A model generated the notes under the pieces. It made no database searches and had not been told where the DNA came from. It saw only the letters and a program-made list of their open reading frames with translations. The position numbers and the translations under genes were made by a program. From Branchiostoma floridae (taxonomy: Eukaryota; Chordata; Leptocardii; Amphioxiformes; Branchiostomatidae): 64,000 nucleotides of DNA. The DNA lies in NCBI RefSeq assembly GCF_000003815.2, contig NC_049991.1, positions 453,039 through 517,038 on the forward strand, written 5' to 3'. Shown in pieces: positions 1 to 64,000 of the stretch. Positions within the stretch are counted from its first letter, which is position 1, and every line of letters begins with the position of its first letter.

Positions 1-144
1 ACAGTAAGAGCAGGGCTTCTCTCTCCCATTCCTTAAGTGAGAAAGCCACATCCAGATGGTTACTGGGTTCAAGCAGCAGGTCCCTGATGGTGTAGGGATG
101 TCACTGGGACTCACTTGTACTCTCATGGTAGGTTCATTCTCAGC
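1..144 (-). pseudogene. Exon 50: FN3 domain 22, C-terminal half, damaged copy at window edge
   Basis: The acceptor (GTTCCAG) is intact at 145-146 and the first part matches the B-half exon. Further on there are several single-base losses relative to exon 48: near positions 50, 60 and 106, plus changes around 34-45 and 68-75. They break the FN3 frame. The rest of the exon lies outside the window. It may be a dying exon or low-quality sequence, and the cause cannot be told from one sequence. Confidence 0.6.
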
Positions 145-3100
145 CTGGAACAGGACATAGAACATGGGAAGTCACAAATAGAAAATGAAGAAAATCAGTG
201 TCTTGCTTAAACAAAAGTGCTGTCAAAATCTGGATTTTAAATCAACACAAGGAATACATGTACAATGTATGTCTTTCATAATTGTCTTTCACAAAAGAAA
301 TAGGTACCAGTACGCAGAAATTACAACCATGTGTTGCTGTATACTTTCTGCCATGGAACAACTGTACTGTAAAAAACTCTATTGTATACATCCTGCCATG
401 AGACCTCTGTTATGACATAAACACATACCTGGTAATAGATGACGTAATACTCCACATCTCCACCTGTTGAGGGAGTCTCCCACTCCACTGTGATGGAGGT
501 GGGGCCACTTGGGGTCAAACGGACACTGCCGGGGGCACCAGGGGTTGCAGGAGCTGGGGACATGGAGGGAAGAATTCACTTTGCTAGACTATCACAATCT
601 AAAATAGTTTAAGATAAGGTTGAGTGGCATCATATGGCACAATCGGTATGGTGTCTGGCCCAAACGCCTGAGATTCTGGGATCAAAATTGCTGATGTGCC
701 CCGATGTTGTGCCCGGTGGAAAGGCACTTTGCAAGGCTTCCCTCATCACTTCACTCAGATATAAATGAGTTCTCAGCTTGGTTAGGGCCATCCCTTGGAT
801 AAGATGCTAAATGGAGGTCATGTGTTTGGGAGCACGCATGCTAAAGAACCCGCCACACTAATCAAAGAAAGTAGGTGTCCTTCCTGGTGTGCGTTGAAGC
901 TACAGAAACAACATAAAGACGGATATTCAAATTTCATCAGCCTCACCTTCTTGTGTGCTGACAGTAAGAGCAGGGCTTCTCTCTCCCATTCCTTCAGTAG
1001 AGAAGGCCACAATCCAGATGGTGTACTGGGTGTCAGGCAGCAGGTCCCTGATGGTGTAGGGAATGTCACTGGGACTCACTTGTACTCTCATGGTAGGTTC
1101 ATTCTCAGCCTGGAACAGGACATGGAACATGGGAAGTCACAAATAGAAAATGGAGAAAATCATTGTCTTGCTTAGGGACTGTACGATATTTATCAGGGGG
1201 GGAGGGCTGGTGCGTTAGGGGGGGAGGGCCATGTTAATTTTTTTTGAGGTGGGGGGAGGGCCATGTTAATTTTTTTTTAGATAGGGGAGGGCCATGTTAA
1301 TTTTTTTGAAATATTTGTTTATACTCTTTTTGTTTTGATATCTTGACATGGCCCTAAAACTGATAAAATAAGCCTTCTGAATAGCCTAAAATGCAAGAGC
1401 TTCTGGGGGGCTTTGCCCCCCTAGGCCCCCCAAAGTGGCGCTGCCCTGGACCACTGTTCCCGCCAGGCATACGTCATTCCGTCTACAGACTTATTTTTTT
1501 CTGGAAAGACGCACTCGGCTCGGTTGAGTTTCCCAAAATATTTAAGTTACAAAAGCGGTGCACGGTAAATATGTGAAGAATCCAATTGCAAAACTATACA
1601 CTTTATTTTTTATTTAAAACATTTCTTTTGTTTCAAAAAGACAAAATTTGTGGCAGAAAAAGGGGCCGCAATATTGTTGTCAAGTGTCGATCGAGTCGGC
1701 TGTGCACTGGCATTGGCGTCCGTAGCACATGGCGCGGCATGCCCCCCTCCCCAGACGGACTGTCGATCGCAGCGCCCAGCACGTCTTTTCTGGCTACTCC
1801 TTCAAGACTACACCGGCACTGATCACTGCCAAAGATGCAGCAGATCGCCCTCCTTCGTATAATGTATAACGTTCTTGGTCTACTCTACTCTTGTAAAAAG
1901 AAATCCAGCGGTGAGCCAAAGATTTCACGCCGAAAACGGGGTTACCTGAGGTCGCACGAAACAAACGCACGCTCGTGGAAAATGACGGCGCGGCTTTGTA
2001 AAACCCGACCGATTCGATAAATGATAAATTTGAGTAAAATCATCGAGCAAAATAGAAAAAAACACAAGGTGTGATGGCGCCGTTTATTCTATCCTCTGGA
2101 AAAAGTACTAGCATTTGATGCGGGAGGGCGCAACATCGATCGCACGAGGTAGGCATTCTTTTAATATTCAATGCCGGAAAAAAATTGGCAGGATTTTTCC
2201 ATGGGCTGACGAACTCACTGGCTAGAGCCCTGTTTGGAAGCATCAAAACCCCAAAATTTTCATATAGACATGACTGGACAAATAATATCCGGGCCAGATC
2301 ACGGACTGCTGATTCCCCGAGCTTATAGGATAGTTATAACGTATTTTTGGGGAGCCCTCTCCGAGAGGGCGGACGTCGATTACTGAAAAACGGGAGTAAA
2401 AAAAAAGGCAACCGGCATCCAATCTCAAGGGCATAATTTTCCTCTCAAGTTGCAGGAAATTCTGTTTTAGAGGGTTTGAAAATCCAAATTTTCCCGGGGG
2501 AGCATGCCCCCGGACCCCTGCCCTGGCGCTGTGAAAAAATCCTGGCGAGAACACTGGCGCCCTTATGCCCTGACGTCTATATTAAGACTATTTTGTCGGT
2601 TGTTTTCCTACCTGTTTAATGATGCCTGTCGGGGGGAGGGTCATGTTGATTTTTTTTAGGTGGAGGGGGAGGGTCACGTTAAATTTTTTTGAGATGGGGG
2701 GGAGGGCCATCAAAAATTTTTTTTATCCGACTTCCAATGCACCAGCCCTCCCCCCCCGATAAATATCGTACGGTCCCTTAAAGGGGCATTCCACTCCAGA
2801 CAGGACTGTTATTTTCCGATAGACATTAAATGTAGAAGTGACAAATGTATGCTACGTACCATTATACGATAGAGAAGCCATTAGCCCACGCGCATCAAAA
2901 AGCATTCAGTCTTCTACAAAACTCCAAAAGTACCCTCTAATTAAATCTAATCAATCTCAGCCAATGACTGAATACAATGTGCCTGACAACGGCTGACTAA
3001 AGTTAAGATACAAAGCTAATTTCAGGGGCGCTAAGAAAAACATGCATTGATATGTGTTCTTTGATATCTTGTGAACAATTGACCATCTTGGTGTGCTTAT

Positions 3101-6100
3101 AGCGCCCCTCATTTATGCCGAAAATATTCACAATAAAGGAAGTGTCTACACGTATAGGGAACACATGGGTAGGGTCTGCATGGGTTTAGTGGATGTCATA
3201 TTGTTTTACAAACACACGTTGCATAATTCGCCACAAGTGGAATTCTATAAAAGGTCAGCTGATCATGTATTCATTGATACATTATCTATTGGGAAATAAC
3301 ACTCTCTTCTGCAGTGAAATGCCCCTTTAAGCAGAAGTGCTGTCAAAATCTGTATTTTGAATCAACACAAGAAATATGTCATGACATGTACAAGTACTAG
3401 TGTGGATTTGCAGGGACAATAGCAGCACTACCTGTGCCATCAAGATACTGGACACATTATTATATTAAATGACAGCACAATACAAGTTTCCAACCACCTT
3501 GTACCTGGTGCTCATGTCACGCTTGTGTATAGTGAGCTACATGTAAGCTCACGGGTACTAAGTTATCCTTATGAGAATGACCAGACAACTAGTAAAAAAA
3601 ACTGGAGTCCAATTTTTTTGTTAGAAAGAAGTTGAATTGTTTCTATTATGTTTTTGTACCAACACAGATGAACTTTTATGATAGCAGCTATTACCATTTA
3701 TAGGTGGCTTTCAAGACATATGCATGCAAGAAACGTCTTTCACAAAAGAAAACAGTACTAGTATGCAGAAATAACAAACATTTGTGTTGCTGTATACTTT
3801 CTGCCATGGAACAACTGTACTGTCAGAAACACTATTGTATACATCCTGCCATGAGACCAATGTAATGACAAAAACACATACCTGGTAATAGATGACGTAA
3901 TACTCCACATCTCCACCTGTCGAGGGAGTCTCCCACTCCACTGTGATGGAGGTGGGGCCACTTGGGGTCAAACGGACACTGCCGGGGGCACCAGGGGTTG
4001 CAGGAGCTGGGGACATGGAGGGAAGAATTCACTTTGCTAGACTATCACAATCTAAAATAGTTTAAGATAAGGTTGAGTGGCATCATGTGGCACAATCGGT
4101 ATGGTGTCTGGCCCAAACCCCTGAGATTCTGGGATCAAAATTGCTGATGTGCCCCGATGTTGTGCCCGGTGGAAAGGCACTTTGCAAGGCTTCCCTCATC
4201 ACTTCACTCAGATATAAACGAGTTCTCAGCTTGGTTAGGGCCATCCCTTGGATAAGATGCTAAATGGAGGTCATGTGTTTGGGAGCACGCATGCTAAAGA
4301 ACCCGCCACACTAATAAAAAAAAGTAGGTGTCCTTCCTGGTGTGCGTTGAAGCTACAGAAACAACATAAAGACGGATATTCAAATTTCATCAGCCTCACC
4401 TTCTTGTGTGCTGACAGAAAGAGCAGGGCTTCTCTCTCCCATTCCTTCAGTAGAGAAGGCCACAATCCAGATGGTGTACTGGGTGTCAGGCAGCAGGTCC
4501 CTGATGGTGTAGGGAATGTCACTGGGACTCACTTGTACTCTCATGGTAGGTTCATTCTCAGCCTGGAACAGGACATGGAACATGGGAAGTCACAAATAGA
4601 AAATGGAGAAAATCAGTGTCTTGTCTAAGCAGAAGTGCTGTCAAAATCTGCATTTTAAATCAGCACAAGAAATATGTCATGACAAGTACTAGTGTGGATT
4701 TGCAGGGACAATAGCAGCACTACCTGTGCCATCAAGATACTGGACACATTATTATATTAAATGACAGCACAATACAAGTTTCCAACCACCTTGTACCTGG
4801 TGCTCATGTCACGCTTGTGTATAGTGAGCTACATGTAAGCTCACGGGTACTAAGTTATCCTTATGAGAATGACCAGACAACTAGTAAAAAAAACTGGAGT
4901 CCAACTTTTTTGTTAGAAGGAAGTTGAATTGTTTCTATTATGTTTTGTACCAACACAGATGAACTTTCATGATAGCAGCTATTACCATTTGATAGGTGGC
5001 TTTCAGGAGATATGCATGTAAGTTGAAGAAACGTTTTTCACAAAAGAAAACAGTACTAGTATGCAGAAATCAGAAACATTTATGTTGCTGTATACTTTCT
5101 GCCACGGAACAACTGTACTGTCAGAAACACTATTGTATACATCCTGCCATGAGACCAATGTAATGACAAAAACACATACCTGGTAATAGATGACGTAATA
5201 CTCCACATCTCCACCTGTCGAGGGAGTCTCCCACTCCACTGTGATGGAGGTGGGGCCACTTGGGGTCAAACGGACACTGCCGGGGGCACCAGGGGTTGAA
5301 GGAGCTGGGGACACGGAGGGAAGAATTCACTTTGCTTAAATCTCACAGTCATGTAACAACTAGCAAAAACAGTTTCTGTTTGAAGTAGATAATAACCAAA
5401 TATGTATCAGCACAAATTTCATTGTCTGGGATCAAAATTGCTGATGTGCCCCGATGTTGTGCCCGGTGGAAAGGCACTTTACAAGGCTTCCCTCATCACT
5501 TCACTCAGATATAAACGAGTTCTCAGCTTGGTTAGGGCCATCCCTTGGATAAGATGCTAAATGGAGGTCATGTGTTTGGGAGCACGCACGTTAAAGAACC
5601 CGCCACACTAATAAAAAAAAGTAGGTGTCCTTCCTGGTGTGCGTTGAAGCTACAGAAACAACATAAAGACGGATATTCAAATTTCATCAGCCTCACCTTC
5701 TTGTGTGCTGACAGAAAGAGCAGGGCTTCTCTCTCCCATTCCTTCAGTAGAGAAGGCCACAATCCAGATGGTGTACTGGGTGTCAGGCAGCAGGTCCCTG
5801 ATGGTGTAGGGAATGTCACTGGGACTCACTTGTACTCTCATGGTAGGTTCATTCTCAGCCTGGAACAGGACATGGAACATGGGAAGTCACAAATAGAAAA
5901 TGGAGAAAATCAGTGTCTTGTCTAAGCAGAAGTGCTGTCAAAATCTGCATTTTAAATCAGCACAAGAAATATGTCATGACAAGTACTAGTGTGGATTTGC
6001 AGGGACAATAGCAGCACTACCTGTGCCATCAAGATACTGGACACATTATTATATTAAATGACAGCACAATACAAGTTTCCAACCACCTTGTACCTGGTGC

Positions 6101-9100
6101 TCATGTCACGCTTGTGTATAGTGAGCTACATGTAAGCTCACGGGTACTAAGTTATCCTTATGAGAATGACCAGACAACTAGTAAAAAAAACTGGAGTCCA
6201 ACTTTTTTGTTAGAAGGAAGTTGAATTGTTTCTATTATGTTTTGTACCAACACAGATGAACTTTCATGATAGCAGCTATTACCATTTGATAGGTGGCTTT
6301 CAGGAGATATGCATGTAAGTTGAAGAAACGTTTTTCACAAAAGAAATCAGTACTAGTATGCAGAAATCACAAACATTTATGTTGCTGTATACTTTCTGCC
6401 ATGGAACAACTGTACTGTCAGAAACACTATTGTATACATCCTGCCATGAGACCAATGTAATGACAAAAACACATACCTGGTAATAGATGACGTAATACTC
6501 CACATCTCCACCTGTCGAGGGAGTCTCCCACTCCACTGTGATGGAGGTGGGGCCACTTGGGGTCAAACGGACACTGCCGGGGGCACCAGGGGTTGCAGGA
6601 GCTGGGGACATGGAGGGAAGAATTCACTTTGCTAGACTATCACAATCTAAAATAGTTTAAGATAAGGTTGAGTGGCATCATGTGGCACAATCGGTATGGT
6701 GTCTGGCCCAAACCCCTGAGATTCTGGGATCAAAATTGCTGATGTGCCCCGATGTTGTGCCCGGTGGAAAGGCACTTTGCAAGGCTTCCCTCATCACTTC
6801 ACTCAGATATAAACGAGTTCTCAGCTTGGTTAGGGCCATCCCTTGGATAAGATGCTAAATGGAGGTCATGTGTTTGGGAGCACGCATGCTAAAGAACCCG
6901 CCACACTAATAAAAAAAAGTAGGTGTCCTTCCTGGTGTGCGTTGAAGCTACAGAAACAACATAAAGACGGATATTCAAATTTCATCAGCCTCACCTTCTT
7001 GTGTGCTGACAGAAAGAGCAGGGCTTCTCTCTCCCATTCCTTCAGTAGAGAAGGCCACAATCCAGATGGTGTACTGGGTGTCAGGCAGCAGGTCCCTGAT
7101 GGTGTAGGGAATGTCACTGGGACTCACTTGTACTCTCATGGTAGGTTCATTCTCAGCCTGGAACAGGACATGGAACATGGGAAGTCACAAATAGAAAATG
7201 GAGAAAATCAGTGTCTTGTCTAAGCAGAAGTGCTGTCAAAATCTGCATTTTAAATCAGCACAAGAAATATGTCATGACAAGTACTAGTGTGGATTTGCAG
7301 GGACAATAGCAGCACTACCTGTGCCATCAAGATACTGGACACATTATTATATTAAATGACAGCACAATACAAGTTTCCAACCACCTTGTACCTGGTGCTC
7401 ATGTCACGCTTGTGTATAGTGAGCTACATGTAAGCTCACGGGTACTAAGTTATCCTTATGAGAATGACCAGACAACTAGTAAAAAAAACTGGAGTCCAAC
7501 TTTTTTGTTAGAAGGAAGTTGAATTGTTTCTATTATGTTTTGTACCAACACAGATGAACTTTCATGATAGCAGCTATTACCATTTGATAGGTGGCTTTCA
7601 GGAGATATGCATGTAAGTTGAAGAAACGTTTTTCACAAAAGAAATCAGTACTAGTATGCAGAAATCAGAAACATTTATGTTGCTGTATACTTTCTGCCAC
7701 GGAACAACTGTACTGTCAGAAACACTATTGTATACATCCTGCCATGAGACCAATGTAATGACAAAAACACATACCTGGTAATAGATGACGTAATACTCCA
7801 CATCTCCACCTGTTGAGGGAGTCTCCCACTCCACTGTGATGGAGGTGGGGCCACTTGGGGTCAAACGGACACTGCCGGGGGCACCAGGGGTTGCAGGAGC
7901 TGGGGACACGGAGGGAAGAATTCACTTTGCTTAAATCTCACATACATGTAATAATTATAACAACCAGCAAAAACATTCCTTTTTACAAATAGATAATATC
8001 CAAATATGTATCAGCACAAATTTCATTGGCATAAACTTGCAATACAGAGAACCTAGTTTATATTAAATTGAGCATATGAAGATGATCCCTACCTTCTTCT
8101 TGTGTGCTGACAGTAAGAGCAGGGCTTCTCTCTCCCATTCCTTCAGTAGAGAAGGCCACAATCCAGATGGTGTACTGGGTGTCAGGCAGCAGGTCCCTGA
8201 TGGTGTAGGGAATGTCACTGGGACTCACTTGTACTCTCATGGTAGGTTCATTCTCAGCCTGGAACAGGACATGGAACATGGGAAGTCACAAATAGAAAAT
8301 AGAGAAAACCAGTGTCTTGCTTAAAGGGGCATTCCACTCCAGAAGGGGGTGGTGTTTTTCAATAGATCATGTGTCAATGAATACATAATCAGCCAAATTT
8401 TGTGGAATTCACCTGAATGAATTGCGCAATGTGTGTTTTGTAAAACAATATGACACTCACTAAACCCATACAGACCCTACCCATGCATTCCCTAAACGCA
8501 TAGATACTTTCTGCCATGAAACAACTGTACTGTAAAAAACTCTATTGTATACATCCTGCCATGAGACCTCTGTTATGACATAAACACATACCTGGTAATA
8601 GATGACGTAATACTCCACATCTCCACCTGTTGAGGGAGTCTCCCACTCCACTGTGATGGAGGTGGGGCCACTTGGGGTCAAACGGACACTGCCGGGGGCA
8701 CCAGGGGTTGCAGGAGCTGGGGACACGGAGGGAAGAATTCACTTTGCTATACTTTTACAATCTATGTAACACTTGGTAAGTGGAGCTGCCAAAATATAAA
8801 CAAAGCTTTATAGGTCCATTTTACCAGGGAAATTCCCAAGCTCTTTTGGACACAGACAATGAACATCTTAATGTCTTGTCACAAGGACTGCAACCCTTTC
8901 TAGTAGAGTCAGGCTAGCAACACAGCCAGGACTATAACTCATGGTTTCTTGGTCCAGATAAATCTAGAGACATACCTTGATCCTCTGTCATCAAATTGAC
9001 CATCTGGCTCCTCTGACCCAAGCCCTCAGACGAGAAGGCAATGACCCACACAGTGTAGCGTGTGTTTGGGTTCAACCCCGTGATGGTGTAGCTGGGCATG

Positions 9101-12100
9101 TCACTGGGTTCTACCTGAGCTGTCCTGGTACTGCCATCCTCGGGCTACATGGTTTGGAGAAGAAAAGTACTACATCATCCTCTGTACTTAGGGGATGTAT
9201 ATCGATACTGTGTACCTATACAGTACTGCAAAAATATTTCTAAGGACCTCTCTTGCGAGGACTCGTGCCTTCAGCGCTGGACATGATGGAAATATGTTGC
9301 CGCAGCGTCGTCCCCCAAAACCTTTTTCACTATTAGAGATGTCATTATCATTATGCAGGAAATAGCATTTCAGAGGGTTTAGATTGGAAATTTTTTCTGG
9401 GAGTACATGTCCCCGGAACCCCGATTTGGTGATACGCAAAACATTTGCACACACAACTAAAAAATACCTGTTCTAGGTAAATACCTGATAGTATACATTG
9501 TATCCCTCCACATCTGCACCTGTTGTGGGAGCCTCCCACTCCACTGTGATGGAGGTGGGGCCACTTGGGGTCAAACGGACACTGTCGGGGGCACCAGGCA
9601 CTTTTGGAGCTAAAGAAAATTAAATGAAGCCATTTCTGAATGTGAATAAAAGATTGTAATAGACAACAAATGGTTGGAGATAACAGTCATATGCAATATA
9701 TAGTATATTATTTGTATGCAATCTGTGGTTGGTAATTTCCTTCAGAATGCTAATGCAGTAAGAAAAAGAATTATTTGAGATCTCTTGTGGCAGATGACAC
9801 TTTCCTACCTTCTTCCTCTGTTCGCACAGAAAGAGACCCACTCCTGTCTCCCATCCCTGCAGCTGAGAAGGCGATGACCCACACCATGTACTCTGTGTCG
9901 GGCATCAGGTCAGTCACCGTGTAGAAGGCTGTATCTGGACCCACCTCCACTGATGACACATGACCATGTTGTGCCTACAGACAGACAAGAACACGTAAAG
10001 GTTAGTGTCTACACTTTTCATGATCATTTTGGAACATGAAAGCTTTTGGGATAGAGAGAACCAGTGATATGCATACAGGGTACAGTAAAGAAAGTGAAAC
10101 CATGATTCATTGTACTGTACAATTATGTTTAACTTCAACACACAATAGTCAGCCTATTTTTTTTGTCAAGTTTTTAAGTCACATCAACACAATCTAGACT
10201 TTAAGAAGCACACTTCCCTACAGCCAAGGCTTGATATATAATTTACATATGAAGGTTAGTGCAGGTGAAACTGGAGTGGTGCAGGTATTTCTTATGTCTG
10301 CCAGTGCACTAAAAAAAAAATAAAGGATGTTCTGTTATACTCTTTGTTTACTGCACTCAGGTAGATCACAATTGAAATGCTAAATAAAGAATTGAAATGT
10401 CTTATAAGAAGTGTTTGAACACTTTCCAGTTTGATCCATAATATATAAAATCTCTTCCAACAGAGTGGTGCAGTTTGCACATTGCCAGTACAGGTAATGT
10501 CAATTGTTATGAAGAAAAATAATTTTGTGTCCTGCTGAAAGTACCATCAAGCTTGTTTTCTAGCCTCTTTGTTAATGTCCAAGCTGGTGAATCATACAAT
10601 AGTATAGATTCAACTATCGCCCTGAAAAATTGCTTTTCGGGTTGTCTGGTAAGAAGACTTCCATATAGGACATAGGTTGTTAAGAGCACTCCAGACTTTG
10701 GCAATACAGATCACTTTTTTTATCTACAAATGTACACGATGTATATGAGCTTCATATAATACGGTATAATACTATGGGCAATTGACTTTGTTTCCTGGAC
10801 AATATTTCATCAGCACATCTGATCAGCATGTTGGCTAACTGACCTGATAGTAGATGCGGTAACCTTGTACATCTGGTCCTGTAGTTGGCAGCTGCCACTG
10901 CACAACAATGGATGTTGGGCCCGTTGGGAAGGCACGCACATTCTGAGGAACGCCTGGTAGGGCTAGGGAAAAATACAATGTTAGAGCCTTGGGGTACATG
11001 ACGCACAACTGGCCCTACGATTTTTTTTTTTTTTTTTACTCAATGGTCACCACGTAACAAGGCCTGAAGGCCACTCAAGGTTACGGGTTACATGATTGGA
11101 ACTGTAACAGCAACTCTTCGCCCTAGGTCAGAAACATCATGATTGAGACCAGCCCAATTGCTCACTATGAGTGAGGACTAACTGACCCAATAGGCGAAGC
11201 AGGGGTTACGAGGGCTGCTCGGGAGATTCCCTACCCCTATTTTGGCCGGAATGGTTTGATCCGCTCGTGTGGATGTTCGCACATGTGGCGGGTTCTTTAA
11301 CGTGCATAGGGTATGGCTCTCCCCATACACGGGACCTCCATTTAACGTCCTATCCGAGGGACGACTCATTTTTCACTTGAGTAAAGTGAGGAAAGTCGTG
11401 TAAAGTGCCTTTCCCAAGGGCACAAGACCGGCAACACGGCAGGCAGATTCGAACCGGCGACCTCTTGGTCACGGGCCGAATACACTACCACTGTACTACG
11501 CGGCCCCCCTAATTTCTAATACATCAAACATTAAATTCTCATTCTGTGAATTTTTTCTATGCCACACACATAGAACATGAAAACAGTTCCAATGTGTACC
11601 TTGTGGTTCAGTTTGAATGGTGAATGTCTGACTGCTGACTCTCCTGCCTGTGAAAGTTAAGGCCACCAGCCACACAGTATACTCCTGGTCAGGCAGCAGG
11701 TCTGAGATGGTGTAGTACCTGTCATCAGGACCCATCTCCACAGATGTCGCAGGCAGATTGTCCGTCTGGAGAAATCATAAGACTGTGAGCGACTTTTGGC
11801 CTTTTGTTTTCATCTGCAAAGCTTACGTGTAACAACTGTATAAGACTTTTCATCTCTGAGTTTCATGCAGGTGTGCCAGGTGCACTCACAGAAAGGGCAT
11901 GCCTAATGCAGGGGTCAGTGTATATCACAGTATAACACACTTGCTGATCAGTACTACACAGACTGAGGTGATATTAGATGCCTACCTGATAGTATATCTC
12001 ATAACCCTGTACATCAGCTTCAGTAGGAGCCTCCCACTCCACAGTGATGCTGGTCGGTCCTGCTGGGCTGACTCGAACATTACTCAGTGTATCAGGAAGC

Positions 12101-15100
12101 CTTGGTGCTGAGGGCCAAAGCATATGGATTGTTACATCATGTACTTAGAAGAACTGATTATCTTGAAGCAAATGTTGAGTGAGAAACAATTGTTAAAAAC
12201 ATGTGAAAAAGGAAGTCAAGGCAAATCAAATAGTTTGTCATGCATCCACAAATCCCAAGACACTCTTCATTACAGTCTACAGCTGTTGCAGTAGTAACCA
12301 CACTGTGGGTACTATAAGTACAAGCAAAAGGACATACCCTCTTCCAGGGTGGTAACGGCGATGATGGGGCTCCTTTCTCCCATTCCTACATTGGACAGCC
12401 CGACCACCCAAATACTGTACTCTGTGTCAGGCAGCAGGTCCATCAGGGTGTAGGACACAGTTCCGGGGCCCACCTCCACCATGGACGTGGTCTGGTCGGG
12501 GGACTTCTAGCAAAGCAAAAGAAAACTTGTTTCTACTTGGATACATGCTGGGTGTGAAGATCATACAAAAGTAGCTGCATAATAAACCATTTGTTATGAA
12601 CAGCATTACAAAGTTGAGAATAAGTGCATGCACGTTATTTAGAAATTGAAATGGTCGCCATCACTACACACCAGCCACTCAAAAACTGTGTCCCATATGT
12701 CATGAAAATATCGAAGATAAATTTCATTTGTTATGACTTGTCCTATTCACAGTAAAGAGAGAGAATTGATGTTCAGAATATTAGAACTTAAACAAACTTC
12801 TCCCTATCTGTAAACAGACCATCTGTTGTATCCACATACATGTTACATTTGTATGCACATGACAGTACATGTGTAGGTCAGTTCAATTATACATTATCCC
12901 AAATGAGACCAGATCAATCATAAATGACTGTGGTGTTAATAGTGTTATTAATAACATTTTGTTGTTATGTATGTAGCCTCATAGTACTGTTGTTTATAAG
13001 TTCTTGTCATACATTGTACCATGTTGTATGTAGCCTCATAGTACTGTTGTTTATAAGTTCTTGTCATACATCGTACCATGTTGTATGTAACCTCATTGTA
13101 CTGTTGTTTATATTATTAAGTTCTTACCATACAGTGTACCATGTTGTATGTAACCTCATAGTACTGTTGTTTATAAGTTCTTACCATACAGTGTACCATG
13201 TTGTATGTAACCTCATAGTACTGTTGTTTATAAGTTCTTGCCATCCATTGTATCATGTTGTCGAGCACTTAAGTTCATTCATTCATTCATGTAGCATTAT
13301 ATCCATAAGCTTTTCATTATTTGTTATCTGCTAACCTCATAGTAGATCCTATACTGGTCCAGCGGTCCACCAAACGTTGGTTGTTGCCACTCCACCAGAA
13401 TACTTCTGGCATCCAGTGCTGTTGCCAGGACATTCATTGGGCGTCCAGGGAGCCTGGGGCCTGGAGACAAGGAAGTTAGCACAGACAGGCACAATGTGTA
13501 GAGCAGTGACTAATATATAGTTGATTGTATCATAATTTCCATATACATCTTGCTGTTTGTGACAATACACAACTAACCTTCTGAAGGAGTCTGTAGAGTC
13601 TTCATACTGCTCCTCAGGCCCATCCCTGCGTCCGAGTGAGCCACCACCCAGATAGAGTACCTGGTTTCAGGGCGCAGGTCGGACAGGATCAGGGAGTTCA
13701 CACTTGGACCCACTTCTCTCAACGTCGTCCCTCCTTCCCTGGACTGCAATAAAGGAAGGTAATGAATCTTGTGAGGCTTATCAATGACAAGCAGTTACCT
13801 TTGAAAATAAAGAAGTGCTCATCAAAATACCAGTGCTATGTAAAAAAACAGTACATAGAGAACAATATCCATGATTATCCCTGTACTCAAACAATAGCCT
13901 CTGTACTTAATATCAGCCTCTATATACAACCATGAATCTAAAAACCACTTCCTGGTTCTGTTTCCCTCGTAGTCTTCTTTCAGGTTTATGTTATATTACA
14001 GACCGAGAGCTGTCCTGGATGAAGCCTAATACTATATGATGAGATGTGCTGTGTGCATGGAGACAGAAGTAAGCTACCTGATGATAAACCATGTAACCCT
14101 GCACAACCCCTCCAAGAGATGGTGCCTCCCACTCCACCAGTATAGTTGTAGGACTCAAGGCTGTAGCTTGGACATTCTGTGGCAATCCTGGTAAGGATGG
14201 AGCTGGAACAAGACAGGGATATCAGAACAATATCATAATTCCATGACAGAATGATTGAATCTGACTAATATCATCCATTCTTCATGGCATTAACTCATGG
14301 CATAAACTACTAGTATGACACTGCATGCATACGTAAGATTATCAACTACATAATACATGACAACGTTACATGTGCTCAGATAAGTTGACTTTGAAACGCC
14401 ATGTTTGGTGATTTCCTTACCTGGTGCATCAGTAATGGCTGTAACAACAGGACTCCTGTACCCAAGGCCTGCAGCATTGACAGCCTGGACCCAGAAGGTA
14501 TACTCTGTGCCTGATTCTAAACCTCCAACTGACTGAGACAGAGTCTGGGGACCAACATCAATGGATGCCACCTGGGGATCGTTAATTGCCTGAAACAAAC
14601 CGAAGGATCAATGTTAAAATATGAAGCTTTCATTGTTTCCAATCAAAAAGATACCGGTATATTACATTCAGCTGCTGGTGTATTCATGGCTTAAACATCA
14701 TCATCATCATTCACTATGTTCTGCATCTACAGTAAACAATAGTGAGCGAATGGTTACATACAGCCATAGAAGTCTACATGGCACAGTATCTTGTAGTGAT
14801 ACTAAGAAATGGATACAAGTAGTATCTGGACCTGGTAATATATCCTGTAGCCATCCACACGGCCGGCTGAAGTGGGCTGTCCCCACTCCACAAGCACAGT
14901 CGCCATGTCTGTAGGCCTGGCCTGGATCCTGGCAGGAGATCCCGGGAGGGCAGGTACTGTAGTAGAGAATTTACACAGAACATTAGTACCTCACACCAAT
15001 AGATACTTGAACCAGCCCCAAATATTGAACAGAAATATGCAGTATGTAGTACAAGGTAGTTGTAGCACAAGATGAAACACACAGCACCAAGCAGAAGTAC

Positions 15101-18100
15101 AGGTTAAAGGACTGAGTCGTCATCACCACTATTACCATTTGGCTCATAGATGTCAATATTGAAGTCCACTGAAACGGCACCACTAGTTCCATCCCTGCTA
15201 ACATCAGTGCCCTCTGGCACGTTTCCTTCTCCTGCATGTCCATCCTCATGGGCAGCCTGGTGCCCGGCCTGAGTTGTACCAGCATCAGAGCTGGCACTGC
15301 CACTCAACGGTGGAACTTCCTGTCCCAAGACTGGCCGACCCTCACGGTCCAGCAGGTCCCCATCTGCACCTACAAAGGCAATGCTGTTGTCTGCACCATG
15401 GCTGTGGTTCCTGGCAGCCTCTTCAGGATCAGATTGACCTGCAGTCTCAGCAACACCAGCATCTCTTCCTCCCACAGCATTGCCACTGCTGGGAACACCG
15501 CCTCGACCTGAAAAGCCCTCTTCATTGTGATTGGCTGCAGCTGACCCGCCCAGAGATCCTTCATGTCTTGTGCGTCCACCAAAACCACTGCTGGCTGGCG
15601 AGGATGGTATTGCAGATGGACTCGATACTGATTGATTTCGATTTGCTCCATCTGCAACAGAGCCTGAACTGCTGGGGTTGGCAGGAAGCCCCTCTGTGCC
15701 AGACACATTTTTGCTAGCTTGTCCACCATGGTGCCCACCATGTCTGTTGCTGTGGTGCCCATTTGCACCATGCCTGTCCCCATGGTGCCCACCATGCCTG
15801 TCCCCATGGTGCCCACCATGCCTGTCCCCATGGTGCAGCCCAAACTGACTTGATTCATCTGGTTTAGTATCACTTCCTGATGTAGAATTTTCCCATGCAT
15901 CAGTATTACTATGGTCAACATCTAGAAAACCATCCACAGTGACGGTTTTACCTTCAGTTATCACATTTGAATCAGTTTCGTTGCTGGTGTCACTCTGTTG
16001 GGAAGTTTGGCTGACTCTGACTCCAATGGTTGAACCAGGTGAAATGTGACCTGTACCAGGAACAAACCTGTCTCCAGAATGTCCATTCCCAACAGGTATA
16101 ACATTAGGAATTGCAGGCATGGTGCTGTAATGATGGTCAGCTGGAGAACTACCATTGTTACCATTGCTGTCTGTTTCATCTACCTCACCACTACCTACAG
16201 TCACATCCGCATCAATGTCATTACCAACAGCCCCCGTGACAGATGGGCTGTTTTGGCTACTGTCGGTACGGGTCCCTGTATCCCCTCTAGATACAGCTGG
16301 TCTGGATGGCTTCACAATGCCAGCAACACTTCCATCTATGGCATTACCAGTTGGAGAACCATCTCTTCCTGTTGCTGGTTTTTGGTGCTCCTGCTGGTTG
16401 GCTGCACCACCTGTCTGTGATGACTCCATTGTTTGGTCTTGTTCCCCATGTCCACCACTGTGCTCTTTGCTAACAGGGCTTCCTTCTGATGTTACATCTG
16501 CATCTTCACCACCAGTCACTGCAACAGTTCCAAAATTCCCTGGTACTCCAGACCCGATGACATTCCCATTGGCTGAGCTACTGTCTGCTCCTACTGTGGA
16601 TGTACTGTTGCTCCAGCCTTCTACAGGAACGCTGTCTTCTTTGCTTTCATCAGATGAAAATGGAGCAATTGAGTTGCCAGAGGTAGCACTTCCATAGTAC
16701 TCATCGATGGAAACATCACCTCTGTTTCCATGTCTAGCTGGCTGTATGTCAGCTCCAGAATTCCCAACAGCAGAATTGGCCACTTGATCTGTCCTTCCAC
16801 TGTCAACCTTCCCTGCTGTGGACACATTGTGATGACTGGAGTTTCTGTCAGAGCTGTCATCTAGAGATGGTAACCCAGGCGACACTGTCCCTCCCAGTTG
16901 GCCCTCACCACCTTCAATAGTGAACCATGATGCATCTAAGCTGCTGACATCTGCTCCAGTAGTAGACGCATCACTTTCACTTGCCTGCCCAGTACTGGCA
17001 CTTCCACTGGTGTTGTTACTGGTAAATCCAAACTCTGGTGACCAACCTGCATCTTTGCCTGCTGTAGAGTTTTCATGAGTCAACCCTCCAACTTGTCCAC
17101 TTAATATGGTGCTTTCATCCTGTGCATTGTCACCACGTGCTCCATCAAAGGATGGAAGAACTCTGTTATGTCCTCCTGAACTACTGTTGTCTCTCTTAGC
17201 ACCAGCAGGGCTTATACTACCAGCCCTTGTGCTGGTGTCCACAGCACCAGCCATGGATCCACCATGCTCTCCATCAGCACCTGTCATAGATCCACCATGC
17301 TCTCCATCAGCACCAGCCATAGATCCACCATGCTCTCCATCAGCACCTGTCATAGATCCACCATGCTCTCCATCAGCACCTGTCATAGATCCACCATGCT
17401 CTCCATCAGCACCAGCCATGGATCCATCATCATCTCCATCAGCACCAGCCATGGATCCACCATGCTCTCCATCAGCACCAGCCATGGATCCACCATGCTC
17501 TCCATCAGCACCAGCCATGGATCCATCATCACCTCCATCAGCACCAGCCATGGATCCATCATCACCTCCATCAGCACCAGTCATGGATCCATCATCATCT
17601 CCATCAGCACTAGCCATGGATCCACCATGCTCTCCATCAGCACCAGCCATGGGTCCACCATGCTCTCCATCAGCACCAGCCATGGGTCCACCATGCTCTC
17701 CATCAGCACCAGCCATGGATCCACCATTCTCACCATCAGCACCAGCCATGGATCCATCATTGTTACTTTTTGTGCCATTAGAAAAGCTATTGTTGATTCC
17801 TGCCTCAGCACCACTGTTCTCCCCGTTGGCCCACTGGCCTGCAGTACTGTCATCTGGATCATCCCCACCAGCATGATTCTGTCCAACTTGTGAGTCTGCA
17901 TTGTTCCCATCTGCTCCATTCCAAAGGTTGGCTGTGCTACTTTTATTACCACTACCATCTGGGACATTGGTACCAGTCCTACCACCTGCCACCACTGAAG
18001 GCACACCACTGTTATCACCATCAAAGTAAGCATCAACTACTGCAGCTTCAGAAGTTGGTACATGACTACCAGTGCCATTTTGTCCATCAGTAGAATCCAC

Positions 18101-20122
18101 GTTGTTCCCATCTGCTCCGGCCCTCAGGCCGTCTGTGTTTCCATCACCGCCTGTCACACCGGTACCTGTACCACTACCAGCCACACCAGCAGATGTACCG
18201 TTATCACCATCAAGGAAAGCGTCAACTACAGGAGCTACAGCTATTTGTTTGGTCCCACCACCACCCAAGGCTGCCAGGCTGTCACCTGTGTCTGACCCAG
18301 CCCCTGGCGAGGCCTGATTGCCAGGCTGTACAGTACTGGTTTCCTCCTCTGTGTCCTCATCTTTGTCTGCATACAGTTCCTTTATCTTATCGGCATCAAC
18401 ATCTAGGACGTAATCACAATCGCAGGGACCTAGGAGACCAGGACGAAGGAAACAGGAACTTTGTTTGGATGTATCTTTGCAAACTTGTTATCTAAATCCT
18501 ATAGTCATGCAACAAGTTGGACAATATTGACCAATCAGAATAAGCCTCAAACAAGCACATTGGTATATCAAAAATCAAGCACAACAGAGTATATACAGCT
18601 ACAATATGTACAACATACAATATCAAGATGAAGAGTAAATCCCCTTCTACATTAGTAAATAAGGCCCTTAATCCATACATGTAAATCCAATCATTGACAA
18701 TTTTCTGCAATGTATGAATTATCTTTCCTGTAGTATATTCCATAGCTACCAAGTCAAAAAGATCCAAAGAAGAATAGACCCTATGGCTCAAACAAAGGTC
18801 CTTTCTTGGAGGTTAGACTGCCATTGTAACTTCTTTAAAAAAACTTAAAAACATAAAGAGCCTATGTCGGTGCCTGTAGTGTCATAACTAGATAATGAGT
18901 TCATTAAGTGTAGGAAGACTGAGCCAAGCACATCATTTCAGAGATGAATAACTACTATGAAGGTCCAGTATGCTCTAATATCATGTTATTTTGTACCAAG
19001 CTGGAAGTAAATTTGTATTGTAATGTTGCTAGTCACTTGTACTCAAGTCTATTAGTTTTTAAACTTTAGTAACATTCCTGGAGTCTATTTCTTAACTTCA
19101 AATTTGCAAATTAGTCAATATCTTGCAAGCTTGCCAATAAACACACACAATGAAAAACAAACACAATGACCTTCCAAGAATACATTCATCTTATGCTCAA
19201 TCATTGCTTAGACAAACTCTAACATGCCAATCAGTTCTTTGTAGATATTTCAGTTATGATGCAAGTATGATAGAGCTGAAATGCTGCTGCTCATTGTTTG
19301 TGTTTAGAGGACATGCGTATGACAATGGACACAGATTATTGCAAAATGGCACTTCTCAAATAGCAGCATTAGCTATATCTAGACAGGTTGGGTTCGACTT
19401 TTTTTTTGGAAGAAGAGGAAGACAAAGAGTCCCACTTTTTCTATACTTTGTGGGGTTTGTGATTTTAAAAGAAAAGTGGATTTTCTGTTTCTGAATGTAG
19501 GAAAGTTGAGATATGTCATGGTGACTTCTTTAGATAATGCGGTTCTTTTGTCATGGTTGAATGAACATTTAGAAATAAAATGAATAATAACTCAAATCTC
19601 ACCATCCTCTGGAGTCCTTGCATGGACTTTAGGACTACGAAGTCCCATCCCATCAGGAGAGAAGGCCACCACCCACACAGTGTAGTCAGTTTCAGGTGTC
19701 AGGGCCATGATGTCGTAGGAACGCTCTTCTCGGTCCACTTCTATGGTGGAAATAGCTGGGTCTCCTTCAGCCTGCAGAGATTGTACATTTTAAACAATTA
19801 TGCCAAAAAGCTTTCATCAGTGACACTGGAGAAATCTTGTTGGAGAGAGTTTTTATATTCTAGTTGTGAATTGATATATAATGCAAAGCTATCTGCCACA
19901 AAAAATCTGCCCCCCAAAAAACATAGCATGTCCAGGTCGAAAGATACAAAAAATGGAAGTTCTGCTGCAGTACCAAGGTCACATTCTAGGGGGCCCAAAA
20001 TTGGTAATTGACCTTCGTCTTCCCAACACTTACCTACATACTAAATATCATTGTAATCTATCAAAAGGTTCTTGAGTTGTATTGACCACAAATATCCGGA
20101 AACAGAAACACAGACACACAGA

Positions 20123-20157
<35 letters not shown>

Positions 20158-23100
20158 CAATATTTTCATGGAGATAAACACAGTCTTTATGTACAGTACA
20201 ACTTTCACAGAGATCATACCTGGTAGCGGATCCTGTAGCCGCTGACTCTGTCCTCCAGAGCAGGAGTCTGCCACTCCACCCTGATGGAAACTGCACTTGT
20301 GGCATAGGCTGTGACATCCTCCGGCATCCCAGGCACCTCGGGGGGATAGTCAACCCCACCTGAGGAAGAACAACTCATTTCTCAGAGATCCCCAGTGAAG
20401 GGTGACACTTTCAAGACAATAAATAGTTTGGGCCTTTATCTTGGAATAACATGACAAAGCATCAAAGATAGAATACAGATTGAAGTACTGTTAAACTAAA
20501 TGTATCTAAGTTTGCACAGAGGTAACTTTGCGGAAGGGAGAAAATGGATACCGTTAGTTTGCCGTGATTTTCAGGAATACCCTGTGTTGTAATTTATCTA
20601 TATCATGCCAACCCAAGCAAACTCAAGTTTATCACAAAAAAGAGCAAAAAACGTGACATGCACATCGCATTGACAACTTTATTTGTCAATTCGAACAAAA
20701 GAACCAGGCAGATGAAGAGCTCTTTGAATTTTTGACAGTGGCGCATGCAACTTCCAATCACTCGATTCAACATATGAACCCCCGGGCCATACTGTAAAAT
20801 AGGAACCAGTCGGAACACCTATATCAAACATTAATACAGCCCGGATATGATATAAACACATGTACAATATTTTCTGGTGATGGCGATATCCTACTTTAAC
20901 CCCAAACAAATGTGTATAGAGTTTCTCCCATTACCATCAGTTGGTTCAGTGCGTACTGTGACCAGCGGGCTCCTGAGTCCCATCCCCAGGCTGGACAGAG
21001 CCACCACCCAGATGGTGTACTCCATGTCAGGCTGCAGTCCTGGGATGATGTAGCTCAGGGTGGAGGGGTTCACCACATCTTCTGTAGCAGATACTTGGTT
21101 CTCAGGCTACAAACAAACACAGTAAGTTCAGTATGATGTGAATTATGAAATGTTATACATTTGTATGTAATGTAGAAACTGTCTAGATTGGACCTAGAAA
21201 ATTGCATTCTTTCCCCAATCAAGCTGAACAGGATAGCCTAAGCATCTAACATCAGCAATCAGTACACCACCAACTCTCCCTATACAAACATGCATGGTGT
21301 TTCTTCAATAAAGTTTGAAGGTTAACGTATTGCTTATCACACACACTCAGTGATATTGCTTATACGCATTGTATCATATAATCCACCTCCACGCTAGAAT
21401 CTCACCTGGTAGTATATCCTGTATCCAGTAACTTTGCCCCCAGCCCGAGGCCTCTGCCACTGCACATGGATGGATGTTTGCCCAACATCGACAACTCTCA
21501 CATCATCAGGGACTCCTGGCAGTTGAGGTGCTATTGATAGGGACATTGTTCTATTGTCAACATATTATTTCAACAGACACCTGAATACACTGCACTACAG
21601 TACAGGAAACATTAAAGAAGTCATGTGTCATATAACCTGATTACATTTACTAAAAGCTTATCATACCAGTAAAATTTATCAGAAATAGATGAGAAAGATT
21701 AACACAATGCTCACTTTCTTGCAGGGTGCGTACAGTGGTGCGAGCACTCCTCTTCCCCATCCCTGCTGGTGAGTAGGCAGTAACCCAGATGTTATAGTCA
21801 GTGTTAGGTTGGAGGTCCTCCAAGATCAAGATCCGTCGCTCTGCTCCGCTTTCCTCGAATGATATCATGGCATCCCCAACAACCTGTGGAAATACATTGT
21901 ACAATTGTGATCCTGTGTGTCTACAAAATAGTGCTTCATCTGTAAAATCACAGATAAAACGAACCTTATATCAGTCTGTTCCCTGTCCTACCTGGTAGTA
22001 AACCCTGTATCCTGGCCCAGTCTGTTCCCTCTCCTACCTGGTAGTAAACCCCGTATCCTGGCCCAGTCTGTTCCCTGTCCTACCTGGCAGTAAACCCCGT
22101 ATCCTGGCCCAGTCTGTTCCCTGTCCTACCTGGTAGTAAACCCTGTATCCTGGCCCAGTCTGTTCCCTCTCCTACCTGGTAGTAAACCCTGTATCCTGGC
22201 CCAGTCTGTTCCCTGTCCTACCTGGTAGTAAACCCTGTATCCTGGCCCAGTCTGTTCCCTGTCCTACCTGGTAGTAAACCCTGTATCCTGGCCCAGTCTG
22301 TTCCCTGTCCTACCTGGTAGTAAACCCTGTATCCTGGCCCAGTCTGTTCTCTGTCCTACCTGGTAGTAAACCCTGTATCCTGGCCCAGTCTGTTCTCTGT
22401 CCTACCTGGTAGTAAACCCTGTATCCTGGCCCAGTCTGTTCCCTGTCCTACCTGGTAGTAAACCCTGTATCCTGGCCCAGTCTGTTCTCTGTCCTACCTG
22501 GTAGTAAACCCTGTATCCTGGCCCAGTCTGTTCTCTGTCCTACCTGGTAGTAAACCCTGTATCCTGGCCCAGTCTGTTCCCTGTCCTAACTGGTAGTAAA
22601 CCCTGTATCCTGGCCCAGTCTGTTCCCTGTCCTAACTGGTAGTAAACCCTGTATCCTGGCCCAGTCTGTTCCCTGTCCTAACTGGTAGTAAACCCCGTAT
22701 CCTGGCCCAGTCTGTTCCCTGTCCTACCTGGTAGTAAACCCTGTATCCTGGCCCAGTCTGTTCCCTGTCCTACCTGGTAGTAAACCCTGTATCCTGGCCC
22801 AGTCTGTTCTCTGTCCTACCTGGTAGTAAACCCTGTATCCTGGCCCAGTCTGTTCTCTGTCCTACCTGGTAGTAAACCCTGTATCCTGGCCTAGTCTGTT
22901 CTCTGTCCTACCTGGTAGTAAACCCTGTATCCTGGCCCAGTCTGTTCCCTGTCCTACCTGGTAGTAAACCCTGTATCCTGGCCCAGTCTGTTCCCTGTCC
23001 TACCTGGCAGTAAACCCTGTATCCTGGCCCAGTCTGTTCCCTGTCCTACCTGGTAGTAAACCCTGTATCCTGGCCCAGTCTGTTCTCTGTCCTACCTGGT

Positions 23101-26100
23101 AGTAAACCCTGTATCCTGGCCCAGTCTGTTCTCTGTCCTAACTGGTAGTAAACCCTGTATCCTGGCCCAGTCTGTTCCCTGTCCTACCTGGTAGTAAACC
23201 CTGTAGCCTGAGGGTGCAGCATTTGTTGCAGGTTCCTGCCATTGCACCTGGATGCTGGATGAGGATAGGGATGTCCCCTGGATGTCCTGAGGGATCCCAG
23301 GAACACCTGCTACTGGTCTGATCTCGGGCAGGATCTGCGCACTGTCTGGGACTCGAGCTGAACAAACAGACAAGCTCATTCAGACCACAAGACCCTCAAA
23401 ATCCTCTGAGACGATTTGCATGCAATTGATTTTGTCTTCAAGTGATAACTGTTTTGTAACTTTCCATATGTTTTTATCATATTCTAGTGTAAGTTAGATA
23501 TAGGTTATGCAAATATGGCAAACATGTAAATTAATGCTGTAATCACTTGATTTCTTTTGATCTATCCCTGTGTTACAGTACAGATAGTTGTGTTACAGTA
23601 CAGATAGTTGTGTTACAGTACAGATAGCTGTGTTACAGTACAGATAGTTGTGTTACAGTACAGATAGTTGTGTTACAGTGCAGATAGCTGTGTTACAGTA
23701 TACAGATAGCTGTGTTACAGTACAGATAGTTGTGTTACAGTACAGATAGTTGTGTTACAGTACAGATAGTTGTGTTACAGTACAGATAGTTGTGTTACAG
23801 TACAGATAGTTGTGTTACAGTACAGATAGTTGTGTTACAGTACAGATAGTTGTGTTACAGTACAGATAGTTGTGTTACAGTACAGATAGTTGTGTTACAG
23901 TACAGATAGTTGTGTTACAGTACAGATAGTTGTGTTACAGTACAGATAGTTGTGTTACAGTACAGATAGTTGTGTTACAGTACAGATAGTTGTGTTACAG
24001 TACAGATAGTTGCATCTCACCACCAGTCCTGATGCGGACCCTGGGGCTGTCCTCACTGTCTCCTTGGTTGGAGAAGGCAACAATCCATATGATATACTCA
24101 ATCCCAGGCTCCAGACCCGACACTGCCTGACTCTGTTCCAGAGGCCCTGTCTCCACTTGGGACGTCATCTGATCTCCACCCACAGCCTACACAGCAGCCA
24201 ACAACAGCTGTCAGACTGGCTTTTCACACATGCAACAACAACATGCTACTCTATGGATGTTTTTCAGGTACAGGTACAGTCCAGGTTTGGAGGATAAGGC
24301 CCATGTCTGGACCTGAAGTTGGACCTAATTGTTTGTGAAAACTTGTGAATGGTCGACACTCAAAGCAATGGTCCATTTCGCTAGTTGAGGAATCTGTTTG
24401 GTGGAGTATCCTTTAGCCACATAATCAATGCTAACTGCCTCTGTTAACTTAGACTAGGTTTGACTGTAGAAACTTGTAAAAAATCAACTGTCCTCTACTT
24501 CACTCCTGTTAACTTCTTGGACCGATAAGCCCCAAAACATGGGAATACCCGTCACTGTAGTGCCAGAATAATCTGTTCATTTTCTAATTAATTGGTCCAC
24601 AATCTGGTCCACTGATTGTTTTCAGGTCCTTTTTTTTCAGACCGGTCCAACAATAAAAAACGGTAGGGGTACCCACCCCTACCAAAGACTGATATTACCT
24701 GGTAGTAGATCCTGTATCCCCTGACAGGTGCACCCGTTTCAGGAGCCTGCCACGACACCCACAGGGTTGTATCATCTATAGCTGTCACATTGATGCGAGG
24801 CACGAAGCCTGGCACAGCAGCAGCTGTAATACACAGGTTATCAACACTCATTCAAGACATTGTCATCAACATTACAGGCAATATTGCAGTCACTCGTCGG
24901 TTACTTTCTAATACATATAATGTGATCAAGCTCCTTGATGTGATGATGATGGATAAATAAGACAACATCAATGCTAAGTCAGGTTAGTCTTCAAAACATG
25001 ACAGCATCACTTCAACATCCATCCATAAGAGAAAGAATGAACTGTGAGGGTACAGTGCCCATCCAGAAATATGATGCATGCATGACTGTTGACGTACTTG
25101 TGCGGACTATAAACCGCTGAGTCTCTGACCCATCTCCTGCTTCATTGAAGGCCAGAAGCCACACAGTGTACTCAGTATTGGGCAACAGTTGTCCAATGAT
25201 CCTGGTCCTTTCACTTGCATCTGCCTCCAAGGATGATGATGGCTGTCCTGGTGCCTGTAGAAATTAGTCATTAGTTTTCCATGAAGAAGGCATTAATTTA
25301 GTCTCAATAAAAACTTGATCAGCTGCAAATAAAATGTCTAACAAAATGTAACTACATCTTGGTTGCCTAATCCAATCAATTAATGGGCAGTATAAACTCG
25401 TCGTGTGTAAGCACATCTACCGATGATGATGATGATGATGAATCCAATCAATTACAACTGATAAAACTTCTTATACAATGTAAAGACAATATTTGTCCTA
25501 TTTCATTTTTTGTGTACAGATTTTGAAAACCACAGACTGAGTGAAGTTATGCTGTAATCATTTCTTCCTTTGTCAGTCCTCAGTAGAATGCTGGATGGTT
25601 TGTAGCCACTAGACCTTGTAGACTGAGAGTTAGATTGGGCTACATTTATGGTGAGGTCAAAGTCAAACATCCACTTGCTGCATATCCTATTACACTTCAA
25701 TACTGTGACCTGCCCATACCTGTGTATAAGTTACATACCTGGTAGTATATCCTGTAGCCTGAAACTGTCCCACCACCCCCAGGAGGGACCCACTGGACCC
25801 TGATCATGGTGGGGCCAATTGGAGTCACCTCCAGTCCCCGCGGGGCATCTGGTAAAACTGGACAAAAATTCTCCTTTGTTACAACATGGACTCAAACAGA
25901 ACTCAAGTCAAAGCAAAGAGGCTAAAGAGAGACAAAGGTTCAATCTTTCTCACTGAATTGAATAGGCAAAAGCGCATGTCCATCCTGGTGAAGAGACGTA
26001 GCAAAATGCGAGGTGAACCATTTTAGAACTGAACCTTCCTTCAACAGTTGTACCAAATATCATGAAGATCCATCCAAAGCAGAGTTATGCTCTTGACCTA

Positions 26101-29100
26101 CATTGTACACATATACCCACAGCTGCTCCACCCTGGCACAACCAAAAACATAATCTTCTTGGTGAAGTTAAATGTCAGAAGAACACAATTTTGTACAAAA
26201 GTCTACATTCATTGAATAATACTAATGATGGTGGCATGTACCGTAATCAGGAACTGCTGTTTTATAAGCACTCCAAAGTTCACAGGGATACATGAAAAGT
26301 TAGAGATGTCAAAAAGAAACAAGCCTGTTACAGAATGTCCTACCGTCTACATCTTGTGTCTGCACACGGACAGCTGGGCTCCTCTGCCCCACCCCTACAG
26401 GAGACACGCCCACGATCCATATCAGGTACTGGGTGTCGGGCTGTAACCCACCCAGCAGATGGGACCTCTCATTGGCACCAGACTGCACAGAGAAGGCCCT
26501 GTTCTCATCAGCAACCTAAGGAAACAATCATTACTGTTGGATTATCTGCACTTTCCTTCAAAAATACACAAACACAAATATCAATCTTGTGGCTCATTGA
26601 ACAATGGACACCTGTACAAATATAATGTCCGGTACATGAATGATGAACATGACAAAATGACAAAAAGACATGTGAAATAAAAAGTATCTTGAATATTTCT
26701 ATGCCTACTCTGTCATAAATTACTACATGTAGGTTCTAGTTTTTCTTAGACTAGTTAGCTGTACTTGTATTGAATTGTTCTGCCAGTTCATTCTTTGACT
26801 AGTGATTCTGAAGAAGAGTGATGGATGTCATTCAAAGTGTCCGAAAGTAAATCTCTGTTTTTTATCCAGTTGTAGACTGAAATGAATATTGTTTACCTGG
26901 ATGTCTAACTTTCATAAAGTATCTAGGTTCCATGTTGGTTTTGACGGACTGACCTGGTAGTACACAAGGTAGTTGGAGATGTCTCCCCCTGATGTTGGAG
27001 GCTGCCAGTGCACCAGGATGGTGAAGGGGTCCACAGCAGAAACTCTCACATCCTGAGGAGTTCCAGGGAGTTGAGGCTGAACTGGAGTCGCTGAACAACA
27101 AAGAGATAACATTTGAGAAATCTAAGCAAACATGGTGTTGTTTGATTTCATTACATTTTTACGTTTACTAACTTAAGGTATTTTGTGATAGAGGAATTCA
27201 TTACCTCTGTGAAAAATTGAGGTATTGTTTTTGGTGTGTGTGTGTGCGTGTGTGTGTGTGTGTCCATTTGTCTAACATTACAGTTTCTGTTTTATGGATA
27301 TTTGTGGTCAGCATAACTTTTGAACCTCTGGATGAATGGTAATGATATTTGGTATGTGGATAGGTTTTGGGAGGATGAAGGTTGATGTCAACATTTGGCC
27401 TCCTGGTGTGTGGCCTTGGCACTGCAGCAGAACGGCTCTTTCTTGTGACCTTTTGACCTGTACATGCTATGGTCTTGATTTTTTGGGTCTGGTTACCCTG
27501 TGATATACGTGGTGCAGGGCTGAATTGCAGGGGCGTATTGAAAAAATATTCTCTCTAAAGAGGATAACTAAACAAAGGAACAGTAGTAGGACCTGTTCAC
27601 TTTTGTTGACAGTTTCTATGTGAACAGCTTACCTGAACTGCCTGTCCTAACTGTGATGTGTGGACTCTCCTGGCCATCGCCTGCTGGGGAAAATGCCACC
27701 AGCCAGATTTCATAGCCAGAGTTTGGCTGAAGTCCAGACAGGATGTAGGACTGGAGATTTCCTTCCAACGTGATGGCAGGGATATCTCTGCCACCCACCT
27801 ATGGAATGGAGAAATTTGTTAAGAGGAAAAATCAGGTCCTCAAACATGTAAGATCCTGTTGAATGTTTGCTTTTCAAAATTTTCTGATGATCTTCATTGA
27901 AATGTGATACAACTGCATTTTTGTAGAATGTGAAAGGATGGCATATATTAAATTATGGCAGTTCAACATTTATCAAAATGCTTTAAGATTCAGATAAGCC
28001 TCCAGCGTAAACAACCAAACAGGTGACCAAGAGTCTAACCTAATAACATCAGGTTAACATGCCTGAACATGCAAAGCACTGTAGGAGTCCATTTTATGTG
28101 GCAAAAATCAGGGCCTGCCACAACAACTTACTTGCATGTAGTAGAGTCTGTATCCCTGCACACCATCAGCATTATAAGTTGGGGTTTCCCACTGGACACG
28201 GACGCTAGTAGGACTGAGAGGATCCCCCCGCAGGCTCCTGACAGGACCAGGAACTAAACACATGGAAGGAACAATTCCATCAAGTTAACTGTCACTCATT
28301 ATTTCCTAAGTAATATATTCTGCAGACAGTATAAAATTTGATTGGCCTGACTTGGGATACAATCTGAGAGCTTTGAAGCCTTTTTCAGTCAATGACTTTG
28401 TTTAAATTCAATGGCTTCTGTTCAATACAGGAAAAAAAAAACTTGTGAATAATTAAAATACTTGAAAATGAGGAATTAATCATTACAACAACAAAAAAAC
28501 ATTTCAGATTCACATCAACACAACTTGAACATGATCTTACTTCCACCACTGGTCCTGACTGCAATGTTTCCACTGCGCAGTCCCTCCCCTGCACCAGTAA
28601 AGGCTGACACCCAGACTATGTATTGTGTGTTGCTCTCCAGGCTAGTAAGGGTGTAACGGGTGCTTTCAGGTCCAAGTTCCACTACTCTAGGGCTGTCTTC
28701 TCCCCTAACTTGATAGTAGAGACGATATCCCTCTAGCACGCCATTGACAGATGCTGGTGGCTCCCAGGCAACCTGAAGTCTGTTGGAACCGACTGCAGTT
28801 CTTTGGAGAGACCCAGGAGGGCCAGGGGCTGCAGAGAACAAGTAGGAGTGAAAAGTGCTTCATCATCTAAAGGAACTTGCAAGTCATCATCCTGCTTGGA
28901 AAATAGTGCAATATCAGGTACAGTCTTAAAGGAAAGGTGTAATAAAAATAGAAAAGCCTGCTATACTATAACGTTATGTGATCTAAATTTCCCATCCTGT
29001 GTGACTAGTGCTTCTTAATCTGGCTTTCCTGTTGATGGATTTTGATGAAATTTCTGACAAATTCGATTAGATTGAGTTAGTGGTATTTGAATTTGGACGA

Positions 29101-32100
29101 TTCCTCAAAGTTCATCCTCAGGACTGCCAGCTTGAAAAGTACTAGTCATACTGGATGGGAAATTTACATTGTAGATCACTGACATCACATGGTTCAATCA
29201 TTGGGTGAGTAGCCGTCAGTATGACGCAAGATTCAAACAGTCAGACAGCTCTAAACTATGACAGACAAAACAAGTGAGTTGTAAAACAAGTGAGAACTTA
29301 ACTTTGGGGTATGTTTTTACCATAGTATTAGTAGTAATAGTATAGCAGGCTTTTCCATTTTAGTGTAGCTTTCCTTTAAGTGTTAGGTGTGGCTGTGGTG
29401 GCAGGTGAACTTGCAGTAAATGATATAGCACCTGCAAATCAGTTGTGGCTCAAAAAGTAACATCATCTCTAAAGTGGTCACCATTCTCCTCTGGTCAGCT
29501 AAGGGCTGAGCATTGTCCTGTTTCTGACAGCCAGTCATTAAGCTAGCCTTTAACTGTACCCATCTCGATAAAAATATCCCCGGTTTGTTCTAGTGGGAGG
29601 GCAGGTGTTCAGCACCCTCAACACCATAGAGATACATGTGCATGTAGCGTGGAGAGCCAGATAGTTACATCAACTCCTCCTGATTTTTCTCATAGGAACA
29701 ATACATCTATCTGTAAATCTCCATTTCAACATCATCATGAGATAAAGGTGTTACAGATTAGACTGAACTTACTTCCCTCTGCAGTGCGCACTCTGACAGG
29801 CATGCTGTGTGAGGATGCCCCTGTATCATCAATGGTAACAATGACAATGTCATAGTCCGTGTAAGGTTCCAGCCCACCCAGTGTGAAGCTGGTATCTGTG
29901 ACAGGCCTGCCCACATCTAAATACGCAGTGTTCGTCTCTGTCGTCTGCTTGTACAGGATGCGGAACCCACGGACTCTGGAGATAATCAAGAGGCAAAAAA
30001 TCATGAACAAGCAATATCATATACAAGTGTATTGGTAACTAGTGAAATGACCTATGTTGCATCATGTGTGACTTCAAATGATATTACTTCTACATAACTT
30101 GCATGTGTCACAAGTATGAAATTGCCATCACTTACCAACGACATAGTGCAGCCTTTGCTCTGCACCTTTTTCTTCACAATTAGTACGCTATTCTCACCCA
30201 TTGAGATGTCCTATTATAATCTAAGCGTTGTACGAATAGGACTGTACTTCAAGTTACCGTTATGTTTTTCAATCCCTCCTGAATTTACCGTTAAGCATTA
30301 CTGCACCTCCTGCATTCACCGTTAAGCATTACCAAGACCCCCCATGCAGTCCCTCAGATATGTTATATGTTTACCTGTCTGCAGTTATACCCGCTGGAGC
30401 ATTCCACTCCAAATCAACGCTGTCACTATCACGGGGCCTTGCTTGGACAAACTGGGCTGGGGTGGTGGACCCTACAAAAAAGACATTCAATGACTCAAGT
30501 TAACAGACCATAATTAGACATCCTGATAACCCACTGAAAAATCTATATTACATGTACATGTACACAGTAGTTTGGTGTTCTGGTGAGCAGATACAACTTT
30601 GCAACATACTCCCCTCTTTGAAGCCACTAGTAGGTCCCTGTACCTTAGCCTCAATAGCATAATTTTTACCAAGCTTATCTCCAAGCAGGTTTCAAAGCCA
30701 TATGCACAGTGCCAACTACTACTGGTAACATTAGTTGTTATATTAGTTGATGGTGATGAAGTGTAGTTTAGATCAAGAGAATCAAATGGTCCAAACATAC
30801 AATAATACCACTTCTCTACATTCTTAAATCTTGAAGCATCATGAAACAGATCTGCTACCATAGCAGGTGCAAGAACAGCATAATGCTTTACAGGACCAGT
30901 AGTACAGCAGACCTCATCTTGTAGCACATGACACTGACCTCCTGTTTCAGGTGCTGTTTGAACTCTGAGAGTGTTGCTGCGTTGTCCATCTCCAGCTATC
31001 CCATAAGCCAAGACCTGGATGATATACTGTGAATTTGGCTGCAGACCAGATAAGGTGTATGATGTGTCCAGACTCCTGGTGTCCACAACATTCTCTTGAC
31101 CACCACTGGCACTGGAGAAACAAATACAATGGGCATATCTGACAACTGAACAATCTCACTTTCTCGATACACTATAAATACTTGACACAAAACCATTGAA
31201 TGATCTATAAAAATATGTCATCAAAAAACAGAAAGCATACCTTTGATAGAAGATCCTGTAGCCAAACAAACCCTGTGTGTTGCTGGGAGAATACCACCTC
31301 AGTCCAACAGAGTACATATCCACACTCTCAGCAGTCAGTCCAAGAACTGCACCTATAGATACAAAGGCACTCATGTCATACAGCCAGACAATGAGTCAGA
31401 GGTCCTCATGTCTGTGTGAATGGTTTTCTTAGGTGGTTATAGCAACTCTAACCCAAACCCTAACCATATACAATGTACAGAGAGAAATAGGAGGGTCAGT
31501 AACCCTTAATTAATAAACTAAGTAATAAACTAAAATTGAGAAAAAATGGTTGCCTCTACAAAGCCCAAATTAACCATCAGTATGACGAGAGTTAGAAGTG
31601 TTACCTGGCGCAGGCAGAGCCTCATAGCCACAGACCAGTCCAGGGTAGACCTGTCCATTGCAGCACACCTCCCGCTCAGGGTTGAAGGGCTCCGTCCCAC
31701 AGCAGCCCCACGACTGGCCATTGACAGGAACAGTGTGAAGATTTTTCCCACACCTACGTACATACAGGAAGCATTACATTCAACTTGTGATACATACCTG
31801 GTAAACCATTGCAAGGTGCAACACAGCAGTTTTGAACGGTACATACAAGCTGCATCGATTTAACACTCAGACCCTTACTTTTATTGATAGATGTAGTGGG
31901 TCACTCAATATTGACCATGGTAAAACCCTGACAGGACCCTTAGTCTTATTAATGACCGAAGACCGCCCAAAGTGGAAAGCACGTGTGAACAGTCTTACTG
32001 CCCCTACGGCCACCTGAGCTACGGGACTGAGTGAGTGATCAAGTGAGAATTTCTAGGTGTGACTCCTCAAACACATGTAAAGGCCCACCAGCTTCATGTC

Positions 32101-35100
32101 CCATCTGAGAACCCTTAAATCATACCAGCAGTGTGAAAAATCAAGTCAATGGGTACTAAGTTGAACTTGTGATGACACAAATATGATGCTGCCATATCAT
32201 GGTACTCTATCTGGTTTGCGCTGCTTAACTTGCCCTGACCACTACTGAAGATCTGATCCTGTTCCTTATTGGTTGAATGGAGATTCAATATCCTTCATGG
32301 GGCAGCATAATGTCCAGTGTGCCTTCCACCTAACTGTAACTGGGGTCTGCTGTTTCACTTGTCCTTTGTTGGATTTTTATGGTGATATTTTGGCTCAGAT
32401 GGAAAGCGTGACTATATCATGTCAATAAAATTTCAACATTGAATAATTTACATAGTTTTTTAGTTCTTCAGAAGATAAAAATGCAATAATCTTATTTATT
32501 TATTTATTTATTTATTTGGATTCTCCACACTGGAGACACTTTATTTACATGTACTGGCCACTACATTGTAACTTCTTACCGCACACAAGTGCTCTGTTCT
32601 TCAGACCCAGACCTCAGTTCACCGAAGCAGCAGTGGTTCCTCTCCGGGCTGTATGGGGTGACAGTGTTACAACACCGCCATGGCTCATCAACAGTTGGTC
32701 TGATAAACGGGGTGGAGCCACAGACTTGACAGGAATGTTGGTTATCGGGACCACTGAATATCTGTCCGTTGCAGCATGTCTGTGATTGTGGGTTGTAGGG
32801 TGTCATCTCCGACGTCTTTGGATGAGAACAGCACCAGTACTCAGGCTCATCTCGCCGACGGCTGAAAACCTGGAAGCGAACAGAAAAATTATTACTCAGG
32901 CAATGACCTAATGAAATGCTTCTAGCCCCTCTATTCCAATCCTACCTGGAAATAGTTAGAATGTTTTTTGTGTCTTGATGGATAGGCAGTCAGAAGATGA
33001 CAGCTCAACACAGTTTCTCCTCCCAATCTAACCCTGACGCCTTTGGGCTTAACAGCCTGGGAGTTGTCAGCTTCCGGACAAAAGTGTTCCAAATTATTCT
33101 CTCTAGAGCCATTCCCTGACTTATGGACGTTTGGTTCTTCCTTGCCTGTTATTTCCCTGATCTGGTTCAGCCATCGTTTTCATGGTATGTCTGCTGGCCT
33201 ATTCTTTTTTGGTGTACAGTTTTTTTTTAAACTCAACACAGTACCTGAGAATACCAGCCTCCTACTAGTAGTGTAGTAGGTAAGCTTGTCATCAATGTAT
33301 TGTCATAAAAATCCAACATTAAAGGCAGCTTAAGTAATGCCCTTTTGCACAGCCAACAAGCTTCAGCTGTATTGCTAACTGCCAGCAGGATCACAAATTT
33401 AAAATCAAGAAAAATTGAGACTCAAGGCTCGTTCTCATTTAAATGTCGAAATGCTGTCGCCTGACTTTACGGCTTGATATGGAGAAAATTGTAGACAACA
33501 TCACTGATTCCTTCATTTTTCCATAACCCCTGTAATGTTTTACAAAAGATGCACAACAACATTCGTATTGGTTGATGGCTTAGACGGTTATCATAGCCAT
33601 GGGTCGGATTTCACACCCTAAAAAATGGCTGTCGCCTGAGAAGAAACAAAGAATTCAAATAGTAGTCAAAAATGTAACAATTCAGTTCCCAGAATAATTG
33701 TTTGGCAGGTGAAACCAGCTACCAAGGCCCTCTGACCGATCACTTCAGATCGCTACTGTCACTGATCTTGGAGGCTGTGTAAGGTGGTTTATGCCTGTCG
33801 CCAGATTTTGTAACAAACGTTACCACCACGAGTACGACGGTTGCCACGGTTTTATTATCGACGTATAAGACTAGAAATGACCATTTTTGTGACGCTGTAC
33901 AGTTTTTCTGGCTTCCTAAAGAAACAAGAAAGGGTTGTTGACTGTTATTTGTATCCCACCTTGCTTAACAAAATGTTGTACAGAAATGACTGGAACTTTT
34001 CAAATGTTCCTTGGGACATCCACTTATACCTAAATGATGTAGTCAATAAGGTAAGTCCTTTAGAAGAAAAACAGGGTAAAGTTTACTGTTGTAACAAACG
34101 TTACCGGTAACGTTTGTTAACCGCCCTGTAATGTATTACCAATGGGACCGAAAATAATAAGTTGCCATTTTTTGGCCATGGTTAAAAGAGGAATTTTCCT
34201 AAACAACCAGGTAGTTTTCACTGAAAATAAAGCCGATTTATTTTTCGTCCAAAAAAATGCCATTTTCGACATTTCAATGAGAACGAGTGTCAAGCATATT
34301 TTTTGCCTTCAAATCTACCCCATCAAATTTGACGACCTGCAAACACCAACCGATTCTAAAAATATGATGGGCAAGAAAACACAAGGCGTATTATACTGCC
34401 AAAACTTGGCTGTGTGACAGCAAGATAAAGCTATATAATGGCAAATACAACATGTAGATTGTAACGGTTACCTCATTGCCACAGCGTTGGCAGGTGAATT
34501 GTTCCTCGGAGCCAGAGTGGAGTCCATCAAAACAGCAGTGCTGCTCTGCAGGGTTGTAAGGCCGACCCTTACAGCACCTCCAGGACCCATCTGTCGCTGG
34601 TCTGCTGAAATAGGTGTTACCACACCTACACCATGGACAAAAGGGAACAAAACCTGATGTCAATACCACCAAACAAAACATTTTGCAACAAGAAGTGGAG
34701 ATACTTCATCTTAGATTCAGGCTTTCATACAAGCTTGCATATGGTAAAATTATATAATAATTTGGGTGAAGGAGATTTTATTTGAATGAAGAGCATATAT
34801 AGATTAACATTACGCAAGCCACAATGGAAGGTCAACATGGTATATAAAACAATACAATGTGTATTACAAGTTGAGCGATGGAGTGCCGTGAGTTCGAGCG
34901 TGTGAAACAACGGGTCATGTTAGGGTGCCCTGTTATATGTCTTGTGCTATCTATATCATATGTAATGATAGATTGATTAGGACTTAATTGATATAATCTG
35001 TAATGTTACCTGTTATATTTTATCTGACCCTTCTTACCTGTTCCCTCATGACCTCAATCTCTGGTTTGCTAAGTCCTGGCAAGGCCTTTAGCAGGCCCAG

Positions 35101-38100
35101 AAACAGAGTGAACGGTGGGGTAGATACAAATCGCCTTATCTGCAGTTCCGTATGTCGAAAAGTTTGAAATTTGGTAAGAACTTTGCCTAGGTACTACTTC
35201 TTCCAACTATGTACAAGATATTGGAAGTAGACACATAGTATTTCCATAATTTTCAAATATAAAATCTATGTCATTTTATAATAATTGGCCCAGCCAACTT
35301 CATGCCGTTGGCCTGGAGCTGTGATATTTTTACAGGATGTTGCTACAGTCATATACTATTGGAATCGGTTACCGGGAAATAAGAACATACCTTAGAATTT
35401 TATAAATACAAAAAATTATTAATTCTTATGATTTTTTGAGGGGTGACCATAACTTTATCAGCCTATACCTCCGCATTGTAAGATGAAATCAATTTTCCAA
35501 CAAGGGATTCAAGCAGACTAAGTACTTGAGCATTGTTTACACTTAATCGTAACTTTGTAAGCCGTAGCTACGAACTTGGCTAGGGATTTAAAGTTTAAAA
35601 CTCCCAATTGTGCAGATTTTGGTCACATTGCTAATCAATCAATCTGACAGCTGTTTATTTTTCAATGGATTTGTTGTTTTAACAGCTCCTCACGAAACTG
35701 ATTACCTACAATTATCTTTAATTATGCATAGAGGACAGACAATAACACGCAGGGAGCCCATGGCATTCATTCAAGTCCTGATTGACATGTAGTCGGGCCA
35801 CAGTCATTAAGATTTTGTAAAGAATTAACTCATTGCTAGAGTAAACTTTGTGGGAAGGAAACGGTTCAGAGTGGAAATTCTACAAGAAAGAATATTCAGG
35901 GCATGGAAAACTTGCTTAGAGCCGTCAATTGACTATGATATAGTTCAGCACAGGTCCTGCAATGACCTGTCACAAAACATCCACAATTTCTCATGCAATA
36001 CACATTTGCTAAAATAGACAGACACAACCGTTCAGAATAATGAATCTTTATCACTACAACCCAAAACATGCAGGTAATGAGGTAAATCTGAGTCTAAATA
36101 GAAGATGCATCGAGTATAGGTTACGATAGGTTGCACAGAAAATACAATCTCCAGGCGCATGTACGGTCTAGATTGTTTTACACGCGGTATGCGGCATTTG
36201 TTTTTGTTTGTATTTCATAGCTATAGACCATCGTACTTCTCAAAAAGAATACGGGTGCTTCCTGTACGCCCAAGTTAGCTGAAATAACCTCCTGGTTACG
36301 CCATATGACGGTTTACCGTGTATACTATTAGTATACGGTATTTCAGCTAACTTGGGCGTACGGGAAGGACACGTATTCTTTTTGAGAAGTATGGTGGGTT
36401 ATTTACGTGTACCTGAGGCGTGGCTGTCTTCAAAAACGGGATCTCAGTTTCCGAACACATTATGCGACTTCCACATGTTTAGATACACAAACTTATAAGG
36501 TGTTTCTACCAAACAAGGAGGTTAAAACCAACTATGTCACCATGCATATATACCTGTCCTCGTGACAAAGGATCTTGAACAAACCTTCTGTATGACAGTA
36601 TATGTTACCCAGCTGATCAGCTAACATGCGCTAAACTAAAATGAGACTAAAAAGGCTTTTCAATAACACCGTTTGTGGGAAACTTGTCACAACAAGGCTC
36701 AAGGCAGAGTCTGTTGTTCTTTGTTATTTATGCATGGCATGAGTTGTGTACAATAGTGCAAACTACCAGTGTTTTCAAACCAGATTCTAGTGGATTAGGG
36801 GCAAAAATAGACCTAAAGTTACGTCAGAAATCAGTGAAATCGGCTTGGAAGTTGGATCCAGAGGCCAAACTCGCAAGCTCCTCGGCTCCTGGGCCAACAT
36901 GCCCACGTGGAAATTCTTAGGGTCTACTCAGTCGGTCTGCGGCAAAATATCCATATCATCACAAAAGTTTTTCCCAGACCAAGGAGGTTAAAAAAATCAC
37001 CTCCTTGCCCAGACTAACTACGCCGGCTAGCTGTAGAGACAATAATTTTTTCCATGAGAGTTTGGCCACAAAAGTGAATGAGTTAAGTGAATGAGCAATC
37101 CTTATAACTAGAAATTTGTTGACGGTGTAATGTATGGCAACAATAACAAAGCAATTAACACCAATCACCGTAATACTTGTCTTGGCCTCAGGCGGGGGAA
37201 AATATCTCCCAGCGACCTGACTTTCCTGACCAATCATTCTTCTTTTTGCCAAATCATCCTTAGGAAGGCCTGTTCGGAGGCTATTAACGGGATCTAGGTT
37301 AAATTGAATGAATTTGTTAAAAAAAGTTAATGTTTGGATGGGTTATTAAATTGGCACTACTTGAAAAGAATAAGACCAGTTTTACAATTGTTGTTGTATT
37401 GCTTTTTCAGACAAGTGATCTCAAACATGGAGTGAAAATATATTACATGTATTTTCAGATAAGTGAAGTTTTTTCAGGAAAATCGAAACATGTAACTATG
37501 CATTGATTTGGTACTAGTAACTCCGTGTTTGAAGCTCTTTGTGAACTCATAGGCTCCTAGCAGGGTGTGTAATTAGAGCATATAGAAATGTAAACTAGAG
37601 GAGGAGAAGTGGGAGGGGAAACCAGACTAATTAACACCCAATTACAGCCTCTCCAGTCGCACCCTGGCTCATTTAAATGTCATTTTAATATTATAATGAG
37701 TTCCTGGCAGGGACAGCTTTGCCAGGACTTAGCATAGGAGAGATGAAAAGTGGCCTGCAGACTGAGTTGAACATTCTCATGAAGAAACAAAGGTTCAAAC
37801 AAATACATTCAGTGTAACGTTATGGGGCCTGTTTCCGTGACCGTACCTCTGACACACGTAGTCCCGCTGTGGTCCATACTTGGGCTGGTTAAACCCTCCA
37901 CAACAGTGGTGAGTTGATGGGTCGTAGGAAATCTCATTGTTGACTCCACAGCAGCGGAGCGGTGCCAGGTCTCTGCGGCGGCTCATCATGTTGTCTCCGC
38001 ATGATTGACAGATGTAGGCACTCTCCGGACCATTATTCAGCCTGCCTGCACAGCAGTGCTCCCGTAATGTGTTGTACGGCTGGTCACCGCAGCACATGTA

Positions 38101-41100
38101 GGACTTGGACTCATCCCTGTAGGATAGAGCAGGATGTATAGCATGGCTGTATTTCTCACACAGATATGCACCATGTCCGGGACGAGAGATACATATAGGA
38201 CAAAATGCCATGATAGAATATTCTCATTGATAATGCAAATGTCCCCCCATTTTGCATAATTAATCTTTCATTTTGTATATTTTGGTCTAAGCTACCTACA
38301 TACCAAAAATTATGATAATTCGACAGAATATAGTATCATTAGTATGCCAAATAATAGATCCTTCATTTTTGTTCACATCTTCTTTGACCTTGGAGTGTTC
38401 CATGACAGTAGTATACGTTTTCCGATATAACACGTTATGTTTTGAGATGTCTTGATATATGTTCAATAAAGACAGACACACAAATGCTGCATCAAGACAT
38501 GACCTTCACGACATATTTCATGGAGGTAACTAAAAGTATGTCTTCAATGCCCCAAGCAGTACAATTTCCCTAATCTTTGAGCATATTGCTGCAAAATATG
38601 TGTAAAACAAGCCAGACCTAACATTACATCTGCTTGCCAACTACCCAGCCCCCTCACCAACCTTGGAATGGACATGACACTATCGGCCGAGCAACGGAAA
38701 CAGCTGGTAGTGTCCTCTGGCCCATCCTTGACCTGTCCGAAGCAGCAGTGACTGGTCTCTGGATTATAGGGCTGGTCATTGTTCCGGCCGCAGCAGCGCC
38801 AGGGCCGGCTGCTCTTCCGAATGGCAAACATGGTTGTCTCACAAATCTTACAAACATGATCAGCTTCTGCACCCTCGTACACTCCATCCGCACAGCAGAT
38901 TTGTCGCGATGGTTCGTAAGATAGAGGGCCTCGTGTCGAGTAGCAGGTGTTTCTGTCTGATGCAGACCCCTGCACTGCACCTAGGGAAAACACATCGTGT
39001 CAGACAAATCTGGGATGATGTACATACTACTTACTAGTAATGAGACTTGCCTTATTAATTAGGAAAGTTTCCACTTGGCAATCTTGCTTAATGTGCTTTT
39101 TTCCCCATTTCTGGTGGAAATGACATTGCCAAACCTTAGTTGCACATGCAACATTAAACTCAAAATAAATCTAGGCAAGTGACTATCTCCAAACAAGTGA
39201 GTCAACTAGCTGACTTGCTGTGTTTCAATTTAACCTTGCATTAAAGAGCACACATGTATATACCAAGACACAAGCAGGGACTGTATGGCCTTCAAGACAC
39301 TGTAAATTAAAACTTTCCAAGTTATCATGTAATGAAAAGGCACAAAGCATGTCACTGTTTGTCACAGTATCTACATGAGATAAGTAAGATAAATATCATT
39401 TTTCCTTTTGGGGACCTTTTCTTCTGACTGGTCAACGGCACCTGGCTTGATGATAATATCCATTATGTCATACCTGTGACGCGAAAACGTTGCGATACGG
39501 GTGTTCCGGACCGGATGATAACTTTCCGTACGGCCCGGGCTTATCACATGGGCTCCATTCGAATAAATCGAACTGTTTCGAGTGGGCCGAGTACGGCGCC
39601 ATCGAAAGTTCGAATACCTGATTCGGACGTTGGAACATAACTGTTGTTTTTCGAGGGCAACAAATTTGTTCAACTTCTGGCGCATTTCGCATCATAACAG
39701 TGGTTTTCTCAGGTGGGTATGACATAAATTAAATACAACACGGTGTATTCCGCATCACCCTCGGTCCCAGCCCTCCCGCGGGTCGGATCACCCTCCGGCC
39801 TTCGGGCGATCCTTCCCGCGGTCGGGCTGGCACCTCGGGTGATACGGAATACACCGTGTTGTTTTCTATATTTATTGCTATCTTGAGTTAACATTATTCT
39901 CTCCAGAATCTTTTCACAAAAATGCCCCTGCAATTTCAAACTTAGTTGCCAGGAGGCACAAACTCATGTCAATTCTTCCCGAGTGCAAGAGCTATCTAAC
40001 ACCCCAATTTTCTTTTTTAGCTATCTTGTTGACATACAGACAGACACACACACAAATGCTAGTGAAAATATGTTAACCTTCATGAATATTGATGGTTAAC
40101 AAAACACCTAACGCTAGTTCACCTTTATCCGCATGGCAACCTAACGTTATATCCATTGTTTTTAAAAGCGAGGTATTCACGGATATCTAGTTGACGGACG
40201 GTGGTTCCAAATTGCAATATTTTCATAGCATTCCAGGCTGAAACAGCAGTCTGTCGACTTGATATCCCTAAATACTCCGATTTTATATGCAACGGTTAAG
40301 GTAACCCCACGGATAAAGGTGAACTAGCTTTATGGGCTAATCTCCAAGCAGATCTTGCGGTAGTTAAAGTCAGTAACTTTAATATAAGCTGGGGAAGGAG
40401 TTTAGTCGGTAGAGGAGTTTTAGTCTTCGCGGTAGAATAATTTATAAAACACCTCTGCTGGCTGCTATTAAAACTCGTTCCCCAGCTTATGTTACTGTCT
40501 TTAAACTACCCCAAGATCTGCTTGGAAATTACCTACGGGCCGGGCTGTGACCTTAGTGCCGAAACGTGAGATTGCCTGCAGTGACCCTTTCTGACAGACA
40601 GCATTCTTTGATAACGTTATATGAAGATTTTACATTAGGATTTTCATGGATGATATCAGGTTCATATCAAGGTCATAAACCGTTCTTATTTCTTGATGTG
40701 GCTTCATTCGCAACACAATAGTTTCTACTCTCCAAGCAGAGGTTAGGCTCCATCTGTTTTTTTAACGTTTTTAGTGGTTTTTATCAGGCTTTCTATTTTT
40801 TCATTTTTCTTGAAGTACGCCAGCCAAAGTTAGGTTTTGACACAGCAAGATAAAATACAAAATAGAAAGCCCGATAAAAAGGACTAAAAAACACGTTAAA
40901 AAACAGCCGGAGCCTAACCTCTGCTTGGAGAGTAGAAACTATTGTGTTAACGGGGGGGATCCAATAAAAGCAAAGACACGGCATAGCTGTGCTTATTTAG
41001 GAAGTTTTATAGATAGCCTTCTCATCTGTGGTGGTATCTTTTCACATATCGTATTTGACGATGAATTATTTAATAGTTTCCCGGGCCATGTTCTCGATAT

Positions 41101-44100
41101 GTTCCCTCATCAGCATGCACGGAAGGCGTCAAACTTGTGTACTTTTTTCAATCGTTATCTGTTGGGGCTTACCAAGTTGGACACATACTCTGACTTTTCA
41201 GTTATTTACAACAAGGTTTAGTCCATAACAAGTTGCACTTATTATGTGCAGACACTTATGCATATCTCCGCAAAAATGATTTTAAAATGCTACCGGACTT
41301 TGGACCCCTACCGGACTTTGGACCCCTCCCGTTAACCTCTGCTTGGAGAGTAAATAATTTCTACGTGCTGTATCAGTGCATGCTCATACTCTTGGTACAA
41401 ATCCTACATCCGCCCGTTGATAAACTTGTGAGAGTTAGGTTTTGTTGGTTTTAGATACTTCCTGAACCCCAGGCCAGACAAAACATGGTGCAGACAATGA
41501 TAACGTTACCGTGAGTAGCCTCACGGGCCGCCCACGGTAACGTTACCCCCACCCACCCTGGATGGACTGGCTGGAGCCTGCAGTGCAGTCTGATAAGCCA
41601 AGCACCCAAAAAATAGCCTTCAAATTCACCCAACACGTGTCATCAACGGTAACGTTAGACTGGATTCCAGGTAAGACGGGGCAAGCCTCAAACTCTCCAG
41701 TTAATCACATTCGTTCTGCTCCCTTCCTGTAAACATGACCTTCGGCCTCAGTCTCGGGTTTCCCTGTGTCACATGGTTCATGACCGTGCCTGAGGCCAGA
41801 CATTCTTACCGTGCCTGTTGTTATGGTAGTGAACTTCTGTCCTCAAAACAAGGATCTGTTTCTACGCCGTCGGTAGCTAGACTAGACAGGAAAGGCCAGT
41901 CCAATGTGCATCCGCACACCAGGTGTAACGGTTGATTAACGTTTGGCATTTTCTGGCTCGGAAATGCTCTCCGTCTTCTGGGACTTCTGTGTAGAGGGTC
42001 TGCATGGGGGGTCCCGACAAAGATTTACGCTGAATTCAGAGAACCCCCTACGTATTACGCAAAATCATCATCAAGGAAGGCAATTACGCTGAGTGGTCGC
42101 CTCGCTACAAATTACGTAGACAAGATGGTTTTCCCTACGAATTACGGGAAATAAAATAGGCTGCTTACGCCTTACGGAAAAGAGCTCTGTGTAATCTTCT
42201 TCGCTTTCCGAGATTTTATCATCCTAGCGGCGCTTCGGTGAGCTCAATCTGTTGTCACGGTTTGTGGCCACGGCTAGAACCCGACAAAGGTAATCCCCAA
42301 TCTGGATCTGCCCGACAGTGTCCTTGAGGAGACCAAGCGACGGGAACACAACCCGACAGCTTTAGAGAGCAGACGTCAGCCCACTTCCGTCATCATTAGG
42401 AAAGTATAGCTTCATTTCTTTAGGCCATGCTGATAATATCATATGGATGACATTGCACGCGCGCATCAATTTTTGAACGTTTCCAGAAATAAAATTTTAA
42501 AAAATTCAACCATACTGTAACGTTAAATCGTAAGAAGCAGCTCCAAAATAAGCAAATAAATATCGTGTATTGCAAAAAAAAAAAAATATCGGAAGACGTA
42601 AAAATGTCACAGAATATTCTAAAGTCAAAGAAGATGTAACGTTAAAACAATAAAAATGGATAATCTATTGTTCGGTATAACGTTACTGTGTGTACAGTCA
42701 TTTGTTCAACCTTCCTAACCACTTAGATTTCATCACGATTGCAACTTTTTTTCAAACTTTTCATTTATTTGCACGCTCGCATCAGCTTTTGGGTTCCCAG
42801 TGGATGTCATCCATATAATCAAATCAACATGGCCTTATCACAGACGGTATCGTAACGTCTACAGTCCGTGTTAATCTCTAAAGAGATAACGTTACAATCA
42901 GACTGTGTCTTGCCCAAGTCTCATTGTCCCTATGCTCATGACAATGATCTACACTTGTAAGCTCGGTGCCGCTGCAGGTGATTTCCGTAAACCTGGTGTG
43001 TCTGCCCGGTTTCCGCCCAGGTCCTGAATCACCCCGCTCAGACCTGCCTGTCTAGCAGGGCCTAATGAGCAACCATGTGGAACGCCTGGGGTAGTTTGAA
43101 GGTCAGGTAATTAGTACCTTTGGTGAGTCAGAAAAAAACCCTTCTTCCCTAGCCCTGCGGACTGACATGTCAGCTTGTGTTTGCATGATCATGACAGCCG
43201 GCCGCGAATCCTCGAGAATGACGTCATCTTCGGTGGAAAAAGGAATCTCCCGTCCATCTTTATTCTATTGTTTTTGCTATTGTTCGTGCAGTGGGCCTAC
43301 GGACATAAAAAGACGACCTCACGCGGTCTAGAACCTTCAGTTACACATTTACTTAACATTTACTCTGAGAAGTCTGAAAACAGGTCATGTGATCCGTGTA
43401 AACTTTGTAGACTTAAAAAGTCGAAGGCAGATGTGATTGTGTCCAAAGGAAAACATATTGTAGTTGCAGCCAGTAGGTGCCCAATATTTGAGTAATGAGG
43501 CTGATTTACGAGGTCGAAGCTTTACGTCATGATCATGCAGGAATAAGTAGCTCGCACGACACTTGTATATTTTGCTTTTTGGACAAATATCTCATATAAA
43601 TTATTTATAACGCCTTCATGTCGCGAACAGGACATTGTACGTTTAAATTTCATTCCTGAAGATTTTTCTTCTTCAGTTTCTCCCCCTTTGAAAACATTCT
43701 TCATTTTCGTCGAAAACGATTTTCTCTGCAGACCTGTCACATGTAATTTTATTTTAGAGGGCGGCTGGTCTCTCAGTAGACAACTTCTAATTGCCAGGCT
43801 TGTCAATGCAGCGGCTTCAATTTACTCAAAGTTTTTTGTCGTTCTCCTCTCTCTTTGAACTTTCTGCCGATTGATTTGGTATTTCTATCGTTTCCCTCAA
43901 GTCGGCAAGACATACGAGTGTGTCCATGACTGAGAATGAAAGAGTCAAATAATGACATGTAGGCCGCATTGCAGCTCTTCTAGCTGACGAAAAAGCACCA
44001 TGAGGTCATCCTCATTCTGAGTTATAAAGTTAAGTTACCCATGCAAGTGTGTGGTGCCCATCGCCATGTCTGCGGGCCTTTGGCCACACATTTGTGGCTA

Positions 44101-45688
44101 GTCTGCTGGGTTCGATTTAAAAAAAAACAACACCGAGACTGTCCGTTTTACCTAATGGGCTCACCTCACCTAGTCCCATCCTCATCAGGAGGGTCGGGGA
44201 CCATGGTTGCCTAATGGGCTAGTCTGTCCAAATAAACAAACCCCAATCCCGTTGTCTAATTCAGTAGAAAATCGTGCATTTGTCATGGCTAAACGATATT
44301 TGTGCCAAGAACAACAGTTGGGCTGGCCTGACAGACGGGGTCGCCCCCGCTGAGGAGCCCCGCTGGGCCTCCCCCTGCCCCAGGGACCCGCCTGTGGAAG
44401 GACTGGTGCCCCTAAATCATACATCATGTCTCATCTTATGATTTCATGATATTATGCTGATGATCTTATTATTTCAGTTGAGCATTATACATACGCCATG
44501 TTGATATTGGAGTACATAATAAGGTAAGGACGCTTTTGGCAGCCCGCCCAACATCCGACCGGCCTCCTGCGGGGAGGGGCCAGTTACAGCCGTGAGCAGC
44601 AGAGATTGTGTTACACAGACTGGGAAGTCTGTGGAAAACTTTCTACTCTCGTCTCTTGGATACAAAGTATGTCTCGTTACATGCTGTCTGAAAAAAATTA
44701 TGACGCCTAAGCTCTAATAGCCATTTAAGGTCCCAGAAGTCTCTCCTATTCTTTATCTGCAGGTTTATCTTAAGACTGACTTCCAGCGAGTCTGGCAGAG
44801 AAAGTATAAGCCAGTACGTCTGCGTGATACGATAATAAAAACTGGGGAAAAGAACTATTCAAAACAATTCTGTCACAAGGCTTGCCACTAAACATCAAAG
44901 TCTAGTACTTTCCGTATTTAAAAGTTTGACAACTTTTTTGCAGATACTAGTAACATCTGGAAACTCACTGCATGCGTCCCTAGGTCGCTACAGACGTACT
45001 GAACCGATCTGAAGAATTGTTGAACCAGCAAACAGTAAATATGATGTCTCTGACCTACGGTCACATGTCACCTGTCACCTGCTATTACCCCTCTTTTCTC
45101 CTGCCCTTTCGCTGAGCGATGGCATATGCGCTCCGCTCCTACTGTAGTAAGCACATTTCAAATCGGAGCCAGATGTTAGCGGGAGGGGGCGAGCGGGCTG
45201 AGATGGGAACATTTCCAAACATGATGGACTGCAGCACCTACTGAGCCGTGACTGTCGACCAGACACTCTTATCGCCAATCAAGATCAACTACTAAGTCAT
45301 TCAATCTATTTTGCAAATTCAATCGATGTGCAAAGCTCGGAAAATGTTTGTTAACTAATTCAAATAGTTTGTTTCTCTCGGTAGTGTAAAGTGGACAATG
45401 ACAAGTAAAGTGTATTTCAGTAAAGTGTAATCAAGTGTAATGATAACGCTGTAAGGTCACCATTCTTGAACAACAATGGGATGAAACTACCTATTCAACT
45501 AAAGTGAGTGCAAAGTCGTGGGAATTTGTCATGGGGAGCCAGGGGAGCCGGGTAAATACGAGTTCTATCTGAGAAATCGTCGGTACACACAGACAAAATA
45601 TGGACGTACCTCTGTGTGGGTAGGTAGCCTGGCCCCCATGTGCCATCAGCACAGTTAGGAGAGGAATGGCTAAGATAGGTTGTATCAT
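1..45688 (-). CDS. Multi-exon gene: secreted galaxin-repeat / FN3-repeat protein (partial, 3' end outside window)
   Basis: I joined 49 exons in order and phase from the ATG at 45688 down to 429, plus a damaged exon at 1-144. All inferred introns have GT donors and AG acceptors, and every exon length agrees with its entry and exit phases. The joined coding length is about 10,850 bases. Domain order is signal peptide, five exons of di-cysteine galaxin-type repeats, ten FN3 domains, one 1,098-codon low-complexity exon, then at least twelve FN3 domains. FN3 chains and galaxin repeats are extracellular modules, so a matrix or cell-surface role is inferred. Galaxin is known from coral skeleton matrix, and similar repeats have been noted in usherin, a basement-membrane FN3 protein. 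No membrane segment or stop is visible before the window edge. The exact orthologue is not recognised. Confidence 0.85.
429..553 (-). CDS. Exon 49: FN3 domain 22, N-terminal half
   Basis: Phase 1 in, phase 0 out at CAG before GTATGT. It has the standard A-half protein (APATPG to VIYYQ). It is the last intact exon before the window edge. Its partner exon at 1-144 is damaged. Confidence 0.85.
630..870 (+). mobile_element. SINE copy in array intron (antisense to the gene)
   Basis: A worn tRNA-like head (GGCACAATCGGTATGGTG; GGGATCAAAATTGC as box B) is followed by a central part with GGAAAGGCACTT, GATAAGATGCTAAATGGAGG and TAAAGAACCCGCCACA. The same central part appears in the better-preserved SINE at 11022-11505. 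Copies in the same place occur in other units. Confidence 0.6.
947..4006 (-). CDS. FN3 domain 21 (exons 47-48), intron enlarged by nested transposons
   Basis: Exon 47 is 3882-4006 and exon 48 is 947-1109. The B-half again reads ALTVST, as in exon 40, but with the shorter STQEG end. The internal intron (1110-3881) contains two inserted elements at 1175-2777 and 2782-3326. Without them and their target duplications the spacing equals that of the other units. Confidence 0.87.
1175..2777. mobile_element. Non-autonomous DNA transposon with about 40-base inverted ends, PIF/Harbinger-like
   Basis: The left end GGGACTGTACGATATTTATC is matched by the right end in reverse complement with about two mismatches over roughly 40 bases. 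The flanks are TTA at 1172-1174 and 2778-2780, a 3-base target duplication. TWA duplications are typical of PIF/Harbinger elements. Near both ends lie three copies of a G-rich unit with AGGGCCATGTTAATTT. I see no transposase reading frame in the 1,603 bases. The superfamily is inferred from the ends only. Confidence 0.7.
2782..3326. mobile_element. Short DNA transposon with TTAA target duplication
   Basis: Inverted ends AGGGGCATTCCACT and AGTGAAATGCCCCT, flanked by TTAA at 2778-2781 and 3327-3330. The empty site CTTGCTTAAGCAG can be inferred from sister units (compare 208-222). It is 545 bases with no coding content. TTAA duplication recalls piggyBac-type elements, but no transposase is present to confirm this. 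Confidence 0.65.
4075..4323 (+). mobile_element. SINE copy in array intron
   Basis: The same element as at 630-870, in the intron between exons 46 and 47, ending in an A-rich stretch (AATAAAAAAAAG). It was carried along by unit duplication rather than inserted anew, since the site is the same. Confidence 0.6.
4400..5304 (-). CDS. FN3 domain 20 (exons 45-46)
   Basis: Exon 45 is 5180-5304 and exon 46 is 4400-4562. The only protein change noticed is APSTPG for APATPG at the start. The intron just upstream of exon 45 is a mosaic of two unit types (see findings). Confidence 0.87.
5426..5622 (+). mobile_element. SINE copy lacking its head, in mosaic intron
   Basis: It starts abruptly at TCTGGGATCAAAATTG after sequence matching the SINE-free intron of exon 41. 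The tRNA-like head is missing, while the central part and A-rich end are intact. Confidence 0.6.
5697..6601 (-). CDS. FN3 domain 19 (exons 43-44)
   Basis: Exon 43 is 6477-6601 and exon 44 is 5697-5859, both at the standard borders. The protein is the same as domain 18 as far as I can compare. The internal intron (5860-6476) is nearly identical to its neighbours', so the duplication is recent or being homogenised. Confidence 0.87.
6672..6921 (+). mobile_element. SINE copy in array intron
   Basis: Same position and content as the copy at 4075-4323, upstream of exon 43. It includes the head, central part and A-rich tail. Confidence 0.6.
6995..7899 (-). CDS. FN3 domain 18 (exons 41-42)
   Basis: Exon 41 is 7775-7899 and exon 42 is 6995-7157 (donor GAAG before GTGAGG). 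The A-half protein is the same as exon 39. The B-half differs from exon 40 by Ser for Thr (ALSVST) and by one Glu fewer. The intron upstream of exon 41 has no SINE copy, unlike the units to the left. Confidence 0.87.
8093..8716 (-). CDS. FN3 domain 17 (exons 39-40), first array unit
   Basis: Exon 39 is 8592-8716 (phase 1 in, 0 out) and exon 40 is 8093-8258 (0 in, 1 out at GAAG before GTAGGG). The protein begins APATPGAPGSVRL, has VEWETPSTGG and VIYYQ, then DLLPDTQYTIWIVAFSTEG and STQEEG. Exon 40 has one extra Glu codon compared with the copies to the left. The intron between the two halves contains a truncated copy of the TTAA element described at 2782-3326. Confidence 0.87.
8322..8505. mobile_element. 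Truncated inverted copy of the TTAA element
   Basis: It starts TTAAAGGGGCATTCCACTCC and its body matches the reverse complement of the right part of the 2782-3326 element (shared CACTAAACCCAT and CAGACCCTACCCATG). It then breaks off into the exon-39 downstream intron. It is a second, independent insertion or rearranged copy of that family. Confidence 0.6.
8976..9609 (-). CDS. FN3 domain 16 (exons 37-38)
   Basis: Exon 37 is 9485-9609 (phase 1 in, 0 out; APKVPGAPDSVRL, VEWEAPTTG, VYYQ) and exon 38 is 8976-9144 (0 in, 1 out at CAAG before GTATGT). The second half has GLNPNTRYTVWVIAFSSEG. Exon 37 is close to the A-half exons of the tandem array on its left, so this module may be the parent or an early copy of the array. 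Confidence 0.85.
9240..9435. mobile_element. Fragment related to the interior of the 1175-2777 element
   Basis: It shares the order GCAGGAAAT, then CAGAGGGTTT, then a TTTTCCCG/TTTTTCTG motif and a CCCCGGA-CCCC stretch with 2450-2520. There are no clear ends. It lies in the intron between exons 37 and 38. Confidence 0.4.
9809..10962 (-). CDS. FN3 domain 15 (exons 35-36)
   Basis: Exon 35 is 10844-10962 (phase 1 in, 0 out; ALPGVPQNVRAFP, VQWQLPTTG, IYYQ) and exon 36 is 9809-9974 (0 in, 1 out at GAAG before GTAGGA). The second half has DLMPDTEYMVWVIAFSAAG and LSVRTEEEG. The 869-base intron between them holds a LINE fragment. Confidence 0.85.
10509..10704 (-). mobile_element. Non-LTR retrotransposon (LINE) reverse-transcriptase fragment
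   Basis: The minus-strand translation contains FRAIVESILLYDSPAWTL and KRLENKLDG, a motif found downstream of the catalytic core in many LINE reverse transcriptases. It is truncated at both ends and lies in the intron between exons 35 and 36. Confidence 0.65.
11022..11505 (-). mobile_element. tRNA-derived SINE, nearly complete, with A tail
   Basis: On the minus strand it begins GGCCGCGTAGTACAGTGG (box A region) with box B GGTTCGAATCT, then a long conserved central region (GGAAAGGCACTTTACACG, GACGTTAAATGGAGG, CACGTTAAAGAACCC), and ends in a run of about 17 A. Length is about 480 bases. I do not name the central domain with certainty. It lies in the intron between exons 34 and 35. Confidence 0.75.
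11600..12107 (-). CDS. FN3 domain 14 (exons 33-34)
   Basis: Exon 33 is 11986-12107 (phase 1 in, 0 out; APRLPDTLSNV, VEWEAPTEAD, IYYQ) and exon 34 is 11600-11765 (0 in, 1 out at CAAG before GTACAC). The second half has DLLPDQEYTVWLVALTFTG and FTIQTEPQG. The donor GTACAC is not strong, but it gives the expected phase 1. Confidence 0.83.
12338..13460 (-). CDS. FN3 domain 13 (exons 31-32)
   Basis: Exon 31 is 13336-13460 (phase 1 in, 0 out; GPRLPGRPMNV, VEWQQPTFGG, IYYE) and exon 32 is 12338-12506 (0 in, 1 out at GAGG before GTATGT). The second half has DLLPDTEYSIWVVGLSNVG and IAVTTLEEG. The exon-31 end is YYE rather than YYQ. The intron holds a 57-base minisatellite. Confidence 0.85.
12942..13262. 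repeat. 57-base minisatellite, five copies
   Basis: The unit includes AGTACTGTTGTTTATAAG and CATGTTGTATGTA. Copies start at about 12982, 13039, 13096, 13159 and 13216; one has a 6-base insert. It lies in the intron between exons 31 and 32. Because 57 is divisible by three, a 136-codon plus-strand frame stays open across it, but I do not regard that as a gene. Confidence 0.85.
13578..14202 (-). CDS. FN3 domain 12 (exons 29-30)
   Basis: Exon 29 is 14078-14202 (phase 1 in, 0 out; APSLPGLPQNV, VEWEAPSLGG, VYHQ) and exon 30 is 13578-13743 (0 in, 1 out at GAAG before GTTAGT). The second half has DLRPETRYSIWVVAHSDAG and LQTPSEG. His replaces the second Tyr of the usual YYQ at the split. Confidence 0.85.
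14421..14956 (-). CDS. FN3 domain 11 (exons 27-28)
   Basis: Exon 27 is 14832-14956 (phase 1 in, 0 out; VPALPGSPARIQ, VEWGQPTSAG, IYYQ) and exon 28 is 14421-14589 (0 in, 1 out at CCAG before GTAAGG). The second half has GLESGTEYTFWVQAVNAAG and VTAITDAPG. The donor of exon 27 is GTCCAG, the weakest in the gene, but the phase and protein fit. Confidence 0.83.
15136..18429 (-). CDS. Exon 26: giant low-complexity exon (1,098 codons)
   Basis: Acceptor TCTCCTAG, then GPCDCDYVLDVDADK; 3,294 bases open throughout, phase 1 in and phase 1 out at AATG before GTAATA. It lies between FN3 domains 10 and 11. The stop at about 15104 lies beyond the donor, and using the donor restores phase with exon 27. Composition is Gly, Ser, Asp, Asn, Thr and Ala with almost no aromatic or Cys residues, so it is probably disordered and acidic. 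Near the start a segment of about 60 residues with DAFLDGDN recurs as DAYFDGDN. Then come 16 copies of an 11-residue repeat, many N-x-S/T sites, three RGD tripeptides (codons at 17129-17137, 16715-16723, 16280-16288) and a His-rich HHGDRHGG repeat. The function is not recognised. Calcium or mineral binding or cell adhesion would be inference only. Confidence 0.85.
15720..15840 (-). repeat. 24-base tandem repeat coding HHGDRHGG
   Basis: Also within exon 26. It has three close copies of HHGDRHGG followed by two worn ones (HHSNRHGG, HHGGQ). The segment is rich in His and could bind metal ions, but that is inference from composition alone. Confidence 0.85.
17245..17762 (-). repeat. 33-base tandem repeat coding an 11-residue unit (about 16 copies)
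   Basis: Inside exon 26. The unit reads SMAGADGEHGG with variants (PMAG, SMTG, SMAS; DGEHGG, DGDDDG, DGGDDG). There are fifteen full units and one partial. The length is a multiple of three, so the array keeps frame. Changes fall at a few fixed positions, which suggests unequal exchange or conversion between units. Confidence 0.9.
19386..19550 (-). mobile_element. LINE 3' end fragment
   Basis: It matches 61478-61640, the sequence just downstream (minus strand) of a LINE C-terminal coding fragment. Shared stretches include GAAGAC, TCCCAC-TTTTTCTAT, GTGGGTTTTGTGAT and the GACTTCTTTA region. It is probably a 5'-truncated copy of the same family, in the intron between exons 25 and 26. Confidence 0.5.
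19603..20359 (-). CDS. FN3 domain 10 (exons 24-25)
   Basis: Exon 24 is 20220-20359 (phase 1 in, 0 out; GGVDYPPEVPGMPEDV, VEWQTPAL, RIRYQ) and exon 25 is 19603-19771 (0 in, 1 out at GATG before GTGAGA). The second half has ALTPETDYTVWVVAFSPDG and VHARTPEDG. It ends in phase 1, which is needed for the symmetric giant exon that follows. Confidence 0.85.
19880..20160. repeat. Dispersed repeat with (CA)n microsatellite
   Basis: The (CA)n run is at 20121-20153, next to text with CTACATACTAAATATCATTG and TCAAAAGGTTCTTGAGTTGT. It is the reverse complement of the family at 27200-27500 and 48719-48945, which also join a (GT)n run to a TGGTATGTGGAT motif. Confidence 0.6.
20935..21530 (-). CDS. FN3 domain 9 (exons 22-23)
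   Basis: Exon 22 is 21406-21530 (phase 1 in, 0 out; TPQLPGVPDDV, VQWQRPRAGG, IYYQ before GTGAGA) and exon 23 is 20935-21106 (0 in, 1 out at GATG before GTAATG). The second half has GLQPDMEYTIWVVALSSLG and VTVRTEPTDG. Both borders are the gene's standard positions. Confidence 0.85.
21715..23357 (-). CDS. FN3 domain 8 (exons 20-21), split by a donor-containing minisatellite
   Basis: Exon 20 is 23188-23357 (phase 1 in, 0 out) with a long linker (ARVPDSAQILPEIRP), VQWQEPAT and GYRVYYQ. Exon 21 is 21715-21883 (0 in, 1 out at GAAA before GTGAGC) with DLQPNTDYNIWVTAYSPAG and TTVRTLQES. At about 113 residues it is the longest domain. The intron between them begins with 26 further copies of the exon-20 end and its donor, so the true donor choice cannot be fixed by eye. 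The rightmost copy (at 23188) gives the standard module. Confidence 0.8.
21991..23188 (-). repeat. 46-base minisatellite repeating an exon end and its splice donor (27 copies)
   Basis: The unit on the minus strand includes GGATACAGGGTTTACTACCA, which codes the GYRVYYQ exon end, followed by the donor GTAGGACAGGG and a spacer ending GGGCCAG. Copies start every 46 bases from 21991 to 23187 (26 steps, 1,196 bases). Four copies, with AACTGG at about 22589, 22635, 22681 and 23141, change the donor to GTTAGG. The rightmost copy is the true end of exon 20. Confidence 0.9.
23571..24011. repeat. 20-base minisatellite, about 22 copies
   Basis: The unit is TGTTACAGTACAGATAGTTG, very uniform, with one 2-base insert near 23700 and a few T/C changes. 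It ends about ten bases from the exon-19 donor (24019-24020), so it occupies the start of that intron on the transcribed strand. Confidence 0.9.
24021..24823 (-). CDS. FN3 domain 7 (exons 18-19)
   Basis: Exon 18 is 24699-24823 (phase 1 in, 0 out; AAVPGFVPRI, VSWQAPETG, IYYQ) and exon 19 is 24021-24186 (0 in, 1 out at GGTG before GTGAGA). The second half has GLEPGIEYIIWIVAFSNQG and VRIRTGG. The donor of exon 19 is followed within about ten bases by a 20-base minisatellite. Confidence 0.85.
25098..25857 (-). CDS. FN3 domain 6 (exons 16-17)
   Basis: Exon 16 is 25739-25857 (phase 1 in, 0 out; VLPDAPRGLE, VQWVPPGGGG, IYYQ) and exon 17 is 25098-25254 (0 in, 1 out at ACAA before GTACGT). The second half has QLLPNTEYTVWLLAFNEAG and FIVRTS. 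At about 92 residues it is the shortest domain, with a compact D-E region rich in Ser (GQPSSSLEAD). Confidence 0.85.
26344..27090 (-). CDS. FN3 domain 5 (exons 14-15)
   Basis: Exon 14 is 26954-27090 (phase 1 in, 0 out, ending VYYQ before GTCAGT) and exon 15 is 26344-26515 (0 in, 1 out at GACG before GTAGGA). Key residues are VHWQPPTSGG in the first half, and GLQPDTQYLIWIVGVSPVG and VRVQTQDVDG in the second. It is about 103 residues, with a slightly longer inter-domain linker (ATPVQPQLPG). Confidence 0.85.
27200..27500. repeat. Dispersed repeat with (GT)n head
   Basis: It has a (GT)n run at 27233-27262, then GATATTTGTGGTCAGCATAA, CTTTTGAACCTCTGGATG, TTGGTATGTGGAT and GTACATGCTATGGTCTTGA. The same order appears at 48719-49250, where it is interrupted by a hAT-like element. 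It lies in the intron between exons 13 and 14. Confidence 0.65.
27633..28253 (-). CDS. FN3 domain 4 (exons 12-13)
   Basis: Exon 12 is 28132-28253 (phase 1 in, 0 out, ending YYMQ) and exon 13 is 27633-27798 (phase 0 in, 1 out). The 96-residue domain has VQWETPTY, then GLQPNSGYEIWLVAFSPAG and HITVRTGSSG. Exon 12 also carries an RGD tripeptide (SLRGDPLS, codons 28222-28230). The split after Y-Y-M-Q matches the standard FN3 split of this gene. Confidence 0.85.
28541..28828 (-). CDS. Exon 11: FN3 domain 3 in a single exon
   Basis: A complete 96-residue FN3 domain in one 288-base exon, phase 1 in and 1 out. It runs from TPGPPGSLQ through VAWEPP, GYRLYYQVRGED, the Tyr corner SLESNTQYIVWVSAF to IAVRTSGGS. 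It is the only domain here without the intron after YYQ. The coding sequence reads straight through the point where the others are split. Confidence 0.85.
28930..29375. mobile_element. Short DNA transposon with long inverted ends and TTAA duplication
   Basis: The left end AGGAAAGGTGTAATAAAAAT and the right end in reverse complement agree over about 45 bases, including AAAAGCCTGCTATACTA. Flanks are TTAA at 28926-28929 and 29376-29379. It is 446 bases with no coding. It lies in the intron between exons 10 and 11. Confidence 0.65.
29773..29975 (-). CDS. Exon 10: FN3 domain 2, C-terminal half
   Basis: Phase 2 in, phase 1 out (GGAA before GTAAGT). It codes RVRGFRILYKQ, a linker, then the Tyr corner GLEPYTDYDIVIVTID and the G-strand PVRVRTAEG. 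The D-D-T-G turn replaces the usual A-G-x-G, so this domain is somewhat divergent. Confidence 0.8.
30375..30471 (-). CDS. Exon 9: FN3 domain 2, N-terminal half
   Basis: Only 97 bases; acceptor TTTGTAG, phase 1 in; donor GACAG before GTAAAC, phase 2 out. It codes GGSTTPAQFVQARP and the conserved Trp in DLEWNAPAG. It was too short for an ORF screen and was found by requiring a bridge between exons 8 and 10 in phase. Confidence 0.8.
30939..31111 (-). CDS. Exon 8: FN3 domain 1, C-terminal half
   Basis: Phase 2 in, phase 1 out at ACAGGAG before GTCAGT. It carries the FN3 hallmark Leu/Tyr corner (SGLQPNSQYIIQVLAYG) and closes with LRVQTAPETG. Open reading continues into the intron to about 30514, but that extension has no FN3 content, and the donor restores phase with exon 9. 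Confidence 0.8.
31241..31352 (-). CDS. Exon 7: FN3 domain 1, N-terminal half
   Basis: Phase 1 in, phase 2 out (CAAAG before GTATGC). It codes GAVLGLTAESVDMYS, the strand-B/C Trp in LRWYSP, and ends at GYRIFYQR. The internal intron is one codon further on than in later FN3 modules and is in phase 2, so this is an older or shifted split. Confidence 0.8.
31605..31753 (-). CDS. Exon 6: last galaxin-type repeat and linker to FN3
   Basis: Acceptor CGTAG, phase 2 in; donor CCAG before GTAACA, phase 1 out. About 50 residues: RCGKN, WGCCG, PFNPEREVCCNGQ, then LVCGYEALPAP. It holds the final two of 15 CC pairs in the block. The Pro/Ala-rich end and the change to phase 1 mark the switch to the FN3 modules. 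Confidence 0.85.
32492..32519. repeat. (TTTA)n microsatellite
   Basis: About seven TTTA units, in the intron just downstream of exon 5 on the minus strand. The rest of this intron (31754-32579) shows nothing recognisable. Confidence 0.85.
32580..32869 (-). CDS. Exon 5: two galaxin-type di-cysteine repeats
   Basis: Acceptor CTTCCAG, phase 0 in; donor CG before GTAAGA, phase 2 out. About 96 residues with four CC pairs: YWCC, PYNPQSQTCCNG, EPWRCC, PYSPERNHCCFG, each followed by SGP/SGSEE and a CxxC or CxR. The first half (VFSRRRDEPEY) has an unusually basic lead-in. Confidence 0.85.
33428..34287. mobile_element. DNA transposon-like element with about 26-base inverted ends
   Basis: The left end CTCGTTCTCATTTAAATGTC and the right end (reverse complement CTCGTTCTCATTGAAATGTC) agree over about 26 bases, with a few differences. 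The interior holds two ACAAACGTTACC motifs, one inside a near-perfect palindrome at 34090-34119. Target duplication is not clear. There is no transposase frame. It lies in the intron between exons 4 and 5. Confidence 0.5.
34472..34625 (-). CDS. Exon 4: galaxin-type di-cysteine repeat
   Basis: Acceptor GGTGTAG; phase 2 in, phase 0 out at GAG before GTAACC. It codes one compact repeat of about 51 residues: CGNTYFSRP, WRCC, RPYNPAEQHCCFDG, SGSEE, CQRCGNE. The spacing of the two CC pairs and the closing CxxCG match exon 2, so the cysteines probably form the same disulphide pattern. Confidence 0.85.
36228..36395. mobile_element. Fold-back element (about 60-base arms)
   Basis: The arms share TACTTCTCAAAAAGAATACG and GTACGCCCAAGTTAGCTGAA in inverted orientation around a short spacer with a GTATACTATTAGTATAC palindrome. 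It is 168 bases in the intron between exons 3 and 4. The rest of that 3.2-kb intron shows nothing recognisable. Confidence 0.65.
37847..38116 (-). CDS. Exon 3: galaxin-type di-cysteine repeats
   Basis: The acceptor is CTACAG and the donor is AGAG before GTACGG. The exon is 270 bases, phase 2 in and 2 out, so it is symmetric. It codes about 90 residues with four CC pairs (MCC, HCC, RCC, HCC) and the repeat signature DQPYN...EHCCAG...NGPESAYICQSCG. The second repeat has a variant (YDPSTHHCCGG) that ends in CQR, which continues into exon 4. Confidence 0.85.
38662..38980 (-). CDS. Exon 2: galaxin-type di-cysteine repeats
   Basis: Acceptor TTTCCCTAG, then GAVQGSASDRNTC; phase 1 in, phase 2 out (CCAAG before GTTGGT). 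It codes about 106 residues with three CC pairs (ICC, RCC, HCC) and single-Cys pairs such as CKIC and CFRC. The repeat pattern is WRCCG, then PYNPETSHCCFG, then a GPE stretch and CxxC, as in galaxin-family repeats. A second in-phase-looking donor (GTGAGG) six bases on was rejected because only the GTTGGT site joins exon 3 in frame. Confidence 0.85.
39736..39861. mobile_element. GC-rich fold-back element
   Basis: The arms CAACACGGTGTATTCCG and CGGAATACACCGTGTTG are perfect inverted repeats, followed inward by CATCACCC/GGGTGAT and CCCGCGG motifs. It is 126 bases, in intron 1. Confidence 0.65.
40338..40531. mobile_element. Fold-back hAT-like MITE, TAATCTCC family
   Basis: The left end is TAATCTCCAAGCAGATCTTG and the right end in reverse complement is TAATTTCCAAGCAGATCTTG. 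The arms extend inward through ATAAGCTGGGGAA. It is 194 bases. Flanks TATGGGC and TACGGGC are similar but offset, so a target duplication is only possible. Confidence 0.6.
40711..40949. mobile_element. Fold-back MITE, TACTCTCC family
   Basis: The core TACTCTCCAAGCAGAGGTTA runs from 40726 and is mirrored to 40934. The palindrome continues outward through AACACAATAGTTTC. The interior has inverted TTTTTATC-GGGCTTTCTATTTT arms. A close relative is at 46735-46937. Confidence 0.65.
41333..41354. mobile_element. Solo end of the TACTCTCC MITE
   Basis: It reads TTAACCTCTGCTTGGAGAGT, one end of the family without a partner. It is preceded by two copies of an 18-base unit (ACCGGACTTTGGACCCCT). Confidence 0.5.
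45610..45688 (-). CDS. Exon 1: start codon and signal peptide
   Basis: The ATG at 45688 sits in a good initiation context (A at -3). It opens a typical signal peptide: a short polar start, a hydrophobic core (LAIPLLTVLMA), then small residues before ATYPHR. The exon ends at 45610 with donor GTACGT in phase 1, which joins exactly to exon 2. A different-frame ATG at 45713 gives no signal peptide and no join, so I prefer 45688. The transcription start and any upstream non-coding exon are unknown. Confidence 0.75.
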
Positions 45689-46050
45689 CTTTCCTTTGAA
45701 CTCTGCTGATCACAGAAACTGATGTTGACGATTCAACATGAGCAGATTGAATCCTGAAGTCCCAAGCCGCCTTCTCGATTTGCTAAACGCAGCGCAGCTC
45801 AGTCCTGTACGAAATGTACGCTTCAGGAGGCGAGTAGTGGTGCACAGACGACCTCCACGCGTCAGGCTTCTAAACGTCTCAAGTCTTCACGACCTGAGGC
45901 TGTAGTTGACCTGAGCTTCTATCAACAACGCGGCGCCGAACTCTACTGGGCTCGGTGTTGCACCACAGACAAGTTGGATTCGTCACATCAGTCCTTTTGT
46001 AACTTTTTCACCGGAAGCGAAGCGCCCACGTCGAGTGACACAACGACTTC
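45689..46050 (-). promoter_or_regulatory. Probable promoter / 5' UTR region
   Basis: It lies directly upstream of the start codon and is richer in CpG than its surroundings (for example CGCGGCGCCG at about 45930-45940). No TATA box or clear initiator could be picked. The call is by position only. Confidence 0.25.
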
Positions 46051-46734
46051 CCCCGCCCCGCTGGCTCGACAAGGACTTCCCGTATAGTTCTGTTTATGCA
46101 CCGCATCCTCTGGCGTGTTCCACCATGCGGGCGGTAATAGGAATGTGGCCGACTGCACAGGTCGGAGGTGGGATCACTGATGACAGACATCGTTGTTAGG
46201 ATGGATCTCCTGGATCTGGACGAGGATGCCCGCCAGGCATGTGGGTACCTATAACCCACCCACCCTCGCCCCCAAGTCCCCCAACTGGAATCAAACAAGA
46301 CATTTTCGAGCTTGTCCTGCATTTCTGCCATCAACATGTGGAAAATGTTTCATGATTATACAGATATCTAGATAATCCGTGATGTGAATCTTGAAATGCC
46401 ACAGATCATTGTGACGTTGAGAAAAATCATGTTACCAATCATGCATTTCATGCAAGACTGAAGACAGCTGAGTTTTGCAAAGTCTTTCCAAACCACACCT
46501 GGCCGGTACTATCTGCTACCCTTGCGTTTGAATAACATACTAGTATAGTCCCGGCGGCTTAGGGGTGTTTACCTAGCCCAATCTGCTAAGCAGTCTGCTT
46601 ATGTCATCAAAGTGTTGTTGTTGTTTTTTAGCTGGCCTTTTGCAAGGTTTCGTCGCCAAAGTGCTGTAAATCAACCAACCCCGTAAAAACTTTTCCGGTG
46701 TGCGATGATGCACGGGGCAGTCAGCGAGGTTACT

Positions 46735-46937
46735 TACTCTCCAAGCAGAGGTTAGGCTCCGGTTGTTTTTTAACGTTTTTTCAGTAGTTTTTATCGGGCT
46801 TTCTATTTTTTATTGTAACGTGTATTGTCAAAAGCTAACTGGCGGACTTCGAGAAACAATGCAAAAAGAAAGCCCGATAAAAACGACTAAAAATCATTTT
46901 AAAAAACAACCGGAGTCTAACCTCTGCTTGGAGAGTA
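46735..46937. mobile_element. Fold-back MITE, TACTCTCC family, second copy
   Basis: Left end TACTCTCCAAGCAGAGGTTA and right end TAACCTCTGCTTGGAGAGTA. The interior is similar to 40726-40934 (GCTTTCTATTTTT and AAAGCCCGATAAAA arms). It is 203 bases, with no clear target duplication. Confidence 0.65.
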
Positions 46938-47096
46938 ATAGTTTTAAACGGCATCGGTCCATTGTTTGTTAATCTGCATATGATGTCATCCATAAAATTT
47001 ACTTGCTGTGGCCTAAGCTCAGAAAACTCCTTGGCCAGCTAAACTATTTATGCCACCGGAGATCAAGTGTTTGTAAGAATTGTTTGTAAGAATTGA

Positions 47097-47196
47097 NNNN
47101 NNNNNNNNNNNNNNNNNNNNNNNNNNNNNNNNNNNNNNNNNNNNNNNNNNNNNNNNNNNNNNNNNNNNNNNNNNNNNNNNNNNNNNNNNNNNNNNN
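47097..47196. other. Assembly gap (100 N)
   Basis: A run of 100 N. Just after it the sequence GATCTGCTTGGAGATTA (about 47224-47240) is the right end of a TAATCTCC-family MITE, so the gap probably hides that element's palindrome. Confidence 0.95.
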
Positions 47197-47279
47197 GCCG
47201 ACTCTTCCCATTTGCCACAGCAAGATCTGCTTGGAGATTATGGTCGCAGGACATTACAGATTTACACTCATCATTACAG

Positions 47280-47466
47280 CCATGTGCGGGTGGGTGTGCG
47301 CGCGTGCGCTTGTGCGAGCGTGTGTTTGAGCGTGTGTGTGTTTGTGTGTGTGTACGAGAGCGTGTGTGTGAGAGCGCGTGTGTGTGCACGAGAGCGTGTG
47401 CGTATGTGCGCGAGAGCGTGTGTGTGTGTGTGTGTGTGCGTGTGTGTGTGTGATGTACGAGAGCGC
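47280..47466. repeat. (GT)n / GTGCGT microsatellite
   Basis: A long purine-pyrimidine alternating tract with GT runs broken by GAGAGCG. ORFs across it are composition artefacts. Confidence 0.9.
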
Positions 47467-48349
47467 GCGCCTGTGTGGGTTCACATGTTTGTAAAAAGAA
47501 TGTTTGTAAAAAGAATCCTCTCTTTTCTTACAACTTTTCACAGGCAATTTCTTTTCGCTAGCACATAAAAATACTATTTGTACTTGCAGGGACATTTTTT
47601 GTAAAAAAAAATTCGAAGAGGATAATTCAAGACAGGAATACTAGTAACAGGTTTTCGTGATTTGATGTACAAAATGAAATACAAATTCTGCGAATTGGGA
47701 GATCATTTGCATAATTGATGACAATATTCTGTCATAGCAGTCTTTACGTATCTCTTGTCCCGAACATGATACGGTTTTGATATTCGGGTGGCATGTAGCT
47801 TTTCACGTCAGACCAAGGTTGAGCAAGTTTCAGCCCCTAACATTGAATTCTGAAACTGCATGGGCATTTTTGTGAAAACATTCCAAAGAAGTAATAGGAT
47901 AACTGAAGAAAGGAACAACGGATTTCCATTATTTTGGGCATTAAATTCTCGGTATCCAAAGGGTTTTTGTGTACCTTCCAACCTTGTAAAGGCTAAATGT
48001 CTGATAACGTTAGTCACTCTACTGCTGTCGCTGGCTTATAGACCCTACTGTCAGCGAGAAATTGTGCCCGACGTTGCATGTAAGATCGTTTAAGGCGACA
48101 CGGATGTGTGCGAGCCCGAAATGTCAAAGATCAGGTGATCTTGTTTAAGTGGGCGAGGTTTCCGTGTCTGGGGGCAGCGTGCGTCAAAAAGGATGCAGCT
48201 TCTAGAAACCACAGGTTTGGCCACCGTCTTGCCAGACAGCAGTAACATCACTACGCCTGCACGTGGTCTCACACAACAGAGTCTGTAGGATGTCCTGCTT
48301 CGAGTGTCAACAAATTAACACTGGGGTGCGACTAGTTTGCGACCGTTTA

Positions 48350-48525
48350 GGCCCGGTTCACACGAGGAAAATTTCTGGTCGTAAGTCTTTTGACATACAA
48401 CTTTGTCGTCCGTCTTTGACGCGGTTTTTGCTTCGTGTGAACAGACCCCGCGGCGTCGGCGACAGGTATTATATGGCCCGGCCGCCGGGCGGGAGGTCTG
48501 CGGTTCTCCTCGTGTGAATAGAAAC
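48350..48525. mobile_element. Possible MITE with TTCACACGAGG ends
   Basis: GGTTCACACGAGGAAAATT near 48355 and CTCCTCGTGTGAATAG near 48508 are inverted. The interior is GC-rich (GGCCGCCGGGCGGG). The ends are short and the target duplication is unclear. Confidence 0.4.
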
Positions 48526-48718
48526 GCGTCGTCCTAACCTCTCGGCTCCGGCTTGTCGGCTGCAGGAGGTGATGGGTCATACGTAAATTGTTTTCTTCCG
48601 CGGTTTCTGAACCCATGCTACTCCTGTCAAACATGTTCATCTTCCCAATATTTGTTGCACAACCCGCCGTACGTGCAACTGCGTGCTGTCTACGTACAAA
48701 AACTCGGGCAATCTTTTT

Positions 48719-49380
48719 ACCTCCGTGAAAAATGGGAGGTAACGTTTTGTGTGTGTGTGTGTCTGTCTGTCTGTCTGTCTGTCTGTGTGTTTGTGTTTGT
48801 GTTTCCGAATATTTGTGGTCATCATAACTTTTTGAACCTCTTGATGGAGTACGATGACATTTGGTATGTGGATGGGGGTTTGAAAGACGAAGGTCAAGGT
48901 TGATTTTGGGCCTCCTTGTGTGTGAATCTAAATCTTTTACCTGGACATGCTTAATCTCCAAGCAGATCCTACGGTAGCATAAGACAGTATCAAAAGCTGC
49001 CAGAGGAGTGAGGCCGGCTTAGGAGTGTGTTTTGCTACCGGGGATCTGCCTCCACTGAAACAGGGAGGAGCATTTCTATTCAACAATGGTGTTGCTGCCC
49101 CACCCTGTTGCCATGTGCTGATTATTGGTAGCGAAACACACTCCTAAGCCGGCCTCACTCCTCTGGCAGCTTTTGATACTGTCTTATGCTACCGTAGGAT
49201 CTGCTTGGAGATTAGGACATGCTATGGTCTTGATTTTTTGGTGACAGATAGCTTGTGATGTAAGGAAGAAGTGGTGTATGTTTGGGCCCCCAGCAGCTTG
49301 CTCTGGAACTTCATGAGCGTTTTTGTCAAAATCTTCCAAGGAGCATAACGGAACATCGGAATGATGGATTTCCATGATAT
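48719..49380. repeat. Dispersed repeat with (GT)n head, interrupted by a MITE
   Basis: Same order of motifs as 27200-27500: (GT)n at 48746-48800, GAATATTTGTGGTCATCATA, TTGGTATGTGGAT, then after the insertion CATGCTATGGTCTTGATTTT. It gives the empty-site sequence for the element at 48951-49214. Confidence 0.65.
48951..49214. mobile_element. hAT-like MITE with about 88-base inverted arms and 8-base target duplication
   Basis: The arms start TAATCTCCAAGCAGATCCTA and agree over about 88 bases with a single mismatch seen. The flanks are GGACATGC at 48943-48950 and 49215-49222. The related repeat at 27200-27500 shows the uninterrupted site (ACATGCTATGG). An 8-base duplication is the mark of hAT elements. 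It is 264 bases and non-coding. Confidence 0.8.
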
Positions 49381-49889
49381 TTGGTATGCAAGTACCTGTG
49401 GCAGAAATTTACATAATGAAGTGCAAATTATGCAAATGTGGACTTAATTTGCATACTTAATGAGGAAATCTATATTTGCAGTGTTTTCCAATATACGACT
49501 CAAATACATGTAACATGTGTAGTTTGTGGAAGGTGGAAGATTAGCAGATACCAATTATGCAAATAACTCCCTAATTTGCATGAGTAATGTGAAAGTGTCA
49601 TAACTATTCTAAGTACATGTAGTAAATGATTGGACTGTCAACATTGTGACCTGTGTAACATGTGTCATTTAGTTAAAGGTGTACATAACCAGGCATGAAT
49701 TATATAGATTTGCATAATCAAAATATATTTTTGTTCATTGTGGGTACTTGTACCTGTGTACTGGTGGTTCGTTAAATGTACCAGGGATAGTAACATTGCT
49801 ATAGGTTTAGGGTGCCGGTTAGAAAGCCTTTATTGTTCAGCAATGCAGTTGCAGTGGGTTAGCAAGGGGTGGTCCTTAGATCTGAGACA

Positions 49890-50565
49890 CCATGGAGCGG
49901 TTCGTAAATCAAGGAAAGGAAATTGGCCCAGAAGGTGTTAAGCTGCAAGAGTTTGTGGAGAAGGCTTCAAGCAACATTACAACTGGAGATAGCACAGAGG
50001 GATATGGAGAAGGAGGAAATTGCTCAGGAACGTGAGGAAAAAAAGCACCAACTCGAGGCTGAAGAAACTAAGAGGTAGCATGAGGAGGAAATAGAAGCAC
50101 TTAAACTAAAAAGCAGATGGAGCATGCCCACTATGCAAAGGAAACCGCACCCCGGCTGAAGACAGAATATGTAATATTCGTAATTGCGAAGAGGAGAGAA
50201 GAGACTCGGGAACTATATTACGGCTGATACCAGGCTACAGAATATGGTGACTCAGACTCCGGAAGTGCCTAGGCTAATTATAAGGCAAAAAGCCCAGTCT
50301 ACCATGCTTCGAGGAAGGGGAGTACATAGATAGATAATCTCCACAGATTCGAGCGGTTTGCACGGGCAAGTAAATGGAATGAAAATACCTGGGCGCTGCA
50401 CCTCAGCACGTTACTGATCAGTGTACAGTAGACTGTCGGATGACGACGCCAGCGACTACAATAAGGTCAAGGAGGCAGCGCTCAAGCGTTATCAGTTGAC
50501 GGAGACCGGATTTCCCTTGAAATTCCGTAATGAGGTCCCGCAAGATGGAGAGAGTCCGGACTAGT
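49890..50565 (+). pseudogene. Degraded LTR-retrotransposon (gypsy-type) gag fragment
   Basis: The plus-strand translation shows a charged Glu/Lys-rich stretch, then pieces such as FERFARASKWNENTWALHL and YNKVKEAALKRYQLTETGF, a pattern known from gypsy-family gag proteins. Stop codons and frameshifts break it (for example near 50075 and 50425). No LTR, protease or polymerase part is visible nearby, so it is a dead fragment. Confidence 0.6.
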
Positions 50566-51224
50566 TTTTGTATGTTTTTATTACATTTTTTTCTCATCCG
50601 TTCTGAAATTCAACCTTTAAGAAAAAAAAATACGCAAAAGTTTGTAAAAAAACAGTGTGTCAGTTGGCTTGTTCTTTTTCACAGTTACAAATGACAAATG
50701 TTGCAATAGTCCTATCAAGGAACAAAGCAGGTTTACACAATTTCTTCATTAATCATGCAAGTTATATTCCGATTTGTACAGTTAATATTTAACTACATGT
50801 ATATGAAGCATCACTTAAGCTGTCAACAGACCAAAACTCAATCCCCCCTTAAGTCTGGCACTAAATCGGCCCCTACAAATCTCAAACAAGCTGCTAGGTG
50901 GTACAAACCTACACCGTTTACTCTCGGCACCATGAGCTATCTACCACTTAAAAATCATGACCACAGCATGTCCAGAACTCGAAATATTAAATCTGAAAAA
51001 GAGAGATATAACCTTGGCGAAGGTAAATATAACCTTGGCGAAGGTAATTAGGACGCAGCGCCGCCGCCAACGTGCCGCAGCTTTATTGAGATACCTGCTA
51101 ACCCTACGTGCATGGTACTGGAAAGGGTTGTAGTCTTTAGTACAGGACGTCAAGCTGTGGTCCACTATTCACTGTGCTTGTCAAAAAGAGCTTGGGGAAT
51201 TTCCACGGTACCTGTAAATGTACT

Positions 51225-51725
51225 GCACATAGTGTTTGTCGTCTCTGTCATGACCAGTGGAAGAATAGCTCTTCAGTGAGGTAAACTGGACCGATTTTCA
51301 GTTTAGTTTTAAGGGGCAAGTTGTGGAGGCCTACAGAAAGGCATTGGCTATGCGTTACGTTCAAGTCAGTATGCTGGCTTTGGCAGGCCTACATAAGACT
51401 AACATTAAGCGAAGCGACGAATGAACCAATTGCGATCTACATAATTTAGATGGTCATGATTTATGTGGCATCGAAATGGTGGAATCAAAATGAATACGGT
51501 ATACGTAAAAGATCATGAAAATCCGCACCAAACAGCTTATAGGATGCAACTAAGTCTGTCCTTAGTGCTGAACATCATCAATACAGGAACAACTAAGTCT
51601 GTCTTTGGTGTTGAACATCATTAATACATGAGCTGTCCATGGTGCTGAACACCATCAATATATGAGCAACTAAGTCTGTCCTTGGTGCTGAACACTTTCA
51701 ATATATGAGCAACTAAGTCTATTCT
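51225..51725 (+). repeat. Dispersed repeat with about 43-base tandem tail
   Basis: The body (AGCTCTTCAGTGAG, GGCATTGGCTATGCG, GCTGGCTTTGGCAGGC, ACGGTATACGTAAAAGATCA) is matched at 62030-62340. The tail repeats AACTAAGTCTGTCCTTGG-type units with TGCTGAACA. It lies upstream of the gene, with no coding. Confidence 0.7.
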
Positions 51726-52555
51726 TTGTGCTGAGCACTTTCTTGACCAATCACAGACCAGTAATCTTTTTCACCTGTGTTGGGCACGCGTTTGTTAGCT
51801 TGTCTAGACGACGGCATTGTCATTCGATTCTTGAGTCATGCGAGACCGTAACCACTTCGTCTCGCACCGCCGTACGCAGAACTATCTACAAACGGCATGG
51901 GGCACAAGGGTTGCCGACGACAGACACCAACCTTTACAGCAGGTGTTTCACGATAACATCCCGGGAGATATCGTTTTATACGTTGAGGCAGACGACAAGT
52001 TCTGCTTATCTATGTAGGTGGACTTTATCAATTATTGCTGTTTATCAGAGGTGCCCAGTTCTAATTGTGTGTCACTTTTCCACTTACCGTTGGGCAGCCG
52101 TTGAACTTTTTTTTCGTTTGTTGCAGCGGTACGAGACAGCTAACGCGAGCCCGTCTCTTCTATCGGAATCGCACCGTATGGAAAACAAGTGCTTTTAAAA
52201 AAGCTGGCATTTTGCCAATGTTTGCGTGTGTGAACGTTTTTTTCTAGTCATTAGAATGTCATATAAATAGAACAGAGTAACTAAACCTGATATTGGCGCA
52301 TGGAGAGATTCACATATGTGCCTGAATCTAGATCTAGACGCCACCTGTTAAAATTTGCGTGAACTGCAGCAAATTTCACTACACTGCCTGTTTTTGAGTG
52401 AGCTCTGTTGCGGGGCATTTTTAAGTTGTTTTTTTTTAATTTTTATTTCTGTTCGGCAAAAAAACGAAGCGGCGAATCCGTTAACCAAAGAAATAAATTG
52501 GTGTGGCCAAATGGATGTAAAAATTAGTATTTTAATGTTGTAAAAAAGAAAAAAA

Positions 52556-52632
52556 AAAATCTACTTCCCCGGATTCGAACCGGGTGCATTGGTTTAGAAT
52601 GCGTAAACTTTAACCACTGCGCCAGTGCGAAC
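52556..52632 (-). pseudogene. tRNA-like sequence (degenerate, Pol III box A and B)
   Basis: The minus strand has box A TGGCGCAGTGG, box B GGTTCGAATCC in a perfect 5-base T stem (CCCGG/CCGGG), and a run of T just after the 3' end. A GTTTA/TAAAC anticodon-like stem can be drawn, but the acceptor arms (TTCGCAC and GAAGTAG) do not pair. A working tRNA is therefore unlikely. It may be a tRNA pseudogene or a SINE head. Confidence 0.5.
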
Positions 52633-53132
52633 ATGTTAAAGAAATGCCAGTTTTAACAGGTATAGAAATGTTTGGCATAGATTGAACAGGTCCGTTCATC
52701 TCAACATCACTCCATCACCCCATCACAACGGCGACTACTATGGATAGAAGGCATTTTGCGACTGCAAGTCGCAAAATGCAAAAATATCTACCGGTACTTC
52801 ACGACACGTTCCGGGAGACATCGGGAGAATCTCCGGGTTCAATTTTGAGGAGATCTGCGGTGTTCAAAACAGCAGGCTGACGACTAGGTATTCCCCAGGC
52901 ATTTGACAAGGTATAGAAGCTGTGTATGTGTTGGAAGTATACAGGCTTTTCATTTAACGTCATCTGCGCCATGTTGGATTACAGCGTACGTCTGTTAACC
53001 ACACGAAGATTCTACTGTTTAATTCAATTACCCGTCAATATGGTCGTCGGATTATTCAAATTACGATCAGTATGACGGCATTGAAAATCCTGCATTCATG
53101 AGGAAAAATACTAGTAATATGTAGTCATCATC

Positions 53133-53571
53133 AGATATTTATTTGTAGGACAGCAGTATTTGTCAAGAGGCCACATTCATTAATTTTATAGTTTCAATTT
53201 CTGTGTAGGAACTCTGACAGCAGAAGTCGGGACTGCAGAATCAGTGAACAGTTTTGAAACACGGTTGGACCTGTGCTGGGGGAAGAAGGAGTACTGCGTG
53301 TGACAGGAGGGTGACACGACAGGAAGCAAAGCCTAATTCACCTAGGAATCCTGCAAGGTATCCCCACAAGGTAAATATTGATAAGTAGTAGTATCAGCGG
53401 TTCTAATTGTGTATCACATTTAACCAATGGACAGTCGTTGAGCCTTTGCTGGTTGTTGCAGCGGTGGTGAATCAGCTGATGAATGTCTGTTTGTTTTTTT
53501 TACCCAAATCACAGCAAAATTCATGTCTGGACGCACTAAGAGAGGAGCTGGATAAGGGAGGTGCCACGCAG
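53133..53571. repeat. Direct duplication, copy 1 (about 440 bases)
   Basis: It pairs with 53764-54206, a shift of about 631 bases. Shared text includes TTTATTTGTAGGACAGC, AGAATCAGTGAACAGTTTTG and TTGATAAGTAGTAGTATCAG. Each copy has a splice-acceptor-like TGTAG/GAACTCT and a donor-like CACAAG/GTAAAT on the plus strand. Confidence 0.8.
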
Positions 53572-53763
53572 CAGCGTCACTGAAGGTGTTTCTCGACATC
53601 AGTGCATCACCAAGCCAAGAAGGCACCAAGCCCAACACGTAGGGTGTTTTTCTGAATTCAGAGTAAAGCGGTTTTGGAACCCCGCATAAAGACACTCATT
53701 ACAATAATTCTATTACGTAACTCTGCATGACTGGTTACCATTTCCACTCCTGGTGGGGCATAA

Positions 53764-54206
53764 AGATATTTATTTGTAGGACAGCGGTCTTTGTCAAAAT
53801 AACACATTTCATTAATTTTACCGTTCCAATTTCTGTATAGGAACTCTTACAGCAAAAGTCGTCACTGCAGAATCAGTGAACAGTTATGAAACACGGTTGG
53901 ACCTGTGCTGGGGGAAGAAGGAGTGCTGTGTGTGACAGGAGGCCTAGGGTGACACGACAGGCAGCAAAGCCTAATTCACCTAGGAATCCTGCAAGGTATC
54001 CCCACAAGGTAAATATTGATAAGTAGTAGTATCAGCGGTTCTAATTGTGTATCACAACCAATGGACAGTCGTTGAGCCTTTGCTGGTTGTTGCAGCGGTG
54101 GTGAATCAGCTGATGAATGTCTGTTGTTTTTTTTACCAAAATCACAGTAAAATTCATGTCTGGACGCACTAAGGGAGGAGCTGGATAAGGCAGGTGCCAG
54201 GCAGCT
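53764..54206. repeat. Direct duplication, copy 2 (about 440 bases)
   Basis: Partner of 53133-53571 with small differences (for example GGCCTAGGGTGACACG carries an insert). It ends where the 163-base repeat element begins. Confidence 0.8.
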
Positions 54207-54209
54207 TGT

Positions 54210-55090
54210 TATATTTCAGCCATACCATAGGTATGGTGAAATATATTGTATTCGTAATGTTTCTTCTTTCTTTCTCCTGTCAAATCTTCAGAACACGGTA
54301 TCTCCGTTGTTCCTGAACCGAATGACTTGAAATTTGGCACAAGGGTAGAGTGGGCCAATACCCTCGGGCGTTTTTTTCATTTTTTCCATATCTGTCTCTT
54401 AAATGATTTTATTAAGGTTTTTTGGTCATCTTAAGACCAAATCTGTATATTTGGGCCCCCTGTACCCTGGTATTATAACCGAATGAGCTGAAATTTGGCA
54501 CAGATGTGCCTTGATAAGTCCCCCATATAGATTCAATATCAGTTTTGGTGTACAGTACAACAAAATGCTTATTTTTGCGATTTTTTGACCAATTTTTGAC
54601 CAAAAAAGGACACTTTTGGCCCCTGTACCCTGGTATTACAACCAAATGAGCTGAAATTTGACAGAGATGTGCCTTGATAATGCCCCCATATAAATTTAAG
54701 AACACTTTTGGTGTACAGTACAACAAAATGCTTATTTTTGCGATTTTTTGACCAATTTTTGACCAAAAAAGGACACTTTTGGCTCCTGTACCTTGGTATT
54801 GCAACCGAATGAGCTGAAATTTGACACAGATGTGCCTTGATAATCCCTTCATATAAATTCAACAACACTTTTGGTGTACAGTGCAACAAAATGCTTATTT
54901 TTGCGATTTTTGGCCAATTTTTGACCAAAAAATGACACTTTTGGCTCCTGTACCCTGGTATTACAATTAAATGACCTGAAATTTGGTATAGATAGGCATT
55001 AGATACTTGGTAACAAGATTCAAGTAAAATTTTTGACATAAACAACTTTAAAATGATTAATTTTGGCACTTTTCTGGGGGGAAATTTGTT
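54210..55090. repeat. Repeat element with 163-base tandem units
   Basis: CTGTACC(C/T)TGGTATT recurs at about 54460, 54623, 54786 and 54948, a 163-base period. Units share GCTGAAATTTG, GATGTGCCTTGATAA and CTTATTTTTGCGATTTTT. A partial unit appears at about 55590. Minus-strand ORFs (54412-55186) switch frame between units and are not supported as coding. Confidence 0.8.
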
Positions 55091-55249
55091 TTCTTTTGGC
55101 CTCCTGACGTGACCTTCCGTGACCCCGCACAGAGCCACACCTGTGCGCGTCAGCCGGAGAGTTAATTGAATCAAAGACCTAGCCAATCAGCGAAGAGGAG
55201 GCCAAAGGCTAATTAATATTCATAAGCGGGGCCTCATGATCCCGTATAT

Positions 55250-55345
55250 AGCAGTGTTCCCGCCAGGGGGAGCAAAGCCCGCCTAAGGCTCTCGCATTTT
55301 AGACTATTCAGAAGGCTTTATATTGTATCAGTTCTTAGGGGCATA
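55250..55345. mobile_element. Fragment related to the 1175-2777 element (opposite strand)
   Basis: The reverse complement contains AAAGCCTTCTGAATAG and CTAAAATGCGAGAGC, and GGCGGGAACA lies nearby. These match 1369-1480 in content and order. No inverted ends were found. Confidence 0.45.
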
Positions 55346-57214
55346 GTATATCTTAGGGGCGATATCTATGATAATCGCAGCAGTCACTTAACTTCTCTTC
55401 AGGAGTTTAGCGTAACACTGTTTCAGGTCAAACCGTCAAAGGCAACTAAAAACAAACTTTAACGTTACTGAGTTCAACAGTACTTATAACTTGTTATCCG
55501 AAGTTGAAACGCTAGCGATGGTATTTTCGCTGCGCTGTTAGCTCCGTGCGACTGTTGTTGACGGTCTTATAACGGTATATTTTGCACCCCTGTACCCTGG
55601 TATGAGTAACATTTGGTATAGATAGGCATAATATAGTTGGTAAAATGATCCAAGTAAAATTTTTGGCATAAAGTACTGTAAAAGGCTTAATTACAGCACT
55701 TTTTTTAGGGGAAATTGGTTCTTTCGTATCCATATCTACGATAATCGTAGCAGTCACTTACTTCTCTTCAGCAGTTTGACTTTAAAATATTTCGGGTCAA
55801 AGCTTCAAAGACAACTAAAACCTCATAAACGACAAACTTTACTTAGGTCAACAGTATACAAAAATATTGTACGGGTTGCCATCCTTAGTTGAAGCGCTTA
55901 TTTATAGCGCTAGTATCTTCGCTGCGCCGTTAGCCGCCGTGCGACTTTTGTTGACGGTCTGATATCCCTACGTCGCCGCCTCGCTGATATTCCCACGGAC
56001 ATGTTTAAAAAAAAATACCCAGCAAAAAACGCTGTTCTGCGTCAAATTCTATTCTATAAAACTCAGTGTTACAGTCTAAATATTTTGTAGAAGCACCGCT
56101 GTAGGAAAGAAGGTCCAAGCAATGTAAAACATCACGTAGCATGAAGTTCGCTGTCAACTGGCACACAGCACATGACTGTTTGAAACTCTAAGTCTAATCA
56201 ACAGCCGTGTTTGATTGATAGCCGGCGGTCCTATGATGAAGTCGGCGAAAGGTGCGTTAGTTAGAAAATCTGCGTTTAGTTTTGATACGTAATTATAAGT
56301 TAGACAGTGGCGAGAATGATTATTTTCTCATCAATATTTCTCTTCAGAATTATTTGAACTTAATTGTACATCTAAACAATTGGCTTACCTGTGCAATGTT
56401 TATATGATTAATGATCAGTGTACTGAAATCATGTGTAACGTATGGCTCCTAGTCAATAGATCAGCATTTTCTCTATAGTGACCACCTGTCTATAGTGGCC
56501 ACATTTCCTAGTGCTGTTGTTGTTTGGCATAAACTTTGAACATTTAAATTGTAAGTAACTTTAAACTGCCAGAGTTTCAGCCCAATAAAACACTCTCAGC
56601 GCCAGGGTATGAACAGACTGACCAGACAGACGAAAATAAATCCTCGAACAAGGTTCAATCGTATCTTCCGGGTCTGGCAGGAAGTTGTTAAACTAAAATA
56701 AGAATAGGCTCGATGGTTGATTGCATACAAAGTAAAACAGTTTAACAGTTTTACAGCTTGAAGAAAACAAACGCTCCTACAGTACCTGCACCTGCTTGAT
56801 AATTATTAAATCGTATGCCCTACTTGAATAAAAAAAGTTCATTGCAATAATAAATGTACCCACATCACAAGGAGCTTATACTTTTTTAAACTTACACCTA
56901 GTTATCGTACTGAAAATTGTTAATGACATTACATGAAGTCATTCAACAATTTTCAGTCATGATGAAAATTTTCTGAATGGAAGGTGTGATTATTGTCATT
57001 TTCTGAAAAATAGAAGCAAGCTCTGTTTTTACCTGGAGTCAATTCACAATACCAGTCCACTTTGGGGGATAATGTACTGTTAAGAGGATGTTCCATTTTT
57101 GCGCAGGGGTGATTTGGAACAGTCCAATGTTGCGTGGGAAGGGGTATGGCTGAAATATGCTGTATTTGCTCTTAAGCAAATGTCGGCCTTTCTAGTTAAT
57201 TTCACTTCCTTGCA

Positions 57215-57364
57215 GTGGGAAGTTGCCGGGAAGGAGACATCTTCCAGAATCAACTACAGCTGCAATGGTGGGACTGATCCCGGTGAGAGGTTGTCTAATA
57301 CCAAGTACGCCATCTCCACAGCCAGAAGGCCGATGTTCGTGTGTACGCCATACCAGAGGACCTG
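57215..57364 (+). CDS. Weak candidate terminal exon on plus strand
   Basis: A good acceptor (TTTCACTTCCTTGCAG) is followed by an open stretch in phase 0, ending in TGA at 57362-57364 (WEVAGKETSSRIN to TPYQRT). Another frame reads ADVRVYAIPEDLKLLSSYIS before TAG at 57390, also protein-like, but it has stops upstream. AATAAA signals follow at about 58709 and 58993. No upstream exon was found with confidence, and the product is not recognised. Confidence 0.2.
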
Positions 57365-59015
57365 AAACTGTTAAGTTCTTACATATCTTAGGGTTTGATC
57401 GTTTAAAACGGAATCATCTTGCAGAAATGGGCTGGGATTGACTTGACATCGGCATGATAGGAAGTAAATGATCTGTGATGTTACATTCATAACTTTAGCT
57501 GATATTAAGATTCCCTTTGTCTACATGAGGCATTGTCGGCAGGGCTGATCAGTCTCTTGGTTGGTGGCGAGGTGCTTGAGTGTGTTTTGTTGACACCCTG
57601 AGTGATGTTGTTGGTAGGTGGCTAGGGCATTTTGTGAGTTGGGGCTTCTTTTGCACACGGTACCTCAGCCCGTTTCTGTGGTGTACAGGCCCGGTGTGTG
57701 GCTGGTTTGGCTTCTGTGACTGTGTTACTGATGGTTGAGATTGTGTTCGGAGTTACTGCGAAATTCAGTCCTTTAGAGAGCAGCGGTTTCCTGGATCTGT
57801 TGGCTTATGACGACTTGTGTTCTTCTACCATCTGTCGTCTTATCTGCCTTGTGTGATGGTCTAGGGCCGGGAACCTACTAGTAGACCATTACATAAGATG
57901 CCCTGTGTCGTAATCTTGGCTCCCGAACCAAGACGACGGCACAGGGCCAGAAAGGAAGACAGGTGGTTGAAGAGTGTAAGTTGTTGTGAGCTGACAGAAC
58001 CGGGAAGTCTCGGTTCGCTGAAGGACAGAACTTTGCAGTAACTTCGAATGCAGTCTCGGCCATGGACATGGTAACAGAAACCGAATCGGCCATACATCGG
58101 GCCTGAATACCGCAGGAACAGGCTGAAGCGCTGTGTGTAGAAGTGGCCACTGCTCTCAGAATGTCCTAACCCCCTACCAGCAGCATTACTCGGGGTGTCA
58201 TCAAAATGTACTCAACACCTTGCCGCTTATCAAGAGACCATGATTCTCTCCGCTGATAATGCTTCAGGTAGACAGATGGGATATTTCTAGGTTGAACCTA
58301 GAACTGAAACTACAATCACAAATCAAGTTACTTCCTGTCATGCCCCCATCAGTCTGTAGATGAAGTTCTTGTTTTCACAGAATACAAAGTGTACAATTTT
58401 ATATCCAACAAGTATGTTATATTCTATAGATACGCGTAGTTCAGCTTACTAAAAGTTACATCAAACATATGGATGTTTACAACAACTGTTCTGTTTTAGT
58501 AGACAACAATGTCCTCTGGTGTCTATCTGGCGTACTGTAAGCACCGGTGCCTCTGAGCAAGTTACATTGATATGTTTTCTATCAGCGCAAATAAAAAGTA
58601 GTCTTTTCTTTCTGAGTTAGGGACTGTTGCTTTTACAGTGTCAAACATTGTACGTACTGTGTTCTGATGGCGTCTGGATTTTTGACTGTAGGCAGTAGTC
58701 GTTGTTCAATAAATGCTATACACAGTTGAAATTGATGTATTTCTTGTATTCCTTCTATCAAGGCCTTTTGTTCTCGCTTACTCGTGTATTTTGTGGCTTT
58801 TCTAGTACAATACTAGCCACCTTGTCCACCTTGTCATAGAAAGTCATCTTGTCCAAGAAAACTAAGATCAAAATATTTTTTTTCCTTTTGTACTTGTAAT
58901 CTTTTTCTGTGATTAACGTTTGAAAATGTCATGTATAACCTGACCAACATATTGTACACTTTGTTCCCCAAATGTATCAAGAAATGTTATTGAATAAACA
59001 GTTTTAAAATCAGGT
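57365..59015 (+). other. Possible 3' UTR-like stretch
   Basis: AT-rich with AATAAA at about 58709 and 58993 and no frame of note. If the exon at 57215 is real this would be its 3' UTR, otherwise it is plain intergenic DNA. A short motif shared with 61900-61990 (CAGAAACC, GGACTGAAGCC) suggests some repeat content. Confidence 0.2.
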
Positions 59016-59221
59016 GTAGTTTTTATTGCTCTCTATTGATCAGTGAAATGATACGTACCTCCAACCAAAACCTCCAACTGCCGAAAATGGATGGTCCCTC
59101 TCTCTTACCTCCTAAAGTCTGTGAAATGGATGGTCCATTGGACTCCATTCCTTAACTTGAACTGAAGACCATCAAATGAATTGTACCTCTAGCTTTCCCA
59201 ACATGTGAAATTGTCCTCCCT

Positions 59222-59355
59222 NNNNNNNNNNNNNNNNNNNNNNNNNNNNNNNNNNNNNNNNNNNNNNNNNNNNNNNNNNNNNNNNNNNNNNNNNNNNNNN
59301 NNNNNNNNNNNNNNNNNNNNNNNNNNNNNNNNNNNNNNNNNNNNNNNNNNNNNNN
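59222..59355. other. Assembly gap (134 N)
   Basis: A run of N in otherwise unremarkable sequence. Confidence 0.95.
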
Positions 59356-59455
59356 TATCATTTACCAAAGTAGTATTATAGTTTGTTCTCATTAATCATT
59401 CAAAATGAGGTCATTATTTGCATAATTGATATTCATCGATATTCCTATCTTTCCG

Positions 59456-60045
59456 TCTAGAAAATCTAAGCTCAAACTTTGAAGCGCAGCTGCAGTATCG
59501 TAACCAGTCGCTATGAGGCCCATTATCGAACTTGACCTTTTTTGTGACCCCTATCTATCCACAAAATATCATTAGGATCTATCAACAACGTCTCGAGTTA
59601 TAATGCTATGATCGAACTTGACCTTTCTTTTCACAAACGCTACACACTTGCCTAATATAATTGAGATCCATCAACAACATAACGAGTTATCTTGTTCACA
59701 GCCAAGCGCACTAACGTACAAAACCAGTGACAGCACCGTATTCAAAGTCAGGTATACCATTTTCGCACTTGACGACCTTTCTCTCCAAAACCGCTACACA
59801 CCTACCAAATATCGTGAAGTTACACTAGCATCTTCTCGAGTTATGCTGTCCACAAACAGGTGCACAAAAATGCAAAGCTCGCTGCAGTACCGTGGTAAAA
59901 CGCTAGGTAAACCATTTTCGACCTTGACTTACCTTTCCACAACCGCTACACACGTACTAAATATCACCAAGTTTCATCTACAACTTCTCCAGTTATATGC
60001 TGTTGACCTACATACAGACACAAAACATTAATTATGCAAATGAGG
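59456..60045. repeat. Diverged tandem repeat, about 120-190-base units
   Basis: Repeated pattern of TTGACCTTTC..CACAA.CGCTACACAC, then ACTAAATATCA..AAG/GATC, then CAACAA/CTTCTC.AGTTAT. It resembles the repeat at 19880-20100. The 137-codon plus-strand ORF over it is not supported. Confidence 0.55.
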
Positions 60046-61477
60046 TATAAAACTGATACACCAACTATAAACAGTTTGCGAAGGTATGGGGTCGTGGAAC
60101 TCGAGTTTGATTCGAAAATAAACTCTCTCATGAAAAATAAATTCATAGCTTATAGTAATATTCAAAGATTCCAAATTCATACAAATGACAAAATGACAAA
60201 TTGACAGAATTCTTCAGCCAAAAGTCACAGGATTTCAGGGCATTCGCATGTGTTCAATTCCTTTCCATAACGTAATACCTCAAGACGTACGATGGATATT
60301 CTGAAAAGTTCCTGGTAATGACAAAAGACCTCATGTAGATGTATGGTCGCAAAACAGTTTCCTATTGGCCAGTAGACACAGCGGCTGTACCAGGAAATCT
60401 TACAAACTCTGATCAGGCCACACCAGTTTAATTTCCTGGTTCTCAGAATTTAAACAAGATTGGCAATGGAAAAGAATACATTGCCTGACGACGGTGGGTG
60501 TTGTAGGGTTTTTTGACCAGTGCAAAATGTGGAAATAGCATTGGAATGATTGGCAGGTAGGTGCGCGTGCATAGACTGGAACTTCTCTGTAGCACTAACC
60601 CTGGCACCTTGCCCACCTGTCACATAACCCTACAGCCAGCAGAAATGTACTATCCCTGGTACAGCACAATAGTCGAGTCTGCCAGTAACCTAAACCTACA
60701 GCCAGCACTACAGTGTGCAGTGGAAAATCCTTGAATGAATTCAGTCCTGGAATGACTTTCTTCACTGGCTTTTTTATTGCACCTAATCCACATGGCTGTC
60801 CTACTTCGTAATATTCCAGTCCTTGGGAGAAGTTGACGGTTGAACTTTCCACACACAACTTTGGACGTCCTCACCACCAACAGCAATAACAGTCGATGCA
60901 CGAACCTCCCCCTGGCTTTTACCTCCGTCACAGACACAGAAAAGTATCCTCTAGCTGCCCCACAAAACCACCCTCTGCCTTGATGGTCTGCTGTAAGTAT
61001 AAAGAATCCTCTTCTTCACTATATAGAGTACAGCTCTCTCTCCCTCTAATCCACGACTGGACGATCCCCAAATCTCTGCAGTTGCATTACTACCGAGGTT
61101 CTGGCTTTTCTGAGATTTTAGTCTACTGTTTTCAGGTTTACACCGTCCATACGAAAGAGTAACCTCCTTGTTCTTTCGAAGTTGAGGTGGGAATCGACTA
61201 GAACTTCCCTGTCGTAGTATCCCTGGCACAATGTACTAGCCTACTTGGAACATAAACCTACAGTCACCAGAAAAGTACCCTGGTTGTAACAAACCAGCTC
61301 TCAGGAATGCAATGCACTGCTATCAGTATCAGCGATTTATACAAAGTTTATTGCAAATTCTTGCCCGTGGGCTAATTGCAGGTAACATAAAAGATTCAAA
61401 CAGTGTATAAACAATATCACAAGTGTCTACTCTAGTCTAAAGCTAGTAAAAGCTAACTCTAGATCCTTGGTTATTGG

Positions 61478-61840
61478 GTCCGACTCCTTTTTCGAAGACA
61501 GTGGAAGACGAAAGATCCCACCTTTTCTATTATGTGTGGGTTTTGTGATGTTCGAAGGAGAACTGTTTTCTTTTAGTGAATGAGGAAGTTTGGGTGGACT
61601 TTGATGACCTCTTTATAAGCTGTTTTCTTTAGTGATGGTAGGAAGCACAGTTTGACATAAATTGTGTTTCGTCTTCCACCACGTTTGACGTACATTGTTT
61701 GCATGTTCTTTCACACACGGATAGCCTCTTGTACCGCCCTCTCTCAATTTCAAGTGGGTGGGCACTAATTCTAATTTTGCTGATTGCTGAGCGTAAATCA
61801 AAATTATCTAATTCTAAGTATTTTTCCATAGTATGCGCTG
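61478..61840 (-). mobile_element. LINE ORF2 C-terminal fragment and 3' UTR
   Basis: The minus-strand translation of 61629-61840 contains RISAHPLEIERGRYKR and CERTCKQCTSNVVEDE, the Cys-containing C-terminal motif of many non-LTR ORF2 proteins. The 3' UTR part (61478-61628) matches 19386-19550. It is truncated at the 5' side. Confidence 0.65.
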
Positions 61841-62029
61841 TTAATGTACTTCCCCTACATCTAGTATACACAAACAACAGGCTCATGTAGTACTGCGAGG
61901 AGTATAGTGGAAACAGAAACCAACAGAAACCAAAATCAGCCACACACCAGGCACGTACACCACGGAAACGGACTGAAGCCTTGACTACAAAAGGAGCCTC
62001 CATTTATAAAATGCACGTCCGAATATCTA

Positions 62030-62485
62030 CAGTGGAAGACTAGCTCTTCAGTGAGCTAAACTGGACCGATATCACTTTCACTTTTTTTAGTTTACTTTTA
62101 AGGGCCAAGTAAGTTGTGGAGGCTTACAGAAAGGTATTGGCTATGCACATGTATTACGTTTATAAGTCAGTATGCTGGCTTTGGCAGGCTTACATAAAAC
62201 TAACATGAAGCTAAGCGAAGAATGAACCGATTGCGATCTACATTAGATTTAAGTGGTCATGATTTATGTGGCATCGAAATGGTGGAATTAAAATGAATAC
62301 GGTATACGTGAAAGATCATGAAAATCCGCACCAAACAGCTTATAGGATGCAACTAAGTCTGTCCTTGGTGCTGAACACTATCAATACAGGAGCAACTACG
62401 TCTGTCTTTGGTGCTGAACACTTTCAATTAATGAACAACCACGTCTGCCCTGGTGTTGAACACTATCAAGACATAAAAAGCTAAG
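62030..62485 (+). repeat. Second copy of the 51225-51725 repeat
   Basis: It shares the body and the tandem GTCTGTCCTTGGTGCTGAAC tail. A third tail-only stretch lies at 63340-63535, on the far side of the Penelope-like remnant, so the three parts probably belong to one composite element. Confidence 0.7.
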
Positions 62486-62562
62486 CCTGTCATTAACTTG
62501 AAATATCATCTGTTTGTAGAAGTCATTATTGGACAAATTAAACTCTAATATAAACACAAAAA

Positions 62563-63330
62563 TTGGACTCACCGAAATTTTAGACTGAACAGCACCAGTC
62601 TTTGTCAATGAATGAACAATCCAATGCTGTCGTGACGTCACGTTATGCAGATATAACAGTTGACTCGGTAAGCAGTAGATCATACGTTGCGGGAAGTCTA
62701 TGGCGCCCACCGTCTCTGTTCAGGGATGGTTGTAAAGCTCTGATGTAGATGGCTTCTTTCATCCCTGTTGTGGAAGAAACAGAGGAACTGCTGTGCTTCC
62801 TTCTGTGAAAGGAGTGTCGGAAGGACTTTCACTTCACATGCGATAAAAACCTGCTTCAGACCGTCGACAACCCTGCGCAACATCCTTGTACTAGTTGTAG
62901 CACCTGATGACAAAACCCCTCTGGAAGATAAGTGGTGTTATTTACCATATAAAGTGCCAAGGTCAGAACATCAGAGGCCCTTGTAAACAAACCTACATTG
63001 GGGAGACTGAGAGATCACTCAAGGTTTCTTGAAACAGGCGCACGAGTTCAACAACCTCAGAAGTTTCCCAACATATTCACATAAAATCACTGGACAAAGT
63101 TTAAATCTTGGACATAGAACCAGACTTTTTCGCTAGAGGGATGAAAGGAGCCATCTACATCAGAGCTTTATAACCATCCCTGAACAGGGACGGTGGGCGC
63201 CATAGACTTCCTGCAACGTATGATCCACTACTTACTGAGTCATGTGTTCCATTTGCATAGCGTGACGTCACTGGTGCTGTTCAGTCGAAAATTTGAGTGA
63301 GTCCAATTTTTGTGTTGGAGATTACAGTTC
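62563..63330 (+). mobile_element. Penelope-like element remnant with inverted arms
   Basis: Arms 62563-62770 and 63140-63330 are inverted copies of each other (GTCTATGGCGCCCACCGTC and CATCTACATCAGAGCTTTA on opposite strands). Between them the plus strand reads IKTCFRPSTTLRNILV, DKTPLEDK, YKVP and, after a frameshift, CKQTYIGETERSLK. The last is the pattern of the GIY-YIG endonuclease end of Penelope-like retroelements. It is too short and shifted to be active. Confidence 0.65.
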
Positions 63331-64000
63331 AACTAGTCCAATAAGCCTGTCCTTGTTGTCGAGCATCAATAATACATGAGTAACATGTCTGTCCTTGGTG
63401 CTGAACACTATCAATACATGAGCAACTACGTCTGTCCTTGGTGCCGAACACTATCAACACATGAGCAAGTAAGTCTGTTCTTGGTGCTGAACACCATCAA
63501 GACCTGAGCAACCAAGACTATGTTTGGTGCTTAAATCTAATAAGTAAACATGAAAAGTCATTGGGTAATGGTTATGGTAACCGATCAGGAATAGAAACAT
63601 GGCCTCATTTAACATTTAAGGGAGGAAGCATCTATTTAACATTTTAGGGAGGGACCACCCATTTATTATTTGAAATGCAATGTTTTGGGAAGGGGAGCGT
63701 CCCTTGGATATTAGCTTTAGGGTCTAATGACTTGACACAGATTGACTGTGACAGGAATCATAGGGAAGATGTGCTGCGTCCTGTGAGTGTGAGGATCATG
63801 TGCGGTGTGCAGGGGTAGCCATGTCAATTTCTGACATGAAAATGGGACAACTGTGGGACGTGTTTACTAGTATGATAGATTTGAACAGAGTTCGACCGGT
63901 CGCTTCTCTCTTGCCTCTCTAGCCGCCAGCGAACATCGTACACTAGACTGCCCCTGCGACTACCTAGCTATGGAACTGAGATGAGATGGTGATCATGAGA

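Follow-up and report, generated by a model that had tools for sequence, protein, structure and literature searches.

On the minus strand of a fibronectin-type gene of Branchiostoma floridae, a minisatellite of 27 head-to-tail copies of a 46-bp unit begins in the end of an exon and occupies about 92% of the intron that is predicted to follow. We regard it, with a probability of about 0.8, as an intronic minisatellite of the mirage type, of which the first splice donor is used and whose stray products meet early stops; "mirages" are tandem repeats across exon-intron boundaries, described in amphioxus for Adh3, globins and TnC (available excerpts of PMC3087553 and PMC3902484). The array was studied within a stretch of 64,000 nucleotides (contig NC_049991.1, positions 453,039 to 517,038; hereafter the window).

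The gene model was predicted from reading frame and sequence motifs, and the junction at 23187/23188 from frame together with domain evidence (Table 1). Joined, the exons labelled 20 and 21 encode one fibronectin type III (FN3) domain (Pfam fn3, E 3.8e-16), which the junction splits. Other minus-strand FN3 exons share this mid-domain end point, marked by a GT, the exception being 28709, which continues without an intron. At 14831, also mid-domain in an FN3 exon, the donor CAG/GTCCAG scores very low (0.78); the true junction may lie elsewhere, or the donor may be non-standard. Among solved structures, receptor tyrosine phosphatases match best (within the best 60 of 112), which reflects FN3 likeness alone. 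Upstream of the FN3 exons on the same strand lie galaxin-like repeat stretches (32579-38999), of which one of the three scanned is above the Pfam cut-off and two are below it, membership of the same gene not being implied. Scans of the whole window with Rfam (gathering threshold) and for tRNAs gave no matches.

Table 1. Predicted exons, intron and array features discussed in the text (window coordinates; copies numbered from the exon)
Feature	Position	Strand	Evidence
Exon 20, predicted, 170 nt, first half of FN3 domain, ends ...PSGYRVYYQ, phase 0	23188..23357	minus	frame, acceptor TTGTTCAG
Exon 21, 159-nt part tested, second half of FN3 domain, VVGDAMISFEE...TVRT	21725..21883	minus	
Predicted intron, 1304 nt; 108 nt if measured from the donor of the last copy	21884..23187	minus	
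Minisatellite, 46-bp unit (exon end, splice donor and 20 nt of intron), 27 copies	21972..23210	minus	TRF, copy-by-copy listing, shuffle count
Copy 1, predicted true donor CAG/GTAGGA	23182..23190	minus	score 8.73, U1 pairing -10.7, frame
Copy 2, donor +1 G>T; shifted weak GT, CCA/GTTAGG, would add 15 residues in frame	23136..23145	minus	
Copies 12, 13 and 14 (+1 at 22681, 22635 and 22589), same +1 G>T, donor gone	22589..22681	minus	

A first-pass annotation of this DNA had described 27 donors in 46-base units, each unit joining an exon end, a donor and intron sequence, in an array that begins where the splice junction is predicted, and had pointed out that 46 is not divisible by three; all of this is borne out. 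TRF reports a period of 46 with 26.9 copies, 97% matches and 0% indels; the donor +1 positions fall at 23187, 23141 and so on to 21991 at an exact spacing of 46 bases; and a 23-base probe across the donor finds 27 sites at three or fewer mismatches, against a mean of 0.00 in 100 shuffles. Position 23188 is the final exon base of copy 1, and the repeated tract extends to 23210 by TRF. Counting 20 bases of the unit as intron leaves 26 as its exon part, the last 18 of which match the true exon exactly, while the other 8 differ from it at four positions. Ten copies show no difference from the consensus.

The motif CAG/GTAGGA is intact in 23 of the 27 copies; the remaining four (2, 12, 13 and 14) read CAG/TTAGGA, having lost the first G of the donor. 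The annotation had read these four as a change of GTAGGA to GTTAGG, a string that is indeed present but that marks the loss of the donor G and leaves a weaker GT one base upstream: for these copies the score is -1.24 at the original site and 1.87 at the upstream one, against 8.73 for an intact donor. Its count of 26 spare copies likewise stands, although not as 26 working donors, since only 22 of them are intact by sequence, matching copy 1 over all nine bases of the donor. Scores derive from a human-type position table and the U1 5' end and serve for ranking only, being uncalibrated for the host species. On this scale the donor of copy 1 equals those of the other intact copies and lies within the range of 24 other predicted donors (0.78-10.69), a point in favour of the mirage reading; nine of these 24 score higher, four of them belonging to copies of one duplicated exon. 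By eye and by script, 26 other donors had been located, of which 31240 and one near 20947 were left out of the scoring. Pairing of the intact donor with the U1 5' end (-10.7 kcal/mol) ties for second place with one of the 24.

When exon 20 is read on into the array, a stop is met before the end of the tested 159-nt stretch of exon 21 at 26 of the 27 unit positions, and among 57 GTs examined in the intron (up to its last ~20 bases) just two leave exon 21 open: the predicted true donor and the weak shifted GT of mutated copy 2, which would insert 15 residues, VGQGTDWARIQGLLP. For copies 2 and 3 the frame is shifted, and stops follow within exon 21. The GTAG of copy 3 itself forms a TAG, which the product of every donor from copy 4 onward would contain, and use of these donors would require exons of at least 308 nt. 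Among the strong donors, that of copy 1 alone keeps exon 21 open. The annotation's proposal that three added units would preserve the frame fails for the same reason: the three-unit product reads the TAG in copy 3, so that with the sequence as it stands this variant is excluded from the open ones.

These results bear on the possibility that the array supplies alternative donors in actual use, as does the minisatellite of human IFI6 (6-16), giving either length variants or a tuning of expression by unproductive splicing. That 22 spare donors share the 9-base donor of copy 1, and that mutated copy 2 offers an open variant on paper, speak for such use; we nevertheless consider it unlikely, given a frame that is closed at nearly every unit position, a sole open alternative with a score of 1.87 against 8.73, and the long exons demanded from copy 4 onward. 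The same three points leave room for unproductive splicing that may control expression. In IFI6 the minisatellite offers multiple donors, and two downstream units are used to give three mRNA species (Turri et al. 1995, as cited in an excerpt of PMC4526556). The array described here shares with it the provision of several donors after an exon, with 23 copies donor-competent by sequence and score, and differs in that its 46-bp units close the frame where the downstream units of IFI6 make mRNAs.

Another alternative takes each TTTACTACCAG/GTAGGA to be a combined acceptor and donor, through which the intron would be removed stepwise and without scar by recursive splicing. Splicing of donor 1 to the CAG of any intact copy would rebuild an identical donor at no cost to the frame, but pyrimidines make up 47% of the 17 bases that precede the CAG (two spare copies; 53% in copy 1), compared with 53-82% at 11 other predicted acceptors. 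Known recursive splice sites, moreover, occur in very long introns, unlike the 1.3-kb intron predicted here, and we find recursive splicing scarcely credible. Pseudo-exons within the array were also considered and rejected: the CAG before GATACAGG is preceded by a purine-rich stretch (by sequence, unscored) and provides no credible acceptor.

In the preferred, mirage-type reading, a 46-bp segment spanning the junction would have been duplicated in tandem in an intron of perhaps ~108 nt and then enlarged by slippage or unequal exchange, so that 26 of the 27 copies would now sit within the intron and perform no needed work. The spliceosome would probably take the first donor and close an exon of normal size, because this donor equals the intact others in strength, sets the end of the 170-nt exon and, alone among the strong donors, gives an open product; mRNAs made from a later copy would carry an early stop and would be expected targets of nonsense-mediated decay. 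Two points stand against sole use of donor 1, namely the service of downstream units as donors in IFI6 and a predicted accessibility that does not favour it. Folding does not set donor 1 apart (0.002, within a range of 0.000-0.015 across the 27 donors), and it is therefore from the exon rather than from openness of the site that we infer a cause for its choice, by exon definition.

The spare copies look unconstrained, as expected of sequence under relaxed constraint: the donor G is missing from four of the 26, and the exon-derived part varies at two sites, each with an altered codon (AGG>GGG in copies 12, 25 and 26; TAC>TGC in copies 5 and 25). Among copies 2-27 (copy 1 was left out of this comparison), adjacent units are 97.9% alike and units at lags of 2-13 are 96.9-97.5% alike; the slight excess between neighbours may perhaps point to local turnover. 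The distribution of variants bears also on whether the assembly has overstated a shorter true array, in its number of copies or as a whole. One amphioxus globin mirage was wrongly assembled in a draft (PMC3087553), and the number of PGBD5 repeats varies between assemblies (PMC3902484), as the excerpts of these papers have it. The copies described here bear distinct variants in irregular order, and the two runs of N in the window lie elsewhere (47097-47196 and 59222-59355); both observations fall short of excluding error, and with them an assembly origin appears quite improbable.

The first-pass annotation had known of no named case, yet both amphioxus mirages and the IFI6 minisatellite are named, and the array looks like a fresh example of a rare repeat kind that already has its name. 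Excerpts of the published accounts give Adh3 mirage units of 10-72 bp (PMC3087553, citing Canestro et al. 2002), a range that includes 46 bp; globin mirages in BflGb6, with units of 150-160 bp numbering 6 and 3 in two haplotypes, and in BflGb9, where the 3' boundary of an exon is duplicated (PMC3087553); and repeats of PGBD5, likened to mirages and located at the 5' splice site (PMC3902484). Like those of BflGb9 and PGBD5, the present array lies at the 3' boundary of an exon, at its 5' splice site; unlike BflGb6, it has 27 copies of 46 bp, and unlike the named mirages it is hosted by a fibronectin type III gene. Judged by sequence, two of five mirage features can be recognised: a unit that spans the predicted junction and recurs in 26 further copies, and retention of AG/GT in many units but not all (23 of 27). 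The other three are regular splicing, an array length that varies between haplotypes, of which the window represents one, and location in a cephalochordate genome. Regular splicing is said or suggested to be undisturbed in Adh3, the globins and TnC, the spare signals being possible cryptic sites (excerpts of PMC3087553 and PMC3902484); the frame analysis presented above is consistent with such regular splicing. It has further been proposed that mirages could seed new introns (PMC3087553, in excerpt).

Related arrangements occur outside the named mirages. In human segmental duplications, internal tandem repeats at exon-intron boundaries can give novel introns or alternative splicing; they are seen as copy differences between recent paralogues, and the variable repeats of that study as a whole have units of 30 bp repeated four times on average (PMC2812944, in excerpt); the present array resembles these as a minisatellite at an exon-intron boundary and differs from them in size, with 27 units of 46 bp. 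Introns of an amphioxus VCBP gene contain complete or partial copies of exons, some with splice sites (PMC2632668, in excerpt). The excerpted text of PMC2206037 makes no mention of repeats at splice junctions.

Beside the known mirages, the array stands out by its many copies, by donors that have decayed and by a frame in which wrong choices show up as early stops. Its serial identical donors in near-identical surroundings make the effect of position on donor choice separable from that of sequence, and its value lies in being a clean example with many copies for experiments on donor choice. It is a long shot that the array constitutes a naturally occurring test of how a 5' splice site is chosen, with 23 identical serial donors that would each rebuild the identical donor if taken as acceptors, and that copy 2, now the one place where a donor shifted by one base would give an open 15-residue insertion, halfway through an FN3 domain, represents an early step in the conversion of junk repeat into new exon sequence.

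A scan for other mirages in the gene followed 26 donors and 11 acceptors for 1500 nt, each in a single direction (for nine of the acceptors the coordinate used was wrong by one base, within the tolerance of the scan), and only the donor at 23187 has array copies, its 26. Donors 6994 and 5696 are each matched once, by a copy of a 1.3-kb duplication; no match was obtained for the remaining 23 donors or for any of the acceptors. With such nearby copies at one donor in 26, matches to the duplication aside, the array seems to be an accident of this one site and not part of the gene's design. The duplication itself is of exon scale: near-identical second-half FN3 exons are repeated in tandem on the minus strand over about 930-8285, with donors at 6994, 5696 and 4399 about 1.3 kb apart and more copies near 946 and 8092.

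Other tandem repeats occur in the window. The preceding intron contains a 20-bp minisatellite of 22 copies (23569-24012) that starts ~8 nt after the predicted donor at 24020; lying that far inside the intron and including no exon sequence by eye, it was not counted as a mirage. The minus-strand open reading frame at 15107-18487, an open stretch of 1127 amino acids that abounds in G, S, D and N and matches no Pfam family up to an E of 1, includes in frame a 33-bp repeat of ~16 copies (17238-17760). A 57-bp minisatellite of five copies (12968-13261) lies between two FN3 exons of the same strand.
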